A stretch of 46,761 nucleotides of DNA from Bacteroidales bacterium (GTDB lineage Bacteria; Bacteroidota; Bacteroidia; Bacteroidales; ML635J-15): the NCBI GenBank assembly GCA_028702675.1, contig JAQVOJ010000006.1, forward strand, positions 8,911 through 55,671, written 5' to 3'. A model generated the notes under the pieces. That model was not told where the DNA came from. It was given only the letters and a program-made list of their open reading frames with translations, and searched no databases. The number at the start of each line of letters is the position of its first letter. The stretch's first letter is position 1. A program made the position numbers and the translations under genes. Positions 1 through 46,761 of this stretch are shown piece by piece.

Positions 1-394
1 TAATTATTTATATAATAATATAATAGTGTTGCTGAAATAATATTAACAAGTTCTTTATAAGTAATTAACAAATTTTATTGCTTAAATGTTTGATCAAAAG
101 TTAATTCAATTGACGTCCTATAAAATTGCTGTTTATACTATGGTAGTAGTGTTAAAAATAATCTTATTAGAATATCTCTAAAATAAATGCCAAAAACTTT
201 TGATTTGCATTGTTGGTGATTATTGAGAACAAATTGCCTATAGTGCACAAAATCAACGCATTGGACCGTTCATTGATTTATTGAATACAGAACTATGTTA
301 AAAGCGTTAAGCTCAAATAAAATTTGCTTGTTAGTATTTAAGCTAAATGGCATGTGTCGAAAACTATTACTATTTTTGCAAAAAGCAATTAAAA
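1..394. other. Gene-free leader region at the window edge
   Basis: About 390 bases before the first gene hold no open reading frame that I can support on either strand. The stretch is very AT-rich. A short frame beginning at the ATG near 188 stops after about ten codons. The only recognisable signal is the TAnnTTTG box at 371-378, described separately. I see no tRNA, hairpin terminator or repeat here. Confidence 0.5.
371..378 (+). promoter_or_regulatory. Bacteroidota-type -7 promoter box (TATTTTTG)
   Basis: TATTTTTG fits the Bacteroidota -7 consensus TAnnTTTG. It ends 16 bases before the ATG at 395, so transcription would begin near 385. This also argues against the earlier in-frame ATG at 347, which lies upstream of the box. 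No good -33 TTTG was found at the usual 19-21 base spacing. Confidence 0.45.
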
Positions 395-2431
395 ATGGTT
401 TTAACATATCCGATTTTTCTGTGGGCATTATTCTCTTTATCGATACCGATAATTATTCACTTGTTTAATTTTAGGAAATACAAAACCTTGTACTTTAGTA
501 ATACTAGGTTTGTTGACCACGTAAAAAAAGACACTAAAACTAGAAATAAGCTTAAACAATACCTTATTTTGTTAATGCGATTGCTAATGCTTACTGCATT
601 GATTATTGCTTTTGCCCGACCAGTAATTCCAATAAAAGAGCAAGATAAATATCGTGAGGTTGATGCTATTGCAATATATATTGATAATTCTTTTAGTATG
701 GAATCTGAATCCGAACAAGGACCTCTTCTTACTCAAGCCATTGATAAGGCTCTAAAACTAGTAAATGTTTTGCCTGATGATATTCATTATTATTTGATTA
801 CTAATGATTTTTTGCCTGAACATCAACGAGCTTACAATAAATCTGATATTATTCAAATTATTGGAAACATAGACATTAGTCCTAATATTAAAAGCATAGA
901 TCAAGTCATTAAAAAAGCAATAGTTCTTAAGTCGGAAAGTAAAGAATTGGATATTTATATTATTTCTGATTTTCAAAAAAAATTCATTAAACCTGTTGAT
1001 ATTGATAATGAAAATATCTCAATTAGTATTATGCCATTAAATGTAAATGGGCAAAACAATATATTTATTGACTCGTGTTGGTTTACCGAACCAGTCAGAA
1101 TTTTTAATCAATCGGATGAACTATTAGTAAAAATTAGAAATATTTCGGATGTTTCTTACGTAGATATTCCTGTAAAGCTTTATATAAACGATACTTTGAA
1201 AGCGATTAGTAGTTTAAATATAGATGCAAAAGAGGATAAAACAATTAAGTTAGGATATACCAATACGAGTAAGGGTCTAAACAAAGGAGTGGTTTCGATA
1301 AGCGACTATCCTGTTACTTTTGATAATGAACTTTATTTTTCGTATAGAATTGCTGAAGAAATAAATGTGCTTATAATCAATGGGCAGCTTGAGAATAAAT
1401 ATCTGACAAGTTTGTTTGATACCGATGAAGATTATATTAAATTTAAACAGCTTAGAGCAGGACAAGAACGATTTGATGAGTTTCCATTTTATAACCTTAT
1501 TGTTTTAAATTCTGTAACTAATATAAGTTCGGGTTTGATGTCAGAATTGGAAGCGTTTGTTTCGAGAGGAAATAGTGTATTAATAATTCCTTCAGATGAA
1601 AGTGAGGCAAGTATGCTAAATCAGGTTTTAGAAGTTTTTGATATTGGTAAACTCCAATTAGATAAAAAAGAAATTTCAAAGATTAATAGTATTGACTATA
1701 AGCATGTATTGTTTCGTGATGTTTTTGTTGAATACGAAGACAAGCCTGATTTGCCATTGATTAGTAATGCATTTTTCTTAAATCTAAATTCAAAATCCGG
1801 TGCAGCATCTGTGTTATCTGACCAAACCGACAATTGTTTATTTGCAACTAAAAACTACAATGGCGGTAAAATCTACTTTTCGGCTTTTTCTCTAGACGAG
1901 AATCAAGAGTTTTTGAAGCATCCTTTGTTCGTTGCAATGTTTTATAATATTATTATTCAAAGTCAACCGATTGATGATTTATATTTTATTGCCGGCAGAA
2001 ACAATTCGGTGGATATACAAGTGAATTCTGAGAATTCAAGGGTTTATGATGTATTACATATTGTCGATTCTGTAGGTGTGGATATAATCCCTATGTATAG
2101 AAATGTTCAGGGAGTTCTTAACGTGTTAATTCCCGAAGTTATGTTAGAAAAGGGACATTACGAAATTGTAGCTAACAATGATTTATTAGGTGTGTTTTCG
2201 CTAAACTATGATAGAACCGAATCTATACTTGAGTATTATTCCGAAAAGGAACTTTCTGAAGAACTTACATCAGCCGGTTTAAAGGAGTTCTTACTTATTA
2301 ATACTGCCGAAAAAGATTTGGATAGCATTATTAGAGAACAAAAAAAGGGTAAGGAATTGTGGAGATTGTTTGTTTTTATAGCCTTGTTTTTTATCACTTG
2401 TGAAATTTTAATAATTCGATTAATGAAATAG
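395..2431 (+). CDS. BatA-domain, von Willebrand A-like membrane protein
   Basis: This 678-residue protein starts with the BatA signature (MVLTYPIFLWALFSLSIPII, then HLFNFRK). A second membrane segment follows near residues 48-65 (LILLMRLLMLTALIIAFARP). Next comes a von Willebrand A-like region with a MIDAS-type DNSFSM motif around residue 97, a long periplasmic-looking middle, and a C-terminal membrane helix (LFVFIALFFITCEILIIRLM). Proteins of this form are common in Bacteroidetes and belong to the aerotolerance (Bat)-related group; their biochemical role is poorly known. I chose the ATG at 395 over the one at 347 because the family begins with this membrane segment and because a -7 box lies between the two. 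There are no other Bat genes nearby, so it appears to be a stand-alone member. Confidence 0.8.
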   Translation: MVLTYPIFLWALFSLSIPIIIHLFNFRKYKTLYFSNTRFVDHVKKDTKTRNKLKQYLILLMRLLMLTALIIAFARPVIPIKEQDKYREVDAIAIYIDNSFSMESESEQGPLLTQAIDKALKLVNVLPDDIHYYLITNDFLPEHQRAYNKSDIIQIIGNIDISPNIKSIDQVIKKAIVLKSESKELDIYIISDFQKKFIKPVDIDNENISISIMPLNVNGQNNIFIDSCWFTEPVRIFNQSDELLVKIRNISDVSYVDIPVKLYINDTLKAISSLNIDAKEDKTIKLGYTNTSKGLNKGVVSISDYPVTFDNELYFSYRIAEEINVLIINGQLENKYLTSLFDTDEDYIKFKQLRAGQERFDEFPFYNLIVLNSVTNISSGLMSELEAFVSRGNSVLIIPSDESEASMLNQVLEVFDIGKLQLDKKEISKINSIDYKHVLFRDVFVEYEDKPDLPLISNAFFLNLNSKSGAASVLSDQTDNCLFATKNYNGGKIYFSAFSLDENQEFLKHPLFVAMFYNIIIQSQPIDDLYFIAGRNNSVDIQVNSENSRVYDVLHIVDSVGVDIIPMYRNVQGVLNVLIPEVMLEKGHYEIVANNDLLGVFSLNYDRTESILEYYSEKELSEELTSAGLKEFLLINTAEKDLDSIIREQKKGKELWRLFVFIALFFITCEILIIRLMK

Positions 2432-2685
2432 AATTTTGAGAAAAGATCATGAGTATTTTTTTCTTATTTTTTTTGAATTTTACAATTAAAGTATCAAGAA
2501 ATGTCATAATAGCTTGCTGTTTTAGAGAGATAAGTATCAATAATGATAAGTATTAATATTACTTAAAATCATTTTAGCAGCGACATAAGGGTTTGATAAT
2601 CAACACAAAACATTAGTGTTGTTGTATGTTAATATTAGTGAATAAGTTTTTTGCAAGATTATTATTTAAATTGGAAAATAATTAC

Positions 2686-2693
2686 TATACTTG
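2686..2693 (+). promoter_or_regulatory. Probable -7 box before rplS (TATACTTG)
   Basis: TATACTTG matches TAnnTTTG at seven positions of consensus form with one C for T. It lies 37 bases before the ATG of the L19 gene at 2731. The gap 2432-2730 holds no other gene that I can support; it contains long T-runs after the upstream gene but no clear hairpin. Confidence 0.35.
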
Positions 2694-2730
2694 CAAGCCA
2701 AAATTTCAGGCATTTAAAAAAATATTAGTC

Positions 2731-3078
2731 ATGGATTATTTGAAAGTAGTAGAGGATAAATTTGTTGAAAAACAAGAATTTGTAAAATTCTCATCAGGAG
2801 ACACAGTTACTGTACATTATAAAATTGTAGAAGGAACCAAAGAACGTATTCAGCAGTTTCGCGGTGTGGTAATTCAACGAAAGGGCGAAGGACATACAGC
2901 GACGTTTACTGTTCGCAAAATGTCAGGAGCTTATGGAGTTGAGCGTATCTTTCCACTATATTCACCATTTATTGATAAAGTGGAAGTAAATAAACACGGT
3001 AAAGTACGTAGAGCCCGTATTTATTATTTACGAGGTCTTACAGGTAAGAAAGCAAGAATACAAGAAAAAAGATTCTAA
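2731..3078 (+). CDS. rplS: 50S ribosomal protein L19
   Basis: The 115-residue product has the full L19 pattern: [16 protein letters not shown] near the N-terminus, [36 protein letters not shown], and the basic C-terminal end ([20 protein letters not shown]). L19 sits at the 30S-50S interface of the ribosome. The frame is open upstream to 2626, but the extra 35 residues are not part of the family and the -7 box lies inside them, so the ATG at 2731 ([11 protein letters not shown]) is the start. The length matches the family. The gene stands alone, without the usual trmD or rpsP neighbours, and is closed by a strong terminator just downstream. Confidence 0.97.
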
Positions 3079-3102
3079 TTCTGAAATAAAAATATTTTTA
3101 GG

Positions 3103-3130
3103 AAAGCGTTCAATCAAAGAACGCTTTTTT
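3103..3130 (+). terminator. Rho-independent terminator after rplS
   Basis: A perfect 9-base-pair stem (AAAGCGTTC / GAACGCTTT) with a seven-base loop is followed by a T-run. It starts 25 bases after the L19 stop codon. The minus-strand OmpA gene ends at 3129, inside the T-run, so the hairpin may end transcription from both sides. Confidence 0.9.
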
Positions 3131-5162
3131 ATTTTCCGGTAATATAAAATTCTGTTCGTCTGTTTTTTGCTCTACCTGCTTCGGTTGTATTAGGAGCAAT
3201 TGGCATAGATTCACCGTATCCTTTATACTTCATTCGTATTGGGCTGATACCCTTGTTAGCAAGATAATTATAAACGGCTTTTGCCCTTTCTTCGCTAAGT
3301 TTTTGGTTAGTCGATTCTTGACCAACATCATCGGTGTGTCCTCTAATCTCGAAAGAAACAGTTGGATTGGCTCTTAAGAATTCAATGAGATTATCTAAAA
3401 CTATTTTGCTTACATTGTCGAGTTCTGATGAAGCAAAAGAATAATTTATATCATTAATTTCAACAGCTTTTCCTACTTCAATTGGTTTTACTTCAAAATT
3501 GATTGTTGTAGGAGCTTCAAAACGTTCTTCTTCCGGAGATATATAGTTTGATGTAAAACTGTAACCTTCCTTTTTTACAACCATTAGGTAGTCATCGTCT
3601 TTCTTTTCGGGTTCAATTGTAAGTGCAACTGCATAGTTTCCTGTCATTGCATCTACAATACCTTCGGTTACTTCTTCGGTTCTTGTATTCTTTACTTCTA
3701 GTTTAGCATCCGATAATGTATTTCCTTCGTCGTCTAATAGAGTACCTTTTACAAACAAAACTTTTTCGGGACGTGCCTCTTCGTATAAGTCTATGCAATA
3801 AACATCCCAACCACCAAGTCCATCAAGTTTATTCGATGAAAAGTATGCTTTTTTACCGTTAGTGCTTACAATAAAACCAATATCGTTTTCTTTAGTATTT
3901 ATCGGATAGCCCATGTTAATAGGTTTTGTCCATTCTCCATCTCTATATTTGCTAAAGAATATATCGTAACCACCTAAACCAGGATGTCCATCAGATGAAA
4001 AATAAAGAGTTTTACTGTCGCTATGCATATATGGCGATTTTTCGTTACCTGATGTATTGATAATTGGACCTAAGTTTTCGGCTTTGCTCCAACTACCGTT
4101 TTCGTCCATATGTGAGACATAAATATCACTATTGTAATTACCTTCACCAAAATCAATATTTCCTGGTCTAATACTTGAAAAATATAAGGTCTTGCCATCT
4201 GCCGTAATACTGGGTTGACTCTCCCAAGTGTCGATGCCATTTATATTGGGACCAAGATTCTTTAGTTCTGACCATCCTGTACCTGTACGTGTTGTAACAT
4301 AAATATCGCAATTGTCGTAAGTTCTGCTTACAAACTCACATATAGTAATATACATAGTGCTATTGTCGATTGTTATGCTTGCTGCTCCTTGATTTTTGCC
4401 TGAATTGAATGGATATGGCATAGGTAGCCCTTTAGAGTAATATACCGCTTCATCGATGCTATCTGCTTTTTGTGAAACCATAAACGATTCAATAAATTTT
4501 TCGCCGTAAATAGAATTTAGCTCCTTTTTAAACGAAGCTTGCGTGTAAAATGCCATACTCCCGTCTGGAGAGATAATAGGTAGATAGTCGTCGTTAATTG
4601 TACTAACGCCTTCAACTAATACAGGCTTAAACGGGACAGGATTGCTTATTAAGTTTTCGTACTGTTCAATATAATTTAAAGTATTTTTGGCATCAGAATA
4701 GTATTCGCTTTTTTTACTGCCGTTCTTTATAAATTCTTTTAAATATGGTTTTGCTTGCTTAAAATCATCGTCTTTAAAAAACATTTTTCCTAATTCATAA
4801 TTAATTAAGTAATTATTGTAAGAAGGACAGGTTTCAACAACTTTTATTAAACACTTTATATATTGACGGTAACTATTTTCTCTTGATTTTATATCTATAG
4901 ATTCAGAATATCGATAATAGTAAATTTCTGATATTGCTACCCAAGCTTCAGTAAATTCGGGTTCACGGTTTATTGCATCTGTAAGTTTTTCGATTGCTTT
5001 GTCAAGATTTTGTGAAGCGAGCAGTTCAAGTGCCGTTTCAAATGATTTCATTGCTTTTTTATCGTTAACCTCATTGCAATATGTATCAATGTATTGTGAA
5101 TAGCATAATGACGAAAACACCATTAAACCAAAGAATAAGATTATATGAATTAAATTTTTCAT
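3129..5162 (-). CDS. TPR / PD40 beta-propeller / OmpA-domain envelope protein
   Basis: This is a 677-residue secreted protein. It has a signal peptide (MKNLIHIILFFGLMVFSSLCYSQ), TPR-like helices to about residue 160, and PD40/WD40-like repeats in the middle (motifs such as TLYFSS, KTLYFSSDGHPGLGGYDIF and AYFSSNKLDGLGGWDVY). A carboxypeptidase-regulatory-like segment follows near 505-580, then a C-terminal OmpA domain (RGHTDDVG, LSEERAKAVYNYL, GRAKNRRTEF) that should bind peptidoglycan. This layout is typical of Bacteroidetes proteins linked to type IX secretion or gliding, such as the PorE type, though I cannot assign a specific orthologue. The start at 5162 is preferred to 5210 because it gives a clean signal peptide and follows the -7 box. 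The gene at 29902 has the same architecture. Confidence 0.85.
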   Translation of the reverse strand: MKNLIHIILFFGLMVFSSLCYSQYIDTYCNEVNDKKAMKSFETALELLASQNLDKAIEKLTDAINREPEFTEAWVAISEIYYYRYSESIDIKSRENSYRQYIKCLIKVVETCPSYNNYLINYELGKMFFKDDDFKQAKPYLKEFIKNGSKKSEYYSDAKNTLNYIEQYENLISNPVPFKPVLVEGVSTINDDYLPIISPDGSMAFYTQASFKKELNSIYGEKFIESFMVSQKADSIDEAVYYSKGLPMPYPFNSGKNQGAASITIDNSTMYITICEFVSRTYDNCDIYVTTRTGTGWSELKNLGPNINGIDTWESQPSITADGKTLYFSSIRPGNIDFGEGNYNSDIYVSHMDENGSWSKAENLGPIINTSGNEKSPYMHSDSKTLYFSSDGHPGLGGYDIFFSKYRDGEWTKPINMGYPINTKENDIGFIVSTNGKKAYFSSNKLDGLGGWDVYCIDLYEEARPEKVLFVKGTLLDDEGNTLSDAKLEVKNTRTEEVTEGIVDAMTGNYAVALTIEPEKKDDDYLMVVKKEGYSFTSNYISPEEERFEAPTTINFEVKPIEVGKAVEINDINYSFASSELDNVSKIVLDNLIEFLRANPTVSFEIRGHTDDVGQESTNQKLSEERAKAVYNYLANKGISPIRMKYKGYGESMPIAPNTTEAGRAKNRRTEFYITGK

Positions 5163-5183
5163 ACCTATAGTAAACGCTCTTGA

Positions 5184-5191
5184 CAAAGATA
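5184..5191 (-). promoter_or_regulatory. -7 box for the OmpA/TPR gene (TATCTTTG on the minus strand)
   Basis: On the minus strand TATCTTTG fits TAnnTTTG exactly. It lies 21 bases before the ATG at 5162, between that ATG and the earlier in-frame ATG at 5210, so it supports the shorter protein. Confidence 0.5.
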
Positions 5192-5229
5192 AAATTTTAA
5201 GTTCAAACAAAATTTTAAATATAATTATT

Positions 5230-5248
5230 TGTTAATATTCAATTAACA
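5230..5248. repeat. Inverted repeat between two divergent promoters
   Basis: TGTTAAT and ATTAACA form perfect 7-base arms around a 5-base centre (ATTCA). The repeat sits between the -7 box of the minus-strand OmpA/TPR gene (5184-5191) and that of the plus-strand VTT gene (5275-5282). The arms resemble Rex half-sites, but the spacing differs from the Rex consensus. It could be an operator; no factor is assigned. Confidence 0.35.
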
Positions 5249-5274
5249 TGCCGTTATCAGTTAAAATTTCGTGT

Positions 5275-5282
5275 TAAATTTG
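5275..5282 (+). promoter_or_regulatory. -7 box for the VTT-domain gene (TAAATTTG)
   Basis: TAAATTTG fits TAnnTTTG exactly and ends 16 bases before the ATG at 5299. It supports that ATG as the start. Confidence 0.45.
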
Positions 5283-5298
5283 AAGCAATTTTTAAAGT

Positions 5299-5913
5299 AT
5301 GTGTCCAAAACTAAGAAAATCTTTATCCCGAAAATTGGGAATCGTTGTTCGCTATAACAAGCGTAGCGGTTTCTTTGGATATTTCTTAAAAAATGCTTTA
5401 AATATTCTATTAGTTATTCTATTCTTTTTGCTCATTGTTTTTTTACTAAATTATTTTTTTGATATTGATTATGTTTCAAAATGGTTGATTGCTCATTTTC
5501 CCAATGGAATAGTTTTACTAATATTCTTTGTATCTGAAACGCTATTCGGTCTTATTCCCCCTGATTTGTTTATTCTTTGGGTTAAAGGTTTTCCCGAACC
5601 TTGGTTGATGGTTGGAGTGCTGTCTTTAATATCATATTCCAGTGGTTTGTTGGCTCACTGTATTGGGCAAAGTTTAAGACGCATAAAACGTGTCAAAATT
5701 TGGTACGAAGCTAAATTTAGCGATCACGTTATTAAAATTAAGCGATGGGGGAGTATATTTGTTGTAACATCTGCTTTATTACCTTTGCCATATTCTACAA
5801 TTTGTTTGCTCGCTGGTATGTTAAATTATCCTTTTACCAGATTGCTTTATTATGGTGTCTTTCGTATTATAAGATTTTTCTTATACGCTGTGGTACTGTA
5901 CGGTATTGTTTAG
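5299..5913 (+). CDS. VTT/DedA-like integral membrane protein
   Basis: The 204-residue protein has a basic N-terminus and several hydrophobic spans: LNILLVILFFLLIVFLLNYF near 33-52, GIVLLIFFVSETLFGLIPPD near 70-89, a stretch near 103-118, and two near the C-terminus. The FGLIPPDLF segment and a later span reading VVTSALLPLPYSTICLLAGM resemble the re-entrant loop and helix of VTT (DedA/SNARE-associated) proteins, which are linked to lipid or undecaprenyl-phosphate movement across membranes. This match is by eye. Its stop codon overlaps the stop of the convergent prenyltransferase gene by four bases (TTAG), with no terminator between them. Confidence 0.65.
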   Translation: MCPKLRKSLSRKLGIVVRYNKRSGFFGYFLKNALNILLVILFFLLIVFLLNYFFDIDYVSKWLIAHFPNGIVLLIFFVSETLFGLIPPDLFILWVKGFPEPWLMVGVLSLISYSSGLLAHCIGQSLRRIKRVKIWYEAKFSDHVIKIKRWGSIFVVTSALLPLPYSTICLLAGMLNYPFTRLLYYGVFRIIRFFLYAVVLYGIV

Positions 5914-6767
5914 AGTATTATTGAAATTATAGTAAAAATCCCGAATATTACTGACGCAATACCATTAGTAATTCCAAAGGCAATTCCGATTTTTGATAAA
6001 TTATTTGGTTTTACTATTAAATGTTGATAAATAAGCATTGTTGTAAATCCTATACAACCAATCCAGTAAACAGCGTGTAGGTTATAATAGATACCTAAAT
6101 AAAATATTATAAAGGGTATAGGGATGTGCAGTATTATTGAAGCGATTAGAGAATTTCTTTTACCTAGTGCTGTTGGAATAGATTTTAGCTTAGTTTTTTT
6201 GTCAAAATCATAATCTTGTAATGAATAAATAATGTCGAAACCTGCCGTCCAGAAAAACACCATTGCCGATAAAAATAAAGGAAAAGGAGCAAAACTACCG
6301 GTTAAAACTAAGTACGCTCCAGTTGGTGCAATTGCTAAACTTAGCCCGAGAACTAAATGCGATAGGGCAGTAAATCGCTTGGTGTAGCTATAAATTAGAA
6401 TAATTAGTAATGCAATAGGACTTAAATAAAAACAAAGATTATTGATAAATGCAGTTGTAATAATAAATAACAAACAATTTATTATTACAAATAATAGAGC
6501 ATGTTTTGCAGTAATTATTCCTTTAGGGATTTCTCTGTCTTTAGTGCGAGGGTTTGCGGCATCAATTTTTTTGTCAACATATCTATTGAAGCCCATTGCA
6601 GCATTTCTGGCAAAAATCATACACAGTATCATTAAAGCAAGCTTGTACCATTGAATATTAAAATGCAAATAGCGGGCGGCAGCAAAAAATCCAATTAAAG
6701 CAAAAGGTAGTGCAAACACTGTATGACTGAATTTTACTAAAGAAGCGTATTGTTTTAGTCGTTTCAC
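5910..6767 (-). CDS. mqnP: UbiA-family prenyltransferase, MqnP-like
   Basis: This 285-residue protein has the two Asp-rich motifs of UbiA prenyltransferases. The first reads NAAMGFNRYVDKKIDAANPR near residues 54-73 and the second LQDYDFDKK near 183-191, with about eight hydrophobic spans between and around them. The conserved surroundings (NPRTKDREIPKG and GFDIIYSLQDYDFD) fit the subgroup that includes MqnP, the prenyltransferase of the futalosine route to menaquinone, better than MenA. The reaction would be attachment of a polyprenyl chain to an aromatic acid at the inner membrane. It lies nine bases downstream of a sodium:solute symporter gene and probably shares its transcript. No other menaquinone gene is in the window, so the futalosine assignment is inference from family resemblance. 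Confidence 0.75.
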   Translation of the reverse strand: MKRLKQYASLVKFSHTVFALPFALIGFFAAARYLHFNIQWYKLALMILCMIFARNAAMGFNRYVDKKIDAANPRTKDREIPKGIITAKHALLFVIINCLLFIITTAFINNLCFYLSPIALLIILIYSYTKRFTALSHLVLGLSLAIAPTGAYLVLTGSFAPFPLFLSAMVFFWTAGFDIIYSLQDYDFDKKTKLKSIPTALGKRNSLIASIILHIPIPFIIFYLGIYYNLHAVYWIGCIGFTTMLIYQHLIVKPNNLSKIGIAFGITNGIASVIFGIFTIISIIL

Positions 6768-6775
6768 AATTGGAT

Positions 6776-8194
6776 TTATTTCTTTTTTCTGTTTTGTATC
6801 TGAATGCCTACTAATAATACAATCCCTGCAATTATTGTAGCCGGTATAAATGCCATTTTTAAGATGCTGTCGTTGTGTGTAGCAAATCCAAGTGTAAAAA
6901 GTATTATGATAACAATAGTACCACTTAATATACTGTAAAATGAAGCAAATTTATACTTATAAACATCTTTTTTGATTAAAGCTAAAAATGTAACAGGAGT
7001 AAATATAATATTTAATGTAATTCCGGCAACAAATAGGTTAACGATATCTGCAAAAAACAGAGCCATTGCAAGGGCTAACATCCCAAAAGCTATTACAGCA
7101 ATTCTTATCCATTTAAATGCTGCTTCATTTGAAATATTGTTTTCTTTCCATCCTGTAAAGTCTCTTACAGCAGTCATTGCTACGATATTTAAAAAACTAT
7201 CGGCACTCGACATTAGGGCTGCAAGTAGTCCAACAATTGCAACACCAAGTAAAACAGGTCCAGTATTATTTGCTAAAAAAAGATGTGTTGCAGAATTAGG
7301 GTCTATATCTGTGCCATAATTTAATCTTAAAACCATTCCAACCAGAGGGAAAATGATATAAAATGGGAGCATGCTTATACCACATATAATAGCTGATTTT
7401 CGTGCTGTTTTAGAACTATTCGCAGCAAGTGTGCGTTGCCATATATCCATTCTTGTAAGTACCGATGGAGAAAGAAGAATTGGTAACCCAATTAGAAAAA
7501 CTAATCCTTCTGCTGTGCCGTTTAAAAATTCTTTTGGTAATTGACTAAATGTCCGAAAACTATCTGTTTCTGTAATAATACCAGGTATAAAGACAGCAGC
7601 AATAATAAAAACTATAACTATAAATTGAATAGTATCGGTAATAATTACTCCCGATAATCCGGCAAGAGCAGTATATAATATAACTACTAAAAAAGAAATA
7701 CCGGCAGCAGCTACATAGCCAACATCAAAAGCATAATGTAGTAATGTAGCCATTCCTACAAATTGTGCAGCAGTAAGAAAAAAGAAAATAATAATATTTA
7801 TCAGACTAATTAATGCACTAAAAGATTTAGGAAATATTGAGCGATTATGTTTTTTAAGATAAGAACGATTCAGAAATTCTACAAATGAATATATATTTCG
7901 TTCTGCTCCAAGAGTTCTTATTTTACCTGCAAAAAAGTATAGAATAAAAAAGCCGATAACATATGCTATCCCAATAGCTACAGCGGCAAATCCTGATGTA
8001 TATCCCATAGCTATTAATCCCATACAAACTCCTCCTCCTACAAACGTTGCCAATGTTGTAAATACTACCGGTAGAAGCGAGGTATTCCTACTATTTATTA
8101 AATAGGAGTCAATGTTTTTTACCTTTACATGCTTTATAGTAAAGTATATAATTATCAACAAATAAATAAGTATCCAGAAAATATACCAATTCAT
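6776..8194 (-). CDS. Sodium:solute symporter (SSS family)
   Basis: A 472-residue integral membrane protein with about thirteen hydrophobic spans fits the sodium:solute symporter family. Recognisable pieces are the N-terminal LPVVFTTLATFVGGGVCMGL (the first broken helix), YTALAGLSGVIITDTIQFIV, a WQRTLAANSSKTARKSAI segment, and LLAALMSSADSFLNIVAM, which carries the Ser-Ser-Ala-Asp-Ser sodium-site motif. The substrate cannot be read from the sequence. The gene is divergent from the citrate lyase genes, which makes an organic acid such as citrate possible, but this is only a positional hint. The gene downstream is the UbiA-like enzyme, nine bases away. Confidence 0.85.
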   Translation of the reverse strand: MNWYIFWILIYLLIIIYFTIKHVKVKNIDSYLINSRNTSLLPVVFTTLATFVGGGVCMGLIAMGYTSGFAAVAIGIAYVIGFFILYFFAGKIRTLGAERNIYSFVEFLNRSYLKKHNRSIFPKSFSALISLINIIIFFFLTAAQFVGMATLLHYAFDVGYVAAAGISFLVVILYTALAGLSGVIITDTIQFIVIVFIIAAVFIPGIITETDSFRTFSQLPKEFLNGTAEGLVFLIGLPILLSPSVLTRMDIWQRTLAANSSKTARKSAIICGISMLPFYIIFPLVGMVLRLNYGTDIDPNSATHLFLANNTGPVLLGVAIVGLLAALMSSADSFLNIVAMTAVRDFTGWKENNISNEAAFKWIRIAVIAFGMLALAMALFFADIVNLFVAGITLNIIFTPVTFLALIKKDVYKYKFASFYSILSGTIVIIILFTLGFATHNDSILKMAFIPATIIAGIVLLVGIQIQNRKKK

Positions 8195-8213
8195 AATTGA
8201 AAGACTTTGTTGC

Positions 8214-8243
8214 CAAAATTATAATAAATGATATTAAACACAA
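8214..8243 (-). promoter_or_regulatory. Promoter of the symporter-prenyltransferase transcript
   Basis: Read on the minus strand, TTG (8241-8243) is followed after 19 bases by TAATTTTG (8214-8221), which fits the -33/-7 spacing of Bacteroidota promoters. The -7 box ends 19 bases before the ATG at 8194. Confidence 0.5.
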
Positions 8244-8272
8244 TAAAATACTTGTTTTAAATCTAATCTAAA

Positions 8273-8304
8273 TTTGATTATTGATTTTATGCTTACTAAA
8301 TTTG
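8273..8304 (+). promoter_or_regulatory. Promoter of the citrate lyase operon
   Basis: TTTG at 8273-8276, a 20-base spacer and TAAATTTG at 8297-8304 match the full Bacteroidota -33/-7 consensus. The -7 box ends 21 bases before the ATG at 8326. This is one of the best-formed promoters in the window and is divergent from the symporter promoter about 30 bases away. Confidence 0.65.
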
Positions 8305-8325
8305 TGGAGTTTAAAAAATAAAATT

Positions 8326-9546
8326 ATGGCGAAAAAAATAGCTGTATCCGGCAACGATGGACCCAAAGTAAGGTCAGATTGCCACCTTAGTTTGCAAATT
8401 AGCAATAAGGGAGATAACGAAATAATAATTAAGAGTAAAGTTGCGTCTCTTTTTGGTGATGATATTTTAAGCCAACTAAGCGAAATGCTCGACTTCTTTG
8501 AAATAAAAGGGGCAAAAGTGGAAATTATTGATAAAGGTGCTTTACCATTTGTGATAGCAGCAAGATTAGAAGCAGCAATAAAACAAGTAGTAAAAACCGA
8601 TAAAGAGTACCTATTGCCAATTATCGAAGAGAATAAATATTCAACTAAGAGAGATATTTTTAGGTTTACGCGCTTGTATTTGCCCGGTAATACTCCAAGC
8701 ATGATGTTAAATGCAGGTTTACATAGTCCTAACGGAATTATTCTAGATTTGGAAGACTCAGTTGCTCCTGCTAAAAAGAACGAAGCCAGATTATTAGTTC
8801 GCAATGCTTTGCGTTCGGTAAATTTTTATGGAGCAGAACGAATGGTAAGGATTAATCAAGGTAAAATGGGAATAGAGGATCTAGATTATATTATTCCTCA
8901 CAATGTTAATCTAATATTAGTACCTAAGTGTGAATCGGCAAAAGAAATTCATGTACTTGAAAATCGTATTCAGGAATTAAAAAAGCAACATAATATTTCT
9001 TCAACTATTTACTTTATGCCTATTATAGAAAGTGCCATGGGAGTAGAAAAAGCATTTGAAATTGCAACAGCAAGCGAAAATGTAGTCTCGTTAGCTATTG
9101 GGCTTGAGGATTTTACTGCTGATTTAGGTACTATGAGAACTCAAGAAGGCGAAGAATCAAAATATGCCAGATGGCGACTTGTAAATGCGGCAAAAGCTGC
9201 TCGAATTCAACCAATAGATTCTGTTTACAGTGATGTCGCTAATATGGACGGATTACGTGAAACAGTTAAGAAAAGTAAAGCTTTAGGATTTGAAGGAATG
9301 GGGTGCATTCATCCACGACAGATACCTGTAATAAAAGAATGTTTTGCTCCCGAAGAAAAAGAACTCGAAAAAGCTATGAAAATAGTAAATGCAGCAATAG
9401 AAGCCGAAAAACAAGGTCTTGGAGTAATTTCATTAGGTTCAAAAATGATTGATCCGCCTGTGGTAAAAAGAGCAGAACGCACTATTAATTTAGCTATTAG
9501 CATGGGTCTTATTAATAAAAATTGGAGGGAAGAATATGTCAACTAA
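8326..9546 (+). CDS. citE: Citrate lyase acyl carrier / beta subunit fusion (CitD-CitE)
   Basis: The 406-residue protein joins two citrate lyase subunits. Residues 5-90 look like CitD, the acyl carrier: AVSGNDGPKVRSDCHLSL aligns with the family region that carries the prosthetic-group serine (here in RSDC), and DKGALPFVIAARLEAAIKQ aligns with the end of CitD. From about residue 105 the protein is CitE, the citryl-ACP lyase that releases oxaloacetate: FTRLYLPGNTPSMM, ILDLEDSV with the metal-binding acid, VRINQGKMG, PIIESAMG, LEDFTADLG and GMGCIHPRQIPV. The start at ATG 8326 follows a good promoter; the frame is open upstream only through a TTG. In most bacteria CitD and CitE are separate genes. 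It overlaps citF by 11 bases. Prosthetic-group genes citC, citX and citG are not seen nearby. Confidence 0.88.
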   Translation: MAKKIAVSGNDGPKVRSDCHLSLQISNKGDNEIIIKSKVASLFGDDILSQLSEMLDFFEIKGAKVEIIDKGALPFVIAARLEAAIKQVVKTDKEYLLPIIEENKYSTKRDIFRFTRLYLPGNTPSMMLNAGLHSPNGIILDLEDSVAPAKKNEARLLVRNALRSVNFYGAERMVRINQGKMGIEDLDYIIPHNVNLILVPKCESAKEIHVLENRIQELKKQHNISSTIYFMPIIESAMGVEKAFEIATASENVVSLAIGLEDFTADLGTMRTQEGEESKYARWRLVNAAKAARIQPIDSVYSDVANMDGLRETVKKSKALGFEGMGCIHPRQIPVIKECFAPEEKELEKAMKIVNAAIEAEKQGLGVISLGSKMIDPPVVKRAERTINLAISMGLINKNWREEYVN

Positions 9547-11092
9547 TATGATAAAAAATAAGCTTGGGCGTTTAGTGCCCGAAGAAATTAATGGGAAAAA
9601 ACAAGTACCGTTTAAAGGTTTGGGTAAGCATCGTCCTGTTGGAAGAAAATATGGACCGCCAATTCCTACATCAATTGATTATCCTCACGATGGAAATAAA
9701 GTTGTGAAAAGCTTAAAAGAAGCTTTAGACTTATGTGGACTAAAAGATGGTATGACTATTTCTACTCATCATCATTTGCGTGATGGTGATTTAGTAAGTA
9801 ATATGATTTTTGATATAGCTCACGATAAAAAGCTTAAAGATTTAGTTTGGTTTCCTTCGGCAAGTTTCCCTTGTAATGAACCAATAATTGAATACATTCA
9901 AGATGGGACAATCAACCGAATCGAAGGTAGTATGAATGGACCATTGGGTAGAGCTGTTTCCTTAGGAAAAATGAATGGCACCGCAGTTTTACGTTCGCAT
10001 GGTGGTAGAGTTCAGGCAATTCAAGATGGTGAAGTAGTTATTGATATTGCTGTTATTGCTGCTCCAACTGCTGATATGTTTGGTAATGCTACTGCTACCG
10101 AAGGCGATTCGGCTTGCGGTGTGTTGGGGTATGCTAAACCAGATTATCTATATGCCGATAAAGTAATTGTAGTAACCGATAATCTTGTGGATTTTCCTTG
10201 TATGCCAATGCTTATCGAAGGAAATTATGTCGATTATGTTGTTGTTGTTGACAAAATTGGTATCCCCGAAAAAATTGTTAGCGGTACTACCCAAATAACT
10301 AAAAGTCCCGACAGATTGTTTATTGCCGAATTGACTGCAAAGTTTTGTGAAATGACAGGTTTGTTGCACGACGGTTGTTATATGCAAGCTGGTGCCGGCG
10401 GTACATCTCTCGCTATTGGCGTTTATATGCACGAAATTTTGAAACGAAAAGGCGAAAGTGCTCGCCTCGGATTTGGAGGTACTACAAAATATATGGTGCA
10501 AATGCTTGAGGAGGGAACCATGCAACATATTATGGATGCACAAGCATTCGACCTCGATGCCGTAGCCTCTATTAGCAAAAATAAAGGACACCATCATTAT
10601 CCGGTTTTTAATGCTTACAATTTTCACTCAAAAGGGAATCTAACTTCGATGATGGATATTATGATCCTTGGTGCTACAGAAATTGATGTTGATTTTAATG
10701 GAAATGTTGTTACTCATTCCGATGGTTATTTATTACATGGTATTGGAGGTTGGCAAAACTGCCTACACGCCAAAACAGTAATCTTACCCGTACCTTTGTT
10801 TAGAGATAGAATACCTGTAATAGTTGATAGCGTAACAACAATTACCGGTCCCGGAGAATTAATAGATGTTGTAATTACCGAAAGAGGTATTGCAATAAAT
10901 CCAAAACGTAAAGATTTACTCGATGCCGTTAAAGGTTCGGGTTTGCCGATTAAAACTATTCAGCAACTTAAAGCCGAGGCCGAAGCTATTTGTGGAATTC
11001 CTAAAAAACCTAAATTTAAAGACAAACCTGTTGCGGTAATCAAGTGGGTTGATGGAACAATTATCGATAGTGTTTTTGAATTAGATATTTAG
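9536..11092 (+). CDS. citF: Citrate lyase alpha subunit (citrate CoA-transferase)
   Basis: The 518-residue product fits CitF throughout: GRLVPEEINGKKQVPFKG at the N-terminus, HHHLRDGDLVSNMI, FPSASFPCNEPIIEYIQDG, EGSMNGPLGRAVSLG, LRSHGGRVQAIQDGE, QAGAGGTSLAIGVYM, and the C-terminal TERGIAINPKRKDL. CitF swaps the acetyl group on the acyl carrier for citrate, making citryl-ACP for the CitE part of the fusion encoded just upstream. A clear Shine-Dalgarno GGAGG lies at 9524-9528, seven bases before the ATG, inside the end of citDE. The pair supplies both catalytic activities and the carrier of citrate lyase (citrate to acetate and oxaloacetate). Length agrees with the family. Confidence 0.93.
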   Translation: MSTNMIKNKLGRLVPEEINGKKQVPFKGLGKHRPVGRKYGPPIPTSIDYPHDGNKVVKSLKEALDLCGLKDGMTISTHHHLRDGDLVSNMIFDIAHDKKLKDLVWFPSASFPCNEPIIEYIQDGTINRIEGSMNGPLGRAVSLGKMNGTAVLRSHGGRVQAIQDGEVVIDIAVIAAPTADMFGNATATEGDSACGVLGYAKPDYLYADKVIVVTDNLVDFPCMPMLIEGNYVDYVVVVDKIGIPEKIVSGTTQITKSPDRLFIAELTAKFCEMTGLLHDGCYMQAGAGGTSLAIGVYMHEILKRKGESARLGFGGTTKYMVQMLEEGTMQHIMDAQAFDLDAVASISKNKGHHHYPVFNAYNFHSKGNLTSMMDIMILGATEIDVDFNGNVVTHSDGYLLHGIGGWQNCLHAKTVILPVPLFRDRIPVIVDSVTTITGPGELIDVVITERGIAINPKRKDLLDAVKGSGLPIKTIQQLKAEAEAICGIPKKPKFKDKPVAVIKWVDGTIIDSVFELDI

Positions 11093-11236
11093 GATAGTTA
11101 TCAAATTTCACCTTATAAGGATTTTGGGATAATGAAAACTATATTTACTGAATAACAGACTTGTTAAGAAATCCTTTAAATTATACTACATAAATTATGT
11201 TTGTGTTCTTTATGTTATTAGAATATTAAATTAATG

Positions 11237-11266
11237 TTGAAAATGTTTGTTTAAATATTAAATTTG
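11237..11266 (+). promoter_or_regulatory. Promoter of the tandem ClC genes
   Basis: TTG at 11237-11239, a 19-base gap and TAAATTTG at 11259-11266 fit the Bacteroidota consensus. The -7 box ends 32 bases before the ATG at 11299. The gap after citF (11093-11236) shows nothing else that I can support. Confidence 0.5.
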
Positions 11267-11298
11267 CTGCAAAATTTAAGCAAAATATAATTATTGAT

Positions 11299-13068
11299 AT
11301 GTTTAGAGGCTTATTACGCAAGTTTTTATTCTGGAGAGTTAAAAATGTAAGCGACAAGGTTTTTATTATGTTTCTTGCAGTTCTTGTGGGTATTTTTGCA
11401 GGGCTTGCAGCAGTAATTATTAAAAACTCTGTACATTTGATACAAGCAGGAGTTAAAGGATGGTTTAGTGAACAAGCCGAAAACTATTTATTCTTTTTAT
11501 ATCCTATTGTTGGGATTAGTTTAACTGTAATTGTTGCACGATATTTAATTAGGCAGAGAGTTGGGCACGGTATCCCTACAGTATTATATGCAATATCGAG
11601 AGATAACGGAAGAATTAAAACTCATAATACATTTTCAAGCATAATTACAAGTGCTCTTACTGTTGGTTTTGGAGGTTCGGTAGGTCTCGAAGGTCCTACT
11701 GTGGCAACAGGAGCTGCTATTGGTAGTAATTTGGGGAGACTCTTTCACTTAAACTACAAACAAATTATGCTGTTGCTTGGCTGCGCTTGTACAGGAGCTA
11801 TGGCGGCTATTTTTAAAGCTCCAATTGCTGCTATAGTGTTTGCTATCGAAGTTATTATGCTGGACCTTACCATGGCCTCACTAGTCCCATTATTGATTTC
11901 TTCTGTTACTGCTGCTTTAACATCATATCTGTTTTTTGGTCAAAATTTTATATACTTTGTAGAAAAAACCGATATTTTTAAGATTGCCGATGTACCTTAT
12001 TATATTTTACTGGGAATTGTCGCAGGATTAATCTCTGTTTACTTTACTAAAACTTATTTGTTTATCGGGAAAAAATTTGAAAAAATTACTTCTTGTTGGA
12101 AAAAACTAATGATTGGAGGAGGTTTGTTGGGTGTGATAATATTCTTATTCCCAAGTCTTTATGGGGAGGGATATGAGGTAATAAACGCTTGCTTGCATGG
12201 AGATTCAAGCCATTTATACAATAGTACTATTTATTTTAACTATCAAAATAATACTATTGTATTTGTTTTGGCTTTTAGTATGGTAATATTGTTTAAAGTT
12301 GTAGCAACAAGCTTAACCTTTGGAGCAGGAGGAATTGGTGGAATTTTTGCTCCCGCACTTTTCCTTGGTGCTAATCTTGGACTTTTCTTTCAAAAAGTTA
12401 CAAGTTTAATCGGAATTAATATTTCTGCAACAAATTTTGCTCTTGTGGGAATGGCAGGAACAATTGCCGGAATTATTCATGCTCCTCTTACGGCAATTTT
12501 TCTTATTGCCGAACTAACCGGTGGATATGGTCTGATATTACCCTTAATGATAGTATCTACTATTTCTTTCGCTACAGTAAAAATATTTACTCCAAATTCA
12601 GTTTATACAATGCAATTAGCTAAACGAGGTGAACTAATGACTCATCATAAAGACAAAGCTATGTTGTCGATGCTTAAATTGGACCGATTAGTTGAAAAAA
12701 ACTTTTTAACTGTTAAAGAAGATTATACACTCGGACAATTAGTTGAAGTAATTCAAAAATCAACAAGAAATATATATCCTGTAGTTGATGATGATAATAA
12801 TCTTAAAGGAATAGTTATTTTAGACCATGTTAGACATATTATGTTTAACAAAGATATGTATGATGATAATTATGTACGAAATTTAATGTTTACTCCTTCA
12901 CCAATTGTTGATGTTTCTGATACAATGGAAGAAGTAGCCGAAAAATTTCAGCAATCAGGTAATTATAATATGCCTGTTACCGATAATGGAAAATATGTGG
13001 GTTTTATTTCTAGAGCCAGAATATTTAGTAATTACCGCCGAATATTAAAGCATTTTTCGGAGGATTAA
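11299..13068 (+). CDS. ClC-family chloride channel/transporter with CBS pair (copy 1)
   Basis: A 589-residue ClC membrane protein with two CBS domains at the C-terminus (about 455-585, ending in IYPVVDDDNNLKGIV and NMPVTDNGKYVGFISR). The three anion-path motifs are visible: GHGIP (89-93), GLEGP (129-133) with the gating glutamate Glu131, and GIFAP near 349. The tyrosine that coordinates the central ion is present in GGYGLILPL. The serine of the usual GSGIP motif is His here. The position equal to the internal proton glutamate (Glu203) of E. coli ClC-ec1 is Val (FAIEV), as in animal ClC channels. CBS domains usually respond to adenine nucleotides. The gene is followed after three bases by a paralogue. 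Confidence 0.88.
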   Translation: MFRGLLRKFLFWRVKNVSDKVFIMFLAVLVGIFAGLAAVIIKNSVHLIQAGVKGWFSEQAENYLFFLYPIVGISLTVIVARYLIRQRVGHGIPTVLYAISRDNGRIKTHNTFSSIITSALTVGFGGSVGLEGPTVATGAAIGSNLGRLFHLNYKQIMLLLGCACTGAMAAIFKAPIAAIVFAIEVIMLDLTMASLVPLLISSVTAALTSYLFFGQNFIYFVEKTDIFKIADVPYYILLGIVAGLISVYFTKTYLFIGKKFEKITSCWKKLMIGGGLLGVIIFLFPSLYGEGYEVINACLHGDSSHLYNSTIYFNYQNNTIVFVLAFSMVILFKVVATSLTFGAGGIGGIFAPALFLGANLGLFFQKVTSLIGINISATNFALVGMAGTIAGIIHAPLTAIFLIAELTGGYGLILPLMIVSTISFATVKIFTPNSVYTMQLAKRGELMTHHKDKAMLSMLKLDRLVEKNFLTVKEDYTLGQLVEVIQKSTRNIYPVVDDDNNLKGIVILDHVRHIMFNKDMYDDNYVRNLMFTPSPIVDVSDTMEEVAEKFQQSGNYNMPVTDNGKYVGFISRARIFSNYRRILKHFSED

Positions 13069-13071
13069 AAA

Positions 13072-14853
13072 ATGATTAAGCCTAATTGGTTACCAACAAT
13101 ACTCGTTAAACGTCCTCGTTATCTCAGCGATAGAAATTTCGTGCTTATTCTTAGTCTGTTTATCGGGCTTATTGCTGGACTTTTGGCTTATGCTTTAAAA
13201 ACAGGTGTCTTTTATTTGCAAAATTTATTTTTATATGGTTTAGATTTTGAACAGCATAAACTAATTCTTTTAGGCTTACCTCTTTTAGGAATTTCACTTA
13301 CAGTAATCTTTACTCGTTTAATATTAAAAGACAAAGAAAAGCATAACATAACTTCAATACTATATTCAATAAGTCGCCGAAATAGCTTAATGAAGTTTCA
13401 TAAAATATTTTCTTCTGTAACAGGAGCTATTTTTACTGTTGGATTAGGTGGCTCTGCAGGTCTTGAATCACCGATTATAAGCAGCGGTTCTGCCCTTGGA
13501 AGTAACCTGGGGCGTATTTTAAAACTTGATTCTAAGGAGATTACATTGCTCTTAGCTTGTGGCTCATCTGCTGCCGTTAGTGCAATTTTTAATACACCCA
13601 TTGCAGGAATTGTGTTTGCTATCGAAGTACTGCTAATTGATATGAATAGGTTCTCACTTATCCCATTGCTAGTAGCTTCACTTAGTGGTACTTTGGTAAC
13701 ACATTTATTATATCGCGAAGGTATAATGTTTAATGCAATTGATTTTGAACCTTTTCATCTTTCATATTTCCCATACTATATTGTTTTTGCAATTCTTATG
13801 GCTGCAGCTAGCATGTATTTTACAACTGTTTTTTTTAAAATAGAAGCATGGTTCGACAAAATGCAAAACCCTGTTAGAAAAATTCTGATAGGAGGTATAG
13901 TATTAGGAATTGCTTTATTCTTTTTCCCAGCCCTATTTGGCGAAGGTTATTTAGCTCTAAAACAAATATTTAGTGGTAATCAAAGTGCATTATATGAGCT
14001 GTCTCCTTTAAACTCATTTGTCGGAAATCGTATATGGCTTAGTTTAGCATTTATTTTGATTTTAGCTCTGCTTAAAGTTGTGGCTACTTCTATTACAATG
14101 TCTGCTGGTGGTATTGGTGGTATCTTTGCACCTTCTGTTTTTACAGGTGGACTGCTAGGTTTCGTGTTTGCTTCTGCTATAAATATTTTTTATGGCGAAC
14201 CTGTAGTATCTGTTCCGGGATTTGTTCTTGTAGGTATGGCTGGCTGCCTAACAGGTGTTTTGCATGCCCCGCTTACCGGAATTTTCCTTATCGCTGAAGT
14301 TACTCAAAGCTATAGCCTTATTGTGCCTCTTATGATTGTTACAACTATTACTTTTATAGTTGTAAAAGCCTTTATGCCTCATTCTATTATTACTAAACAA
14401 TTGGCAGAAAAGGGAAATCTGATAACTCACGATAAAGATAAAGCTGTGTTGGCTTTAATGGATATTAAAAAGGTAATAGAAACTAATATTCATACTGTAT
14501 CATATGATGCTATGCTTGGTGAATTAGTTGATATCATTGCTAAATCGCATAGAAATCTTTTTCCTGTTGTTGATGATAATCAAAACTTAAAAGGCATAGT
14601 GTATATGGAGCATATACGTAGCATAATATTCGAACGAGAATACTACGATAGTGTGCCTGTAACAGATTTAATGGTAAATCCTCCTGCAATAATTGATATA
14701 AACGATAATATGCAGAAAGTTATTGATACTTTCAATACTACAAAAGCATGGAATTTACCTGTTCTCGATGGCGAAAAATATATTGGTGTGGTTTCAAGAT
14801 CAAAATTATTTGGAGAATATAGGACACAGCTTCTTAAAATTACTGAAGAGTAA
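13072..14853 (+). CDS. ClC-family chloride channel/transporter with CBS pair (copy 2, divergent)
   Basis: A 593-residue paralogue of the preceding protein, with the same layout of ClC core and two C-terminal CBS domains. A Shine-Dalgarno-like CGGAGGA at 13058-13064 precedes the ATG by seven bases. The gating glutamate is kept (GLESP, Glu132), as are GIFAP and the tyrosine (QSYSLIVPL). The first selectivity motif, GSGIP in most ClC proteins, is replaced by KHNIT (90-94), and the second has Ser for Gly. The proton-glutamate position is again Val (FAIEV). The two copies may form a heterodimer, since ClC proteins are dimers and the genes are translationally close; this is inference. No clear GC-rich terminator follows. 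Confidence 0.85.
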   Translation: MIKPNWLPTILVKRPRYLSDRNFVLILSLFIGLIAGLLAYALKTGVFYLQNLFLYGLDFEQHKLILLGLPLLGISLTVIFTRLILKDKEKHNITSILYSISRRNSLMKFHKIFSSVTGAIFTVGLGGSAGLESPIISSGSALGSNLGRILKLDSKEITLLLACGSSAAVSAIFNTPIAGIVFAIEVLLIDMNRFSLIPLLVASLSGTLVTHLLYREGIMFNAIDFEPFHLSYFPYYIVFAILMAAASMYFTTVFFKIEAWFDKMQNPVRKILIGGIVLGIALFFFPALFGEGYLALKQIFSGNQSALYELSPLNSFVGNRIWLSLAFILILALLKVVATSITMSAGGIGGIFAPSVFTGGLLGFVFASAINIFYGEPVVSVPGFVLVGMAGCLTGVLHAPLTGIFLIAEVTQSYSLIVPLMIVTTITFIVVKAFMPHSIITKQLAEKGNLITHDKDKAVLALMDIKKVIETNIHTVSYDAMLGELVDIIAKSHRNLFPVVDDNQNLKGIVYMEHIRSIIFEREYYDSVPVTDLMVNPPAIIDINDNMQKVIDTFNTTKAWNLPVLDGEKYIGVVSRSKLFGEYRTQLLKITEE

Positions 14854-14924
14854 AAGCATGTAATCTTGGTTTATAATTTTATAAAAAAATAACAATTAAA
14901 ATTTTAATTTTTCAAATTATTAAA

Positions 14925-14932
14925 TAATTTTG
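14925..14932 (+). promoter_or_regulatory. -7 box just before the cobalamin riboswitch (TAATTTTG)
   Basis: TAATTTTG fits TAnnTTTG. Transcription would start near 14938, at the 5' side of helix P1 of the riboswitch. This is the spacing expected if the RNA begins with the aptamer. Confidence 0.5.
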
Positions 14933-14936
14933 TTTT

Positions 14937-15120
14937 GCAATTGGTTCCAAAATGGGTTTTTAAACCCTGAGGATAATAGGGAATGCCGTGAAAATCGGCA
15001 ACAGTACCCGCTGCTGTGAACTCCTTAATACCAACTTTGCGCTTCTTCATGCCACTGATTGCTTTATGGCGATTGGGAAGGCAGCGTAAAGTGGAGTAAG
15101 TCAGAAGACCTGCCGGTTGC
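14937..15120 (+). ncRNA. Cobalamin (B12) riboswitch aptamer
   Basis: The conserved core is easy to see: AGGGAATGCCGTGAAAATCGGC, then ACAGTACCCGCTGCTGTGAA, then GCCACTG, GGGAAGGC and the B12 box AGTCAGAAGACCTGCC near 15099-15114. Helix P1 can form between 14937-14944 (GCAATTGG) and 15113-15120 (CCGGTTGC) with two G-U pairs. The stretch 15121-15251 would be the expression platform; it holds a hairpin GGCTTT...AAAGCC (about 15135-15154) with a CGGGG loop that might contact the aptamer. The genes downstream are B12-uptake genes, so B12 binding should switch them off. Confidence 0.95.
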
Positions 15121-15251
15121 AGTCAATGTTTGCAGGCTTTCGGGGAAAAAAGCCAAGGACGGATTAATTTCCAACCTTATTTCCGAGAGACTTACAAATG
15201 CTGACACATAGTGTTTAGTTTTGTAATGTTTTATTTAATTATTTTTTGAAA

Positions 15252-16496
15252 ATGAAAAATTTTACTTTTTTGATTGCAGCAATGTCAATGGGATTTTTGA
15301 CATGCATGAGTTTTGCCCAAAACACAGCGGATTTTGAAGATTTAAGTCTCGAACTTGAATCTTATTGGAACGGAAGTGATAATTCAGGTGAGTTTAATAG
15401 TGGAGGATGGATGTTTTATAATGCATATAATTCCTCTTATGGTTCATGGAATGGGTGGGCTTATAGCAATACTACTGATACTGAAACTTATTCTTGGGAT
15501 AATCAGTACTCATCGGCAAGTTTACCAAGCTATCCAATTGAGGGTAATTATGCTGTTGCTTATATTATTGGAGATTGGGAAAATGATTATTCTCCTATAC
15601 CTGCAATAATAAAAACCGAAAACGAGGAGGCTGTAAGTGTTGCCGGAACGTGGATTTGCCTGAGTGCTTTTGCCAATATGTATATGGAGGATGAGGTTTC
15701 TGGCGGAGATTATGATAATAATCAACACTATTTAAAACTGATTGTGAAAGGTTATTCCCCTGATTCATTTACTTGGAATACAATAGAAGTATATCTTGCT
15801 GATTACCGCTTTCAAAATAGTAATTATAATTATAAATTTGAAAATTGGCAATATGTTAATCTTGAAAATTTAGGGGAAGTAAACGAATTGCAATTTACGA
15901 TGGAATCAAGCGATGCCGGTGAATATGGTTTAAATACTCCAGCATATTTTTGTATCGACAATTTTAATGAAGAATACTATCTATCTTATCTTCCAGAATT
16001 GTATTCAGAAGTACCCGACAATATAAATATAAATGCCGGCGAAGAAGTTGATATTACTGTTTATGCCTCAGGTGGAATACAACCTTATACTTATACATGG
16101 CAAAACCATGAAAGTTTGTCGAGTAATACGGAACAATCTGTTATTGCAAGTCCTTTAGAAACTACAACTTATACTGTTACAATAAGCGATCAGGCAAGCC
16201 ATGAAAATGTGCATAATATTACTATTAATGTTAATAATGTAGGTATTTCAAACAGTTTTGGACAAGATATTAGAATTTATCCTATTCCAGCAACTGATTA
16301 TATTACTGTTTCAAATATCGATTTTTCAGAGTTTAAATCAATTATTATTTCTGATATGCAGGGTAGAGTAATTAAAAAAATGGCAATAGAATCAGATAGT
16401 TGTGAAATTGATGTTAAGGAATTACATCAAGGTATTTATTTCATTACATTTAAAGGAAATAATATGGCTTATCAACGTAAATTTTCTAAGATATGA
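15252..16496 (+). CDS. Secreted DUF4465-like protein with T9SS sorting domain, B12-uptake locus
   Basis: The 414-residue protein has a signal peptide (MKNFTFLIAAMSMGFLTCMS, then FAQ) and a DUF4465-like body: a FEDLSLELESYWNGSD start, SGGWMFYNAY, WNGWAYSN, NQYSSASLPS, YAVAYIIG. A PKD/Ig-like segment follows (about 258-330, GGIQPYTYTWQN), then a C-terminal type A T9SS sorting domain (IRIYPIPATDYITV to the end). It is the first gene after the cobalamin riboswitch and is followed by a second T9SS protein, a TonB receptor and a BtuG-like protein. The likely role is binding B12 or related corrinoids at the cell surface; this is inferred from position and from the association of DUF4465 with such loci. 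The ATG at 15252 is the start; an in-frame TTG lies two codons earlier. Confidence 0.8.
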   Translation: MKNFTFLIAAMSMGFLTCMSFAQNTADFEDLSLELESYWNGSDNSGEFNSGGWMFYNAYNSSYGSWNGWAYSNTTDTETYSWDNQYSSASLPSYPIEGNYAVAYIIGDWENDYSPIPAIIKTENEEAVSVAGTWICLSAFANMYMEDEVSGGDYDNNQHYLKLIVKGYSPDSFTWNTIEVYLADYRFQNSNYNYKFENWQYVNLENLGEVNELQFTMESSDAGEYGLNTPAYFCIDNFNEEYYLSYLPELYSEVPDNININAGEEVDITVYASGGIQPYTYTWQNHESLSSNTEQSVIASPLETTTYTVTISDQASHENVHNITINVNNVGISNSFGQDIRIYPIPATDYITVSNIDFSEFKSIIISDMQGRVIKKMAIESDSCEIDVKELHQGIYFITFKGNNMAYQRKFSKI

Positions 16497-17458
16497 TATT
16501 GATGAAAATTCTAATTAAAATTTTGGTTTTAATATGTATTCCCATTGTAAGTTTTTCGCAAAACGAAAACTCAATTCATTACCTAAGTAGCGAAATACTT
16601 ACTTGGGCTACATATTGCGAAGTGGAACGTGGTTTTATGGATATTTCAAATCCCGATTTAGGTTATGCTTCAGCCGGAGAACCCGAAAATGCTAATGGAA
16701 TATATGATGGATCTACTGTAAGTTTAGGTGATGGAGGTGTTGCAGTTTTGAGATTTGAAAACGCAATAAGAAATGGTGTAGGAGCCGATTTTGCCGTTTT
16801 CGAGAATTCGTTTTTTAGTCCTCCCACACAAACTACTTTTGCGTTTTGCGAATTGGCTTTTGTAGAAGTTAGTTCTGATGGTGAAAATTTTTACCGTTTC
16901 CCTTCTGTATCAGAGCAACAAACCGATGAGCAAATAAATGGTTTTGCTACTGTTGATGTTGGATTATACCATAATCTTGCAGGAGTTCATAGCCTTGAGT
17001 ATGGAACATTATTCGATTTGGACGAATTAAATGATATTGACCAATTAAACATTGATTCAATTACTCATGTAAAAATTATTGATGTAGTAGGAAGTATCGA
17101 CCCACAATTTGGTAGTGTTGACTCAAATGGTGTTTTAATTAACGACCCGTATCCAACAGCATGGGAATCCGGCGGCTTCGACCTAGACGCTGTTGCCGTG
17201 ATAAATCAAAATGCCAATGCTATTGAGGAGATAAGTTCGTATTCAATAAAAGTTTATCCTAACCCCTCAAATAATTGGCTTTTTATCGAAAGTATTTATC
17301 ATGTTGATAAAATTCAAATTTTAAGTTTGTCAGGGCAATTAATAATGAAAGTTGTAAATGCAAATAGCCTAAATATTAGCGAGTTAGCAAATGGAGTTTA
17401 TGTGTTGCAAGTAATTTCTCACGGAGATTGTTTTATTGAAAAGATTATAAAATATTAA
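16493..17458 (+). CDS. Secreted T9SS surface protein of the B12-uptake locus
   Basis: The 321-residue protein has a signal peptide (MKILIKILVLICIPIVSFSQ, starting at the fourth codon) and a C-terminal type A T9SS domain (IKVYPNPSNNWLFIES to the end). The body carries GDGGVAVLRFENAIRNGVGA, DFAVFEN, LAFVEVSSDGENFYRFPS, NLAGVHS and WESGGFDLDAVAVI. Proteins with this body are often found beside TonB receptors in Bacteroidetes. Its start ATG overlaps the stop of the preceding gene (ATGA); the in-frame ATG at 16502 is an equally good start. It probably sits on the cell surface and assists capture of cobalamin, but no activity can be read from the sequence. Confidence 0.75.
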   Translation: MILMKILIKILVLICIPIVSFSQNENSIHYLSSEILTWATYCEVERGFMDISNPDLGYASAGEPENANGIYDGSTVSLGDGGVAVLRFENAIRNGVGADFAVFENSFFSPPTQTTFAFCELAFVEVSSDGENFYRFPSVSEQQTDEQINGFATVDVGLYHNLAGVHSLEYGTLFDLDELNDIDQLNIDSITHVKIIDVVGSIDPQFGSVDSNGVLINDPYPTAWESGGFDLDAVAVINQNANAIEEISSYSIKVYPNPSNNWLFIESIYHVDKIQILSLSGQLIMKVVNANSLNISELANGVYVLQVISHGDCFIEKIIKY

Positions 17459-19406
17459 AATTCGAATCATTCATATTGCCCTGTTGCTGTGCTTGCCTGT
17501 ATTTGTATTTTCACAGGAAAGTTTTTATCCTGATACTGCGTTTATTCTACCAGAAGTAAATATTAATGCACAGCAGACAATTAGTTATGCAGGAACGCGT
17601 ACTAGTATTGTTGATTCGGCAGTTTTGTCAAATAAAAAGACAAATAGTTTGAGCGAAATACTATCAGAAAATACACCGGTTTTTATCAAAACTTATGGTA
17701 GAGGTTCTATGGCAACTGCTTCATTCAGAGGCACAAGTAGTTCGCATACCGAAATTGTTTGGAATAATATTCCAATTAATTCGCCAAGCTTAGGAATGGC
17801 AGATTTTAGCCTTATTCCGGTTGCAATTGCCGATAATATTAAATTAGAGCATGGATTGGCAAGTGTGTGGCAAGGTAGTGGCGCATTAGGTGGCAGGATA
17901 ATTCTTGAAAATAAAGCTAACTGGCAAAATGTTTTTGGAATAGATATCGTAAGTGCATATGGAAGTTACAATACATTGGAAGAAGGATTAAATATCTCAT
18001 ACGGTACTTCAAAGCTTTCTGCTAAAACTAGTGTTTATCTAAACAAATCAGACAACGATTTTGCATTCGAAAATCAAGATATTTTAGAGGGTGGAACTCA
18101 AAAGCGTGAAAATGCAGATTATTTTAACTACGGATTGTTGCAGCAAATTTATTATAGACCTAAATTGTATAATCTCATATCTGCAAAAATATGGCTACAA
18201 CAGGCAGAACGAAGTATTCCTATGCTTACTACAAACGAGTCGGGAGCAGGTAATAATTTTAACCGACAACTCGATAATAGCTTAAGAGCCAGCCTTGAAT
18301 GGGATAGAACTAAAAACATTTCAAGATATTCAGTAATTTCATCGTTGGCATTGCAAAATACTGATTATCAGTTACAAAACTACATCAATGGGATAGGGTA
18401 TTTTCATGTAATAAATTCTGTGGGTAAGATTTTATCTACATTAAACACATTTAATGCCCAATGGAATTTAAATGAATATTTAACTATAAAATCTGGAGCA
18501 AAGTTTAATCTTCATTTGGTAAACTCATACGAATCTGTTTATAAAACCGGTTACGAAGAATCTCGTATTGAAACTGTAATTTCCGCTGCTGTTTTTTATT
18601 CTAAAAATAATTTGCGTGCAGGATTTGTAATTAATCAAGAACATTACGATTCTGTATTTGCTCCTGTAGTTCCGGTTATGCAAGCAGAGTATCGTTTTTT
18701 TGATGCATTTCTTATTAGAGCAAACATTGGGAGAAATTTCCACAAACCCAGCTTAAACGATCTGTATTATCAGCCTGGTGGTAATATTAACTTGCTGCCT
18801 GAGAAAGGTCTTGCTGCCGAATTGGGTGGAGAATACAAATACTTGAGAAAAAATCTTCAAATAGTATTGGATTTTACGGGTTTTATTAATGATATTAATA
18901 ATTGGATTATTTGGCAACCTACTCTAAGAGGATATTGGACGCCTGCTAATTTGGAAGAGGTAATGGCTTATGGCGCTGAAGCCTCCTTTATATTTGAATT
19001 AAATATTGGCAATATGCTGTTGAAGCTTAATTCTAATTATTGTTTTACCCGATCTGAAAGTATTAATGATGATGCTAATTTGCAGAATGGTCAATTACCT
19101 TATATTCCTATTCACTCAGCAAATTTATATGCTAATATATCCTATAAAACTTACTCATTATCATGGCAGTGGAATTACTTTAGCGAAAGAAAAACATCTA
19201 TTGGAAATGATCAATTTTTTACGCTGTATCCTTATTTTATGAATGATCTTTATATCTCAAAGAATTTCCATGGGGGTAAAAATAAATTTAGTGTACAATT
19301 TGGAGTGTTTAATATTTTTAATGAAAAATACAGTTCAGTATTATGGCAACCAATGCCTGGTATTAATTTCAGACTTAAACTAAGATATACATTTGGTGCG
19401 GTATGA
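17454..19406 (+). CDS. btuB: TonB-dependent B12 receptor, BtuB-type, apparent ATT start
   Basis: The mature protein is a TonB-dependent outer-membrane receptor: a short Ton-box-like ILPEVNINA, a plug domain (SLSEILSENTPVFIKTYGRG, SFRGTSSSHTEIVWNNIPIN, GSGALGGRIIL) and a long beta-barrel ending in FRLKLRYTFGAV. The cobalamin riboswitch and the BtuG-like gene next door point to B12 as substrate. The start is odd. No ATG or GTG lies in frame near the N-terminus. A TTG at 17484 would give a signal peptide with no basic residue, while an ATT at 17454 gives MKIRIIHIALLLCLPVFVFS, a normal one. That ATT overlaps the upstream stop codon (ATTAA), as in a coupled start. A changed ATG or a base error is the alternative. 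Its stop overlaps the next start (ATGA). Confidence 0.85.
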   Translation: MKIRIIHIALLLCLPVFVFSQESFYPDTAFILPEVNINAQQTISYAGTRTSIVDSAVLSNKKTNSLSEILSENTPVFIKTYGRGSMATASFRGTSSSHTEIVWNNIPINSPSLGMADFSLIPVAIADNIKLEHGLASVWQGSGALGGRIILENKANWQNVFGIDIVSAYGSYNTLEEGLNISYGTSKLSAKTSVYLNKSDNDFAFENQDILEGGTQKRENADYFNYGLLQQIYYRPKLYNLISAKIWLQQAERSIPMLTTNESGAGNNFNRQLDNSLRASLEWDRTKNISRYSVISSLALQNTDYQLQNYINGIGYFHVINSVGKILSTLNTFNAQWNLNEYLTIKSGAKFNLHLVNSYESVYKTGYEESRIETVISAAVFYSKNNLRAGFVINQEHYDSVFAPVVPVMQAEYRFFDAFLIRANIGRNFHKPSLNDLYYQPGGNINLLPEKGLAAELGGEYKYLRKNLQIVLDFTGFINDINNWIIWQPTLRGYWTPANLEEVMAYGAEASFIFELNIGNMLLKLNSNYCFTRSESINDDANLQNGQLPYIPIHSANLYANISYKTYSLSWQWNYFSERKTSIGNDQFFTLYPYFMNDLYISKNFHGGKNKFSVQFGVFNIFNEKYSSVLWQPMPGINFRLKLRYTFGAV

Positions 19407-20470
19407 GAAAGAGTTTACTTTACATATTATTGATAATTTTAGTTTTGCTTACGGCTTGCATGGACGATAGCAACAGACCTAAAGAAAGCTTCAGTGCAAG
19501 GAATGGTGTTTTGGTGCTATGTAATGGAAACTTTATGTCAGGAAACTCTTCGCTTACATATTATAGAACCGACAGTATGTTTGCAGAGCAAAATGTGTTT
19601 TTTAGAGCAAATGCTATTCCATTGGGAGATGTAGCTCAAAGTATTAGTATTCATAATAATAAAGCGTGGATTAATGTGAATAATTCTGGTAAAACTATTG
19701 CAGTAAATCCCGAAAATTTTGTAGCAATAGGAAAAATAGATAGTCTGGTTTCGCCACGTTACTATTTTCCTGTAAACGATGTAAAAGCCTATATTTCAGA
19801 CTTATATGCACAGCGAATATGGATAATTGATTTAATTAATTATTCAATTATTGGTAATATAGACATTGGTATTAAAAGCGATGGTTTTAATCGGCATTGT
19901 GCTGAGCAGATGGTAGCTTGGGGCAAATATGTTTTTACAAATTGTTGGAATTACGACAATAAAATATTAGTGGTTGATACTCAAGATGATGCTTTAGTAG
20001 ATTCTATTACAGTTGGGTTGCAACCTCAAAAAATTATTGCTGATATAAGTGGGAAAATATGGGTTTTATGCGATGGAGCATATTCCGGTTCTCCGATCGG
20101 TAACGAGAGTCCCTCAATCTGGTGTATTGATGCCGAAACACAAAATATATTATGGTCGCAGTCAATTAGTATAGAAACTATAAGTTTCGATATTGCCTTA
20201 AGCCCGGGAGCTGATACATTATATGTTGTAGCCGGTAATTTATATTCTATGCCTACAAGCGCTACAGAATTTCCACAGGAAGCAGCATTGGAGAGTAATG
20301 GAAGGAATTTTTCTGCAATTGGGGTTCACCCTTTGTCTGGTGATATTTATTTAGCAGATGCAGGAAATTATGTGCAATCGGGGCAGGTTTATAGATTCGA
20401 TAGGTTTTTAACTCCTATTGATACTTTTAATTGTGGAATAATTCCAATAGATTTTGCTTTTATTGATTAG
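19403..20470 (+). CDS. btuG: BtuG-like surface beta-propeller lipoprotein
   Basis: The 355-residue protein begins with a lipoprotein signal (LLTAC, lipid Cys19) followed by MDDS, an acidic stretch of the kind that sends Bacteroidetes lipoproteins to the outer face. The rest reads as YncE-like/DUF5074 propeller blades: NGVLVLCNGNFMSGNSSLTY, NNKAWINVNNSGKTIAVNP, YISDLYAQRIWIIDL, KILVVDTQDDALVDSITVG, and LSPGADTLYVVAGNLYSM. BtuG proteins cap the BtuB receptor and bind B12 very tightly in gut Bacteroides. The start overlaps the receptor stop by four bases, so the two are translationally coupled, in keeping with a BtuB-BtuG complex. Its stop overlaps that of the convergent cstA gene (TTAG). Confidence 0.85.
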   Translation: MRKSLLYILLIILVLLTACMDDSNRPKESFSARNGVLVLCNGNFMSGNSSLTYYRTDSMFAEQNVFFRANAIPLGDVAQSISIHNNKAWINVNNSGKTIAVNPENFVAIGKIDSLVSPRYYFPVNDVKAYISDLYAQRIWIIDLINYSIIGNIDIGIKSDGFNRHCAEQMVAWGKYVFTNCWNYDNKILVVDTQDDALVDSITVGLQPQKIIADISGKIWVLCDGAYSGSPIGNESPSIWCIDAETQNILWSQSISIETISFDIALSPGADTLYVVAGNLYSMPTSATEFPQEAALESNGRNFSAIGVHPLSGDIYLADAGNYVQSGQVYRFDRFLTPIDTFNCGIIPIDFAFID

Positions 20471-21900
20471 CGTTTATATGCCTTTAAGCTCCACAATGTT
20501 GCAATAGCAATACTTAGCGATAAACCTAAAATATATCCTGTATTTACATTAATAGCCAGTCCGCCAACAGAATTGGGTGCAACTAAAAAGTAAGTGAAAC
20601 AAATTGTTGTCATTATAAAAGCAGGTATCGACAAGTACCAATGCGGTTTTTTATTCTTTATTAAATACATGGCACCAGTCCATAATACAAAACTTGCTAA
20701 AATCTGGTTCGATAGTCCTAAAAATTTCCAAACAGTTGCAAAATCTAATTGAGAAAGGATAAAACCTGCAACAAAAAGCGGTATGCTAACGATTAATCTG
20801 CTTTTAATACTCTTTTGTTTAAAACTAAAAATATCTGCAATAGTTAATCTGGCTGATCTAAAGGCAGTGTCGCCTGTACTTATGGGTAATGCTATTACAC
20901 CAATTATTGCAAAAATTGCCCCTGTTTTACCTAACCAGGTTCTGCAAATTTCGTCAACTACAAAAGCGGCATTATTATTATTATCTAAAAGGGTATTATT
21001 TAATCCATCAACATTTCCGAAAAAATTCATAGCTGCTGTAGCCCAAATAATTGCGACTATACCTTCAGCAATCATTGCACCATAAAAAATCTTTTTCCCT
21101 TGTTTCTCATTTTTAAGACAGCGAGCCATCATAGGTGATTGAGTAGAATGAAAACCTGAAATAGCTCCACAACTGATAACAATAAACATCATAGGATAAA
21201 GTAGATTCTGCTCAGGATTATGATGAAAATTTGTAAATGAATTGGCACTAATTTCAACAAAATTTAAACCACCAGTTAGCCCTTTATAAATCATTATAGT
21301 TGCAATACTTACAGCCATAAAAATAAGAGCTATGCCAAAAATTGGATATATTTTCCCTATTATTTTATTTATTGGTAGTAATGTGGCTATTAAATAGTAT
21401 GCAAAGATTATATACAACCACATAGTTTTACCTCCATTAGTTAAACCAGATAATAGACCTGCCGGACCAGTAACAAAAGCTACACCCACAAATATTAAAA
21501 GTGCAATTGTAAAAATTCTTAATATTTGTTGAACACTTATACCCAAATACCTGCCTACAAGTTCGGGTAAACTTTCGCCATCGTTTCTTATACTGAGCAT
21601 ACCAGAAAAATAATCGTGTACTGCACCCATAAAAATACAGCCAAACACAATCCAAACATAAGCCATAGGTCCATACTGGGCACCTAGTATTGCTCCGAAA
21701 ATGGGTCCAAGTCCTGCAATGTTTAAAAATTGAATCATGAATATTTTCCATGCAGGCATTGGAATATAATCGATGCCATCAGTTTTTGTGTATGCAGGAG
21801 TTTTTTTACTATTGTCTGCTCCAAAAAACTTTTCGATAAATTTACCATAGAAAAAATACCCTAAAATTAGGAGTCCGATACTTAAAACGAAAGTGTACAT
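20467..21900 (-). CDS. cstA: CstA-family carbon starvation / peptide or pyruvate transporter
   Basis: A 477-residue membrane protein of the CstA family. Typical parts are GIDYIPMPAWKIFMIQFLNI, AGLGPIFGAILGAQYGP, WIVFGCIFMGAVHDYFSGM, SIRNDGESLPELVGRYLG, HSTQSPMMARCLKNEKQGKK and a STGDTAFRSARL segment. CstA proteins take up peptides or pyruvate, often at starvation. It is shorter than the roughly 700-residue E. coli protein because the C-terminal part is missing; short forms like this are common in Bacteroidetes, so it is probably complete. It has its own promoter and is divergent from the PBP1C gene. Confidence 0.88.
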   Translation of the reverse strand: MYTFVLSIGLLILGYFFYGKFIEKFFGADNSKKTPAYTKTDGIDYIPMPAWKIFMIQFLNIAGLGPIFGAILGAQYGPMAYVWIVFGCIFMGAVHDYFSGMLSIRNDGESLPELVGRYLGISVQQILRIFTIALLIFVGVAFVTGPAGLLSGLTNGGKTMWLYIIFAYYLIATLLPINKIIGKIYPIFGIALIFMAVSIATIMIYKGLTGGLNFVEISANSFTNFHHNPEQNLLYPMMFIVISCGAISGFHSTQSPMMARCLKNEKQGKKIFYGAMIAEGIVAIIWATAAMNFFGNVDGLNNTLLDNNNNAAFVVDEICRTWLGKTGAIFAIIGVIALPISTGDTAFRSARLTIADIFSFKQKSIKSRLIVSIPLFVAGFILSQLDFATVWKFLGLSNQILASFVLWTGAMYLIKNKKPHWYLSIPAFIMTTICFTYFLVAPNSVGGLAINVNTGYILGLSLSIAIATLWSLKAYKR

Positions 21901-21917
21901 AATTACGATTTATATTG

Positions 21918-21925
21918 CAAAGCTA
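21918..21925 (-). promoter_or_regulatory. -7 box for cstA (TAGCTTTG on the minus strand)
   Basis: TAGCTTTG on the minus strand fits TAnnTTTG and ends 17 bases before the ATG at 21900. No -33 element stands out. Confidence 0.4.
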
Positions 21926-21991
21926 ACGAAGCTTTATTAAATATTTATGAATTATCTCAAAAAAAAAATGTATTTGTGTAATTTTGTTGCG

Positions 21992-24367
21992 ATGAAATCA
22001 AATCAAGCATATCTATATCTATTTCTGATATCTTTTGTATTAGCAAGTGTCTTGAGTTATTGGTTTTGTTTACCCAAAAATTTGTTTGACAATCCAATTA
22101 GCATGGTGTTGCTAGACCGTAACGATGAGTTACTTGGTGCTCATATTGCATCTGACGGTCAGTGGCGATTTCCACCAAGTAATAAAGTGCCAAGAAAATT
22201 TGAGCAGTGCATTATTAATTTTGAAGATAAGAGATTTTATGAGCATTCCGGTGTTGATGGAATTGCCATAGTTAGAGCAATAGTACAAAATGTCAACTCT
22301 CGTAGGGCAGTTAGTGGTGGTAGTACCATTACGATGCAAGTGATCAGATTGTCGCGTAAAGGTAAACAACGTACATATACTGAGAAGTTGATTGAGATGG
22401 TTTTATCAAGTAGGATAGAATTGCAATATTCAAAAAAAGAGATACTTGCAATGTATGCTTCTAATGCTCCTTTTGGGGGAAATATTGTTGGATTAGATGC
22501 TGCTTCGTGGCGGTATTTTGGCAGATCTCCCAATATGCTATCGTGGGCAGAGAGTGCAATGTTGGCAGTGTTACCTAACAGCCCATCTTTAATCCATACA
22601 GGACGAAATCGTGAGCAATTAAAACAAAAGCGAGATAGATTACTTCTAAAATTATTAAATAATGAAATTATTGATATAACTACTTATAAATTAGCTTTAG
22701 AAGAAGAAATACCTGAACATCCATCTCCATATCCCATGTTAGCTCAACACCTCGTGGCACGGGCTAATAGTGAAATAATTGGGGCTAAGCGATTAGGTAA
22801 AACATACACTACCATAGATGCAGATTTGCAAATAGAAGTTTTAAATATTGCAAACAATTATTATAAGCATTTGAGCAAAAACAGAATATTTAATGTTGGA
22901 ATTTTGGTTCTTGATAATAATAGTTCCGAAGTTATCGTATATGTAGGGAATACTGCTGATGCTAATGATAAAATACAATCGTCTTTTGTAGATATGATTA
23001 TGGCAAAACGCAGTACCGGCAGTATTTTGAAACCGTTTTTGTATTCGGCAATGCTAAGTTCAGGTACTATTATGCCCGAAGAGATTGTTGCTGATATTCC
23101 AACACGAATAGGAGGGTTTGCTCCCGAAAATTTTGGACTTTCGTACAGTGGAGCTTTGCCTGCTAATAAAGCGCTTGCACGTTCATTAAATATTCCTGCT
23201 GTATTAATGCTTAAGAAATTTGGTGTAGCAAAGTTTAAATATTTTTTGCAAGAACTAGGACTTACAAGCATTAATAGGTCTTCGGATGATTACGGGTTGT
23301 CGCTAATATTGGGTGGAGCCGAAGCTAGTTTATGGGAGCTTTGTGGAGCATATTCCTCTATGGCAAGGATATTAATAAATTTTACAGAAAATAATAGTCG
23401 ATATTTTATTGATGATATTAAACCTCCAACTTATTTATTAAAAGAAAACAAGTCATATTCGCTTGGGAAAGAGTATAATTTCATAAGTGCGGCGTCAATA
23501 TGGTTTACTTTTAAGGCAATGATTGATTTGGAAAGACCAGAGCAAGAGGGTAGGTGGGAATTGTTTTCGAGTCGTCAACCAATTGCTTGGAAAACCGGCA
23601 CTAGTTTTGGTTTCCGTGATGCATGGAGTATTGGAGTTACTCCAGATTATACTGTAGGTGTGTGGGTTGGTAACGCTAATGGTGAAGGAAGACCCGGAAT
23701 TATAGGTATTAAAGCGGCTGCTCCAATACTTTTTGATGTGTTTCGCATATTGCCGGATTACGATAAATGGTTCGACCCGCCTTATGATGAGCTAATTAAG
23801 GTAAATGTTTGCCGCAAAAGTGGCTATCCTGCTTCAGATAATTGTGAAAGTTGCGATTCAGTATGGATACCTCAAAGTTTAAGCAATTATGAGCTTTGTC
23901 CATATCATAAAACTTATCATCTTGATATTGAAGAAAACTACAGAGTACATAGTGATTGCTATCCTATTAATAAAATGAAATCAAAATCATTTTTTGTGTT
24001 ACCCCCAGCTATTGAATGGTATTATCGTAAGAATCATCCTGAATATAAAATCTTACCACCTTTTCATCCTGATTGTGTTTCTACTACCGAAAAGATTATG
24101 GATATAGTTTATCCAGATAATTTGGTTGAAATATTTATCCCCCGAAATTTGGGCGGACAAAAACAGAAAATAGTTTTTGAGGCTGTTCATAGAAACGTAC
24201 ATTCTGTTATATATTGGCATATCGACGAAAATTATGTAGGAGAAACAACAGGTACTCACACTTTACCAATTGAAATAAAACAAGGCAAGCATAAGCTTAC
24301 ACTTATTGATAGCGAAGGGAACAAAGAAGTAAGGTGGTTCACAGTATTAGACGCACCTGTGCCTTAG
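21992..24367 (+). CDS. pbpC: Penicillin-binding protein 1C
   Basis: A 791-residue bifunctional peptidoglycan synthase. After a membrane anchor (AYLYLFLISFVLASVLSYWF) comes the glycosyltransferase domain with EDKRFYEHSGVDG and GGSTITMQ. The transpeptidase domain has the SxxK nucleophile in STGSILKPFLYS, a SLN motif (ARSLNIPAV) and KTGTSFGFRDAW. The last roughly 100 residues (from about NLVEIFIPRNLGGQK) match the extra C-terminal domain of PBP1C proteins. This domain order separates it from PBP1A. The ATG at 21992 gives the best anchor; ATGs at 21947 and 21968 are possible. In many bacteria pbpC sits next to an alpha-2-macroglobulin gene, which is not seen here. Its stop overlaps that of the convergent PKD gene (TTAG). 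Confidence 0.92.
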   Translation: MKSNQAYLYLFLISFVLASVLSYWFCLPKNLFDNPISMVLLDRNDELLGAHIASDGQWRFPPSNKVPRKFEQCIINFEDKRFYEHSGVDGIAIVRAIVQNVNSRRAVSGGSTITMQVIRLSRKGKQRTYTEKLIEMVLSSRIELQYSKKEILAMYASNAPFGGNIVGLDAASWRYFGRSPNMLSWAESAMLAVLPNSPSLIHTGRNREQLKQKRDRLLLKLLNNEIIDITTYKLALEEEIPEHPSPYPMLAQHLVARANSEIIGAKRLGKTYTTIDADLQIEVLNIANNYYKHLSKNRIFNVGILVLDNNSSEVIVYVGNTADANDKIQSSFVDMIMAKRSTGSILKPFLYSAMLSSGTIMPEEIVADIPTRIGGFAPENFGLSYSGALPANKALARSLNIPAVLMLKKFGVAKFKYFLQELGLTSINRSSDDYGLSLILGGAEASLWELCGAYSSMARILINFTENNSRYFIDDIKPPTYLLKENKSYSLGKEYNFISAASIWFTFKAMIDLERPEQEGRWELFSSRQPIAWKTGTSFGFRDAWSIGVTPDYTVGVWVGNANGEGRPGIIGIKAAAPILFDVFRILPDYDKWFDPPYDELIKVNVCRKSGYPASDNCESCDSVWIPQSLSNYELCPYHKTYHLDIEENYRVHSDCYPINKMKSKSFFVLPPAIEWYYRKNHPEYKILPPFHPDCVSTTEKIMDIVYPDNLVEIFIPRNLGGQKQKIVFEAVHRNVHSVIYWHIDENYVGETTGTHTLPIEIKQGKHKLTLIDSEGNKEVRWFTVLDAPVP

Positions 24368-27300
24368 CGTAAAAGTAATAAATCGCCTTTAATAGTTTTA
24401 ATTGAACCGTCCCACATTTCTGCTTTAACAAAATAAACATAAGTGTCAATGTTTTGGAGTGTCCCATTTACATAGCCGTCCCATCCTTGTTCAATGTCAT
24501 CGGTATAGAATACTTCTTCTCCCCATCGGTTATAAATTCTAAACTCCAATAAATTTTTAATTCCGAATCCCCTAACTTTTACAATTCTGTTTTCTTCATG
24601 ACCTAAGGGTGTAAAAGCTGAAGGTACATCTAATGTGTATTCTACACGAACATATATATCAACATTATAAGAATGTTCAAAACAACCTACGCTATCAATA
24701 GAAGTTAGTATATATCTTGTGTCTTCTTTTGGCGAAACAACTGGATTCATACAATCAAAGCACGAAATTTCATATTGTGGTGTCCAAGAATATGTCATAT
24801 TGTCTTGATCGCAAAAAACATCAATAAAAACAGAATCACCTACTACAATCGAAGCAGTGTCTGGGAATACATCAATATTAGGGATTTGCTGCACAAGAAC
24901 TTTTACAGAATCATATCCTTCACAACCATTTGCGTTTAATACATGCACAGTATAAACAGTTGTTGTATCGGGATAAACTGAAGGCGTATTTGTTCCAAAA
25001 TTGTTAATCCATTCTTCGGGCTGCCATGAATAAGTTTCGCCACCTGAAGCATACAAACTTAAGGTATCACCAAGGCAAATAATCGTTTCAGGTGTAATCT
25101 CTATTTGTGGAGAGGCATATACAGCAACATCTTTGCTTATTGTATCTCTACAACCAAGTTTGTTTCTCGCAATTAATGTTATTGTGTGGCTTGTGTCATT
25201 TATAGTAGTATTATTGAATGTATAAATGATTGAATCGGTGTTTTCAAATATCTGGTCTTCTATATACCAAAATAAACTATCCGCACCTGTACAATTATCT
25301 ATAAGTTGAACTGTAAATGGACTACAACCACCAACTGTTGAATTTGAGCTTGTATCTAAAATATTAAAATCAGATAAGACTTCTTGAACATAAATTCTAA
25401 TATCGAAAATAGGATTGCAACCACCACCTTGCACACCTAATTGTATTTCGTAAAATCCTTCAGATGGAGCATCATTGAATGTATAATCGAAATTGTCTTG
25501 ATTTGGAATGGGTTCACCGAGTATATACCATGTGTATGAATCGACATGTTGCATATTAAAAACAGAGAAATTTACAGTTTCACCAACACAAATTGTATCA
25601 GGTTCTACTGCCCATTCAATTTGTGGCCCATCAACAGTAACGGATTTTGTATTCGACCATTCGCAGCCGTATGGTGTTGTAATATTTAGAGTAATATTGT
25701 AAGTGCCGGGAGCGTTGAAATAATAATCCTCTGGCTCAAATATTGGAAGAGTGTCGGTAGCTCCTGTTGCAAGATTAGTTATGACCCATTCAAAACTTGG
25801 GTTATACAAATCGGGATCGGCATTATTTGTAATATTTAAAAATGCCGGATAACAATTAAAGTAAGTGTTTTCAATTGTAAAGTTTGCATCTACTTCTTGT
25901 ATTTCAATCTCTATATTTCCAGTAGCAGAGCACCCCATTCCATCGTCAACATTTAGTGTAACATTAAATGTGCCGCCACTATTGAATACATGGGAAGGAT
26001 CCATTTCATTGCTGGTTTGTCCATCTCCAAAATCCCAGCTATAATTTAAGGTCTCATCGCTAAGTCCGGAGAAAAACTGTATTGCATCACCTGCACATCC
26101 TGTTGTAATGCCTTGATATGTATGTACGTCTGTTTGCAAACTTGATACACTTATATATTCTTCTAATGATAAGGTATTATGACAAGTACTTACACCGTTT
26201 GATATAGATATTGTTAATGAAATGTCGTAAACGCCTGGACCAAAAGTGTAAGTAAATGCTTCTTGAGTATTTGTATATCCACCACTGAAACTCCAAAGAC
26301 GGTATATTACATTATAATCAGGATCGTGTGTTACGACACTAGAAAAATCAACTTCAAGTTCGTTGCAACCGTGAGTATATGGATCTGCAAAAATCTCTAT
26401 TTGAGGACCTACTACATGAATACTTAAAGAACTAGAGGCTTGACATCCATTATCATCTTCGATAGTGAGAATTACTTCAAAATCTCCCGTGCTGGAATAT
26501 GAATGTTGAGGGAAAGCATTTTCTGACCAGTCGAGTATTTCGCCATCACCAAAGTCCCAATGATACAATGATGCATCAATAGAGTTGTCGCCGCTAAATA
26601 TTACAGGATCATAAATACAAACATTGTTGCTATTGGGATAGAATATTGCCTCTGGTTGTTGTATTTCAATTTGTATTGAGTCAATAAATTCGCAACCACT
26701 TAAATCGTTATAAGCTATAATTTTTAACCAATATTCTCCAGTTCCTGGAAAACTATGATTTATGGTTGTTTCTGTACTGTTTAAAATAGGGGCACTACCA
26801 TCGTCGAAATACCAATCCCAACGATCGCCGTCAATAATATCTACAGTAAATGTATAATCGAATGGGTTATTGCAATCAAAGTCTTTCTGAATACTCTCAA
26901 TGATAGGACCTGTAATAAAAAATCTATCAAATAATTTTACCGTGTCTCTACAACCATTATAATTTGTAACAATAAAAATTGTAATACTACCAGTATCTTG
27001 ATCAAATGTCCACTCAAAATATTCTTCTAATCCATTGCTTTCAGGTACAGAATCAATAAGCCATTCAACATCATCAATATCCTCGTTGTCGAAAAGTAAA
27101 TTGTGTACTCTAATTGTATCTTGTGCACAAAACAGAGTATCGTTTGGACCTAGTTCAACCCATTCTTCAATGTTATCGTCCCATTGTTCGAAAGCATATT
27201 CGGCAGGAATTACCTCACCAATGTATATCTCCAACTCAAAAACACCTGTACAATTATTAATATCTGTAATACTCAATGTTGCTGTATAATCACCCGGATT

Positions 27301-28803
27301 TTGATAAGTATTGGAGCTTGTTTCTGCATCAGTCGAAGTATTTCCGTCACCAAAATCCCAATACCAATCTACAATGGAATCAATAGGAGTGGAGCCAATA
27401 TAATTAAAAACGACTGGTAGTGGAGCACAGCCTTCGGTAGTATCGGTTTCGAAACTAGCATCAGGGGAAACAATATTTACTGTAGGGCCAATGATTTGGT
27501 GGGTACACCCATTTGCTGTTGTTACCGATAATGAAGTTGTAAAGGTTCCGGTACTATTATACTCGTGTTCAGGATTTTCTTGATCGGAATTATGTCCGTC
27601 TCCAAAAACATAATTAAATATTGTTGCATTATCACTTGATTCATTAGTAAATTGTACCGTAAATGGAATATCACAAGAGAATAAATCTGAAGGGCTTACC
27701 GAAAATGCAGCTTCTACTTCTTCTACATATATTTGAAATACTGTGTCATTTATACAATTACCATAAGGATCTACTGTAAAAGTAACATTATAAGTGCCAC
27801 TTTCGTTAAAAAAGTGTGTATGTGCATTTTGAGTTACAGGGTCTGAGCCATCTCCAAAGTCCCAAGTACAATCATAGGAAGTTAAATTATAAAAATGAAC
27901 GGGGGTATTAATACATACTGTATCTCCTTCGGTAACAGTATATAAAGGATTAATCTGATTAATGCTTATAAAATCATTTTTTGTAGTATCGTTTGTGCAA
28001 CCGTAATCGTCAATAATAGTTAATGTAACATCGTATGTACCTTGATTACCGTAAAAATGTGATGTAGTAATGCCTGTTTCACCCGGACTTCCATCTCCAA
28101 AATCCCAGTAAGCTTCGTATCCTAAATTTAATTGAGTTTGGCTCATACTTTGAAAATTGACTTCCATTGGTTGACAATAACTCATAGGATATCCTACAAA
28201 ATTAACGTGTGGCTTATCTGATACACTTACTAAATCATCAATACTAAAACTGCTCGTGCAAGTATTCTCGTCAGTAACTTCTAGTAAAACATCAAAAATT
28301 CCTGTAAAACTATAGTTGTGAGTAGGGTTTAAACCAATTCCGGCAGTTGTTCCGTCTCCCCAATACCACTTTCGTTGGATAATTTCACCATCACCTTGAG
28401 TTGAATTATCACTAAGATTAACTGCAAGCGGAACACAACCTGTAATTAAATCGTGTTCAAAATATGCAGTAGGAGGTTGAAAAGCATTTATGACCATTTC
28501 ATGCGAGGCGGACCCCTCGGCACATGTAATATTCAAAGTAACTGTAAATGTTCCGGCATTATTATATAGTGTGGTTGGATTTGCCAAGCTGGATGAACCT
28601 CCGGCATACCCGAAATCCCAACTATAATTTATAGTACCTGAGCAGTTTTCAACATTACTCGTAAAATTTACTTCAAATGGTACACAACCATGATCAACAG
28701 AGGCTGTAAATTCTACTGTCGGTTGTGCTTTTGCAATTACTATTGAGGCAAAAACAATAGTAACTGTTAAAATCTTTTGTTTTAGTGTGGCTAATCTGAA
28801 CAT
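24364..28803 (-). CDS. Giant PKD-repeat surface protein with type B T9SS sorting domain
   Basis: The 1479-residue protein has a signal peptide (ILTVTIVFASIVIAKAQ), about thirteen PKD or PKD-like repeats (WDFGDG or near variants recur, for example near residues 230, 315, 480, 770 and 925), and two Ig-like repeats near 1220-1380. The C-terminal domain (FTPLGHEENRIVKVRGFGIK, FRIYNRWGEEVFYTDDIEQG, WDGYVNG) is of the gliding-motility type B class. Each repeat begins with a conserved Cys (GCVPFEVNF, GCAPLPVVF), so there may be disulfides. Such proteins are exported by the T9SS and act as adhesins or gliding adhesins like SprB. Type B cargo is known to need a PorP/SprF partner, and one is encoded divergently next door. 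Confidence 0.88.
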   Translation of the reverse strand: MFRLATLKQKILTVTIVFASIVIAKAQPTVEFTASVDHGCVPFEVNFTSNVENCSGTINYSWDFGYAGGSSSLANPTTLYNNAGTFTVTLNITCAEGSASHEMVINAFQPPTAYFEHDLITGCVPLAVNLSDNSTQGDGEIIQRKWYWGDGTTAGIGLNPTHNYSFTGIFDVLLEVTDENTCTSSFSIDDLVSVSDKPHVNFVGYPMSYCQPMEVNFQSMSQTQLNLGYEAYWDFGDGSPGETGITTSHFYGNQGTYDVTLTIIDDYGCTNDTTKNDFISINQINPLYTVTEGDTVCINTPVHFYNLTSYDCTWDFGDGSDPVTQNAHTHFFNESGTYNVTFTVDPYGNCINDTVFQIYVEEVEAAFSVSPSDLFSCDIPFTVQFTNESSDNATIFNYVFGDGHNSDQENPEHEYNSTGTFTTSLSVTTANGCTHQIIGPTVNIVSPDASFETDTTEGCAPLPVVFNYIGSTPIDSIVDWYWDFGDGNTSTDAETSSNTYQNPGDYTATLSITDINNCTGVFELEIYIGEVIPAEYAFEQWDDNIEEWVELGPNDTLFCAQDTIRVHNLLFDNEDIDDVEWLIDSVPESNGLEEYFEWTFDQDTGSITIFIVTNYNGCRDTVKLFDRFFITGPIIESIQKDFDCNNPFDYTFTVDIIDGDRWDWYFDDGSAPILNSTETTINHSFPGTGEYWLKIIAYNDLSGCEFIDSIQIEIQQPEAIFYPNSNNVCIYDPVIFSGDNSIDASLYHWDFGDGEILDWSENAFPQHSYSSTGDFEVILTIEDDNGCQASSSLSIHVVGPQIEIFADPYTHGCNELEVDFSSVVTHDPDYNVIYRLWSFSGGYTNTQEAFTYTFGPGVYDISLTISISNGVSTCHNTLSLEEYISVSSLQTDVHTYQGITTGCAGDAIQFFSGLSDETLNYSWDFGDGQTSNEMDPSHVFNSGGTFNVTLNVDDGMGCSATGNIEIEIQEVDANFTIENTYFNCYPAFLNITNNADPDLYNPSFEWVITNLATGATDTLPIFEPEDYYFNAPGTYNITLNITTPYGCEWSNTKSVTVDGPQIEWAVEPDTICVGETVNFSVFNMQHVDSYTWYILGEPIPNQDNFDYTFNDAPSEGFYEIQLGVQGGGCNPIFDIRIYVQEVLSDFNILDTSSNSTVGGCSPFTVQLIDNCTGADSLFWYIEDQIFENTDSIIYTFNNTTINDTSHTITLIARNKLGCRDTISKDVAVYASPQIEITPETIICLGDTLSLYASGGETYSWQPEEWINNFGTNTPSVYPDTTTVYTVHVLNANGCEGYDSVKVLVQQIPNIDVFPDTASIVVGDSVFIDVFCDQDNMTYSWTPQYEISCFDCMNPVVSPKEDTRYILTSIDSVGCFEHSYNVDIYVRVEYTLDVPSAFTPLGHEENRIVKVRGFGIKNLLEFRIYNRWGEEVFYTDDIEQGWDGYVNGTLQNIDTYVYFVKAEMWDGSIKTIKGDLLLLR

Positions 28804-28839
28804 GAATTAAAAATATTAATTTGTCATTTTTGTTCTAAA

Positions 28840-28856
28840 CAAAAATACTATATTTG
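28840..28856. promoter_or_regulatory. Two back-to-back -7 boxes between the PKD gene and porP
   Basis: Minus-strand TATTTTTG (28840-28847) and plus-strand TATATTTG (28849-28856) each fit TAnnTTTG and are separated by one base. They point at the PKD gene (ATG 28803) and the PorP/SprF gene (TTG 28877). Both cannot be melted for opposite transcripts at once, which suggests shared or competing control. Confidence 0.5.
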
Positions 28857-28876
28857 AGCAACTAAAAAAAGAGGTT

Positions 28877-29893
28877 TTGAAATTCTTTATACGCATATTT
28901 TCGGTTTTAGTGCCCATGTGCCTTGTAATCAATGGGTTAAGGGCACAGGATATTCATTTTACTCAATACTTAGCTTCGCCACTTTCTTTAAATCCTGCCG
29001 AAACAGGACATTTCGATGGCAATTGGCGTTTCTCGAATAATTATCGAAATCAGTGGAGTTCAATTGGAGTTCCTTATAAAACTATATCGGTTGGTATTGA
29101 TAAGCCATTTAGAGTAAAAAAAGGAGCAATTGGGCTTGGTTTATATTTTGTAAACGATAAGTCTAGTAGCGCTTTTTTAACAGAAAATAAGGTTTTGCTT
29201 AGTTTTACTTATCATTTAAAATTTGCAGATAAGCATAATTTAGGCATAGGTTTGCAAGGAGGTTATGTAGTAAAAAACTTTCAATCAAATGATTTAACTT
29301 TCCCAAGTCAGTTTAACGAAAGTTCCGGCGTATTCGATAATTCTCTTGAAAATAATTTGGAACAAATTGATGAAAATATTAATTATCCCGACTTAAATAT
29401 TGGACTCGTTTATAGCAATAATGGTCAAAAAATCAAACCTGTTGTTGGTTTTTCAGTTTTTCATATAAATAGCCCTAAAAAATCATTTTTACGCGAAGAC
29501 GATAAGCTAGCTCCACGTATTGTTGCTCATGCAAATCTACGATATTTATTAAATAAGAATATTTATATCAAACCACACGCTTTGTTTATGTTTCATAAAG
29601 GTGCAAAAGATGTTGTAGCCGGTATCGAGGGTGGTTATTTAATGCCCGAAAAGTATTTATTGGATATCATTTATTTGGGGGTGCAATCTCGTACAGGATT
29701 TTCAACATTTGACGCTATTAGCCCAGTATTAGGAGTAGGATTATTTAATTTTGAAATTGCTGTAAGCTACGACCTTAATATATCACAGTTACGAAGTGTT
29801 TCTAATATGAAAGGAGCATTTGAAATATCTCTAATTTATAAAAATCTATATAAAGTGCTTGAAACTATTACTTTACCATGCGACAGATACTAA
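28877..29893 (+). CDS. PorP/SprF-family type IX secretion outer-membrane protein
   Basis: The 338-residue protein has a signal peptide (MKFFIRIFSVLVPMCLVING, then LRAQ) and the PorP/SprF hallmark right after it: DIHFTQYLASPLSLNPAETG, then FSNNYRNQWSSIGVPYKTIS. The remainder is beta-barrel-like (GLGLYFVNDKSS, NLGIGLQGGYVVKNF, IYIKPHALFMFHKGAKDVVA). SprF serves secretion of the type B cargo SprB in gliding bacteria; by analogy this protein would serve the PKD adhesin encoded divergently. The start is TTG, with a GAGG two bases upstream; no ATG gives a full signal peptide. It is followed by an overlapping or nearly adjacent OmpA/TPR gene. Confidence 0.9.
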   Translation: MKFFIRIFSVLVPMCLVINGLRAQDIHFTQYLASPLSLNPAETGHFDGNWRFSNNYRNQWSSIGVPYKTISVGIDKPFRVKKGAIGLGLYFVNDKSSSAFLTENKVLLSFTYHLKFADKHNLGIGLQGGYVVKNFQSNDLTFPSQFNESSGVFDNSLENNLEQIDENINYPDLNIGLVYSNNGQKIKPVVGFSVFHINSPKKSFLREDDKLAPRIVAHANLRYLLNKNIYIKPHALFMFHKGAKDVVAGIEGGYLMPEKYLLDIIYLGVQSRTGFSTFDAISPVLGVGLFNFEIAVSYDLNISQLRSVSNMKGAFEISLIYKNLYKVLETITLPCDRY

Positions 29894-29901
29894 TTATTAT
29901 T

Positions 29902-32022
29902 ATGAAGAGCGTTTTTTTATTATTATTGTTTCTTAGTTTTCAGTATATTTTCCCATTTGGTTTGCGTGCTCAGGAAACTCAATATTTAAAACCAAACCAG
30001 CTGAAAAAATATGCTCAAATTGCTGCAAAATCGGGAGATATTTATACTGCAATAGATTATTATGAAGAATATAATAAAGTGCATCCTAATAACACAAAAG
30101 TACATCATGAATTAGGAAATTTGTATTATCGTGAAAGAAATTATGAGAAGGCTGCCGAATTCTTAAACAAAGCATTTAAAGGTAAAAGAAATAAATATGT
30201 ATTAGACCAATATTATTATGCAAATTGCCTAAAATATATGGGTAGATACGATGAGGTAGAACAAGAATTTAAAATTTTTCTAAAGTATCTTAAAAAAGAT
30301 AAACTTAAACAAACATATGGTAGATTTGCCTCAGAGCATATTAAGTCTTTAGAGAAAATTCCCGAAATACAAAGTAAAACCAATGATGTGATAATTACAC
30401 ATTTAAGCAATGATGTTAATAAGCCGCATATAGAATTTAATCCAATTCCATATAATGATGATAAACTAATTTACGGTTCTTTAAAAGAAGATGAACTAAA
30501 GTATTATGATCCCGTTAATGACGAATTGCCGGTTAGGCAATTCTACTTAGCCGGTTATAATAATGGGAAATGGCAAGATTTGGGTACATTCGATGATGTA
30601 ATAAATGGGCACGGAGACTATAATACAGGGAATGGAGCTTTCTCGCATGATGGAAAAAGATTTTATTTTACACGTTGCGAAAAATATTCACCCACACGAA
30701 TAGTATGTCAGATATACCGTTCTGCTTTAATGCATAACGAATGGCAAGAACCTCAATTATTAGAAGAACCTGTTAATATTCCACATTTTACTTCCACAAT
30801 GCCTAGTCTTGGCGTAAGTGAAGCTAATACTGATGTTCTGTATTTTGTGAGCGATAGACCCGAAGGTAGAGGAGGTCTGGATTTATGGTATTCAATTTAC
30901 GACGACAGAAAAGGTCTTTTTAATAAAGTGAAAAGTTGTGGACGTAAAGTAAATACCGAAGGCAATGAAATTACACCTTATTATAATATAGAAACCCGTA
31001 CATTATATTTTAGTTCTGATTATTTACCTGGTTTAGGTGGATACGATGTTTTTAAAGCTGAAGGTAGTGGTCGTAGATTTGAGGAGCCTGAAAATCTAGG
31101 TGCTTCTATTAATTCTTCTTACGACGAATTGTATTATATACTTACTCCTAGCCGACAAAAAGGATTTTTTACATCTAATCGCCCCGGTGGTAATTCTATT
31201 CGACACAATACCTGTTGCGATGATATTTATGAGTTCGTTTATAGAGATTTTATTAATATAATGGTAACAGGACAGGTTTTTGGAATTACCGATAGCACTT
31301 TCTTTAAAAGTATAGAAGCACAATATAAAGAAGAATTCCGATTAAATCTTGAGCAGATTGAGAATGATAAGGATGTTATTGAACTGCTGTATAATCATCC
31401 GGTATCGCTATATATGGTCGATAAAAATACTAAACAAGAACTGTTTATAAAAAATGATAGCACTTCAGATGGTAATTATTGGTTCCAACTAGAACCGGAA
31501 CGCGAATATATTATTAAAGTAGAAGATTTTAATCGTGAGGAGAAAAGCTTATCATTTAATACATTAGGAATTAATCGGTCTGATACTATTGTACTTGATG
31601 CAATTATTGTAAATACAATTCCTAAAGAACCAATAATTGTGAAAAATATTTATTACGAATTTGGTATGTCAAAATTAACTAAAGTAGCAGAAAAAACGAT
31701 TGATAATACTATTTATACCTTAATGAAGACCTATCCGTCAATAATCGTTGAAATTAGCTCACATACAGATTCCGTTTCTTCCGAAGAATTTAATATACGG
31801 CTATCGCAAGATAGGGCACAAAGCGTTGTTAATTACTTAATATCAAAAGGTATTGAACGAGAACGCCTTGTAGCTAAAGGTTATGGCGAAAGTCTGCCTA
31901 TTGCTCCTAATACAAATCCCGATGGTACCGATAACCCCGAAGGGCGTGCTATGAACAGAAGAACAGAATTTAAAATAATTGGGTCTGTTATTGATAAATC
32001 TGATATTATCTACGAAGAATAA
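29902..32022 (+). CDS. TPR / PD40 / OmpA-domain protein paired with PorP/SprF
   Basis: A roughly 706-residue secreted protein with a signal peptide (MKSVFLLLLFLSFQYIFPFG), TPR units to about residue 160 (AIDYYEEYNKVHPNNTKVHH), PD40-like repeats (GAFSHDGKRFYFTRC, LYFVSDRPEGRGGLDLWY, LYFSSDYLPGLGGYDVFKA), a regulatory-like segment near 490-575, and a C-terminal OmpA domain (SSHTDSVSSEEF, LSQDRAQSVVNYL, NRRTEFKI). It may bind peptidoglycan and anchor the PorP/SprF or T9SS machinery, as proposed for PorE-type proteins. I prefer the ATG at 29902, nine bases after the porP stop; an in-frame ATG at 29878 would overlap porP. It shares its architecture with the gene at 3129-5162. Confidence 0.85.
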   Translation: MKSVFLLLLFLSFQYIFPFGLRAQETQYLKPNQLKKYAQIAAKSGDIYTAIDYYEEYNKVHPNNTKVHHELGNLYYRERNYEKAAEFLNKAFKGKRNKYVLDQYYYANCLKYMGRYDEVEQEFKIFLKYLKKDKLKQTYGRFASEHIKSLEKIPEIQSKTNDVIITHLSNDVNKPHIEFNPIPYNDDKLIYGSLKEDELKYYDPVNDELPVRQFYLAGYNNGKWQDLGTFDDVINGHGDYNTGNGAFSHDGKRFYFTRCEKYSPTRIVCQIYRSALMHNEWQEPQLLEEPVNIPHFTSTMPSLGVSEANTDVLYFVSDRPEGRGGLDLWYSIYDDRKGLFNKVKSCGRKVNTEGNEITPYYNIETRTLYFSSDYLPGLGGYDVFKAEGSGRRFEEPENLGASINSSYDELYYILTPSRQKGFFTSNRPGGNSIRHNTCCDDIYEFVYRDFINIMVTGQVFGITDSTFFKSIEAQYKEEFRLNLEQIENDKDVIELLYNHPVSLYMVDKNTKQELFIKNDSTSDGNYWFQLEPEREYIIKVEDFNREEKSLSFNTLGINRSDTIVLDAIIVNTIPKEPIIVKNIYYEFGMSKLTKVAEKTIDNTIYTLMKTYPSIIVEISSHTDSVSSEEFNIRLSQDRAQSVVNYLISKGIERERLVAKGYGESLPIAPNTNPDGTDNPEGRAMNRRTEFKIIGSVIDKSDIIYEE

Positions 32023-32024
32023 AA

Positions 32025-32531
32025 CTATTTTATCCCTGATAATTGATTACATAATAGCTTTCGTGCATAAAATATACGACTCTTTACAGTACCGATAGGT
32101 ACTTGAATTATATCAGCAATTTCTTTGTATTTATAACCTTTAATGAAAAATACAAAAGGAATACTGAATTTATCATCAAGTTTGTGTATTTCTTCCCATA
32201 GTTCAGAAGCAAATAAATCCGATTCAGTATTATTTACAACATACTGATTCCAAAATCTTAAATCTCCCTCATCAATGGCTCGTTGAATAAGTTCTCGATA
32301 GTTTTTGTCGCGCCTGTAAATATTAATAAAAATATTTTTCATTATCGTAAATAACCAAGCACGAATACTATTATCTTCAATAAATTTATCTTTATGTAAT
32401 ATTGCCCTGATAATAGTCTCTTGAGTTAAATCTTCTGCATCTTCTTCTGAAAAGGATAACATAGATGCAAATGTCCGTAATTGAGGACGTAGTTCAAGTA
32501 GTTGCTTATTAAACTCAATTTCAGAAATCAT
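32025..32531 (-). CDS. ECF-type RNA polymerase sigma factor
   Basis: The 168-residue protein has region 2 (FSEEDAEDLTQETIIRAILH, then RAWLFTIMKNIFINIYRRD) and region 4 (YKYKEIADIIQVPIGTVKSR, then IFYARKLL). It lacks regions 1 and 3, as ECF sigma factors do. Its target genes cannot be read from the sequence. No anti-sigma or TonB-type FecR gene is adjacent, so control of its activity is unknown. The start at 32531 follows a -7 box on the minus strand; an in-frame ATG at 32552 is less likely. Its stop is only two bases from the stop of the convergent OmpA/TPR gene. In Porphyromonas an ECF factor (SigP) controls T9SS genes, which makes a link to the neighbours possible but unproven. Confidence 0.9.
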   Translation of the reverse strand: MISEIEFNKQLLELRPQLRTFASMLSFSEEDAEDLTQETIIRAILHKDKFIEDNSIRAWLFTIMKNIFINIYRRDKNYRELIQRAIDEGDLRFWNQYVVNNTESDLFASELWEEIHKLDDKFSIPFVFFIKGYKYKEIADIIQVPIGTVKSRIFYARKLLCNQLSGIK

Positions 32532-32554
32532 ATTCTTTTTTTTGCACAACAATA

Positions 32555-32562
32555 CAAATATA
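32555..32562 (-). promoter_or_regulatory. -7 box for the ECF sigma gene (TATATTTG on the minus strand)
   Basis: TATATTTG on the minus strand fits TAnnTTTG exactly and ends 23 bases before the ATG at 32531. It lies about 75 bases from the Rex operators on the other side of the gap, so the two promoters look independent. Confidence 0.45.
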
Positions 32563-32637
32563 ATAAAATATGAATGAATAGCAATTTTTTCTATTATTTA
32601 TTTGTAATAAATCAAGTGATCTTTTATTTTTATAAAG

Positions 32638-32655
32638 TTGTTAAAATATTAACAT
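32638..32655. promoter_or_regulatory. Rex operator 1 (TTGTTAA-AATA-TTAACAT)
   Basis: The Rex consensus is TTGTTAA-N4-TTAACAA. This site matches 13 of the 14 fixed bases, the last A being T. It lies upstream of the -7 box of the hydrogenase operon, whose seventh gene is rex. Confidence 0.8.
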
Positions 32656-32672
32656 TGTTTATTTCTTAACAA
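32655..32672. promoter_or_regulatory. Rex operator 2 (TTGTTTA-TTTC-TTAACAA)
   Basis: This second 18-base site also matches 13 of the 14 fixed Rex-consensus bases (T for A at position 6). It begins on the last base of operator 1, so the two centres are 17 bases apart, and it ends eight bases before the -7 box, covering the -33 region. Confidence 0.75.
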
Positions 32673-32680
32673 ATAATTAT

Positions 32681-32688
32681 TATATTTG
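32681..32688 (+). promoter_or_regulatory. -7 box of the hydrogenase-sensor operon (TATATTTG)
   Basis: TATATTTG fits TAnnTTTG exactly and ends eight bases before the ATG at 32697, implying a very short leader. The Rex operators directly upstream would block polymerase binding when Rex is bound, that is at a low NADH/NAD+ ratio. Confidence 0.6.
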
Positions 32689-32696
32689 CATCTATT

Positions 32697-33176
32697 ATGT
32701 CGCAAACAGATATTAAAAATATTGTTGAAAAGCTTAAAGCTAATGGAGTAGGGGATGTAATTAAAGTTCTGCAAAGTGTACAAGTTCAATTAGGGTACAT
32801 TAAATACGAACATATTAAAGAAATTGCTAACCTGTTAAAAATGCCCGAAAGCAAAGTCTTTGGTATTGCAACATATTATAGTCAGTTTAGATTTAAACCT
32901 ATCGCAAAATATCATATAAAAATTTGTAATGGCACATCATGTCATGTAAATGATAAATATTATTTGCTCGAAGAGATTGAAAGATGGATAAAATTGAAGA
33001 ACTCAGATAAAAAAAATAATCAGTATTCGTACGAGATTGTCGATTGCCTTGGCGTTTGTGCATTTTCGCCTGCTTTAGCTGTTAACGACAAAATATTTAC
33101 AAAAGTGGATATGATAAAGCTAAAAAAGATATTAAATATGATTGAAAATGATAATCTGGAAATAGAATTATTATGA
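32697..33176 (+). CDS. hydC: HydC / NuoE-like [2Fe-2S] subunit
   Basis: The 159-residue protein matches the NuoE family, which gives the small HydC subunit of trimeric NADH-dependent, often electron-bifurcating, [FeFe]-hydrogenases. Helical N-terminal part: VQLGYIKYEHIKEIANLL, KVFGIATYYSQFRFKP. The thioredoxin-like part holds the four [2Fe-2S] cysteines in CNGTSC and CLGVC. The partner is HydB, whose ATG overlaps this stop codon by four bases. As the first gene of the twelve-gene operon it lies directly behind the tandem Rex operators. HydC passes electrons between HydB and other centres in characterised complexes. Confidence 0.9.
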   Translation: MSQTDIKNIVEKLKANGVGDVIKVLQSVQVQLGYIKYEHIKEIANLLKMPESKVFGIATYYSQFRFKPIAKYHIKICNGTSCHVNDKYYLLEEIERWIKLKNSDKKNNQYSYEIVDCLGVCAFSPALAVNDKIFTKVDMIKLKKILNMIENDNLEIELL

Positions 33177-35080
33177 AACTATCCGGTAATATAATACCTA
33201 ATTTAATATTTCCCGAATTAGAACTCTACAATGCTTACCAAGAGGTTTCTGATAATATTCCACGTATATATTTAGGAAAGGGTACTTGTAGTATTGCCGT
33301 AGGATTAAATGAAGTTAAAGACGCTATTATAGATTATTCTTCTCTGCACAAAATAGATTTAAAGATTATTGAAACATCTTGCCGTGGTATTTGTACTTAC
33401 GATCCCATTATTGAAATTAAAATTAAAGGACGAAACAGAATATTATTTAAAAATATTAAGCCTACTGATGTTTCAGAGATTCTTTCTTCGGTATTAAATC
33501 AAATTGTTCCGGATTCAAAATTTGTGTTAGGTCAAGTTATTGATAAGGATATGTATGAATGGACAAATGTTCCGGATATTATGCAAAATAACTTTTTTAG
33601 CAAGCAAACTCGAAGATTGACTAAATATTTTGGAGAATCGGATCCTTTAGATATCGCTTCATACATAATGCAAGGAGGTTTTTTTGCACTTAATAAAGTT
33701 ATAAGTACTATGCAGCCCGACGAGGTATGTGCTGAGATTGAAGAAAGTGGCTTGCAAGGTAGAGGTGGTGGTGGATATAATACAGGCATTAAATGGAAGG
33801 CTAGCTTACAAAACGATTCCTCATTAAAATACTTTATTTGTAATGCCGACGAAAGCGACCCAGGATCATTTGTAGATAGAATGCTTGTAGAAGCTAATCC
33901 TTTTGGATTAATCGAAGGGGTAATTATTGGAGCATATGCCATTAGAGCTTCCGAAGCAATCATTTATATAAGTAGCAGATATCCATTTGCTAATGAAAGA
34001 TTAAGAAAAGCTCTTGAAATAGTAAAAGACCATAAACTAGTCGGTAACGATATTGCAGATAGCGGTTATAATATACACATAGAAATTATCGAGAGTCCCG
34101 GAACTTATGTATGTGGTGAAGAAACTGCATTAATTGCTAGTATTCAAGGACAACGCGGAATGCCCGAGCCCAAACCGCCATATCCTGCCGAAAGCGGATT
34201 GAACGGAATGCCCACAGTGGTAAATAATGTAGAAACTCTTTGCAATGTACCCTTAATTCTTCAACATGGAGTTGATTGGTTCAAGCAAATTGGGAATAAA
34301 TATAGTAAAGGTACTAAGTTATTTTCGGTAACGGGTAAAGTGAAAATAACAGGATTAGTTGAAGTACCAATGGGGGCAACTCTTAAGTCTGTTCTCGAAA
34401 TTTGTGGCGGAGTTAAAAACAATAAAGACCCTAAGGCAATACATTTAGGCGGACCTTCGGGCGGTTTTATTCCTCCACAACATTTTCAGTTACCAATTGA
34501 TTATTTTCATATTAGTAACGAAGGTATTTGGCCTGGTTCCGGTAGCTTTTCGGTTCTTGATAACGAAAATTGCTTAATAGAACTTGCAAAGTATTACATG
34601 GAATTTGTAGAAAACGAAAGCTGTGGAAAATGTATTCCTTGCCGTGAAGGCTCCCAACGAATGGTTGAAATTCTCGATAGGATTACTAAAAAACCTGCTT
34701 CGGTAAACGATAAAGAAACTTTAATACGGTTTAAGGGAGTTATGCAAATGGAGCAATTAGCAGATGTAATGAAATCAACTTCGCTGTGTGGATTAGGACA
34801 AAATGCCCCTAATCTTATTGCTTCAATTCTTAAATATTTTAAAAATGAATTAGAAGAGCATATTTATGAGCGTAAATGTGCTGCCGGTGTATGTCGTAAT
34901 TTGAGGAAGTTTTCTATTGATGTTGATAATTGTACAGGTTGTACGTTATGTGCCCGCAAATGCCCTTCAGATGCAATTATTGGAACTCCTAAACATCCTC
35001 ATTTTATCGTTGAAGAAAAATGTATTAATTGTGGGATATGTTTTGAAGTGTGTAAATTTAATGCTGTAATAATTTCTTAA
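33173..35080 (+). CDS. hydB: HydB / NuoF-like NADH-binding flavoprotein subunit
   Basis: The 635-residue protein is a NuoF-type subunit with the HydB layout. An N-terminal thioredoxin-like ferredoxin part (GKGTCSIAVG, TSCRGICTYDP) shows three of the four usual cysteines (C39, C70, C74). Next is the FMN/NADH core: GLQGRGGGGYNTGIKWK, CNADESDPGSFVDRML, ESPGTYVCGEETALIASIQG and PPYPAESGLNGMPTVVNNVE. A [4Fe-4S] site follows (ESCGKCIPCREG), and two [4Fe-4S] ferredoxin motifs lie at the C-terminus (CTGCTLCARKCP, CINCGICFEVCKF). It should exchange electrons with NADH through FMN. These motifs are intact, unlike parts of the HydA-like partner, so the NADH-reacting half of the complex looks functional. 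Confidence 0.92.
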   Translation: MKLSGNIIPNLIFPELELYNAYQEVSDNIPRIYLGKGTCSIAVGLNEVKDAIIDYSSLHKIDLKIIETSCRGICTYDPIIEIKIKGRNRILFKNIKPTDVSEILSSVLNQIVPDSKFVLGQVIDKDMYEWTNVPDIMQNNFFSKQTRRLTKYFGESDPLDIASYIMQGGFFALNKVISTMQPDEVCAEIEESGLQGRGGGGYNTGIKWKASLQNDSSLKYFICNADESDPGSFVDRMLVEANPFGLIEGVIIGAYAIRASEAIIYISSRYPFANERLRKALEIVKDHKLVGNDIADSGYNIHIEIIESPGTYVCGEETALIASIQGQRGMPEPKPPYPAESGLNGMPTVVNNVETLCNVPLILQHGVDWFKQIGNKYSKGTKLFSVTGKVKITGLVEVPMGATLKSVLEICGGVKNNKDPKAIHLGGPSGGFIPPQHFQLPIDYFHISNEGIWPGSGSFSVLDNENCLIELAKYYMEFVENESCGKCIPCREGSQRMVEILDRITKKPASVNDKETLIRFKGVMQMEQLADVMKSTSLCGLGQNAPNLIASILKYFKNELEEHIYERKCAAGVCRNLRKFSIDVDNCTGCTLCARKCPSDAIIGTPKHPHFIVEEKCINCGICFEVCKFNAVIIS

Positions 35081-35082
35081 AT

Positions 35083-36762
35083 ATGCCTGTAAATATTTTA
35101 GTAAATAATAATAAAATAAAAGCCGAAAAAGGTAAAATGCTTTTACAGGTGCTATTAGATAATGGCATTAGAATTCCTACACTTTGCAATTTGTCTGATA
35201 TGTTGCCAACAGGTGCTTGCCGTTTGTGTGTTGTAGAAATTGCCGAAACAGGAGAACTTATTCCTGCTTGTTCTACACCTGTTACTGACGGATTAAATAT
35301 ATTTACACACTCTAAAAGAGTTATAAGAGCTAGACAAACCATCGTAGATTTATTACTTACTAATCATCCCGAAGATTGTTTGTATTGTGATAAAAATCGT
35401 AATTGTGAGCTTCAACTATTAGCAGATGAGCTTAATTTGAGAGAAAGAATCTTTACGGGAAGAAAAAAAATCGGAAAAATTGATAGATCAAGTCAAGGAA
35501 TTGTTTTAGACCTTAGTAAATGTATCTTATGCGGACGATGTGTAAAAGTGTGTGATAATATTGCCGGAGTTTCTGCTCTAGACCATGTATATCGAGGAAA
35601 AAACTCAAGCATTTCTACGGTTTTTAATAAAGGTTTATACTATTCAACATGCATTCAATGCGGACAGTGCCTAAATGTTTGCCCTACAGGTGCATTGAGC
35701 GAAAAATCTAATTTAAAGCAAGTTGTAGAACGTCTAATGATAAATTCGCAACCAATTAATGCAATATTATCTACAAGTAGCATTATTTCAATTGCTGATA
35801 GATTTGGAATTAGAAAAGTGGATGATGCGGCTCAATTTATTATTGCAGCAATGCACGAAATTGGGTTTAAAACTGTAGTTCCCGAAGGTTTTGGTAGCGA
35901 TGTATATATAATAAAATATGGCAAAATTATTAACGAACTGATTAATAGAAAAGATTTTAAAATTATTATTTCAGACTGCCCTGCAGTTAAGCAATGGATA
36001 GAACTGAAATATCCCGAAGATTTAAAATATTTGCCAAATTTTAAATCTGCTCAGCAAATTATGGCAAAAGCTGTACATGAATTTAGCAAGTCTCCAACAA
36101 GAATTGTTAATGTTGCTGTGATGCCTTGTATTGCTCGTAAAAACGAAGCTTTAGATGTTGATAATCTCTCGCGTGGTTTGCCCGATTTAGATTATGTAAT
36201 TAGTACTTCAGAGCTTTTACAATTGTTCAGAACCAGAGGGATTACATATCCATTTCCTCGAAAAGCAATGTTCGATACTCCATTTGTCTCTTTTAGCCTT
36301 GCTGCTATAGCATCACAAGTATCGGGTGGCTTGAGCGAATCAATTTTTGATACCGCCGGACATAAAAATTTTGCATCGGCAATTAAATCCAAAATTAACA
36401 ACAAAGAAGCAAAAGATTTTAAAATAATAGAATCTGATATTAATGGAAATACATTTGGATTAGCTGTAATTAATGGTTTAAAATCAATAAATCAAAATTT
36501 TGAGAATGTGATGAATAATAAAGATATTCAGTTTATCGAATTAACTGCTTGTAAAGGTGGTTGTGTGGCAGGCTGTAGCCAACTTTCGGTAAACGAGTCG
36601 GGGATTCAAAAAATCATTAACGAAAGTATTCAACAAACTATAATTCGGGATCCCAATACTAATCCATATTATAAGGGTTTAGTAAACGAGAATAAAATAT
36701 CAGACGAAATAATTGGTTATAAAAATAGTACGATAAACCGATATTTAATCAATGAAAAATAA
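35083..36762 (+). CDS. hydA: HydA-like [FeFe]-hydrogenase subunit with altered active site
   Basis: The 559-residue protein has the modular N-terminus of HydA: a [2Fe-2S] domain (C35, C46, C49, C63), a His-Cys3 [4Fe-4S] site (H95, C99, C102, C108) and two [4Fe-4S] motifs (147-157 and 190-200). The H-domain keeps the four cysteines that hold the H-cluster cubane (C299, C349, C490, C494). However, the usual TSCCP of motif L1 reads ISDCP: the residue equal to proton-relay Cys299 of the C. pasteurianum enzyme is Asp298. The position equal to relay Ser319 is Pro, the Glu-rich stretch after FGAD reads FGSDVYIIKYG, and the conserved motif-L2 Lys appears as Arg (MPCIARKNE). The small C-terminal domain is weakly matched. 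It is either a divergent hydrogenase with another proton path, or a non-catalytic or sensory relative. Maturases HydE, HydF and HydG are not in the window. Confidence 0.8.
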   Translation: MPVNILVNNNKIKAEKGKMLLQVLLDNGIRIPTLCNLSDMLPTGACRLCVVEIAETGELIPACSTPVTDGLNIFTHSKRVIRARQTIVDLLLTNHPEDCLYCDKNRNCELQLLADELNLRERIFTGRKKIGKIDRSSQGIVLDLSKCILCGRCVKVCDNIAGVSALDHVYRGKNSSISTVFNKGLYYSTCIQCGQCLNVCPTGALSEKSNLKQVVERLMINSQPINAILSTSSIISIADRFGIRKVDDAAQFIIAAMHEIGFKTVVPEGFGSDVYIIKYGKIINELINRKDFKIIISDCPAVKQWIELKYPEDLKYLPNFKSAQQIMAKAVHEFSKSPTRIVNVAVMPCIARKNEALDVDNLSRGLPDLDYVISTSELLQLFRTRGITYPFPRKAMFDTPFVSFSLAAIASQVSGGLSESIFDTAGHKNFASAIKSKINNKEAKDFKIIESDINGNTFGLAVINGLKSINQNFENVMNNKDIQFIELTACKGGCVAGCSQLSVNESGIQKIINESIQQTIIRDPNTNPYYKGLVNENKISDEIIGYKNSTINRYLINEK

Positions 36763-38740
36763 ACAACAAATAGTATATACAATTGAAGACCTTTGCGAAA
36801 TGTGTTATACATGTGTTAGGGTCTGTCCTGCAAAAGCTATTAGTATCACAAATGGTCAAGCACAAGTTATACCTGAACGGTGTATTGCTTGCGGTAATTG
36901 CATTAGAGTATGTACTCGAAATGCAAAAATGTTTCGTAATAACGAAACCGATTTACTGACTATGATTGAAAATAAGGAGAATATGATTGCAGTAATTGCT
37001 CCAAGTTTTCCGGCAGAGTTTAAAGAAGTAGAAGATTATCGAAAAGTTGTTGGTGCTGTTAGAAGTTTAGGTTTCGATAAAGTTGTGGAAGTCGCTTTTG
37101 GAGCAGATATTGTTGCCGAACATTATAAAAATTTGCTCGCTAATAGTGATAAAAACACTAGGTTTATTTCTAGCGATTGTCCTGCTGTTGTAAATTATAT
37201 TACTAAATATCATCCAAGACTAACCAGTAATTTAGCCCCTATTGTATCGCCTGTAATGGCTATAGTTAGGGTATTAAAGCATAAGTATGCCAACAAATAC
37301 AAAATAGTGTTTTTTGGACCATGTATTGCCAAAAAAGATGAATCCGACGAAGTTGATCTTACTATTACTTTTACGGAATTGCGTTCGGTTATGAGTTTAA
37401 AAAACATCTCTGCAAAAGAAGCTGAACCATCAGAATTTGACCCGCCACATAGTGGGAGAGGTGCAGTTTTCCCAATTAGTAGAGGTTTAATACAAACTAT
37501 TAATTTGAAAGAAGACGTTGTAGAAGGAAATATTGTAGTAGCTGACGGTAAATCTAATTTCAAAGAAGCTATTAATGAGTTTGATAACGGACTTATAAGC
37601 GACCATCATTTAGAATTGCTGTGTTGTGAAGGATGCATTATGGGACCAGGTATGTCCGAATTAGGTAAACGATACGAAAATAGGGCTTATGTAACTAACT
37701 ATGTAAAAGAAAAATTTAATAATATTGATGTAGAAGAATGGAAAAAGGAGCTTGAAGCAACTAAAGAAATTGACTTTAGTCGGAGTTTTGAACCTGACGA
37801 TGTAAGAGTTTTAAGACCTTCGCAAGAAGAATTAGATAATTTATATAAAAAAATGGGTAAAACACGACCCGAGGATCATTTAAATTGCCAAGCTTGTGGT
37901 TACGATTCATGCGAAGAACATGCAATTGCTGTTCTTAGAGGTCTTGCCGAAGTAGAAATGTGTTTGCCATATATGATAAAAGAATTGCATAAATCGGTTG
38001 ATGAACTTAATTTTAAAAATGTAAAACTTGCCAATATGAGGCAAGCCCTTAAGCAAAGCGAGAAACTGGCACATTTGGGGCAATTATCAGCAGGAATTGC
38101 TCACGAACTCAACAACCCCCTCGGTGTAGTTATAATGTATAGCAATATCTTACTTGACGAAGCTGGACCAAACAGTGATGTGGCAGAAGATTTAAAAATG
38201 ATAACAGAACAAGCACAAAGATGTAAAAACATTGTTGGTGGTTTATTAAATTTTGCTCGTAAAAATAAAGTAAGCTATGAATCTATATCGGTTGTAGAGC
38301 TAATACAACAATGTTTAAAATCTGTACTTATTCCCGAAGATATTGAAGTAGAAATTAAAAATTACGTTAAAAATAGTAATATCAATGTAGATATAGAACA
38401 AATGACACAAGCTTTATCAAATATTGTAAAAAATGCTGTTGAGGCAATATCTGATAAAGGGAAAATTATTATTTACCTATATGATACTGACGATTATATA
38501 AATATTGAAATTGAAGATACAGGTTCAGGTATTAATAACGAAAATCTTGAGAAAGTATTTACACCTTTCTTTACTACAAAAGGATTGGGAAAAGGTACCG
38601 GTTTAGGTTTACCTACTGTGTATGGAGTCGTAAAAATGCACAAAGGAAAAATTAGAATTGAAACCAACAATAATCCTGAAAAAGGACGAACAGGAACAAA
38701 ATTTATCATTAATTTACCTAAAAATCCACAATTATTTTGA
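36752..38740 (+). CDS. hydS: Sensory [FeFe]-hydrogenase fused to histidine kinase (HydS-type)
   Basis: The 662-residue fusion begins with two [4Fe-4S] ferredoxin motifs (C15-C25, C44-C54). The H-domain of the sensory class follows: motif L1 SSDCPAVV with Asp142 at the proton-relay position and Cys143, L2 GPCIAKKDE with Cys191, and L3 LCCEGCIMGPG with Cys291, Cys292 and Cys295. Then come a [4Fe-4S] domain (CQACGYDSC, with a further Cys404), a coiled segment, a HisKA domain with His451 in HELNNPLG, and an ATPase domain (DTGSG, GKGTGLGLP). It should sense H2 or redox state and phosphorylate a partner. No PAS domain separates sensor from kinase. It overlaps the hydA-like gene by 11 bases and is followed directly by a receiver gene, its likely partner. 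Confidence 0.88.
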   Translation: MKNKQQIVYTIEDLCEMCYTCVRVCPAKAISITNGQAQVIPERCIACGNCIRVCTRNAKMFRNNETDLLTMIENKENMIAVIAPSFPAEFKEVEDYRKVVGAVRSLGFDKVVEVAFGADIVAEHYKNLLANSDKNTRFISSDCPAVVNYITKYHPRLTSNLAPIVSPVMAIVRVLKHKYANKYKIVFFGPCIAKKDESDEVDLTITFTELRSVMSLKNISAKEAEPSEFDPPHSGRGAVFPISRGLIQTINLKEDVVEGNIVVADGKSNFKEAINEFDNGLISDHHLELLCCEGCIMGPGMSELGKRYENRAYVTNYVKEKFNNIDVEEWKKELEATKEIDFSRSFEPDDVRVLRPSQEELDNLYKKMGKTRPEDHLNCQACGYDSCEEHAIAVLRGLAEVEMCLPYMIKELHKSVDELNFKNVKLANMRQALKQSEKLAHLGQLSAGIAHELNNPLGVVIMYSNILLDEAGPNSDVAEDLKMITEQAQRCKNIVGGLLNFARKNKVSYESISVVELIQQCLKSVLIPEDIEVEIKNYVKNSNINVDIEQMTQALSNIVKNAVEAISDKGKIIIYLYDTDDYINIEIEDTGSGINNENLEKVFTPFFTTKGLGKGTGLGLPTVYGVVKMHKGKIRIETNNNPEKGRTGTKFIINLPKNPQLF

Positions 38741-38742
38741 TT

Positions 38743-39126
38743 ATGAATAAGCAAAATGTAAATATCTTAATAGCTGATGACGATCCCGATTACTTATTCC
38801 AGTTTTCGCTATTGCTTAGTAACGAGGGTTTTAATGTAATTCAAACAAGCAGTCAAAAAGAAGCCGAAGCCTATCTTGAAACTAATAAGCCGGATATTGC
38901 CGTATTCGATTTAATGATGGAGCAACACGACAGCGGGTTTATACTTGCTTATAAAACAAAAAAAGTGTATCCCGACATTCCCGTAATTATTTGTACTGCA
39001 GTAGGCTCAGAAACAGGGATGAGTTTTGATATAGATAATAATTGGATTAAAGCTGACCTTTATCTCGAAAAAGGAAAAGCTACAAGCATTTTGGCCGAAG
39101 AAGTTAAAAATCTTTTAAATTTATGA
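38743..39126 (+). CDS. Single-domain response regulator (receiver only)
   Basis: The 127-residue protein is a lone receiver domain: acidic pocket ADDDPD near the N-terminus, phosphoacceptor Asp in AVFDLMME, the Thr in ICTAVG, and the conserved Lys in YLEKGKA. No output domain follows. The frame extends to a TTG at 38737 overlapping the kinase stop, but the ATG at 38743 is the better start. Lying between a sensory-hydrogenase kinase and a receiver-kinase, it is a good candidate for a phosphate carrier between the two. It ends in an ATGA overlap with the next gene. Confidence 0.88.
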   Translation: MNKQNVNILIADDDPDYLFQFSLLLSNEGFNVIQTSSQKEAEAYLETNKPDIAVFDLMMEQHDSGFILAYKTKKVYPDIPVIICTAVGSETGMSFDIDNNWIKADLYLEKGKATSILAEEVKNLLNL

Positions 39127-40247
39127 TTATGGATAAACTGAATATTTTAGTTGTTGACGATGAGCCTGGTATAAGAATGGGTGTAAAAAGGGTATTACAA
39201 CAATTCGAGGTTGATTATCCCTTTATGGACGAACCTATTGGTTTCAATGTAGTAGATGTTGAAACCGGCGAAGAAGCAATTGAATTATTAAATTCCAATA
39301 ATTACGATGTTGTTTTTCTTGATAATAAACTTCCAGGGATTCAAGGTATAGAAGTATTAGAATATATTAATAAAAATATGCCCGAAACACGTGTTATTAT
39401 GATAACTTCTTACGCTTCGCTTGAATTAGCTGTAAAAGCAACTAAAATAGGAGCTTACGATTTTGTCCCTAAACCTTTCACTCCCGCCGAATTACGTGCA
39501 TGTACCGAAAATGTTGCGAAGCAAGTCTTTCTTAAAAAAATGACTAAAAAGCTTCATAAAGAAGGAAGACATATTAGGTTTCAGTTTCTTTCATTGTTGT
39601 CTCACGAGCTTAAAAATCCGATTGGTGCAGTTGAAGGGTATCTAAAAATGATTAAAGAACGTAAAGCAGGAAATAATATCGACAGTTATGATGAAATGAT
39701 AATGAGATCACTCGAAAGATTAAACAATATGAGAGATTTAATTATGGATTTACTTGATCTGAGTAAAATTTCAGGCGGAGAAAAAAACAGAGAACTAAAA
39801 GATATTGATATTTCTCAAATTGCTAAAGAAGCTATCAACGCTATGCAACCAATGGCAATTCAAAAAGATATTCAAATGTATCTTAATTGCAAAGAAAATA
39901 TATTTTTGTATGGCGATACAAGGGAAATAGAAATGATATTTAATAATCTAATATCAAATGCAATAAAATATAATGAGAAAAACGGCAGAGTAGATGTGTT
40001 TATCGAAGAAACACCTAAAACAGTAAAAGTTGTTGTTGCCGACACAGGAATTGGAATATCAAAAGACGACCAACAAAAATTATTTAATGAGTTTGTAAGA
40101 ATTAAAAATACTAAAACAAAAAATATTTCAGGGAGCGGTTTAGGTTTATCGATAGTAAGTCAAATTCTTGAAAATTACCATGCCGAAATTACTGTTAATA
40201 GTGAACCAAACGAAGGTTCAGAATTTATCATAGTGTTTAATAAATAA
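39123..40247 (+). CDS. Receiver-histidine kinase hybrid
   Basis: The 374-residue protein has an N-terminal receiver domain (LVVDDEPGIR, FLDNKLPG with the phosphoacceptor Asp, MITSYAS, FVPKPFTP). A HisKA domain follows (SLLSHELKNPIGAVEGYLKM), then an ATPase domain (NNLISNAIKYNEKNG, VADTGIGIS, SGSGLGLSIV). It has no membrane segment, so it is cytoplasmic. Because the receiver comes before the kinase, kinase activity may be controlled by phosphate from the upstream sensory kinase, giving a relay. No DNA-binding regulator for its output is in the operon. It overlaps the preceding receiver by four bases. Confidence 0.9.
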   Translation: MIMDKLNILVVDDEPGIRMGVKRVLQQFEVDYPFMDEPIGFNVVDVETGEEAIELLNSNNYDVVFLDNKLPGIQGIEVLEYINKNMPETRVIMITSYASLELAVKATKIGAYDFVPKPFTPAELRACTENVAKQVFLKKMTKKLHKEGRHIRFQFLSLLSHELKNPIGAVEGYLKMIKERKAGNNIDSYDEMIMRSLERLNNMRDLIMDLLDLSKISGGEKNRELKDIDISQIAKEAINAMQPMAIQKDIQMYLNCKENIFLYGDTREIEMIFNNLISNAIKYNEKNGRVDVFIEETPKTVKVVVADTGIGISKDDQQKLFNEFVRIKNTKTKNISGSGLGLSIVSQILENYHAEITVNSEPNEGSEFIIVFNK

Positions 40248-40263
40248 GATTAAAGTATATTTT

Positions 40264-40893
40264 ATGTTGCCGGAAAAAACAATAGAAAGGCTTAGCCAAT
40301 ACCGAAGGCTTTTACTTGCTAATAAACAAAAAGGAAAAGAGAATATTTTTTCACACGAAATAGCTGTACAACTTCATCTTACATCGGTACAAGTAAGACG
40401 CGATATTATGTTAATAGGATATTCAGGTACGCAACGCAAAGGGTATAATATCGATTTGCTTATCGAGAAAATAAGCTCAATACTTGACGACGAAAAGGGG
40501 TTGAATAGCATTATTATCGGAATGGGGAATCTTGGTAAAGCTATATCAACCTATTTTTATGGTAAGCGTAATAAAATTGATATAGTTGCAGCTTTTGATA
40601 TAGATATAAAAAAAACGGGACGTTTAATTTCTGGCGTGTGGTGCTATCATACTTCTGATTTAGAAACTATTATAAAAGAGAAACAAATAAGTCTTGCTAT
40701 TTTAGCATTAGCTCCCGAAGCAGCGCAAGATATTACCGACAGAATAATTTTTGCAGGTGTTAAAGGTATTCTTAATTTTACATCGGTTCCACTAAATGTG
40801 TTGCCAAATGTGTATTTAGAAAATTATGATATGGTTACCTCTATAGAAAAGGTCGCTTATTTTGTTAAAGAAAATCATTTGCAGAATCGATGA
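40264..40893 (+). CDS. rex: Redox-sensing transcriptional repressor Rex
   Basis: The 209-residue protein matches Rex over its length. The winged-helix DNA-binding part reads TIERLSQYRRLLL, EIAVQLHLTSVQVRRDIMLI and GYSGTQRKGYNI. The Rossmann NADH-binding part reads SIIIGMGNLGKAIS, VAAFDIDIKKTG and ILALAPEAAQDITDRI. Rex dimers bind DNA when NAD+ dominates and leave it when NADH rises. Two Rex operators lie at the start of this same operon, so it probably controls its own synthesis along with the hydrogenase genes. The stop overlaps the ATG of the RibF-like gene. Confidence 0.95.
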   Translation: MLPEKTIERLSQYRRLLLANKQKGKENIFSHEIAVQLHLTSVQVRRDIMLIGYSGTQRKGYNIDLLIEKISSILDDEKGLNSIIIGMGNLGKAISTYFYGKRNKIDIVAAFDIDIKKTGRLISGVWCYHTSDLETIIKEKQISLAILALAPEAAQDITDRIIFAGVKGILNFTSVPLNVLPNVYLENYDMVTSIEKVAYFVKENHLQNR

Positions 40894-41780
40894 AAGTACA
40901 TTACGGATTTGAGAGTATAAGTCAGATTAAAAAACCGGTTGTTACTACCGGTTCTTTCGATGGTGTGCATGTGGGGCATAGAGTTATTCTTAAAAGATTA
41001 AATACAATTGCTCACAAAAACAATGGTGAATCGGTGTTAATTACATTTCATCCACACCCTAGAAAAGTTTTGTTTCCTGAAAAATCGAAAGACCTTTTCC
41101 TTATCAATTCTCAAATAGAAAAAAAATATTTGTTAGAATCAGTACAAATTGATCACGTTATAATTGTGGAGTTTACTAAAGAGTTTTCCGAAATATCTTC
41201 GCAAGAGTTTGTCCAAGATTATCTTATCAAAAAGCTTAATTCTCATACAATCATTGTTGGTTTTAATCACCATTTCGGACATAACAGAATGGGAGATTAT
41301 AATTATTTGTACGAATTAAGTAAAAAGATGAATTTTGCTGTCGAAGAAATTCCAATGCAAGATATCGAAAACGAAGCTGTAAGTAGTACACGTATTCGTA
41401 AAGCTATTAAAGAAGGACATATTGGTAGGGCAAATGCATATTTAGATCACCCATATTTTATTATTGGCAAAACAAAGCCTGTAAATGAAAAACACTTGAC
41501 TAATAGGATTAGTACCGAAATTATAATTGATGAGGATATTAAAATGTTGCCTCCAGCGGGTAGGTATGCTGCAAAACTTATATCTAACAATTATTCCTTG
41601 AATACTCTGTGCGAGATAAATAATAGAAGGGTGTTAATTTATTTAAATTGCGAATTAGATATTTTTAAGAATCAACCTGTATATTTGGAGTTGCATAAAA
41701 CAATTCGCTTATTCAAAAATGATAATAATCTGTCAACTTTTGATGCTGATAAAATAGAAATTGAAGAACTAATATATTAA
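40890..41780 (+). CDS. RibF-like FAD synthetase with degenerate riboflavin kinase half
   Basis: The 296-residue protein has a clear N-terminal FMN adenylyltransferase (FAD synthetase) domain: TGSFDGVHVGHRVIL, TFHPHPRKVL, FSEISSQEFVQDYLI, VGFNHHFGHNRMGD and SSTRIRKAI. The C-terminal half should hold riboflavin kinase. There the family's glycine-rich GRTLGFPTAN-type motif appears as a segment reading KPVNEKHLTNRIST, and the NIG-type catalytic motif is not visible, although LPPAGRYAAKL keeps the family's LPxxGVYA outline. So FAD synthesis is plausible and riboflavin phosphorylation doubtful. It could also use another substrate. Its start overlaps rex by four bases. Confidence 0.8.
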   Translation: MKVHYGFESISQIKKPVVTTGSFDGVHVGHRVILKRLNTIAHKNNGESVLITFHPHPRKVLFPEKSKDLFLINSQIEKKYLLESVQIDHVIIVEFTKEFSEISSQEFVQDYLIKKLNSHTIIVGFNHHFGHNRMGDYNYLYELSKKMNFAVEEIPMQDIENEAVSSTRIRKAIKEGHIGRANAYLDHPYFIIGKTKPVNEKHLTNRISTEIIIDEDIKMLPPAGRYAAKLISNNYSLNTLCEINNRRVLIYLNCELDIFKNQPVYLELHKTIRLFKNDNNLSTFDADKIEIEELIY

Positions 41781-41794
41781 AATAAAATTGCCTT

Positions 41795-43105
41795 ATGAAA
41801 ATTTCGATGATTGGAACCGGTTATGTAGGACTAGTATCAGGAACATGTTTTTCCGAAATGGGTATTACAGCCACCTGTGTAGATGTTGATGTAGAAAAAA
41901 TTAACGGTCTAAAGAAGAATCAGATTCCAATTTGGGAACCGGGCTTAAATGCTATGGTTAAAAGAAATGCAGAACGTAAAAGATTATTTTTTACAACTAG
42001 CTTAAAAGAAAGTCTGGTAGGAGCAGAAGCTTGTTTTATCGCTGTTGGTACACCACCCGACGAAGATGGTAGTGCCGACCTAAAATATGTTTTGGCAGTA
42101 GCCGACGAAATAGGACAGTATATTACTGATTATATGGTAATTGTAACAAAAAGCACAGTGCCAATAGGTACTGCCGAAAAAGTACGTAAAACTGTACAAG
42201 ATGCACTTAATAAACGTGGTGTGAATATCCCTTTCGATGTAGCTTCAAATCCCGAATTCCTGAAAGAAGGAGATGCAATTGACGACTGTATGCACCCCGA
42301 TAGAATTGTTATTGGTACCGATTCCGACAGAGCTAAACAAATTCTTGATAGACTTTACAAGCCTTTTGTGCTTAACGGACACCCTATTATTTATATGGAT
42401 ATACCTAGCGCCGAACTCACAAAATATACTGCCAACGCTATGTTAGCAACCAAAATTAGTTTTATGAACGATATTGCAAATCTTTGCGAAATTGTTGGAG
42501 CAGATATCAATATGGTACGTAAAGGCATAGGAAGCGATAAAAGAATAGGCCCTTATTTTATTTACGCCGGCACAGGATATGGTGGCTCATGTTTCCCAAA
42601 AGATGTACAAGCAATTATTAAAACCGCAGACGAAAATAATTATTCTCTCGAAATTCTTAAGGCTGTAGAATCTGTTAATAATAGACAGAAAGAAACTTTG
42701 TACCGCAAACTTATGAAATATTTTAATAATGATATTAAAGGGAAGAAGTTTGCTATGTGGGGACTTTCGTTTAAACCAAATACAGATGATATGCGAGAAG
42801 CTCCTGCATTAGTTCTTATCGATAAAATTACTAAAGCCGGTGCCGAAGTTGTAGCTTACGATCCGGTAGCAATCGACGAGTGCAAACGAAGAATTGGTAA
42901 TAAAGTTACTTATGCAAAAACAGCTTACCAAGCAATTGATAATGCTGATGCTTTGCTTCTTGTAACCGAATGGACCGAATTCAGGGTTCTAAATTATCCT
43001 AAGTTGGAAAAACTTAAAAACAAATTAATATTTGATGGTAGAAATATATACGATCCAAATGAATTAAAATCTAATGGATACGAATATTTTAGTATTGGAA
43101 GATAA
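41795..43105 (+). CDS. ugd: UDP-glucose 6-dehydrogenase
   Basis: The 436-residue protein fits the UDP-glucose/GDP-mannose dehydrogenase family: N-terminal NAD-binding MIGTGYVGLVSGTCFSEMG, VGTPPDEDGSADL, STVPIGTA, ASNPEFLKEGDAIDD, the catalytic Cys in GTGYGGSCFPKD, and the C-terminal GLSFKPNTDDMREAP. It oxidises UDP-glucose to UDP-glucuronate while making two NADH. Substrate specificity within the family is assigned by similarity. It sits 14 bases after the RibF-like gene inside a regulatory operon for redox sensing; polysaccharide genes are absent, so its place here is unusual. A TAAAATTG sequence just upstream is a weak promoter candidate. Confidence 0.92.
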   Translation: MKISMIGTGYVGLVSGTCFSEMGITATCVDVDVEKINGLKKNQIPIWEPGLNAMVKRNAERKRLFFTTSLKESLVGAEACFIAVGTPPDEDGSADLKYVLAVADEIGQYITDYMVIVTKSTVPIGTAEKVRKTVQDALNKRGVNIPFDVASNPEFLKEGDAIDDCMHPDRIVIGTDSDRAKQILDRLYKPFVLNGHPIIYMDIPSAELTKYTANAMLATKISFMNDIANLCEIVGADINMVRKGIGSDKRIGPYFIYAGTGYGGSCFPKDVQAIIKTADENNYSLEILKAVESVNNRQKETLYRKLMKYFNNDIKGKKFAMWGLSFKPNTDDMREAPALVLIDKITKAGAEVVAYDPVAIDECKRRIGNKVTYAKTAYQAIDNADALLLVTEWTEFRVLNYPKLEKLKNKLIFDGRNIYDPNELKSNGYEYFSIGR

Positions 43106-43120
43106 ATATACCTATATGTT

Positions 43121-43375
43121 ATGAATAAAAAGGTGGAAATTACTATTTGTTTAGGAAGCTCATGTTTTAGTCGTGGAAATAGAGATTTGGTAAGCTTCGT
43201 ACAAGATTATATTGCCGAACATAAATTGCACGATAGTGTAAATTTTAAAGGAGGACACTGTTTTGGAGCTTGCAACAAAGGACCTGTAGTTATTATCAAT
43301 GGACAACAATATTATTCATTGACACGACAAAAATTGGGTGAGCTGTTAAATGATTGTTTTAATATAAATAAATGA
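43121..43375 (+). CDS. Thioredoxin-like [2Fe-2S] ferredoxin
   Basis: The 84-residue protein has the four-cysteine pattern of thioredoxin-like [2Fe-2S] ferredoxins, CLGSSC (C10, C15) and CFGAC (C47, C51), within VNFKGGHCFGACNKGPVVII. Small genes of this type often lie beside HydC/HydB and sensory hydrogenase genes. It could carry electrons to the second sensory hydrogenase, whose start overlaps its stop (ATGA). Confidence 0.88.
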   Translation: MNKKVEITICLGSSCFSRGNRDLVSFVQDYIAEHKLHDSVNFKGGHCFGACNKGPVVIINGQQYYSLTRQKLGELLNDCFNINK

Positions 43376-45225
43376 ATATGGAACTGATCCGCATAGATCA
43401 GAAAAAGTGTACATCATGTTATGCTTGCTTAAGAGCTTGCCCTGTTAAGGCAATTCAAATTAACGATAAAGATCAAGTATATATCAATCATCAACGATGT
43501 ATAGCATGTGGTAATTGTTATGTTAATTGTTCTTCAGGTGCAATTTCATATATTTCTTCGATAAAACCGGTCGAGAAATTAATAAAATCAAACAGCGAAG
43601 TTATTGCTATCGTAGATCCAGCAATTGCTGCAGAATTTCCCGATATTACCGATTATCGGAATTTTGTTGGTATGATCAGAACAATTGGGTTTGCTAAAGT
43701 TTGCGAAATTTCGTTTGGGGCTGACCTGGTAGCCGAAGAATATGCCGAGTTAATTAAAAATTTTAAAGGCAAATATTACATTACATCTGCTTGCCCACCG
43801 GTAGTGGAGTATATAGAAAAATTTCAACCCGGAATTATTGATAGTTTGTTACCTGTGTGTTCACCCATGATAGCAACAGCCAAAGCAGTTCGTAAAAAGT
43901 ATGGAGAAAATATTAAAATTATTGCTATAAGTCCATGTATTGCTCAGAAAAAGGAAATAAAAAGGTATCCAGGTTTGGTTGATGAACTCCTTAGCTTCGA
44001 GGAACTAAGGCAAATGTTTGATGATAAAAATATTACAGAAAACTCGGTGGAGTTTTCGGAATTTGACCCTCCACACGGTAGAACCGGCTCTCTTTACCCT
44101 CTTAGCCATGGACTGTTAGAAGCAGGAAAGATAAACACAGAAATTAATACTGATAAAATTATTACTCGCGAAGGAAATTATGAATTTCGACAAAATATAG
44201 ACGATTTTGCTAAAATACCATCAATCAAGCATCACCTAAATATATTTTTTTGCAAAGGTTGCAGTATGGGCCCTTGTACATCTGCAAGTCAAAGTTACTT
44301 ACAATCATATAGTTTGGTTGTGAACTTTGCATCAAAACGAATTAATAGCGTTAGTAAAGATGAACATCAAAAGGATATTAGGGAGTTTGGAGATATGCAA
44401 TTAATGGCTGTTTTTTCACCTAACGATCAGCGATTACCTAATCCTCCCGAAGCAAAAGTTAAGCAAGTTCTAAATCTTTTAGGACACGAACATTGCGATA
44501 ATCATTCATGCCAAAGCTGTGGTTATAAATCTTGCAGAGAGTTTGCTGTTGATGTAGCTAAGAATCTTATGAAACCCGAAATGTGTGTAACATATACTTT
44601 ACGTAACCGACAAGATTATATTAAGCAGCTTACCGAAACTAATAGAGCACTTGCAAATACAAAAAAAGCTCTTGAAGTATCGGAACGTAAAATGAGAGTA
44701 GAACGCGAATCTACTAACGAAACAATGAATATGGTAGATGAGGTATTACAAAAACTGCCATCAGGGGTGGTAATTGTTGATAAAGAACTCTCAATAGTGA
44801 AAAGTAATACACGTTTTATTGATGTACTTGGTAGCGATGCAGTCGAAATTTCAGAAGTGATTCCCGGATTAGTTGGAGCCGATTTGCATACATTATTACC
44901 AAAAGATATTTATACTCTGTTCGAATATGTAATTAATGAAAATTTACCTATCGAAAATCGTGATATCAACTTTAAAGATAATTTGTTGAACCTCTCTGTT
45001 TTTCCAATAAAAAAAGCAAATATCGTTGCTGCTGTATTTCGTGATATGCACGAACCGGAAGTCCGTAGAGATGAGGTAGTTAATCGCGTAAACGAAGTAA
45101 TCGAAAAAAATCTGAATATGGTGCAACAAATAGGATTCTTATTGGGCGAAGGAGCTGCAGAAACCGAAAAAATGCTAAATAGTATTATTGAATCATTTAG
45201 AAAAGATAAAAGAAATAACGAGTAA
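43372..45225 (+). CDS. Second sensory [FeFe]-hydrogenase with PAS-like domain
   Basis: The 617-residue protein has two N-terminal [4Fe-4S] motifs (C13-C23, C43-C53) and a sensory H-domain. Motif L1 is TSACPPVV (Ala140 in place of the proton-relay Cys, Cys141 kept), L2 is SPCIAQKKE (Cys189), and L3 is FFCKGCSMGPC (Cys294, Cys297). A [4Fe-4S] domain follows (CQSCGYKSC, then MCVTYTL), then a coiled coil and a PAS-like domain (about 445-560, LPSGVVIVDKELSIVKSNTR). There is no kinase. Compared with the fusion at 36752, the L3 cysteine pair is shifted by one position against the catalytic consensus. The next gene encodes a SpoIIE-type phosphatase one base after this stop, suggesting that this sensor controls the phosphatase. 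The ATG at 43378 is an alternative start. Confidence 0.88.
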   Translation: MNMELIRIDQKKCTSCYACLRACPVKAIQINDKDQVYINHQRCIACGNCYVNCSSGAISYISSIKPVEKLIKSNSEVIAIVDPAIAAEFPDITDYRNFVGMIRTIGFAKVCEISFGADLVAEEYAELIKNFKGKYYITSACPPVVEYIEKFQPGIIDSLLPVCSPMIATAKAVRKKYGENIKIIAISPCIAQKKEIKRYPGLVDELLSFEELRQMFDDKNITENSVEFSEFDPPHGRTGSLYPLSHGLLEAGKINTEINTDKIITREGNYEFRQNIDDFAKIPSIKHHLNIFFCKGCSMGPCTSASQSYLQSYSLVVNFASKRINSVSKDEHQKDIREFGDMQLMAVFSPNDQRLPNPPEAKVKQVLNLLGHEHCDNHSCQSCGYKSCREFAVDVAKNLMKPEMCVTYTLRNRQDYIKQLTETNRALANTKKALEVSERKMRVERESTNETMNMVDEVLQKLPSGVVIVDKELSIVKSNTRFIDVLGSDAVEISEVIPGLVGADLHTLLPKDIYTLFEYVINENLPIENRDINFKDNLLNLSVFPIKKANIVAAVFRDMHEPEVRRDEVVNRVNEVIEKNLNMVQQIGFLLGEGAAETEKMLNSIIESFRKDKRNNE

Positions 45226-46428
45226 GTGGTAGGAGAAAATACATATATCGAAATTGAAGCCAGACAAATTAACCATCAGGGCGAAAGAATTTGTGGCGAT
45301 GTGTTTCTGAAACGCAGAATAAAAGAAGAAAACAGAATGGTGGCTGTGCTTAGCGATGGAATGGGACACGGAGTAAAAGCTAATGTTTTGGCATCGCTTA
45401 CGGCTACTATGGCAATAAATTTTATTATTGAACATAGAGACCCTGTTCGTATTGCAGAAATTATAATGAAAACATTGCCTGTATGTAAAGAACGAAAAAT
45501 AGCTTATGCTACATTTACTGCAATAGATATTGACAATACTGGAAAAATACATATTCTCGAATATGATACACCCCATGCTCTCGCTTTTAGAGAAAAAAAA
45601 CCTCTAAAATTAGTTTGGAAACCCCTCGAAATGAAAATCGAAAAAAATAATCCTGATGGCTTTCAGAATAAAACGCTTTGGTACACAAGTTTTTACCCAC
45701 GATTACAAGACAGATTAGTCTTTTTTAGCGATGGAGTAGCTCAATCAGGTTTAGGAACCGAAAATTTCCCGTTTGGATGGGGAAACGTAAAAATTCAAAA
45801 GTATATTGAGGGATTAATAGAAAACGATATAGAGGTATCGGCTGCAAAAATCTCAGAAAAGGTGGTTAATCGTTCGGTTTTAAACGATGGATATACTGCA
45901 AAAGACGATATTAGTTGCGCCTGTATGTATTTTAGAAAACCACGAAAATTACTGCTCGTTACAGGTCCACCTTTCGATTTTAATCAGGATAAACAATTAG
46001 CAAATACTGTTGATAGTTTTGATGGTAAAAAAATTGTATGCGGCGGTACTACTATCGAAATACTTAGCCGTGAACTAAAACGTGATGTTACTGATAGCCT
46101 TGAGTTCTACGACCCCGATTTGCCCCCATTTAGCTATATGGATGGTATTGACTTAGTTACCGAAGGAATTTTAACATTAAATAAAGTTAATCGCATCCTT
46201 AAAGATTTCGATAGTAATTATATTACAGGAAAAGGTCCTGCTGATAGAATTGTAAAAATGTTGCACCAAAGCGACCAGATAAATCTTATTGTAGGTACTA
46301 AAATTAATGAGGCACACCAAGACCCTAATGTGCCGGTTGACCTCGAAATACGTAGAACTATTGCTTTAAGACTTGCAAGACTTCTCGAAGACAAATTCCT
46401 TAAAGAGGTTAAAGTTAGTTTTATTTAG
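45226..46428 (+). CDS. SpoIIE/PP2C-type serine phosphatase
   Basis: The 400-residue protein starts at GTG directly after the upstream stop codon. It has PP2C metal-site motifs: GDVFL (Asp25), LSDGMGHG (Asp44), FFSDGVAQSG and KDDISC. This makes it a SpoIIE-like Ser/Thr phosphatase. About 150 residues follow the phosphatase core (KLLLVTGPPFDFNQDKQLAN, KKIVCGGTTIEILSREL, ITGKGPADRIVKMLH); I do not recognise this part as a named domain. Such phosphatases occur beside sensory hydrogenases in other anaerobes. The substrate may be a phosphorylated anti-sigma antagonist or another protein; no STAS or anti-sigma gene is present in the window. It is the last gene of the operon. Confidence 0.88.
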   Translation: MVGENTYIEIEARQINHQGERICGDVFLKRRIKEENRMVAVLSDGMGHGVKANVLASLTATMAINFIIEHRDPVRIAEIIMKTLPVCKERKIAYATFTAIDIDNTGKIHILEYDTPHALAFREKKPLKLVWKPLEMKIEKNNPDGFQNKTLWYTSFYPRLQDRLVFFSDGVAQSGLGTENFPFGWGNVKIQKYIEGLIENDIEVSAAKISEKVVNRSVLNDGYTAKDDISCACMYFRKPRKLLLVTGPPFDFNQDKQLANTVDSFDGKKIVCGGTTIEILSRELKRDVTDSLEFYDPDLPPFSYMDGIDLVTEGILTLNKVNRILKDFDSNYITGKGPADRIVKMLHQSDQINLIVGTKINEAHQDPNVPVDLEIRRTIALRLARLLEDKFLKEVKVSFI

Positions 46429-46432
46429 ATAT

Positions 46433-46446
46433 TCGTGTTTACACGA
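46433..46446 (+). terminator. Possible weak terminator after the hydrogenase-sensor operon
   Basis: TCGTG-TTTA-CACGA forms a five-pair hairpin five bases after the phosphatase stop and is followed by a T-rich stretch (about 46450-46470). The stem is short and the T-run is interrupted, so termination may be partial. Confidence 0.35.
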
Positions 46447-46501
46447 TAACTTCTTAATACTTTTTATTTGATTAAGTTTTTATCATATCCTTTAGTTTTA
46501 T

Positions 46502-46509
46502 TATATTTG
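46502..46509 (+). promoter_or_regulatory. -7 box before a small secreted frame (TATATTTG)
   Basis: TATATTTG fits TAnnTTTG exactly and ends 21 bases before the ATG at 46531. It suggests that a new transcript begins near the window end. Confidence 0.4.
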
Positions 46510-46530
46510 GTAATTTATAGAATATATTAG

Positions 46531-46671
46531 ATGAAATATCTGTTTTTGTTTTTTACCTGTTCGATAATGACTGTTTGTTTATTTGCACAGTCTTTTAGAA
46601 GCATTAATCCTAACCAATTTTCTTTTTCATTAGATAACCCGTATTATTCATGCGCAACAATTATCAGTTAA
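46531..46671 (+). CDS. Short secreted peptide or start of a broken gene
   Basis: A 46-codon frame begins with a good signal peptide (MKYLFLFFTCSIMTVCLFAQ) and continues for 26 residues (SFRSINPNQFSFSLDNPYYS, then CATIIS). It follows a -7 box. No family is recognised. The other two forward frames beyond about 46650 also close within the window, so no simple single-base slip restores a long gene. It may be a small secreted peptide or the remnant of an envelope protein. Bases 46672-46761 show nothing else. Confidence 0.35.
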   Translation: MKYLFLFFTCSIMTVCLFAQSFRSINPNQFSFSLDNPYYSCATIIS

Positions 46672-46761
46672 TAAAATTTGCATTTGACAGAACAGTTTCA
46701 CAATTTGAAAATGTTAGTGATAATATTTACAAATTATTGCATTTCCATGAATAAAAACATG

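Follow-up and report, generated by a model that had tools for sequence, protein, structure and literature searches.

A HydA-like subunit lacking the proton path and the [2Fe] pocket in a Bacteroidales sensor operon: a probable electron relay or sensor component

Background

Some HydABC complexes are NADH-only. Bfu complexes have many third substrates, and 17 clades of BfuB have no assigned function (PMC9304861). Substitution of aspartate for the relay cysteine of [FeFe]-hydrogenases is tolerated: in CaHydA, C298D lowers kcat by only 47%, so that about half is kept (PMC3485046), and CpI with C299D belongs to a set of variants that keep 30-90% of the activity (PMC6226526). In the same enzyme, E279A or E279Q leaves less than 1% of the activity and S319A leaves 6%, and the C-terminal histidines H565 and H569 are part of the network at the entrance of the proton path (PMC6226526). 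In a prototypical enzyme, as cited in PMC10055695, the M497L replacement leaves the [2Fe] site not properly integrated. Group C and D sensors without C299, M353 and M497 still bind [2Fe] and show slow turnover (PMC10055695, PMC10407848); thus losses in the pocket do not prove that the site is empty. TamHydS uses another proton chain, with E252 and E289 (PMC10407848).

Here we consider HydA*, the HydA-like (BfuA) subunit encoded in the window, that is, in the whole analysed stretch of 46,761 nucleotides from a Bacteroidales genome (3.09 Mb, 98.9% complete). Its residues were mapped by alignment to CpI and to HydABC structures, and residue changes are given in CpI numbering. The same type of HydA, with the motif [IV][ST]DCP, is present in ten species from two genera of one GTDB family (below, the SDCP clade). 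Judging from the sequence, HydA* is the HydA (BfuA) subunit of a HydABC trimer linked to NADH and is most readily explained as part of a non-catalytic variant of this known complex; the trimer is probably an electron relay or a part of a sensor rather than an H2-making enzyme.

Gene organization

The HydA* gene is an uninterrupted open reading frame encoding 559 amino acids. It lies in a tight operon with the order hydC-hydB-hydA*-hydHK-RR-RRHK-rex-ribF-ugd-trx2Fe-hydPAS-spoIIE (Table 1), which is the same in all ten SDCP genomes. The overlaps are 4 bp (hydC/hydB and hydHK/RR) and 11 bp (hydA*/hydHK), and hydB ends 2 bp before hydA*. According to the domain scan, HydA* ends at the H-domain and has no fused PAS or kinase module. 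Apart from RibF and UDP-glucose dehydrogenase, the further genes of the operon encode sensors and regulators; no extra catalytic domain or enzyme subunit is present. Pfam detects neither a kinase nor a PAS domain in HydPAS. In the SDCP clade the L3 motif of HydPAS, too, contains an extra cysteine, with GPC instead of the GPG of other clusters.

Table 1. Features of the HydA* gene and of its operon (positions in the window)
Feature	Coordinates	Strand	Remarks
HydC, thioredoxin-like [2Fe-2S]	32697..33176	+	four cysteines invariant
HydB, FMN/NADH, [4Fe-4S], C-terminal 2x[4Fe-4S]	33173..35080	+	domain scan, cysteine conservation
HydA*	35083..36762	+	non-canonical H-domain behind intact NuoG/HoxU-like Fe-S N-terminus ([2Fe-2S] and [4Fe-4S] motifs)
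HydA* electron-wiring domain, residues 1-210	35083..35712	+	15 Fe-S cysteines invariant in intact, degenerate and SDCP groups
HydA* H-domain, residues about 220-505	35740..36597	+	identity 44%, dN/dS 0.06-0.12 among SDCP pairs
Tyr279 codon (CpI E279, essential proton-path Glu)	35917..35919	+	E279 in 0/10 SDCP
Asp298 codon (CpI C299, proton-relay Cys)	35974..35976	+	Asp in 10/10 SDCP
Pro318 codon (CpI S319)	36034..36036	+	alignment
Arg352 codon (CpI K358, [2Fe]-pocket residue)	36136..36138	+	His or Asn in other SDCP members
Thr488 codon (CpI M497)	36544..36546	+	Arg in other SDCP members
Cys498 codon (CpI G507), gained	36574..36576	+	invariant in SDCP clade
HydHK, H-domain fused to histidine kinase	36752..38740	+	SSDCP, GPCIAKK, CCEGC conserved
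Response-regulator-like protein (RR)	38737..39126	+	conserved in cluster; named by reading the translation
Response regulator-histidine kinase hybrid (RRHK)	39123..40247	+	domain scan
Rex-like NADH/NAD+-sensing repressor	40264..40893	+	Put_DNA-bind_N and CoA_binding
RibF and UDP-glucose dehydrogenase	40890..43105		lie within this operon in most SDCP genomes
Small thioredoxin-like [2Fe-2S] protein	43121..43375	+	domain scan
HydPAS, sensory hydrogenase-like, TSACP	43372..45225	+	label by analogy to HydS
SpoIIE-type phosphatase	45226..46428	+	domain scan

The H-domain of HydHK retains P231 and K358, both of which are lost in HydA*, and its APS, GPC-AKK and L3 cysteines are present in nearly all clusters. 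Within the same operon, one [2Fe]-type pocket is thus preserved and the other lost. The L1 motif of HydA*, ISDCP, indeed resembles SSDCPAVV of the sensory protein encoded next, as pointed out in the earlier note. However, nearly every Bacteroidales cluster has SSDCP as its HydHK motif, also where HydA is of the intact TSCCP type. As the kinase has this motif irrespective of the state of HydA, there is no sign of a common origin; inheritance of the HydA* motif from the adjoining kinase was rejected, and the likeness is considered convergent.

Two other groups of genes in the window were described from their translations. Positions 24364-32022 encode a large repeat-rich secreted-type protein with a possible PorP/SprF-like protein and an OmpA-like protein adjoining, which is suggestive of a type IX secretion-linked group. 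Positions 11299-14853 contain two adjoining chloride-channel-like genes, both with CBS-like tails, that look like the product of a tandem duplication.

Residue changes in the H-domain

Compared to CpI, HydA* carries the changes C299D, E279Y, E278K, S319P, K358R, M497T, P231T, W303V and G507C. The proton-path residues C299, E279 and S319 are thus replaced by D, Y and P, and the [2Fe]-pocket residues P231, K358 and M497, kept in 100%, 96% and 100% of the relatives with Cys299, are replaced by T, R and T. All four cubane ligands (C299, C349, C490 and C494 in the numbering of HydA* itself), the MPC motif with M353, and Glu at CpI position 361 are retained. A cysteine at CpI position 507 is found in all ten SDCP proteins and in none of 100 relatives with Cys299. 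The C-terminal LLHT tail, present in 66 of 75 comparison relatives, is absent from HydA* and all other SDCP proteins; in our reading it carries the equivalents of CpI H565 and H569.

The earlier note had recognized the ISDCP motif with Asp298 at the position of the relay cysteine, proline in place of the relay serine, arginine in place of an H-cluster lysine, and the four remaining cubane ligands, all of which agree with the alignment. Replacement of the glutamate-rich stretch is also real (E278K, E279Y), the preceding motif being FGSD and not FGAD. The known proton path is lost as claimed, and this was an understatement, as the [2Fe] pocket is gone too. On the other hand, the emphasis on the cysteine-to-aspartate change was misplaced. 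That Asp298 alone breaks the path is rejected by the published C298D and C299D mutants, which are active, whereas E279 and S319 mutants are impaired; it is the sum of the changes, and not the aspartate, that argues against turnover. Judged by alignment, the losses beyond the aspartate would probably stop H2 turnover.

HydA* is very unlikely to be part of an ordinary, working HydABC hydrogenase whose substitutions are tolerated, although the operon encodes a full HydABC set with the correct fold and aspartate is the only replacement that the relay position tolerates (PMC3485046). E279 and S319 are lost, no catalytic relative with the same set of substitutions was found among the relatives examined, and HydA* scores far below the profile cut-offs, with 224 bits against 406 for TIGR02512 (group A H-domain) and 397 bits against 765 for NF040763 (A6). 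Intact relatives pass both cut-offs, and NF040763 is passed by the two other HydA proteins of the same genome. The group A H-domain score falls stepwise from 502-511 in intact proteins through 437, 355 and 320 to 178-224 in the SDCP clade, while the N-terminal profile stays level at about 180-220 (HoxU-like score of 190 in HydA* and 198-221 in intact proteins).

The AF2 model of HydA* (pLDDT 80.5), of the kind proposed in the earlier note, has the [FeFe]-hydrogenase fold, with Z of 42.7 to CpI and 39.6 to TmHydABC; confidence is low in the L3 loop at about residues 499-501. The modelled fold, being common to HydA* and [FeFe]-hydrogenases, is no proof of function.

Conservation and selection

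In the SDCP clade E279 is lost in ten of ten proteins, K358 is replaced by H, N or R, and M497 by R or T. One member, L017, has Phe at the position of the cubane Cys499 (CpI) but still has C503 and the new C507. Invariance of the aspartate in ten species means that it is due neither to chance nor to a sequencing error. No SDCP relatives outside the GTDB family were found in 295 genomes of the order, 395 genomes of the phylum and a scan of named genome contigs, which together are a sample rather than a census.

The wiring and cubane cysteines of HydA are invariant in the clade except for C499 in one species. The cysteines of the FMN domain and C-terminus of HydB that belong to Fe-S sites also present in intact relatives, as well as the four cysteines of HydC, are invariant or nearly so, and to this extent the motifs of HydB and HydC are intact, as stated in the earlier note. 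However, the three N-terminal [2Fe-2S] cysteines of HydB, in its thioredoxin-like domain, are eroding, from 100% to 40-72% in the degenerate clade, possibly pointing to another route for the electrons. By these predicted features, namely the FMN/NADH site and C-terminal Fe-S pair of HydB, HydC, and the HydA wiring, HydA* belongs to a HydABC trimer; with cubane ligands kept and the [2Fe] pocket lost, its sequence matches the [4Fe-4S]-only relay type of HydA homologue.

In pairs of SDCP proteins the identity is 44% in the H-domain and 66% in the N-terminus, compared to 53% and 62% in intact CCP pairs and 65% and 61% in CSP pairs. The dN/dS ratio in SDCP pairs is 0.06-0.12 in the H-domain, only about two-fold off the N-terminus (0.03-0.06); it is 0.03-0.08 in the H-domain of intact pairs. 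Such values indicate purifying selection and not decay. A decaying pseudogene or an assembly error is hardly credible: HydA* diverges faster than any other subunit of the block except HydC, as decay would have it, but the frame is intact, the aspartate and the new cysteine are common to ten species, the dN/dS ratio is low, and synteny is conserved.

Phylogeny and distribution

The trees were constructed for HydB and residues 1-212 of HydA, with trait columns excluded. HydA* lies inside the SDCP clade (support 100), whose sister is a protein with the motif VTTCP (99). The SDCP clade is nested in a Bacteroidales clade of 59 rows (support 99, FastTree), which is also recovered by mixture-model IQ-TREE with 58 rows (99). 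The named relatives of the clade are metagenome bins of Bacteroidales or Marinilabiliales. Thus HydA*, for which a tree had been suggested in the earlier note, is placed outside the catalytic HydA proteins, among proteins with the same kind of losses. Intact rows with TSCCP and E279 branch below the Bacteroidales clade, so the loss of the proton path is derived.

Within the Bacteroidales clade E279 is retained in 6 of 59 rows, C299 in 26, and C299, E279 and S319 together in three, compared to 67, 66 and 66 of the 67 rows outside. Many members of the larger clade have SSCCP and an intact pocket, E279 being the main loss. The tree implies six or more losses of the relay cysteine (at least 6-7 changes of presence), the replacing residue being D, A, S, T, N, R or F.

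The HydABC complexes of the Bacteroidales clade are mostly encoded in sensor operons with HydHK. The HydPAS-SpoIIE module is present in the cluster in 48 of 59 rows inside the clade, some of the absences being due to contig ends, and in none of 67 outside. Since the module and the broken path follow one and the same clade split, their association reflects one origin and is not an independent statistical test. HydCBA-HydHK-RR-RRHK clusters are widespread in Bacteroidales, and the same clusters, usually with rex, occur on contigs labelled Marinimicrobia, Planctomycetes, Acidobacteria, Myxococcota and others. A separate loss of the relay cysteine outside Bacteroidota is seen in HydA of a Thermoguttaceae locus (L152), with SSASP, K358R and M497T, E279 kept, and no kinase gene. 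No description of the broken-path Bacteroidales clade was found in the openly accessible papers searched.

Other HydA proteins and maturation proteins of the genome

Two further hydA genes, one with TSCCP and the other with TSCSP, are present elsewhere in the genome, and both products score above the A6 cut-off (NF040763). In the TSCSP protein (L002, 1354-3147; G000:C105) serine replaces one of the cubane cysteines, as it does in HydA1 of A. woodii and many other relatives. One genome, G026, appeared to have no intact HydA; this genome is only 90% complete, however, and G001, with three HydA hits, contains a near-identical cluster, so that the observation is given no weight.

HydF and HydG of the same genome score above the cut-offs, and each was detected in 18 of 20 genomes; those without a hit are incomplete. 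Thus loss of the maturases was rejected as support for an empty [2Fe] site, and [2Fe] is likely available. The HydG cut-off is passed by two proteins of the genome (G000:C46:3065-4471, 510 bits, and G000:C91:572-2023, 444 bits), the second of which may be a paralogue with another function.

Possible function

The reading that we prefer, with chances that seem about even, is that the trimer works for the adjoining sensors as an NADH-linked electron relay and no longer as a hydrogenase. The H-domain of HydA* would carry only a [4Fe-4S] cluster, perhaps re-ligated by Cys498. Electrons from NADH, and possibly ferredoxin, would pass through HydB and HydC to HydA*, to the cluster of its H-domain and then to a partner; gene order suggests that the latter is most likely HydHK, the product of the overlapping gene. 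The two-component system would then read the redox state of NADH or ferredoxin together with H2, the NADH state being sensed jointly with Rex, and H2 production would be left to the two intact HydABC enzymes encoded elsewhere in the genome.

The earlier note suggested a trimeric complex linked to NADH, with an H-domain that serves as a sensor, is active in one direction or performs another reaction. The broken path and the retained trimer and wiring agree with this, but an H2 sensor is less likely for HydA* than a [4Fe-4S]-only relay, since the binding pocket for [2Fe] is also gone. The sensor alternative is a slow H2-sensing HydABC with the full H-cluster kept, where Asp298 relays protons via another chain and the binding of H2 is signalled through NADH or to HydHK. 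It is possible, though doubtful. The C298D and C299D enzymes are functional (PMC3485046, PMC6226526), sensory enzymes use other chains, such as E252 and E289 in TamHydS (PMC10407848), and HydA* has kept M353 and the glutamate at CpI 361; HydF and HydG are present, and larger-clade members often have SSCCP and an intact pocket. However, P231, K358, M497, E279 and S319 are all lost in HydA*, a cysteine has appeared in L3, the C-terminal tail is gone, and one SDCP relative has lost a cubane cysteine.

Another possibility, an unlikely one, is that the trimer performs a different reaction at an altered cluster, five-cysteine or other, coupled to NADH and ferredoxin as in Bfu complexes. The many third substrates of the latter and the 17 unassigned BfuB clades (PMC9304861) would leave room for it, and Cys498 and Asp298 are invariant under purifying selection; the chemistry is unspecified, and the operon has no extra catalytic domain or enzyme subunit that would point to it.

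Returning to the relay, it may be tentatively suggested that the whole Bacteroidales HydABC clade has turned from H2-making enzymes into NADH-linked redox-sensing modules feeding hydrogenase-like kinases. The proton path would have been lost first, with the relay cysteine lost at least six times, and in the subclade of the window the [2Fe] site would have been exchanged for a re-ligated Fe-S cluster with a new cysteine.

Annotation, automated or by eye, would call HydA* a hydrogenase and thus overcount the H2 capacity of the genome. The clade forms a natural series within one conserved operon, from an intact site to loss of the proton path and then of the [2Fe] pocket, and its natural proteins thereby allow tests of what E279, C299 and the [2Fe] pocket contribute. 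Should the kinase indeed be fed by the trimer, this would be a new coupling of the NADH redox state to a two-component system, and the poorly understood operons of sensory hydrogenases would gain a function open to testing.

Comparison with known systems

The HydABC/Bfu complexes of T. maritima (7P5H), A. woodii (7Q4V) and T. kivui (8A6T) share with the window trimer the three subunits, the domain order, the Fe-S cysteines, the FMN/NADH site and the overall fold. The window trimer differs in the loss of the proton path and the [2Fe] pocket, the extra cysteine, the absence of the C-terminal tail and the sensor operon. In Hydrogenedentota, sub-types IV and V of BfuABC with a T subunit are encoded, as here, beside a group C3 kinase or a PAS protein (PMC11406978). 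However, the P1-P3 motifs of these proteins are reported to be generally conserved (PMC11406978), whereas they are broken in HydA*.

In NiFe-HydABCSL of Acetomicrobium mobile the H-cluster of HydA is replaced by a [4Fe-4S] cluster, which is used as a wire (PMC9304861), and this complex is a precedent for the relay reading of HydA*. There the NiFe subunits perform the H2 chemistry, whereas the window operon contains sensors, and no catalytic subunit is seen in it. Group C and D HydS proteins (TmHydS, TamHydS) resemble HydA* in the altered relay cysteine and M353/M497 positions and in the regulatory gene context. However, HydS is a sensor fusion that keeps the residues holding [2Fe], whereas HydA* is a subunit of an NADH-linked trimer and lacks such residues. 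Finally, HydA homologues of the Nar1/NARF type combine the H-domain fold and the cubane cysteines with the absence of the [2Fe] subsite; they are eukaryotic and have other partners.
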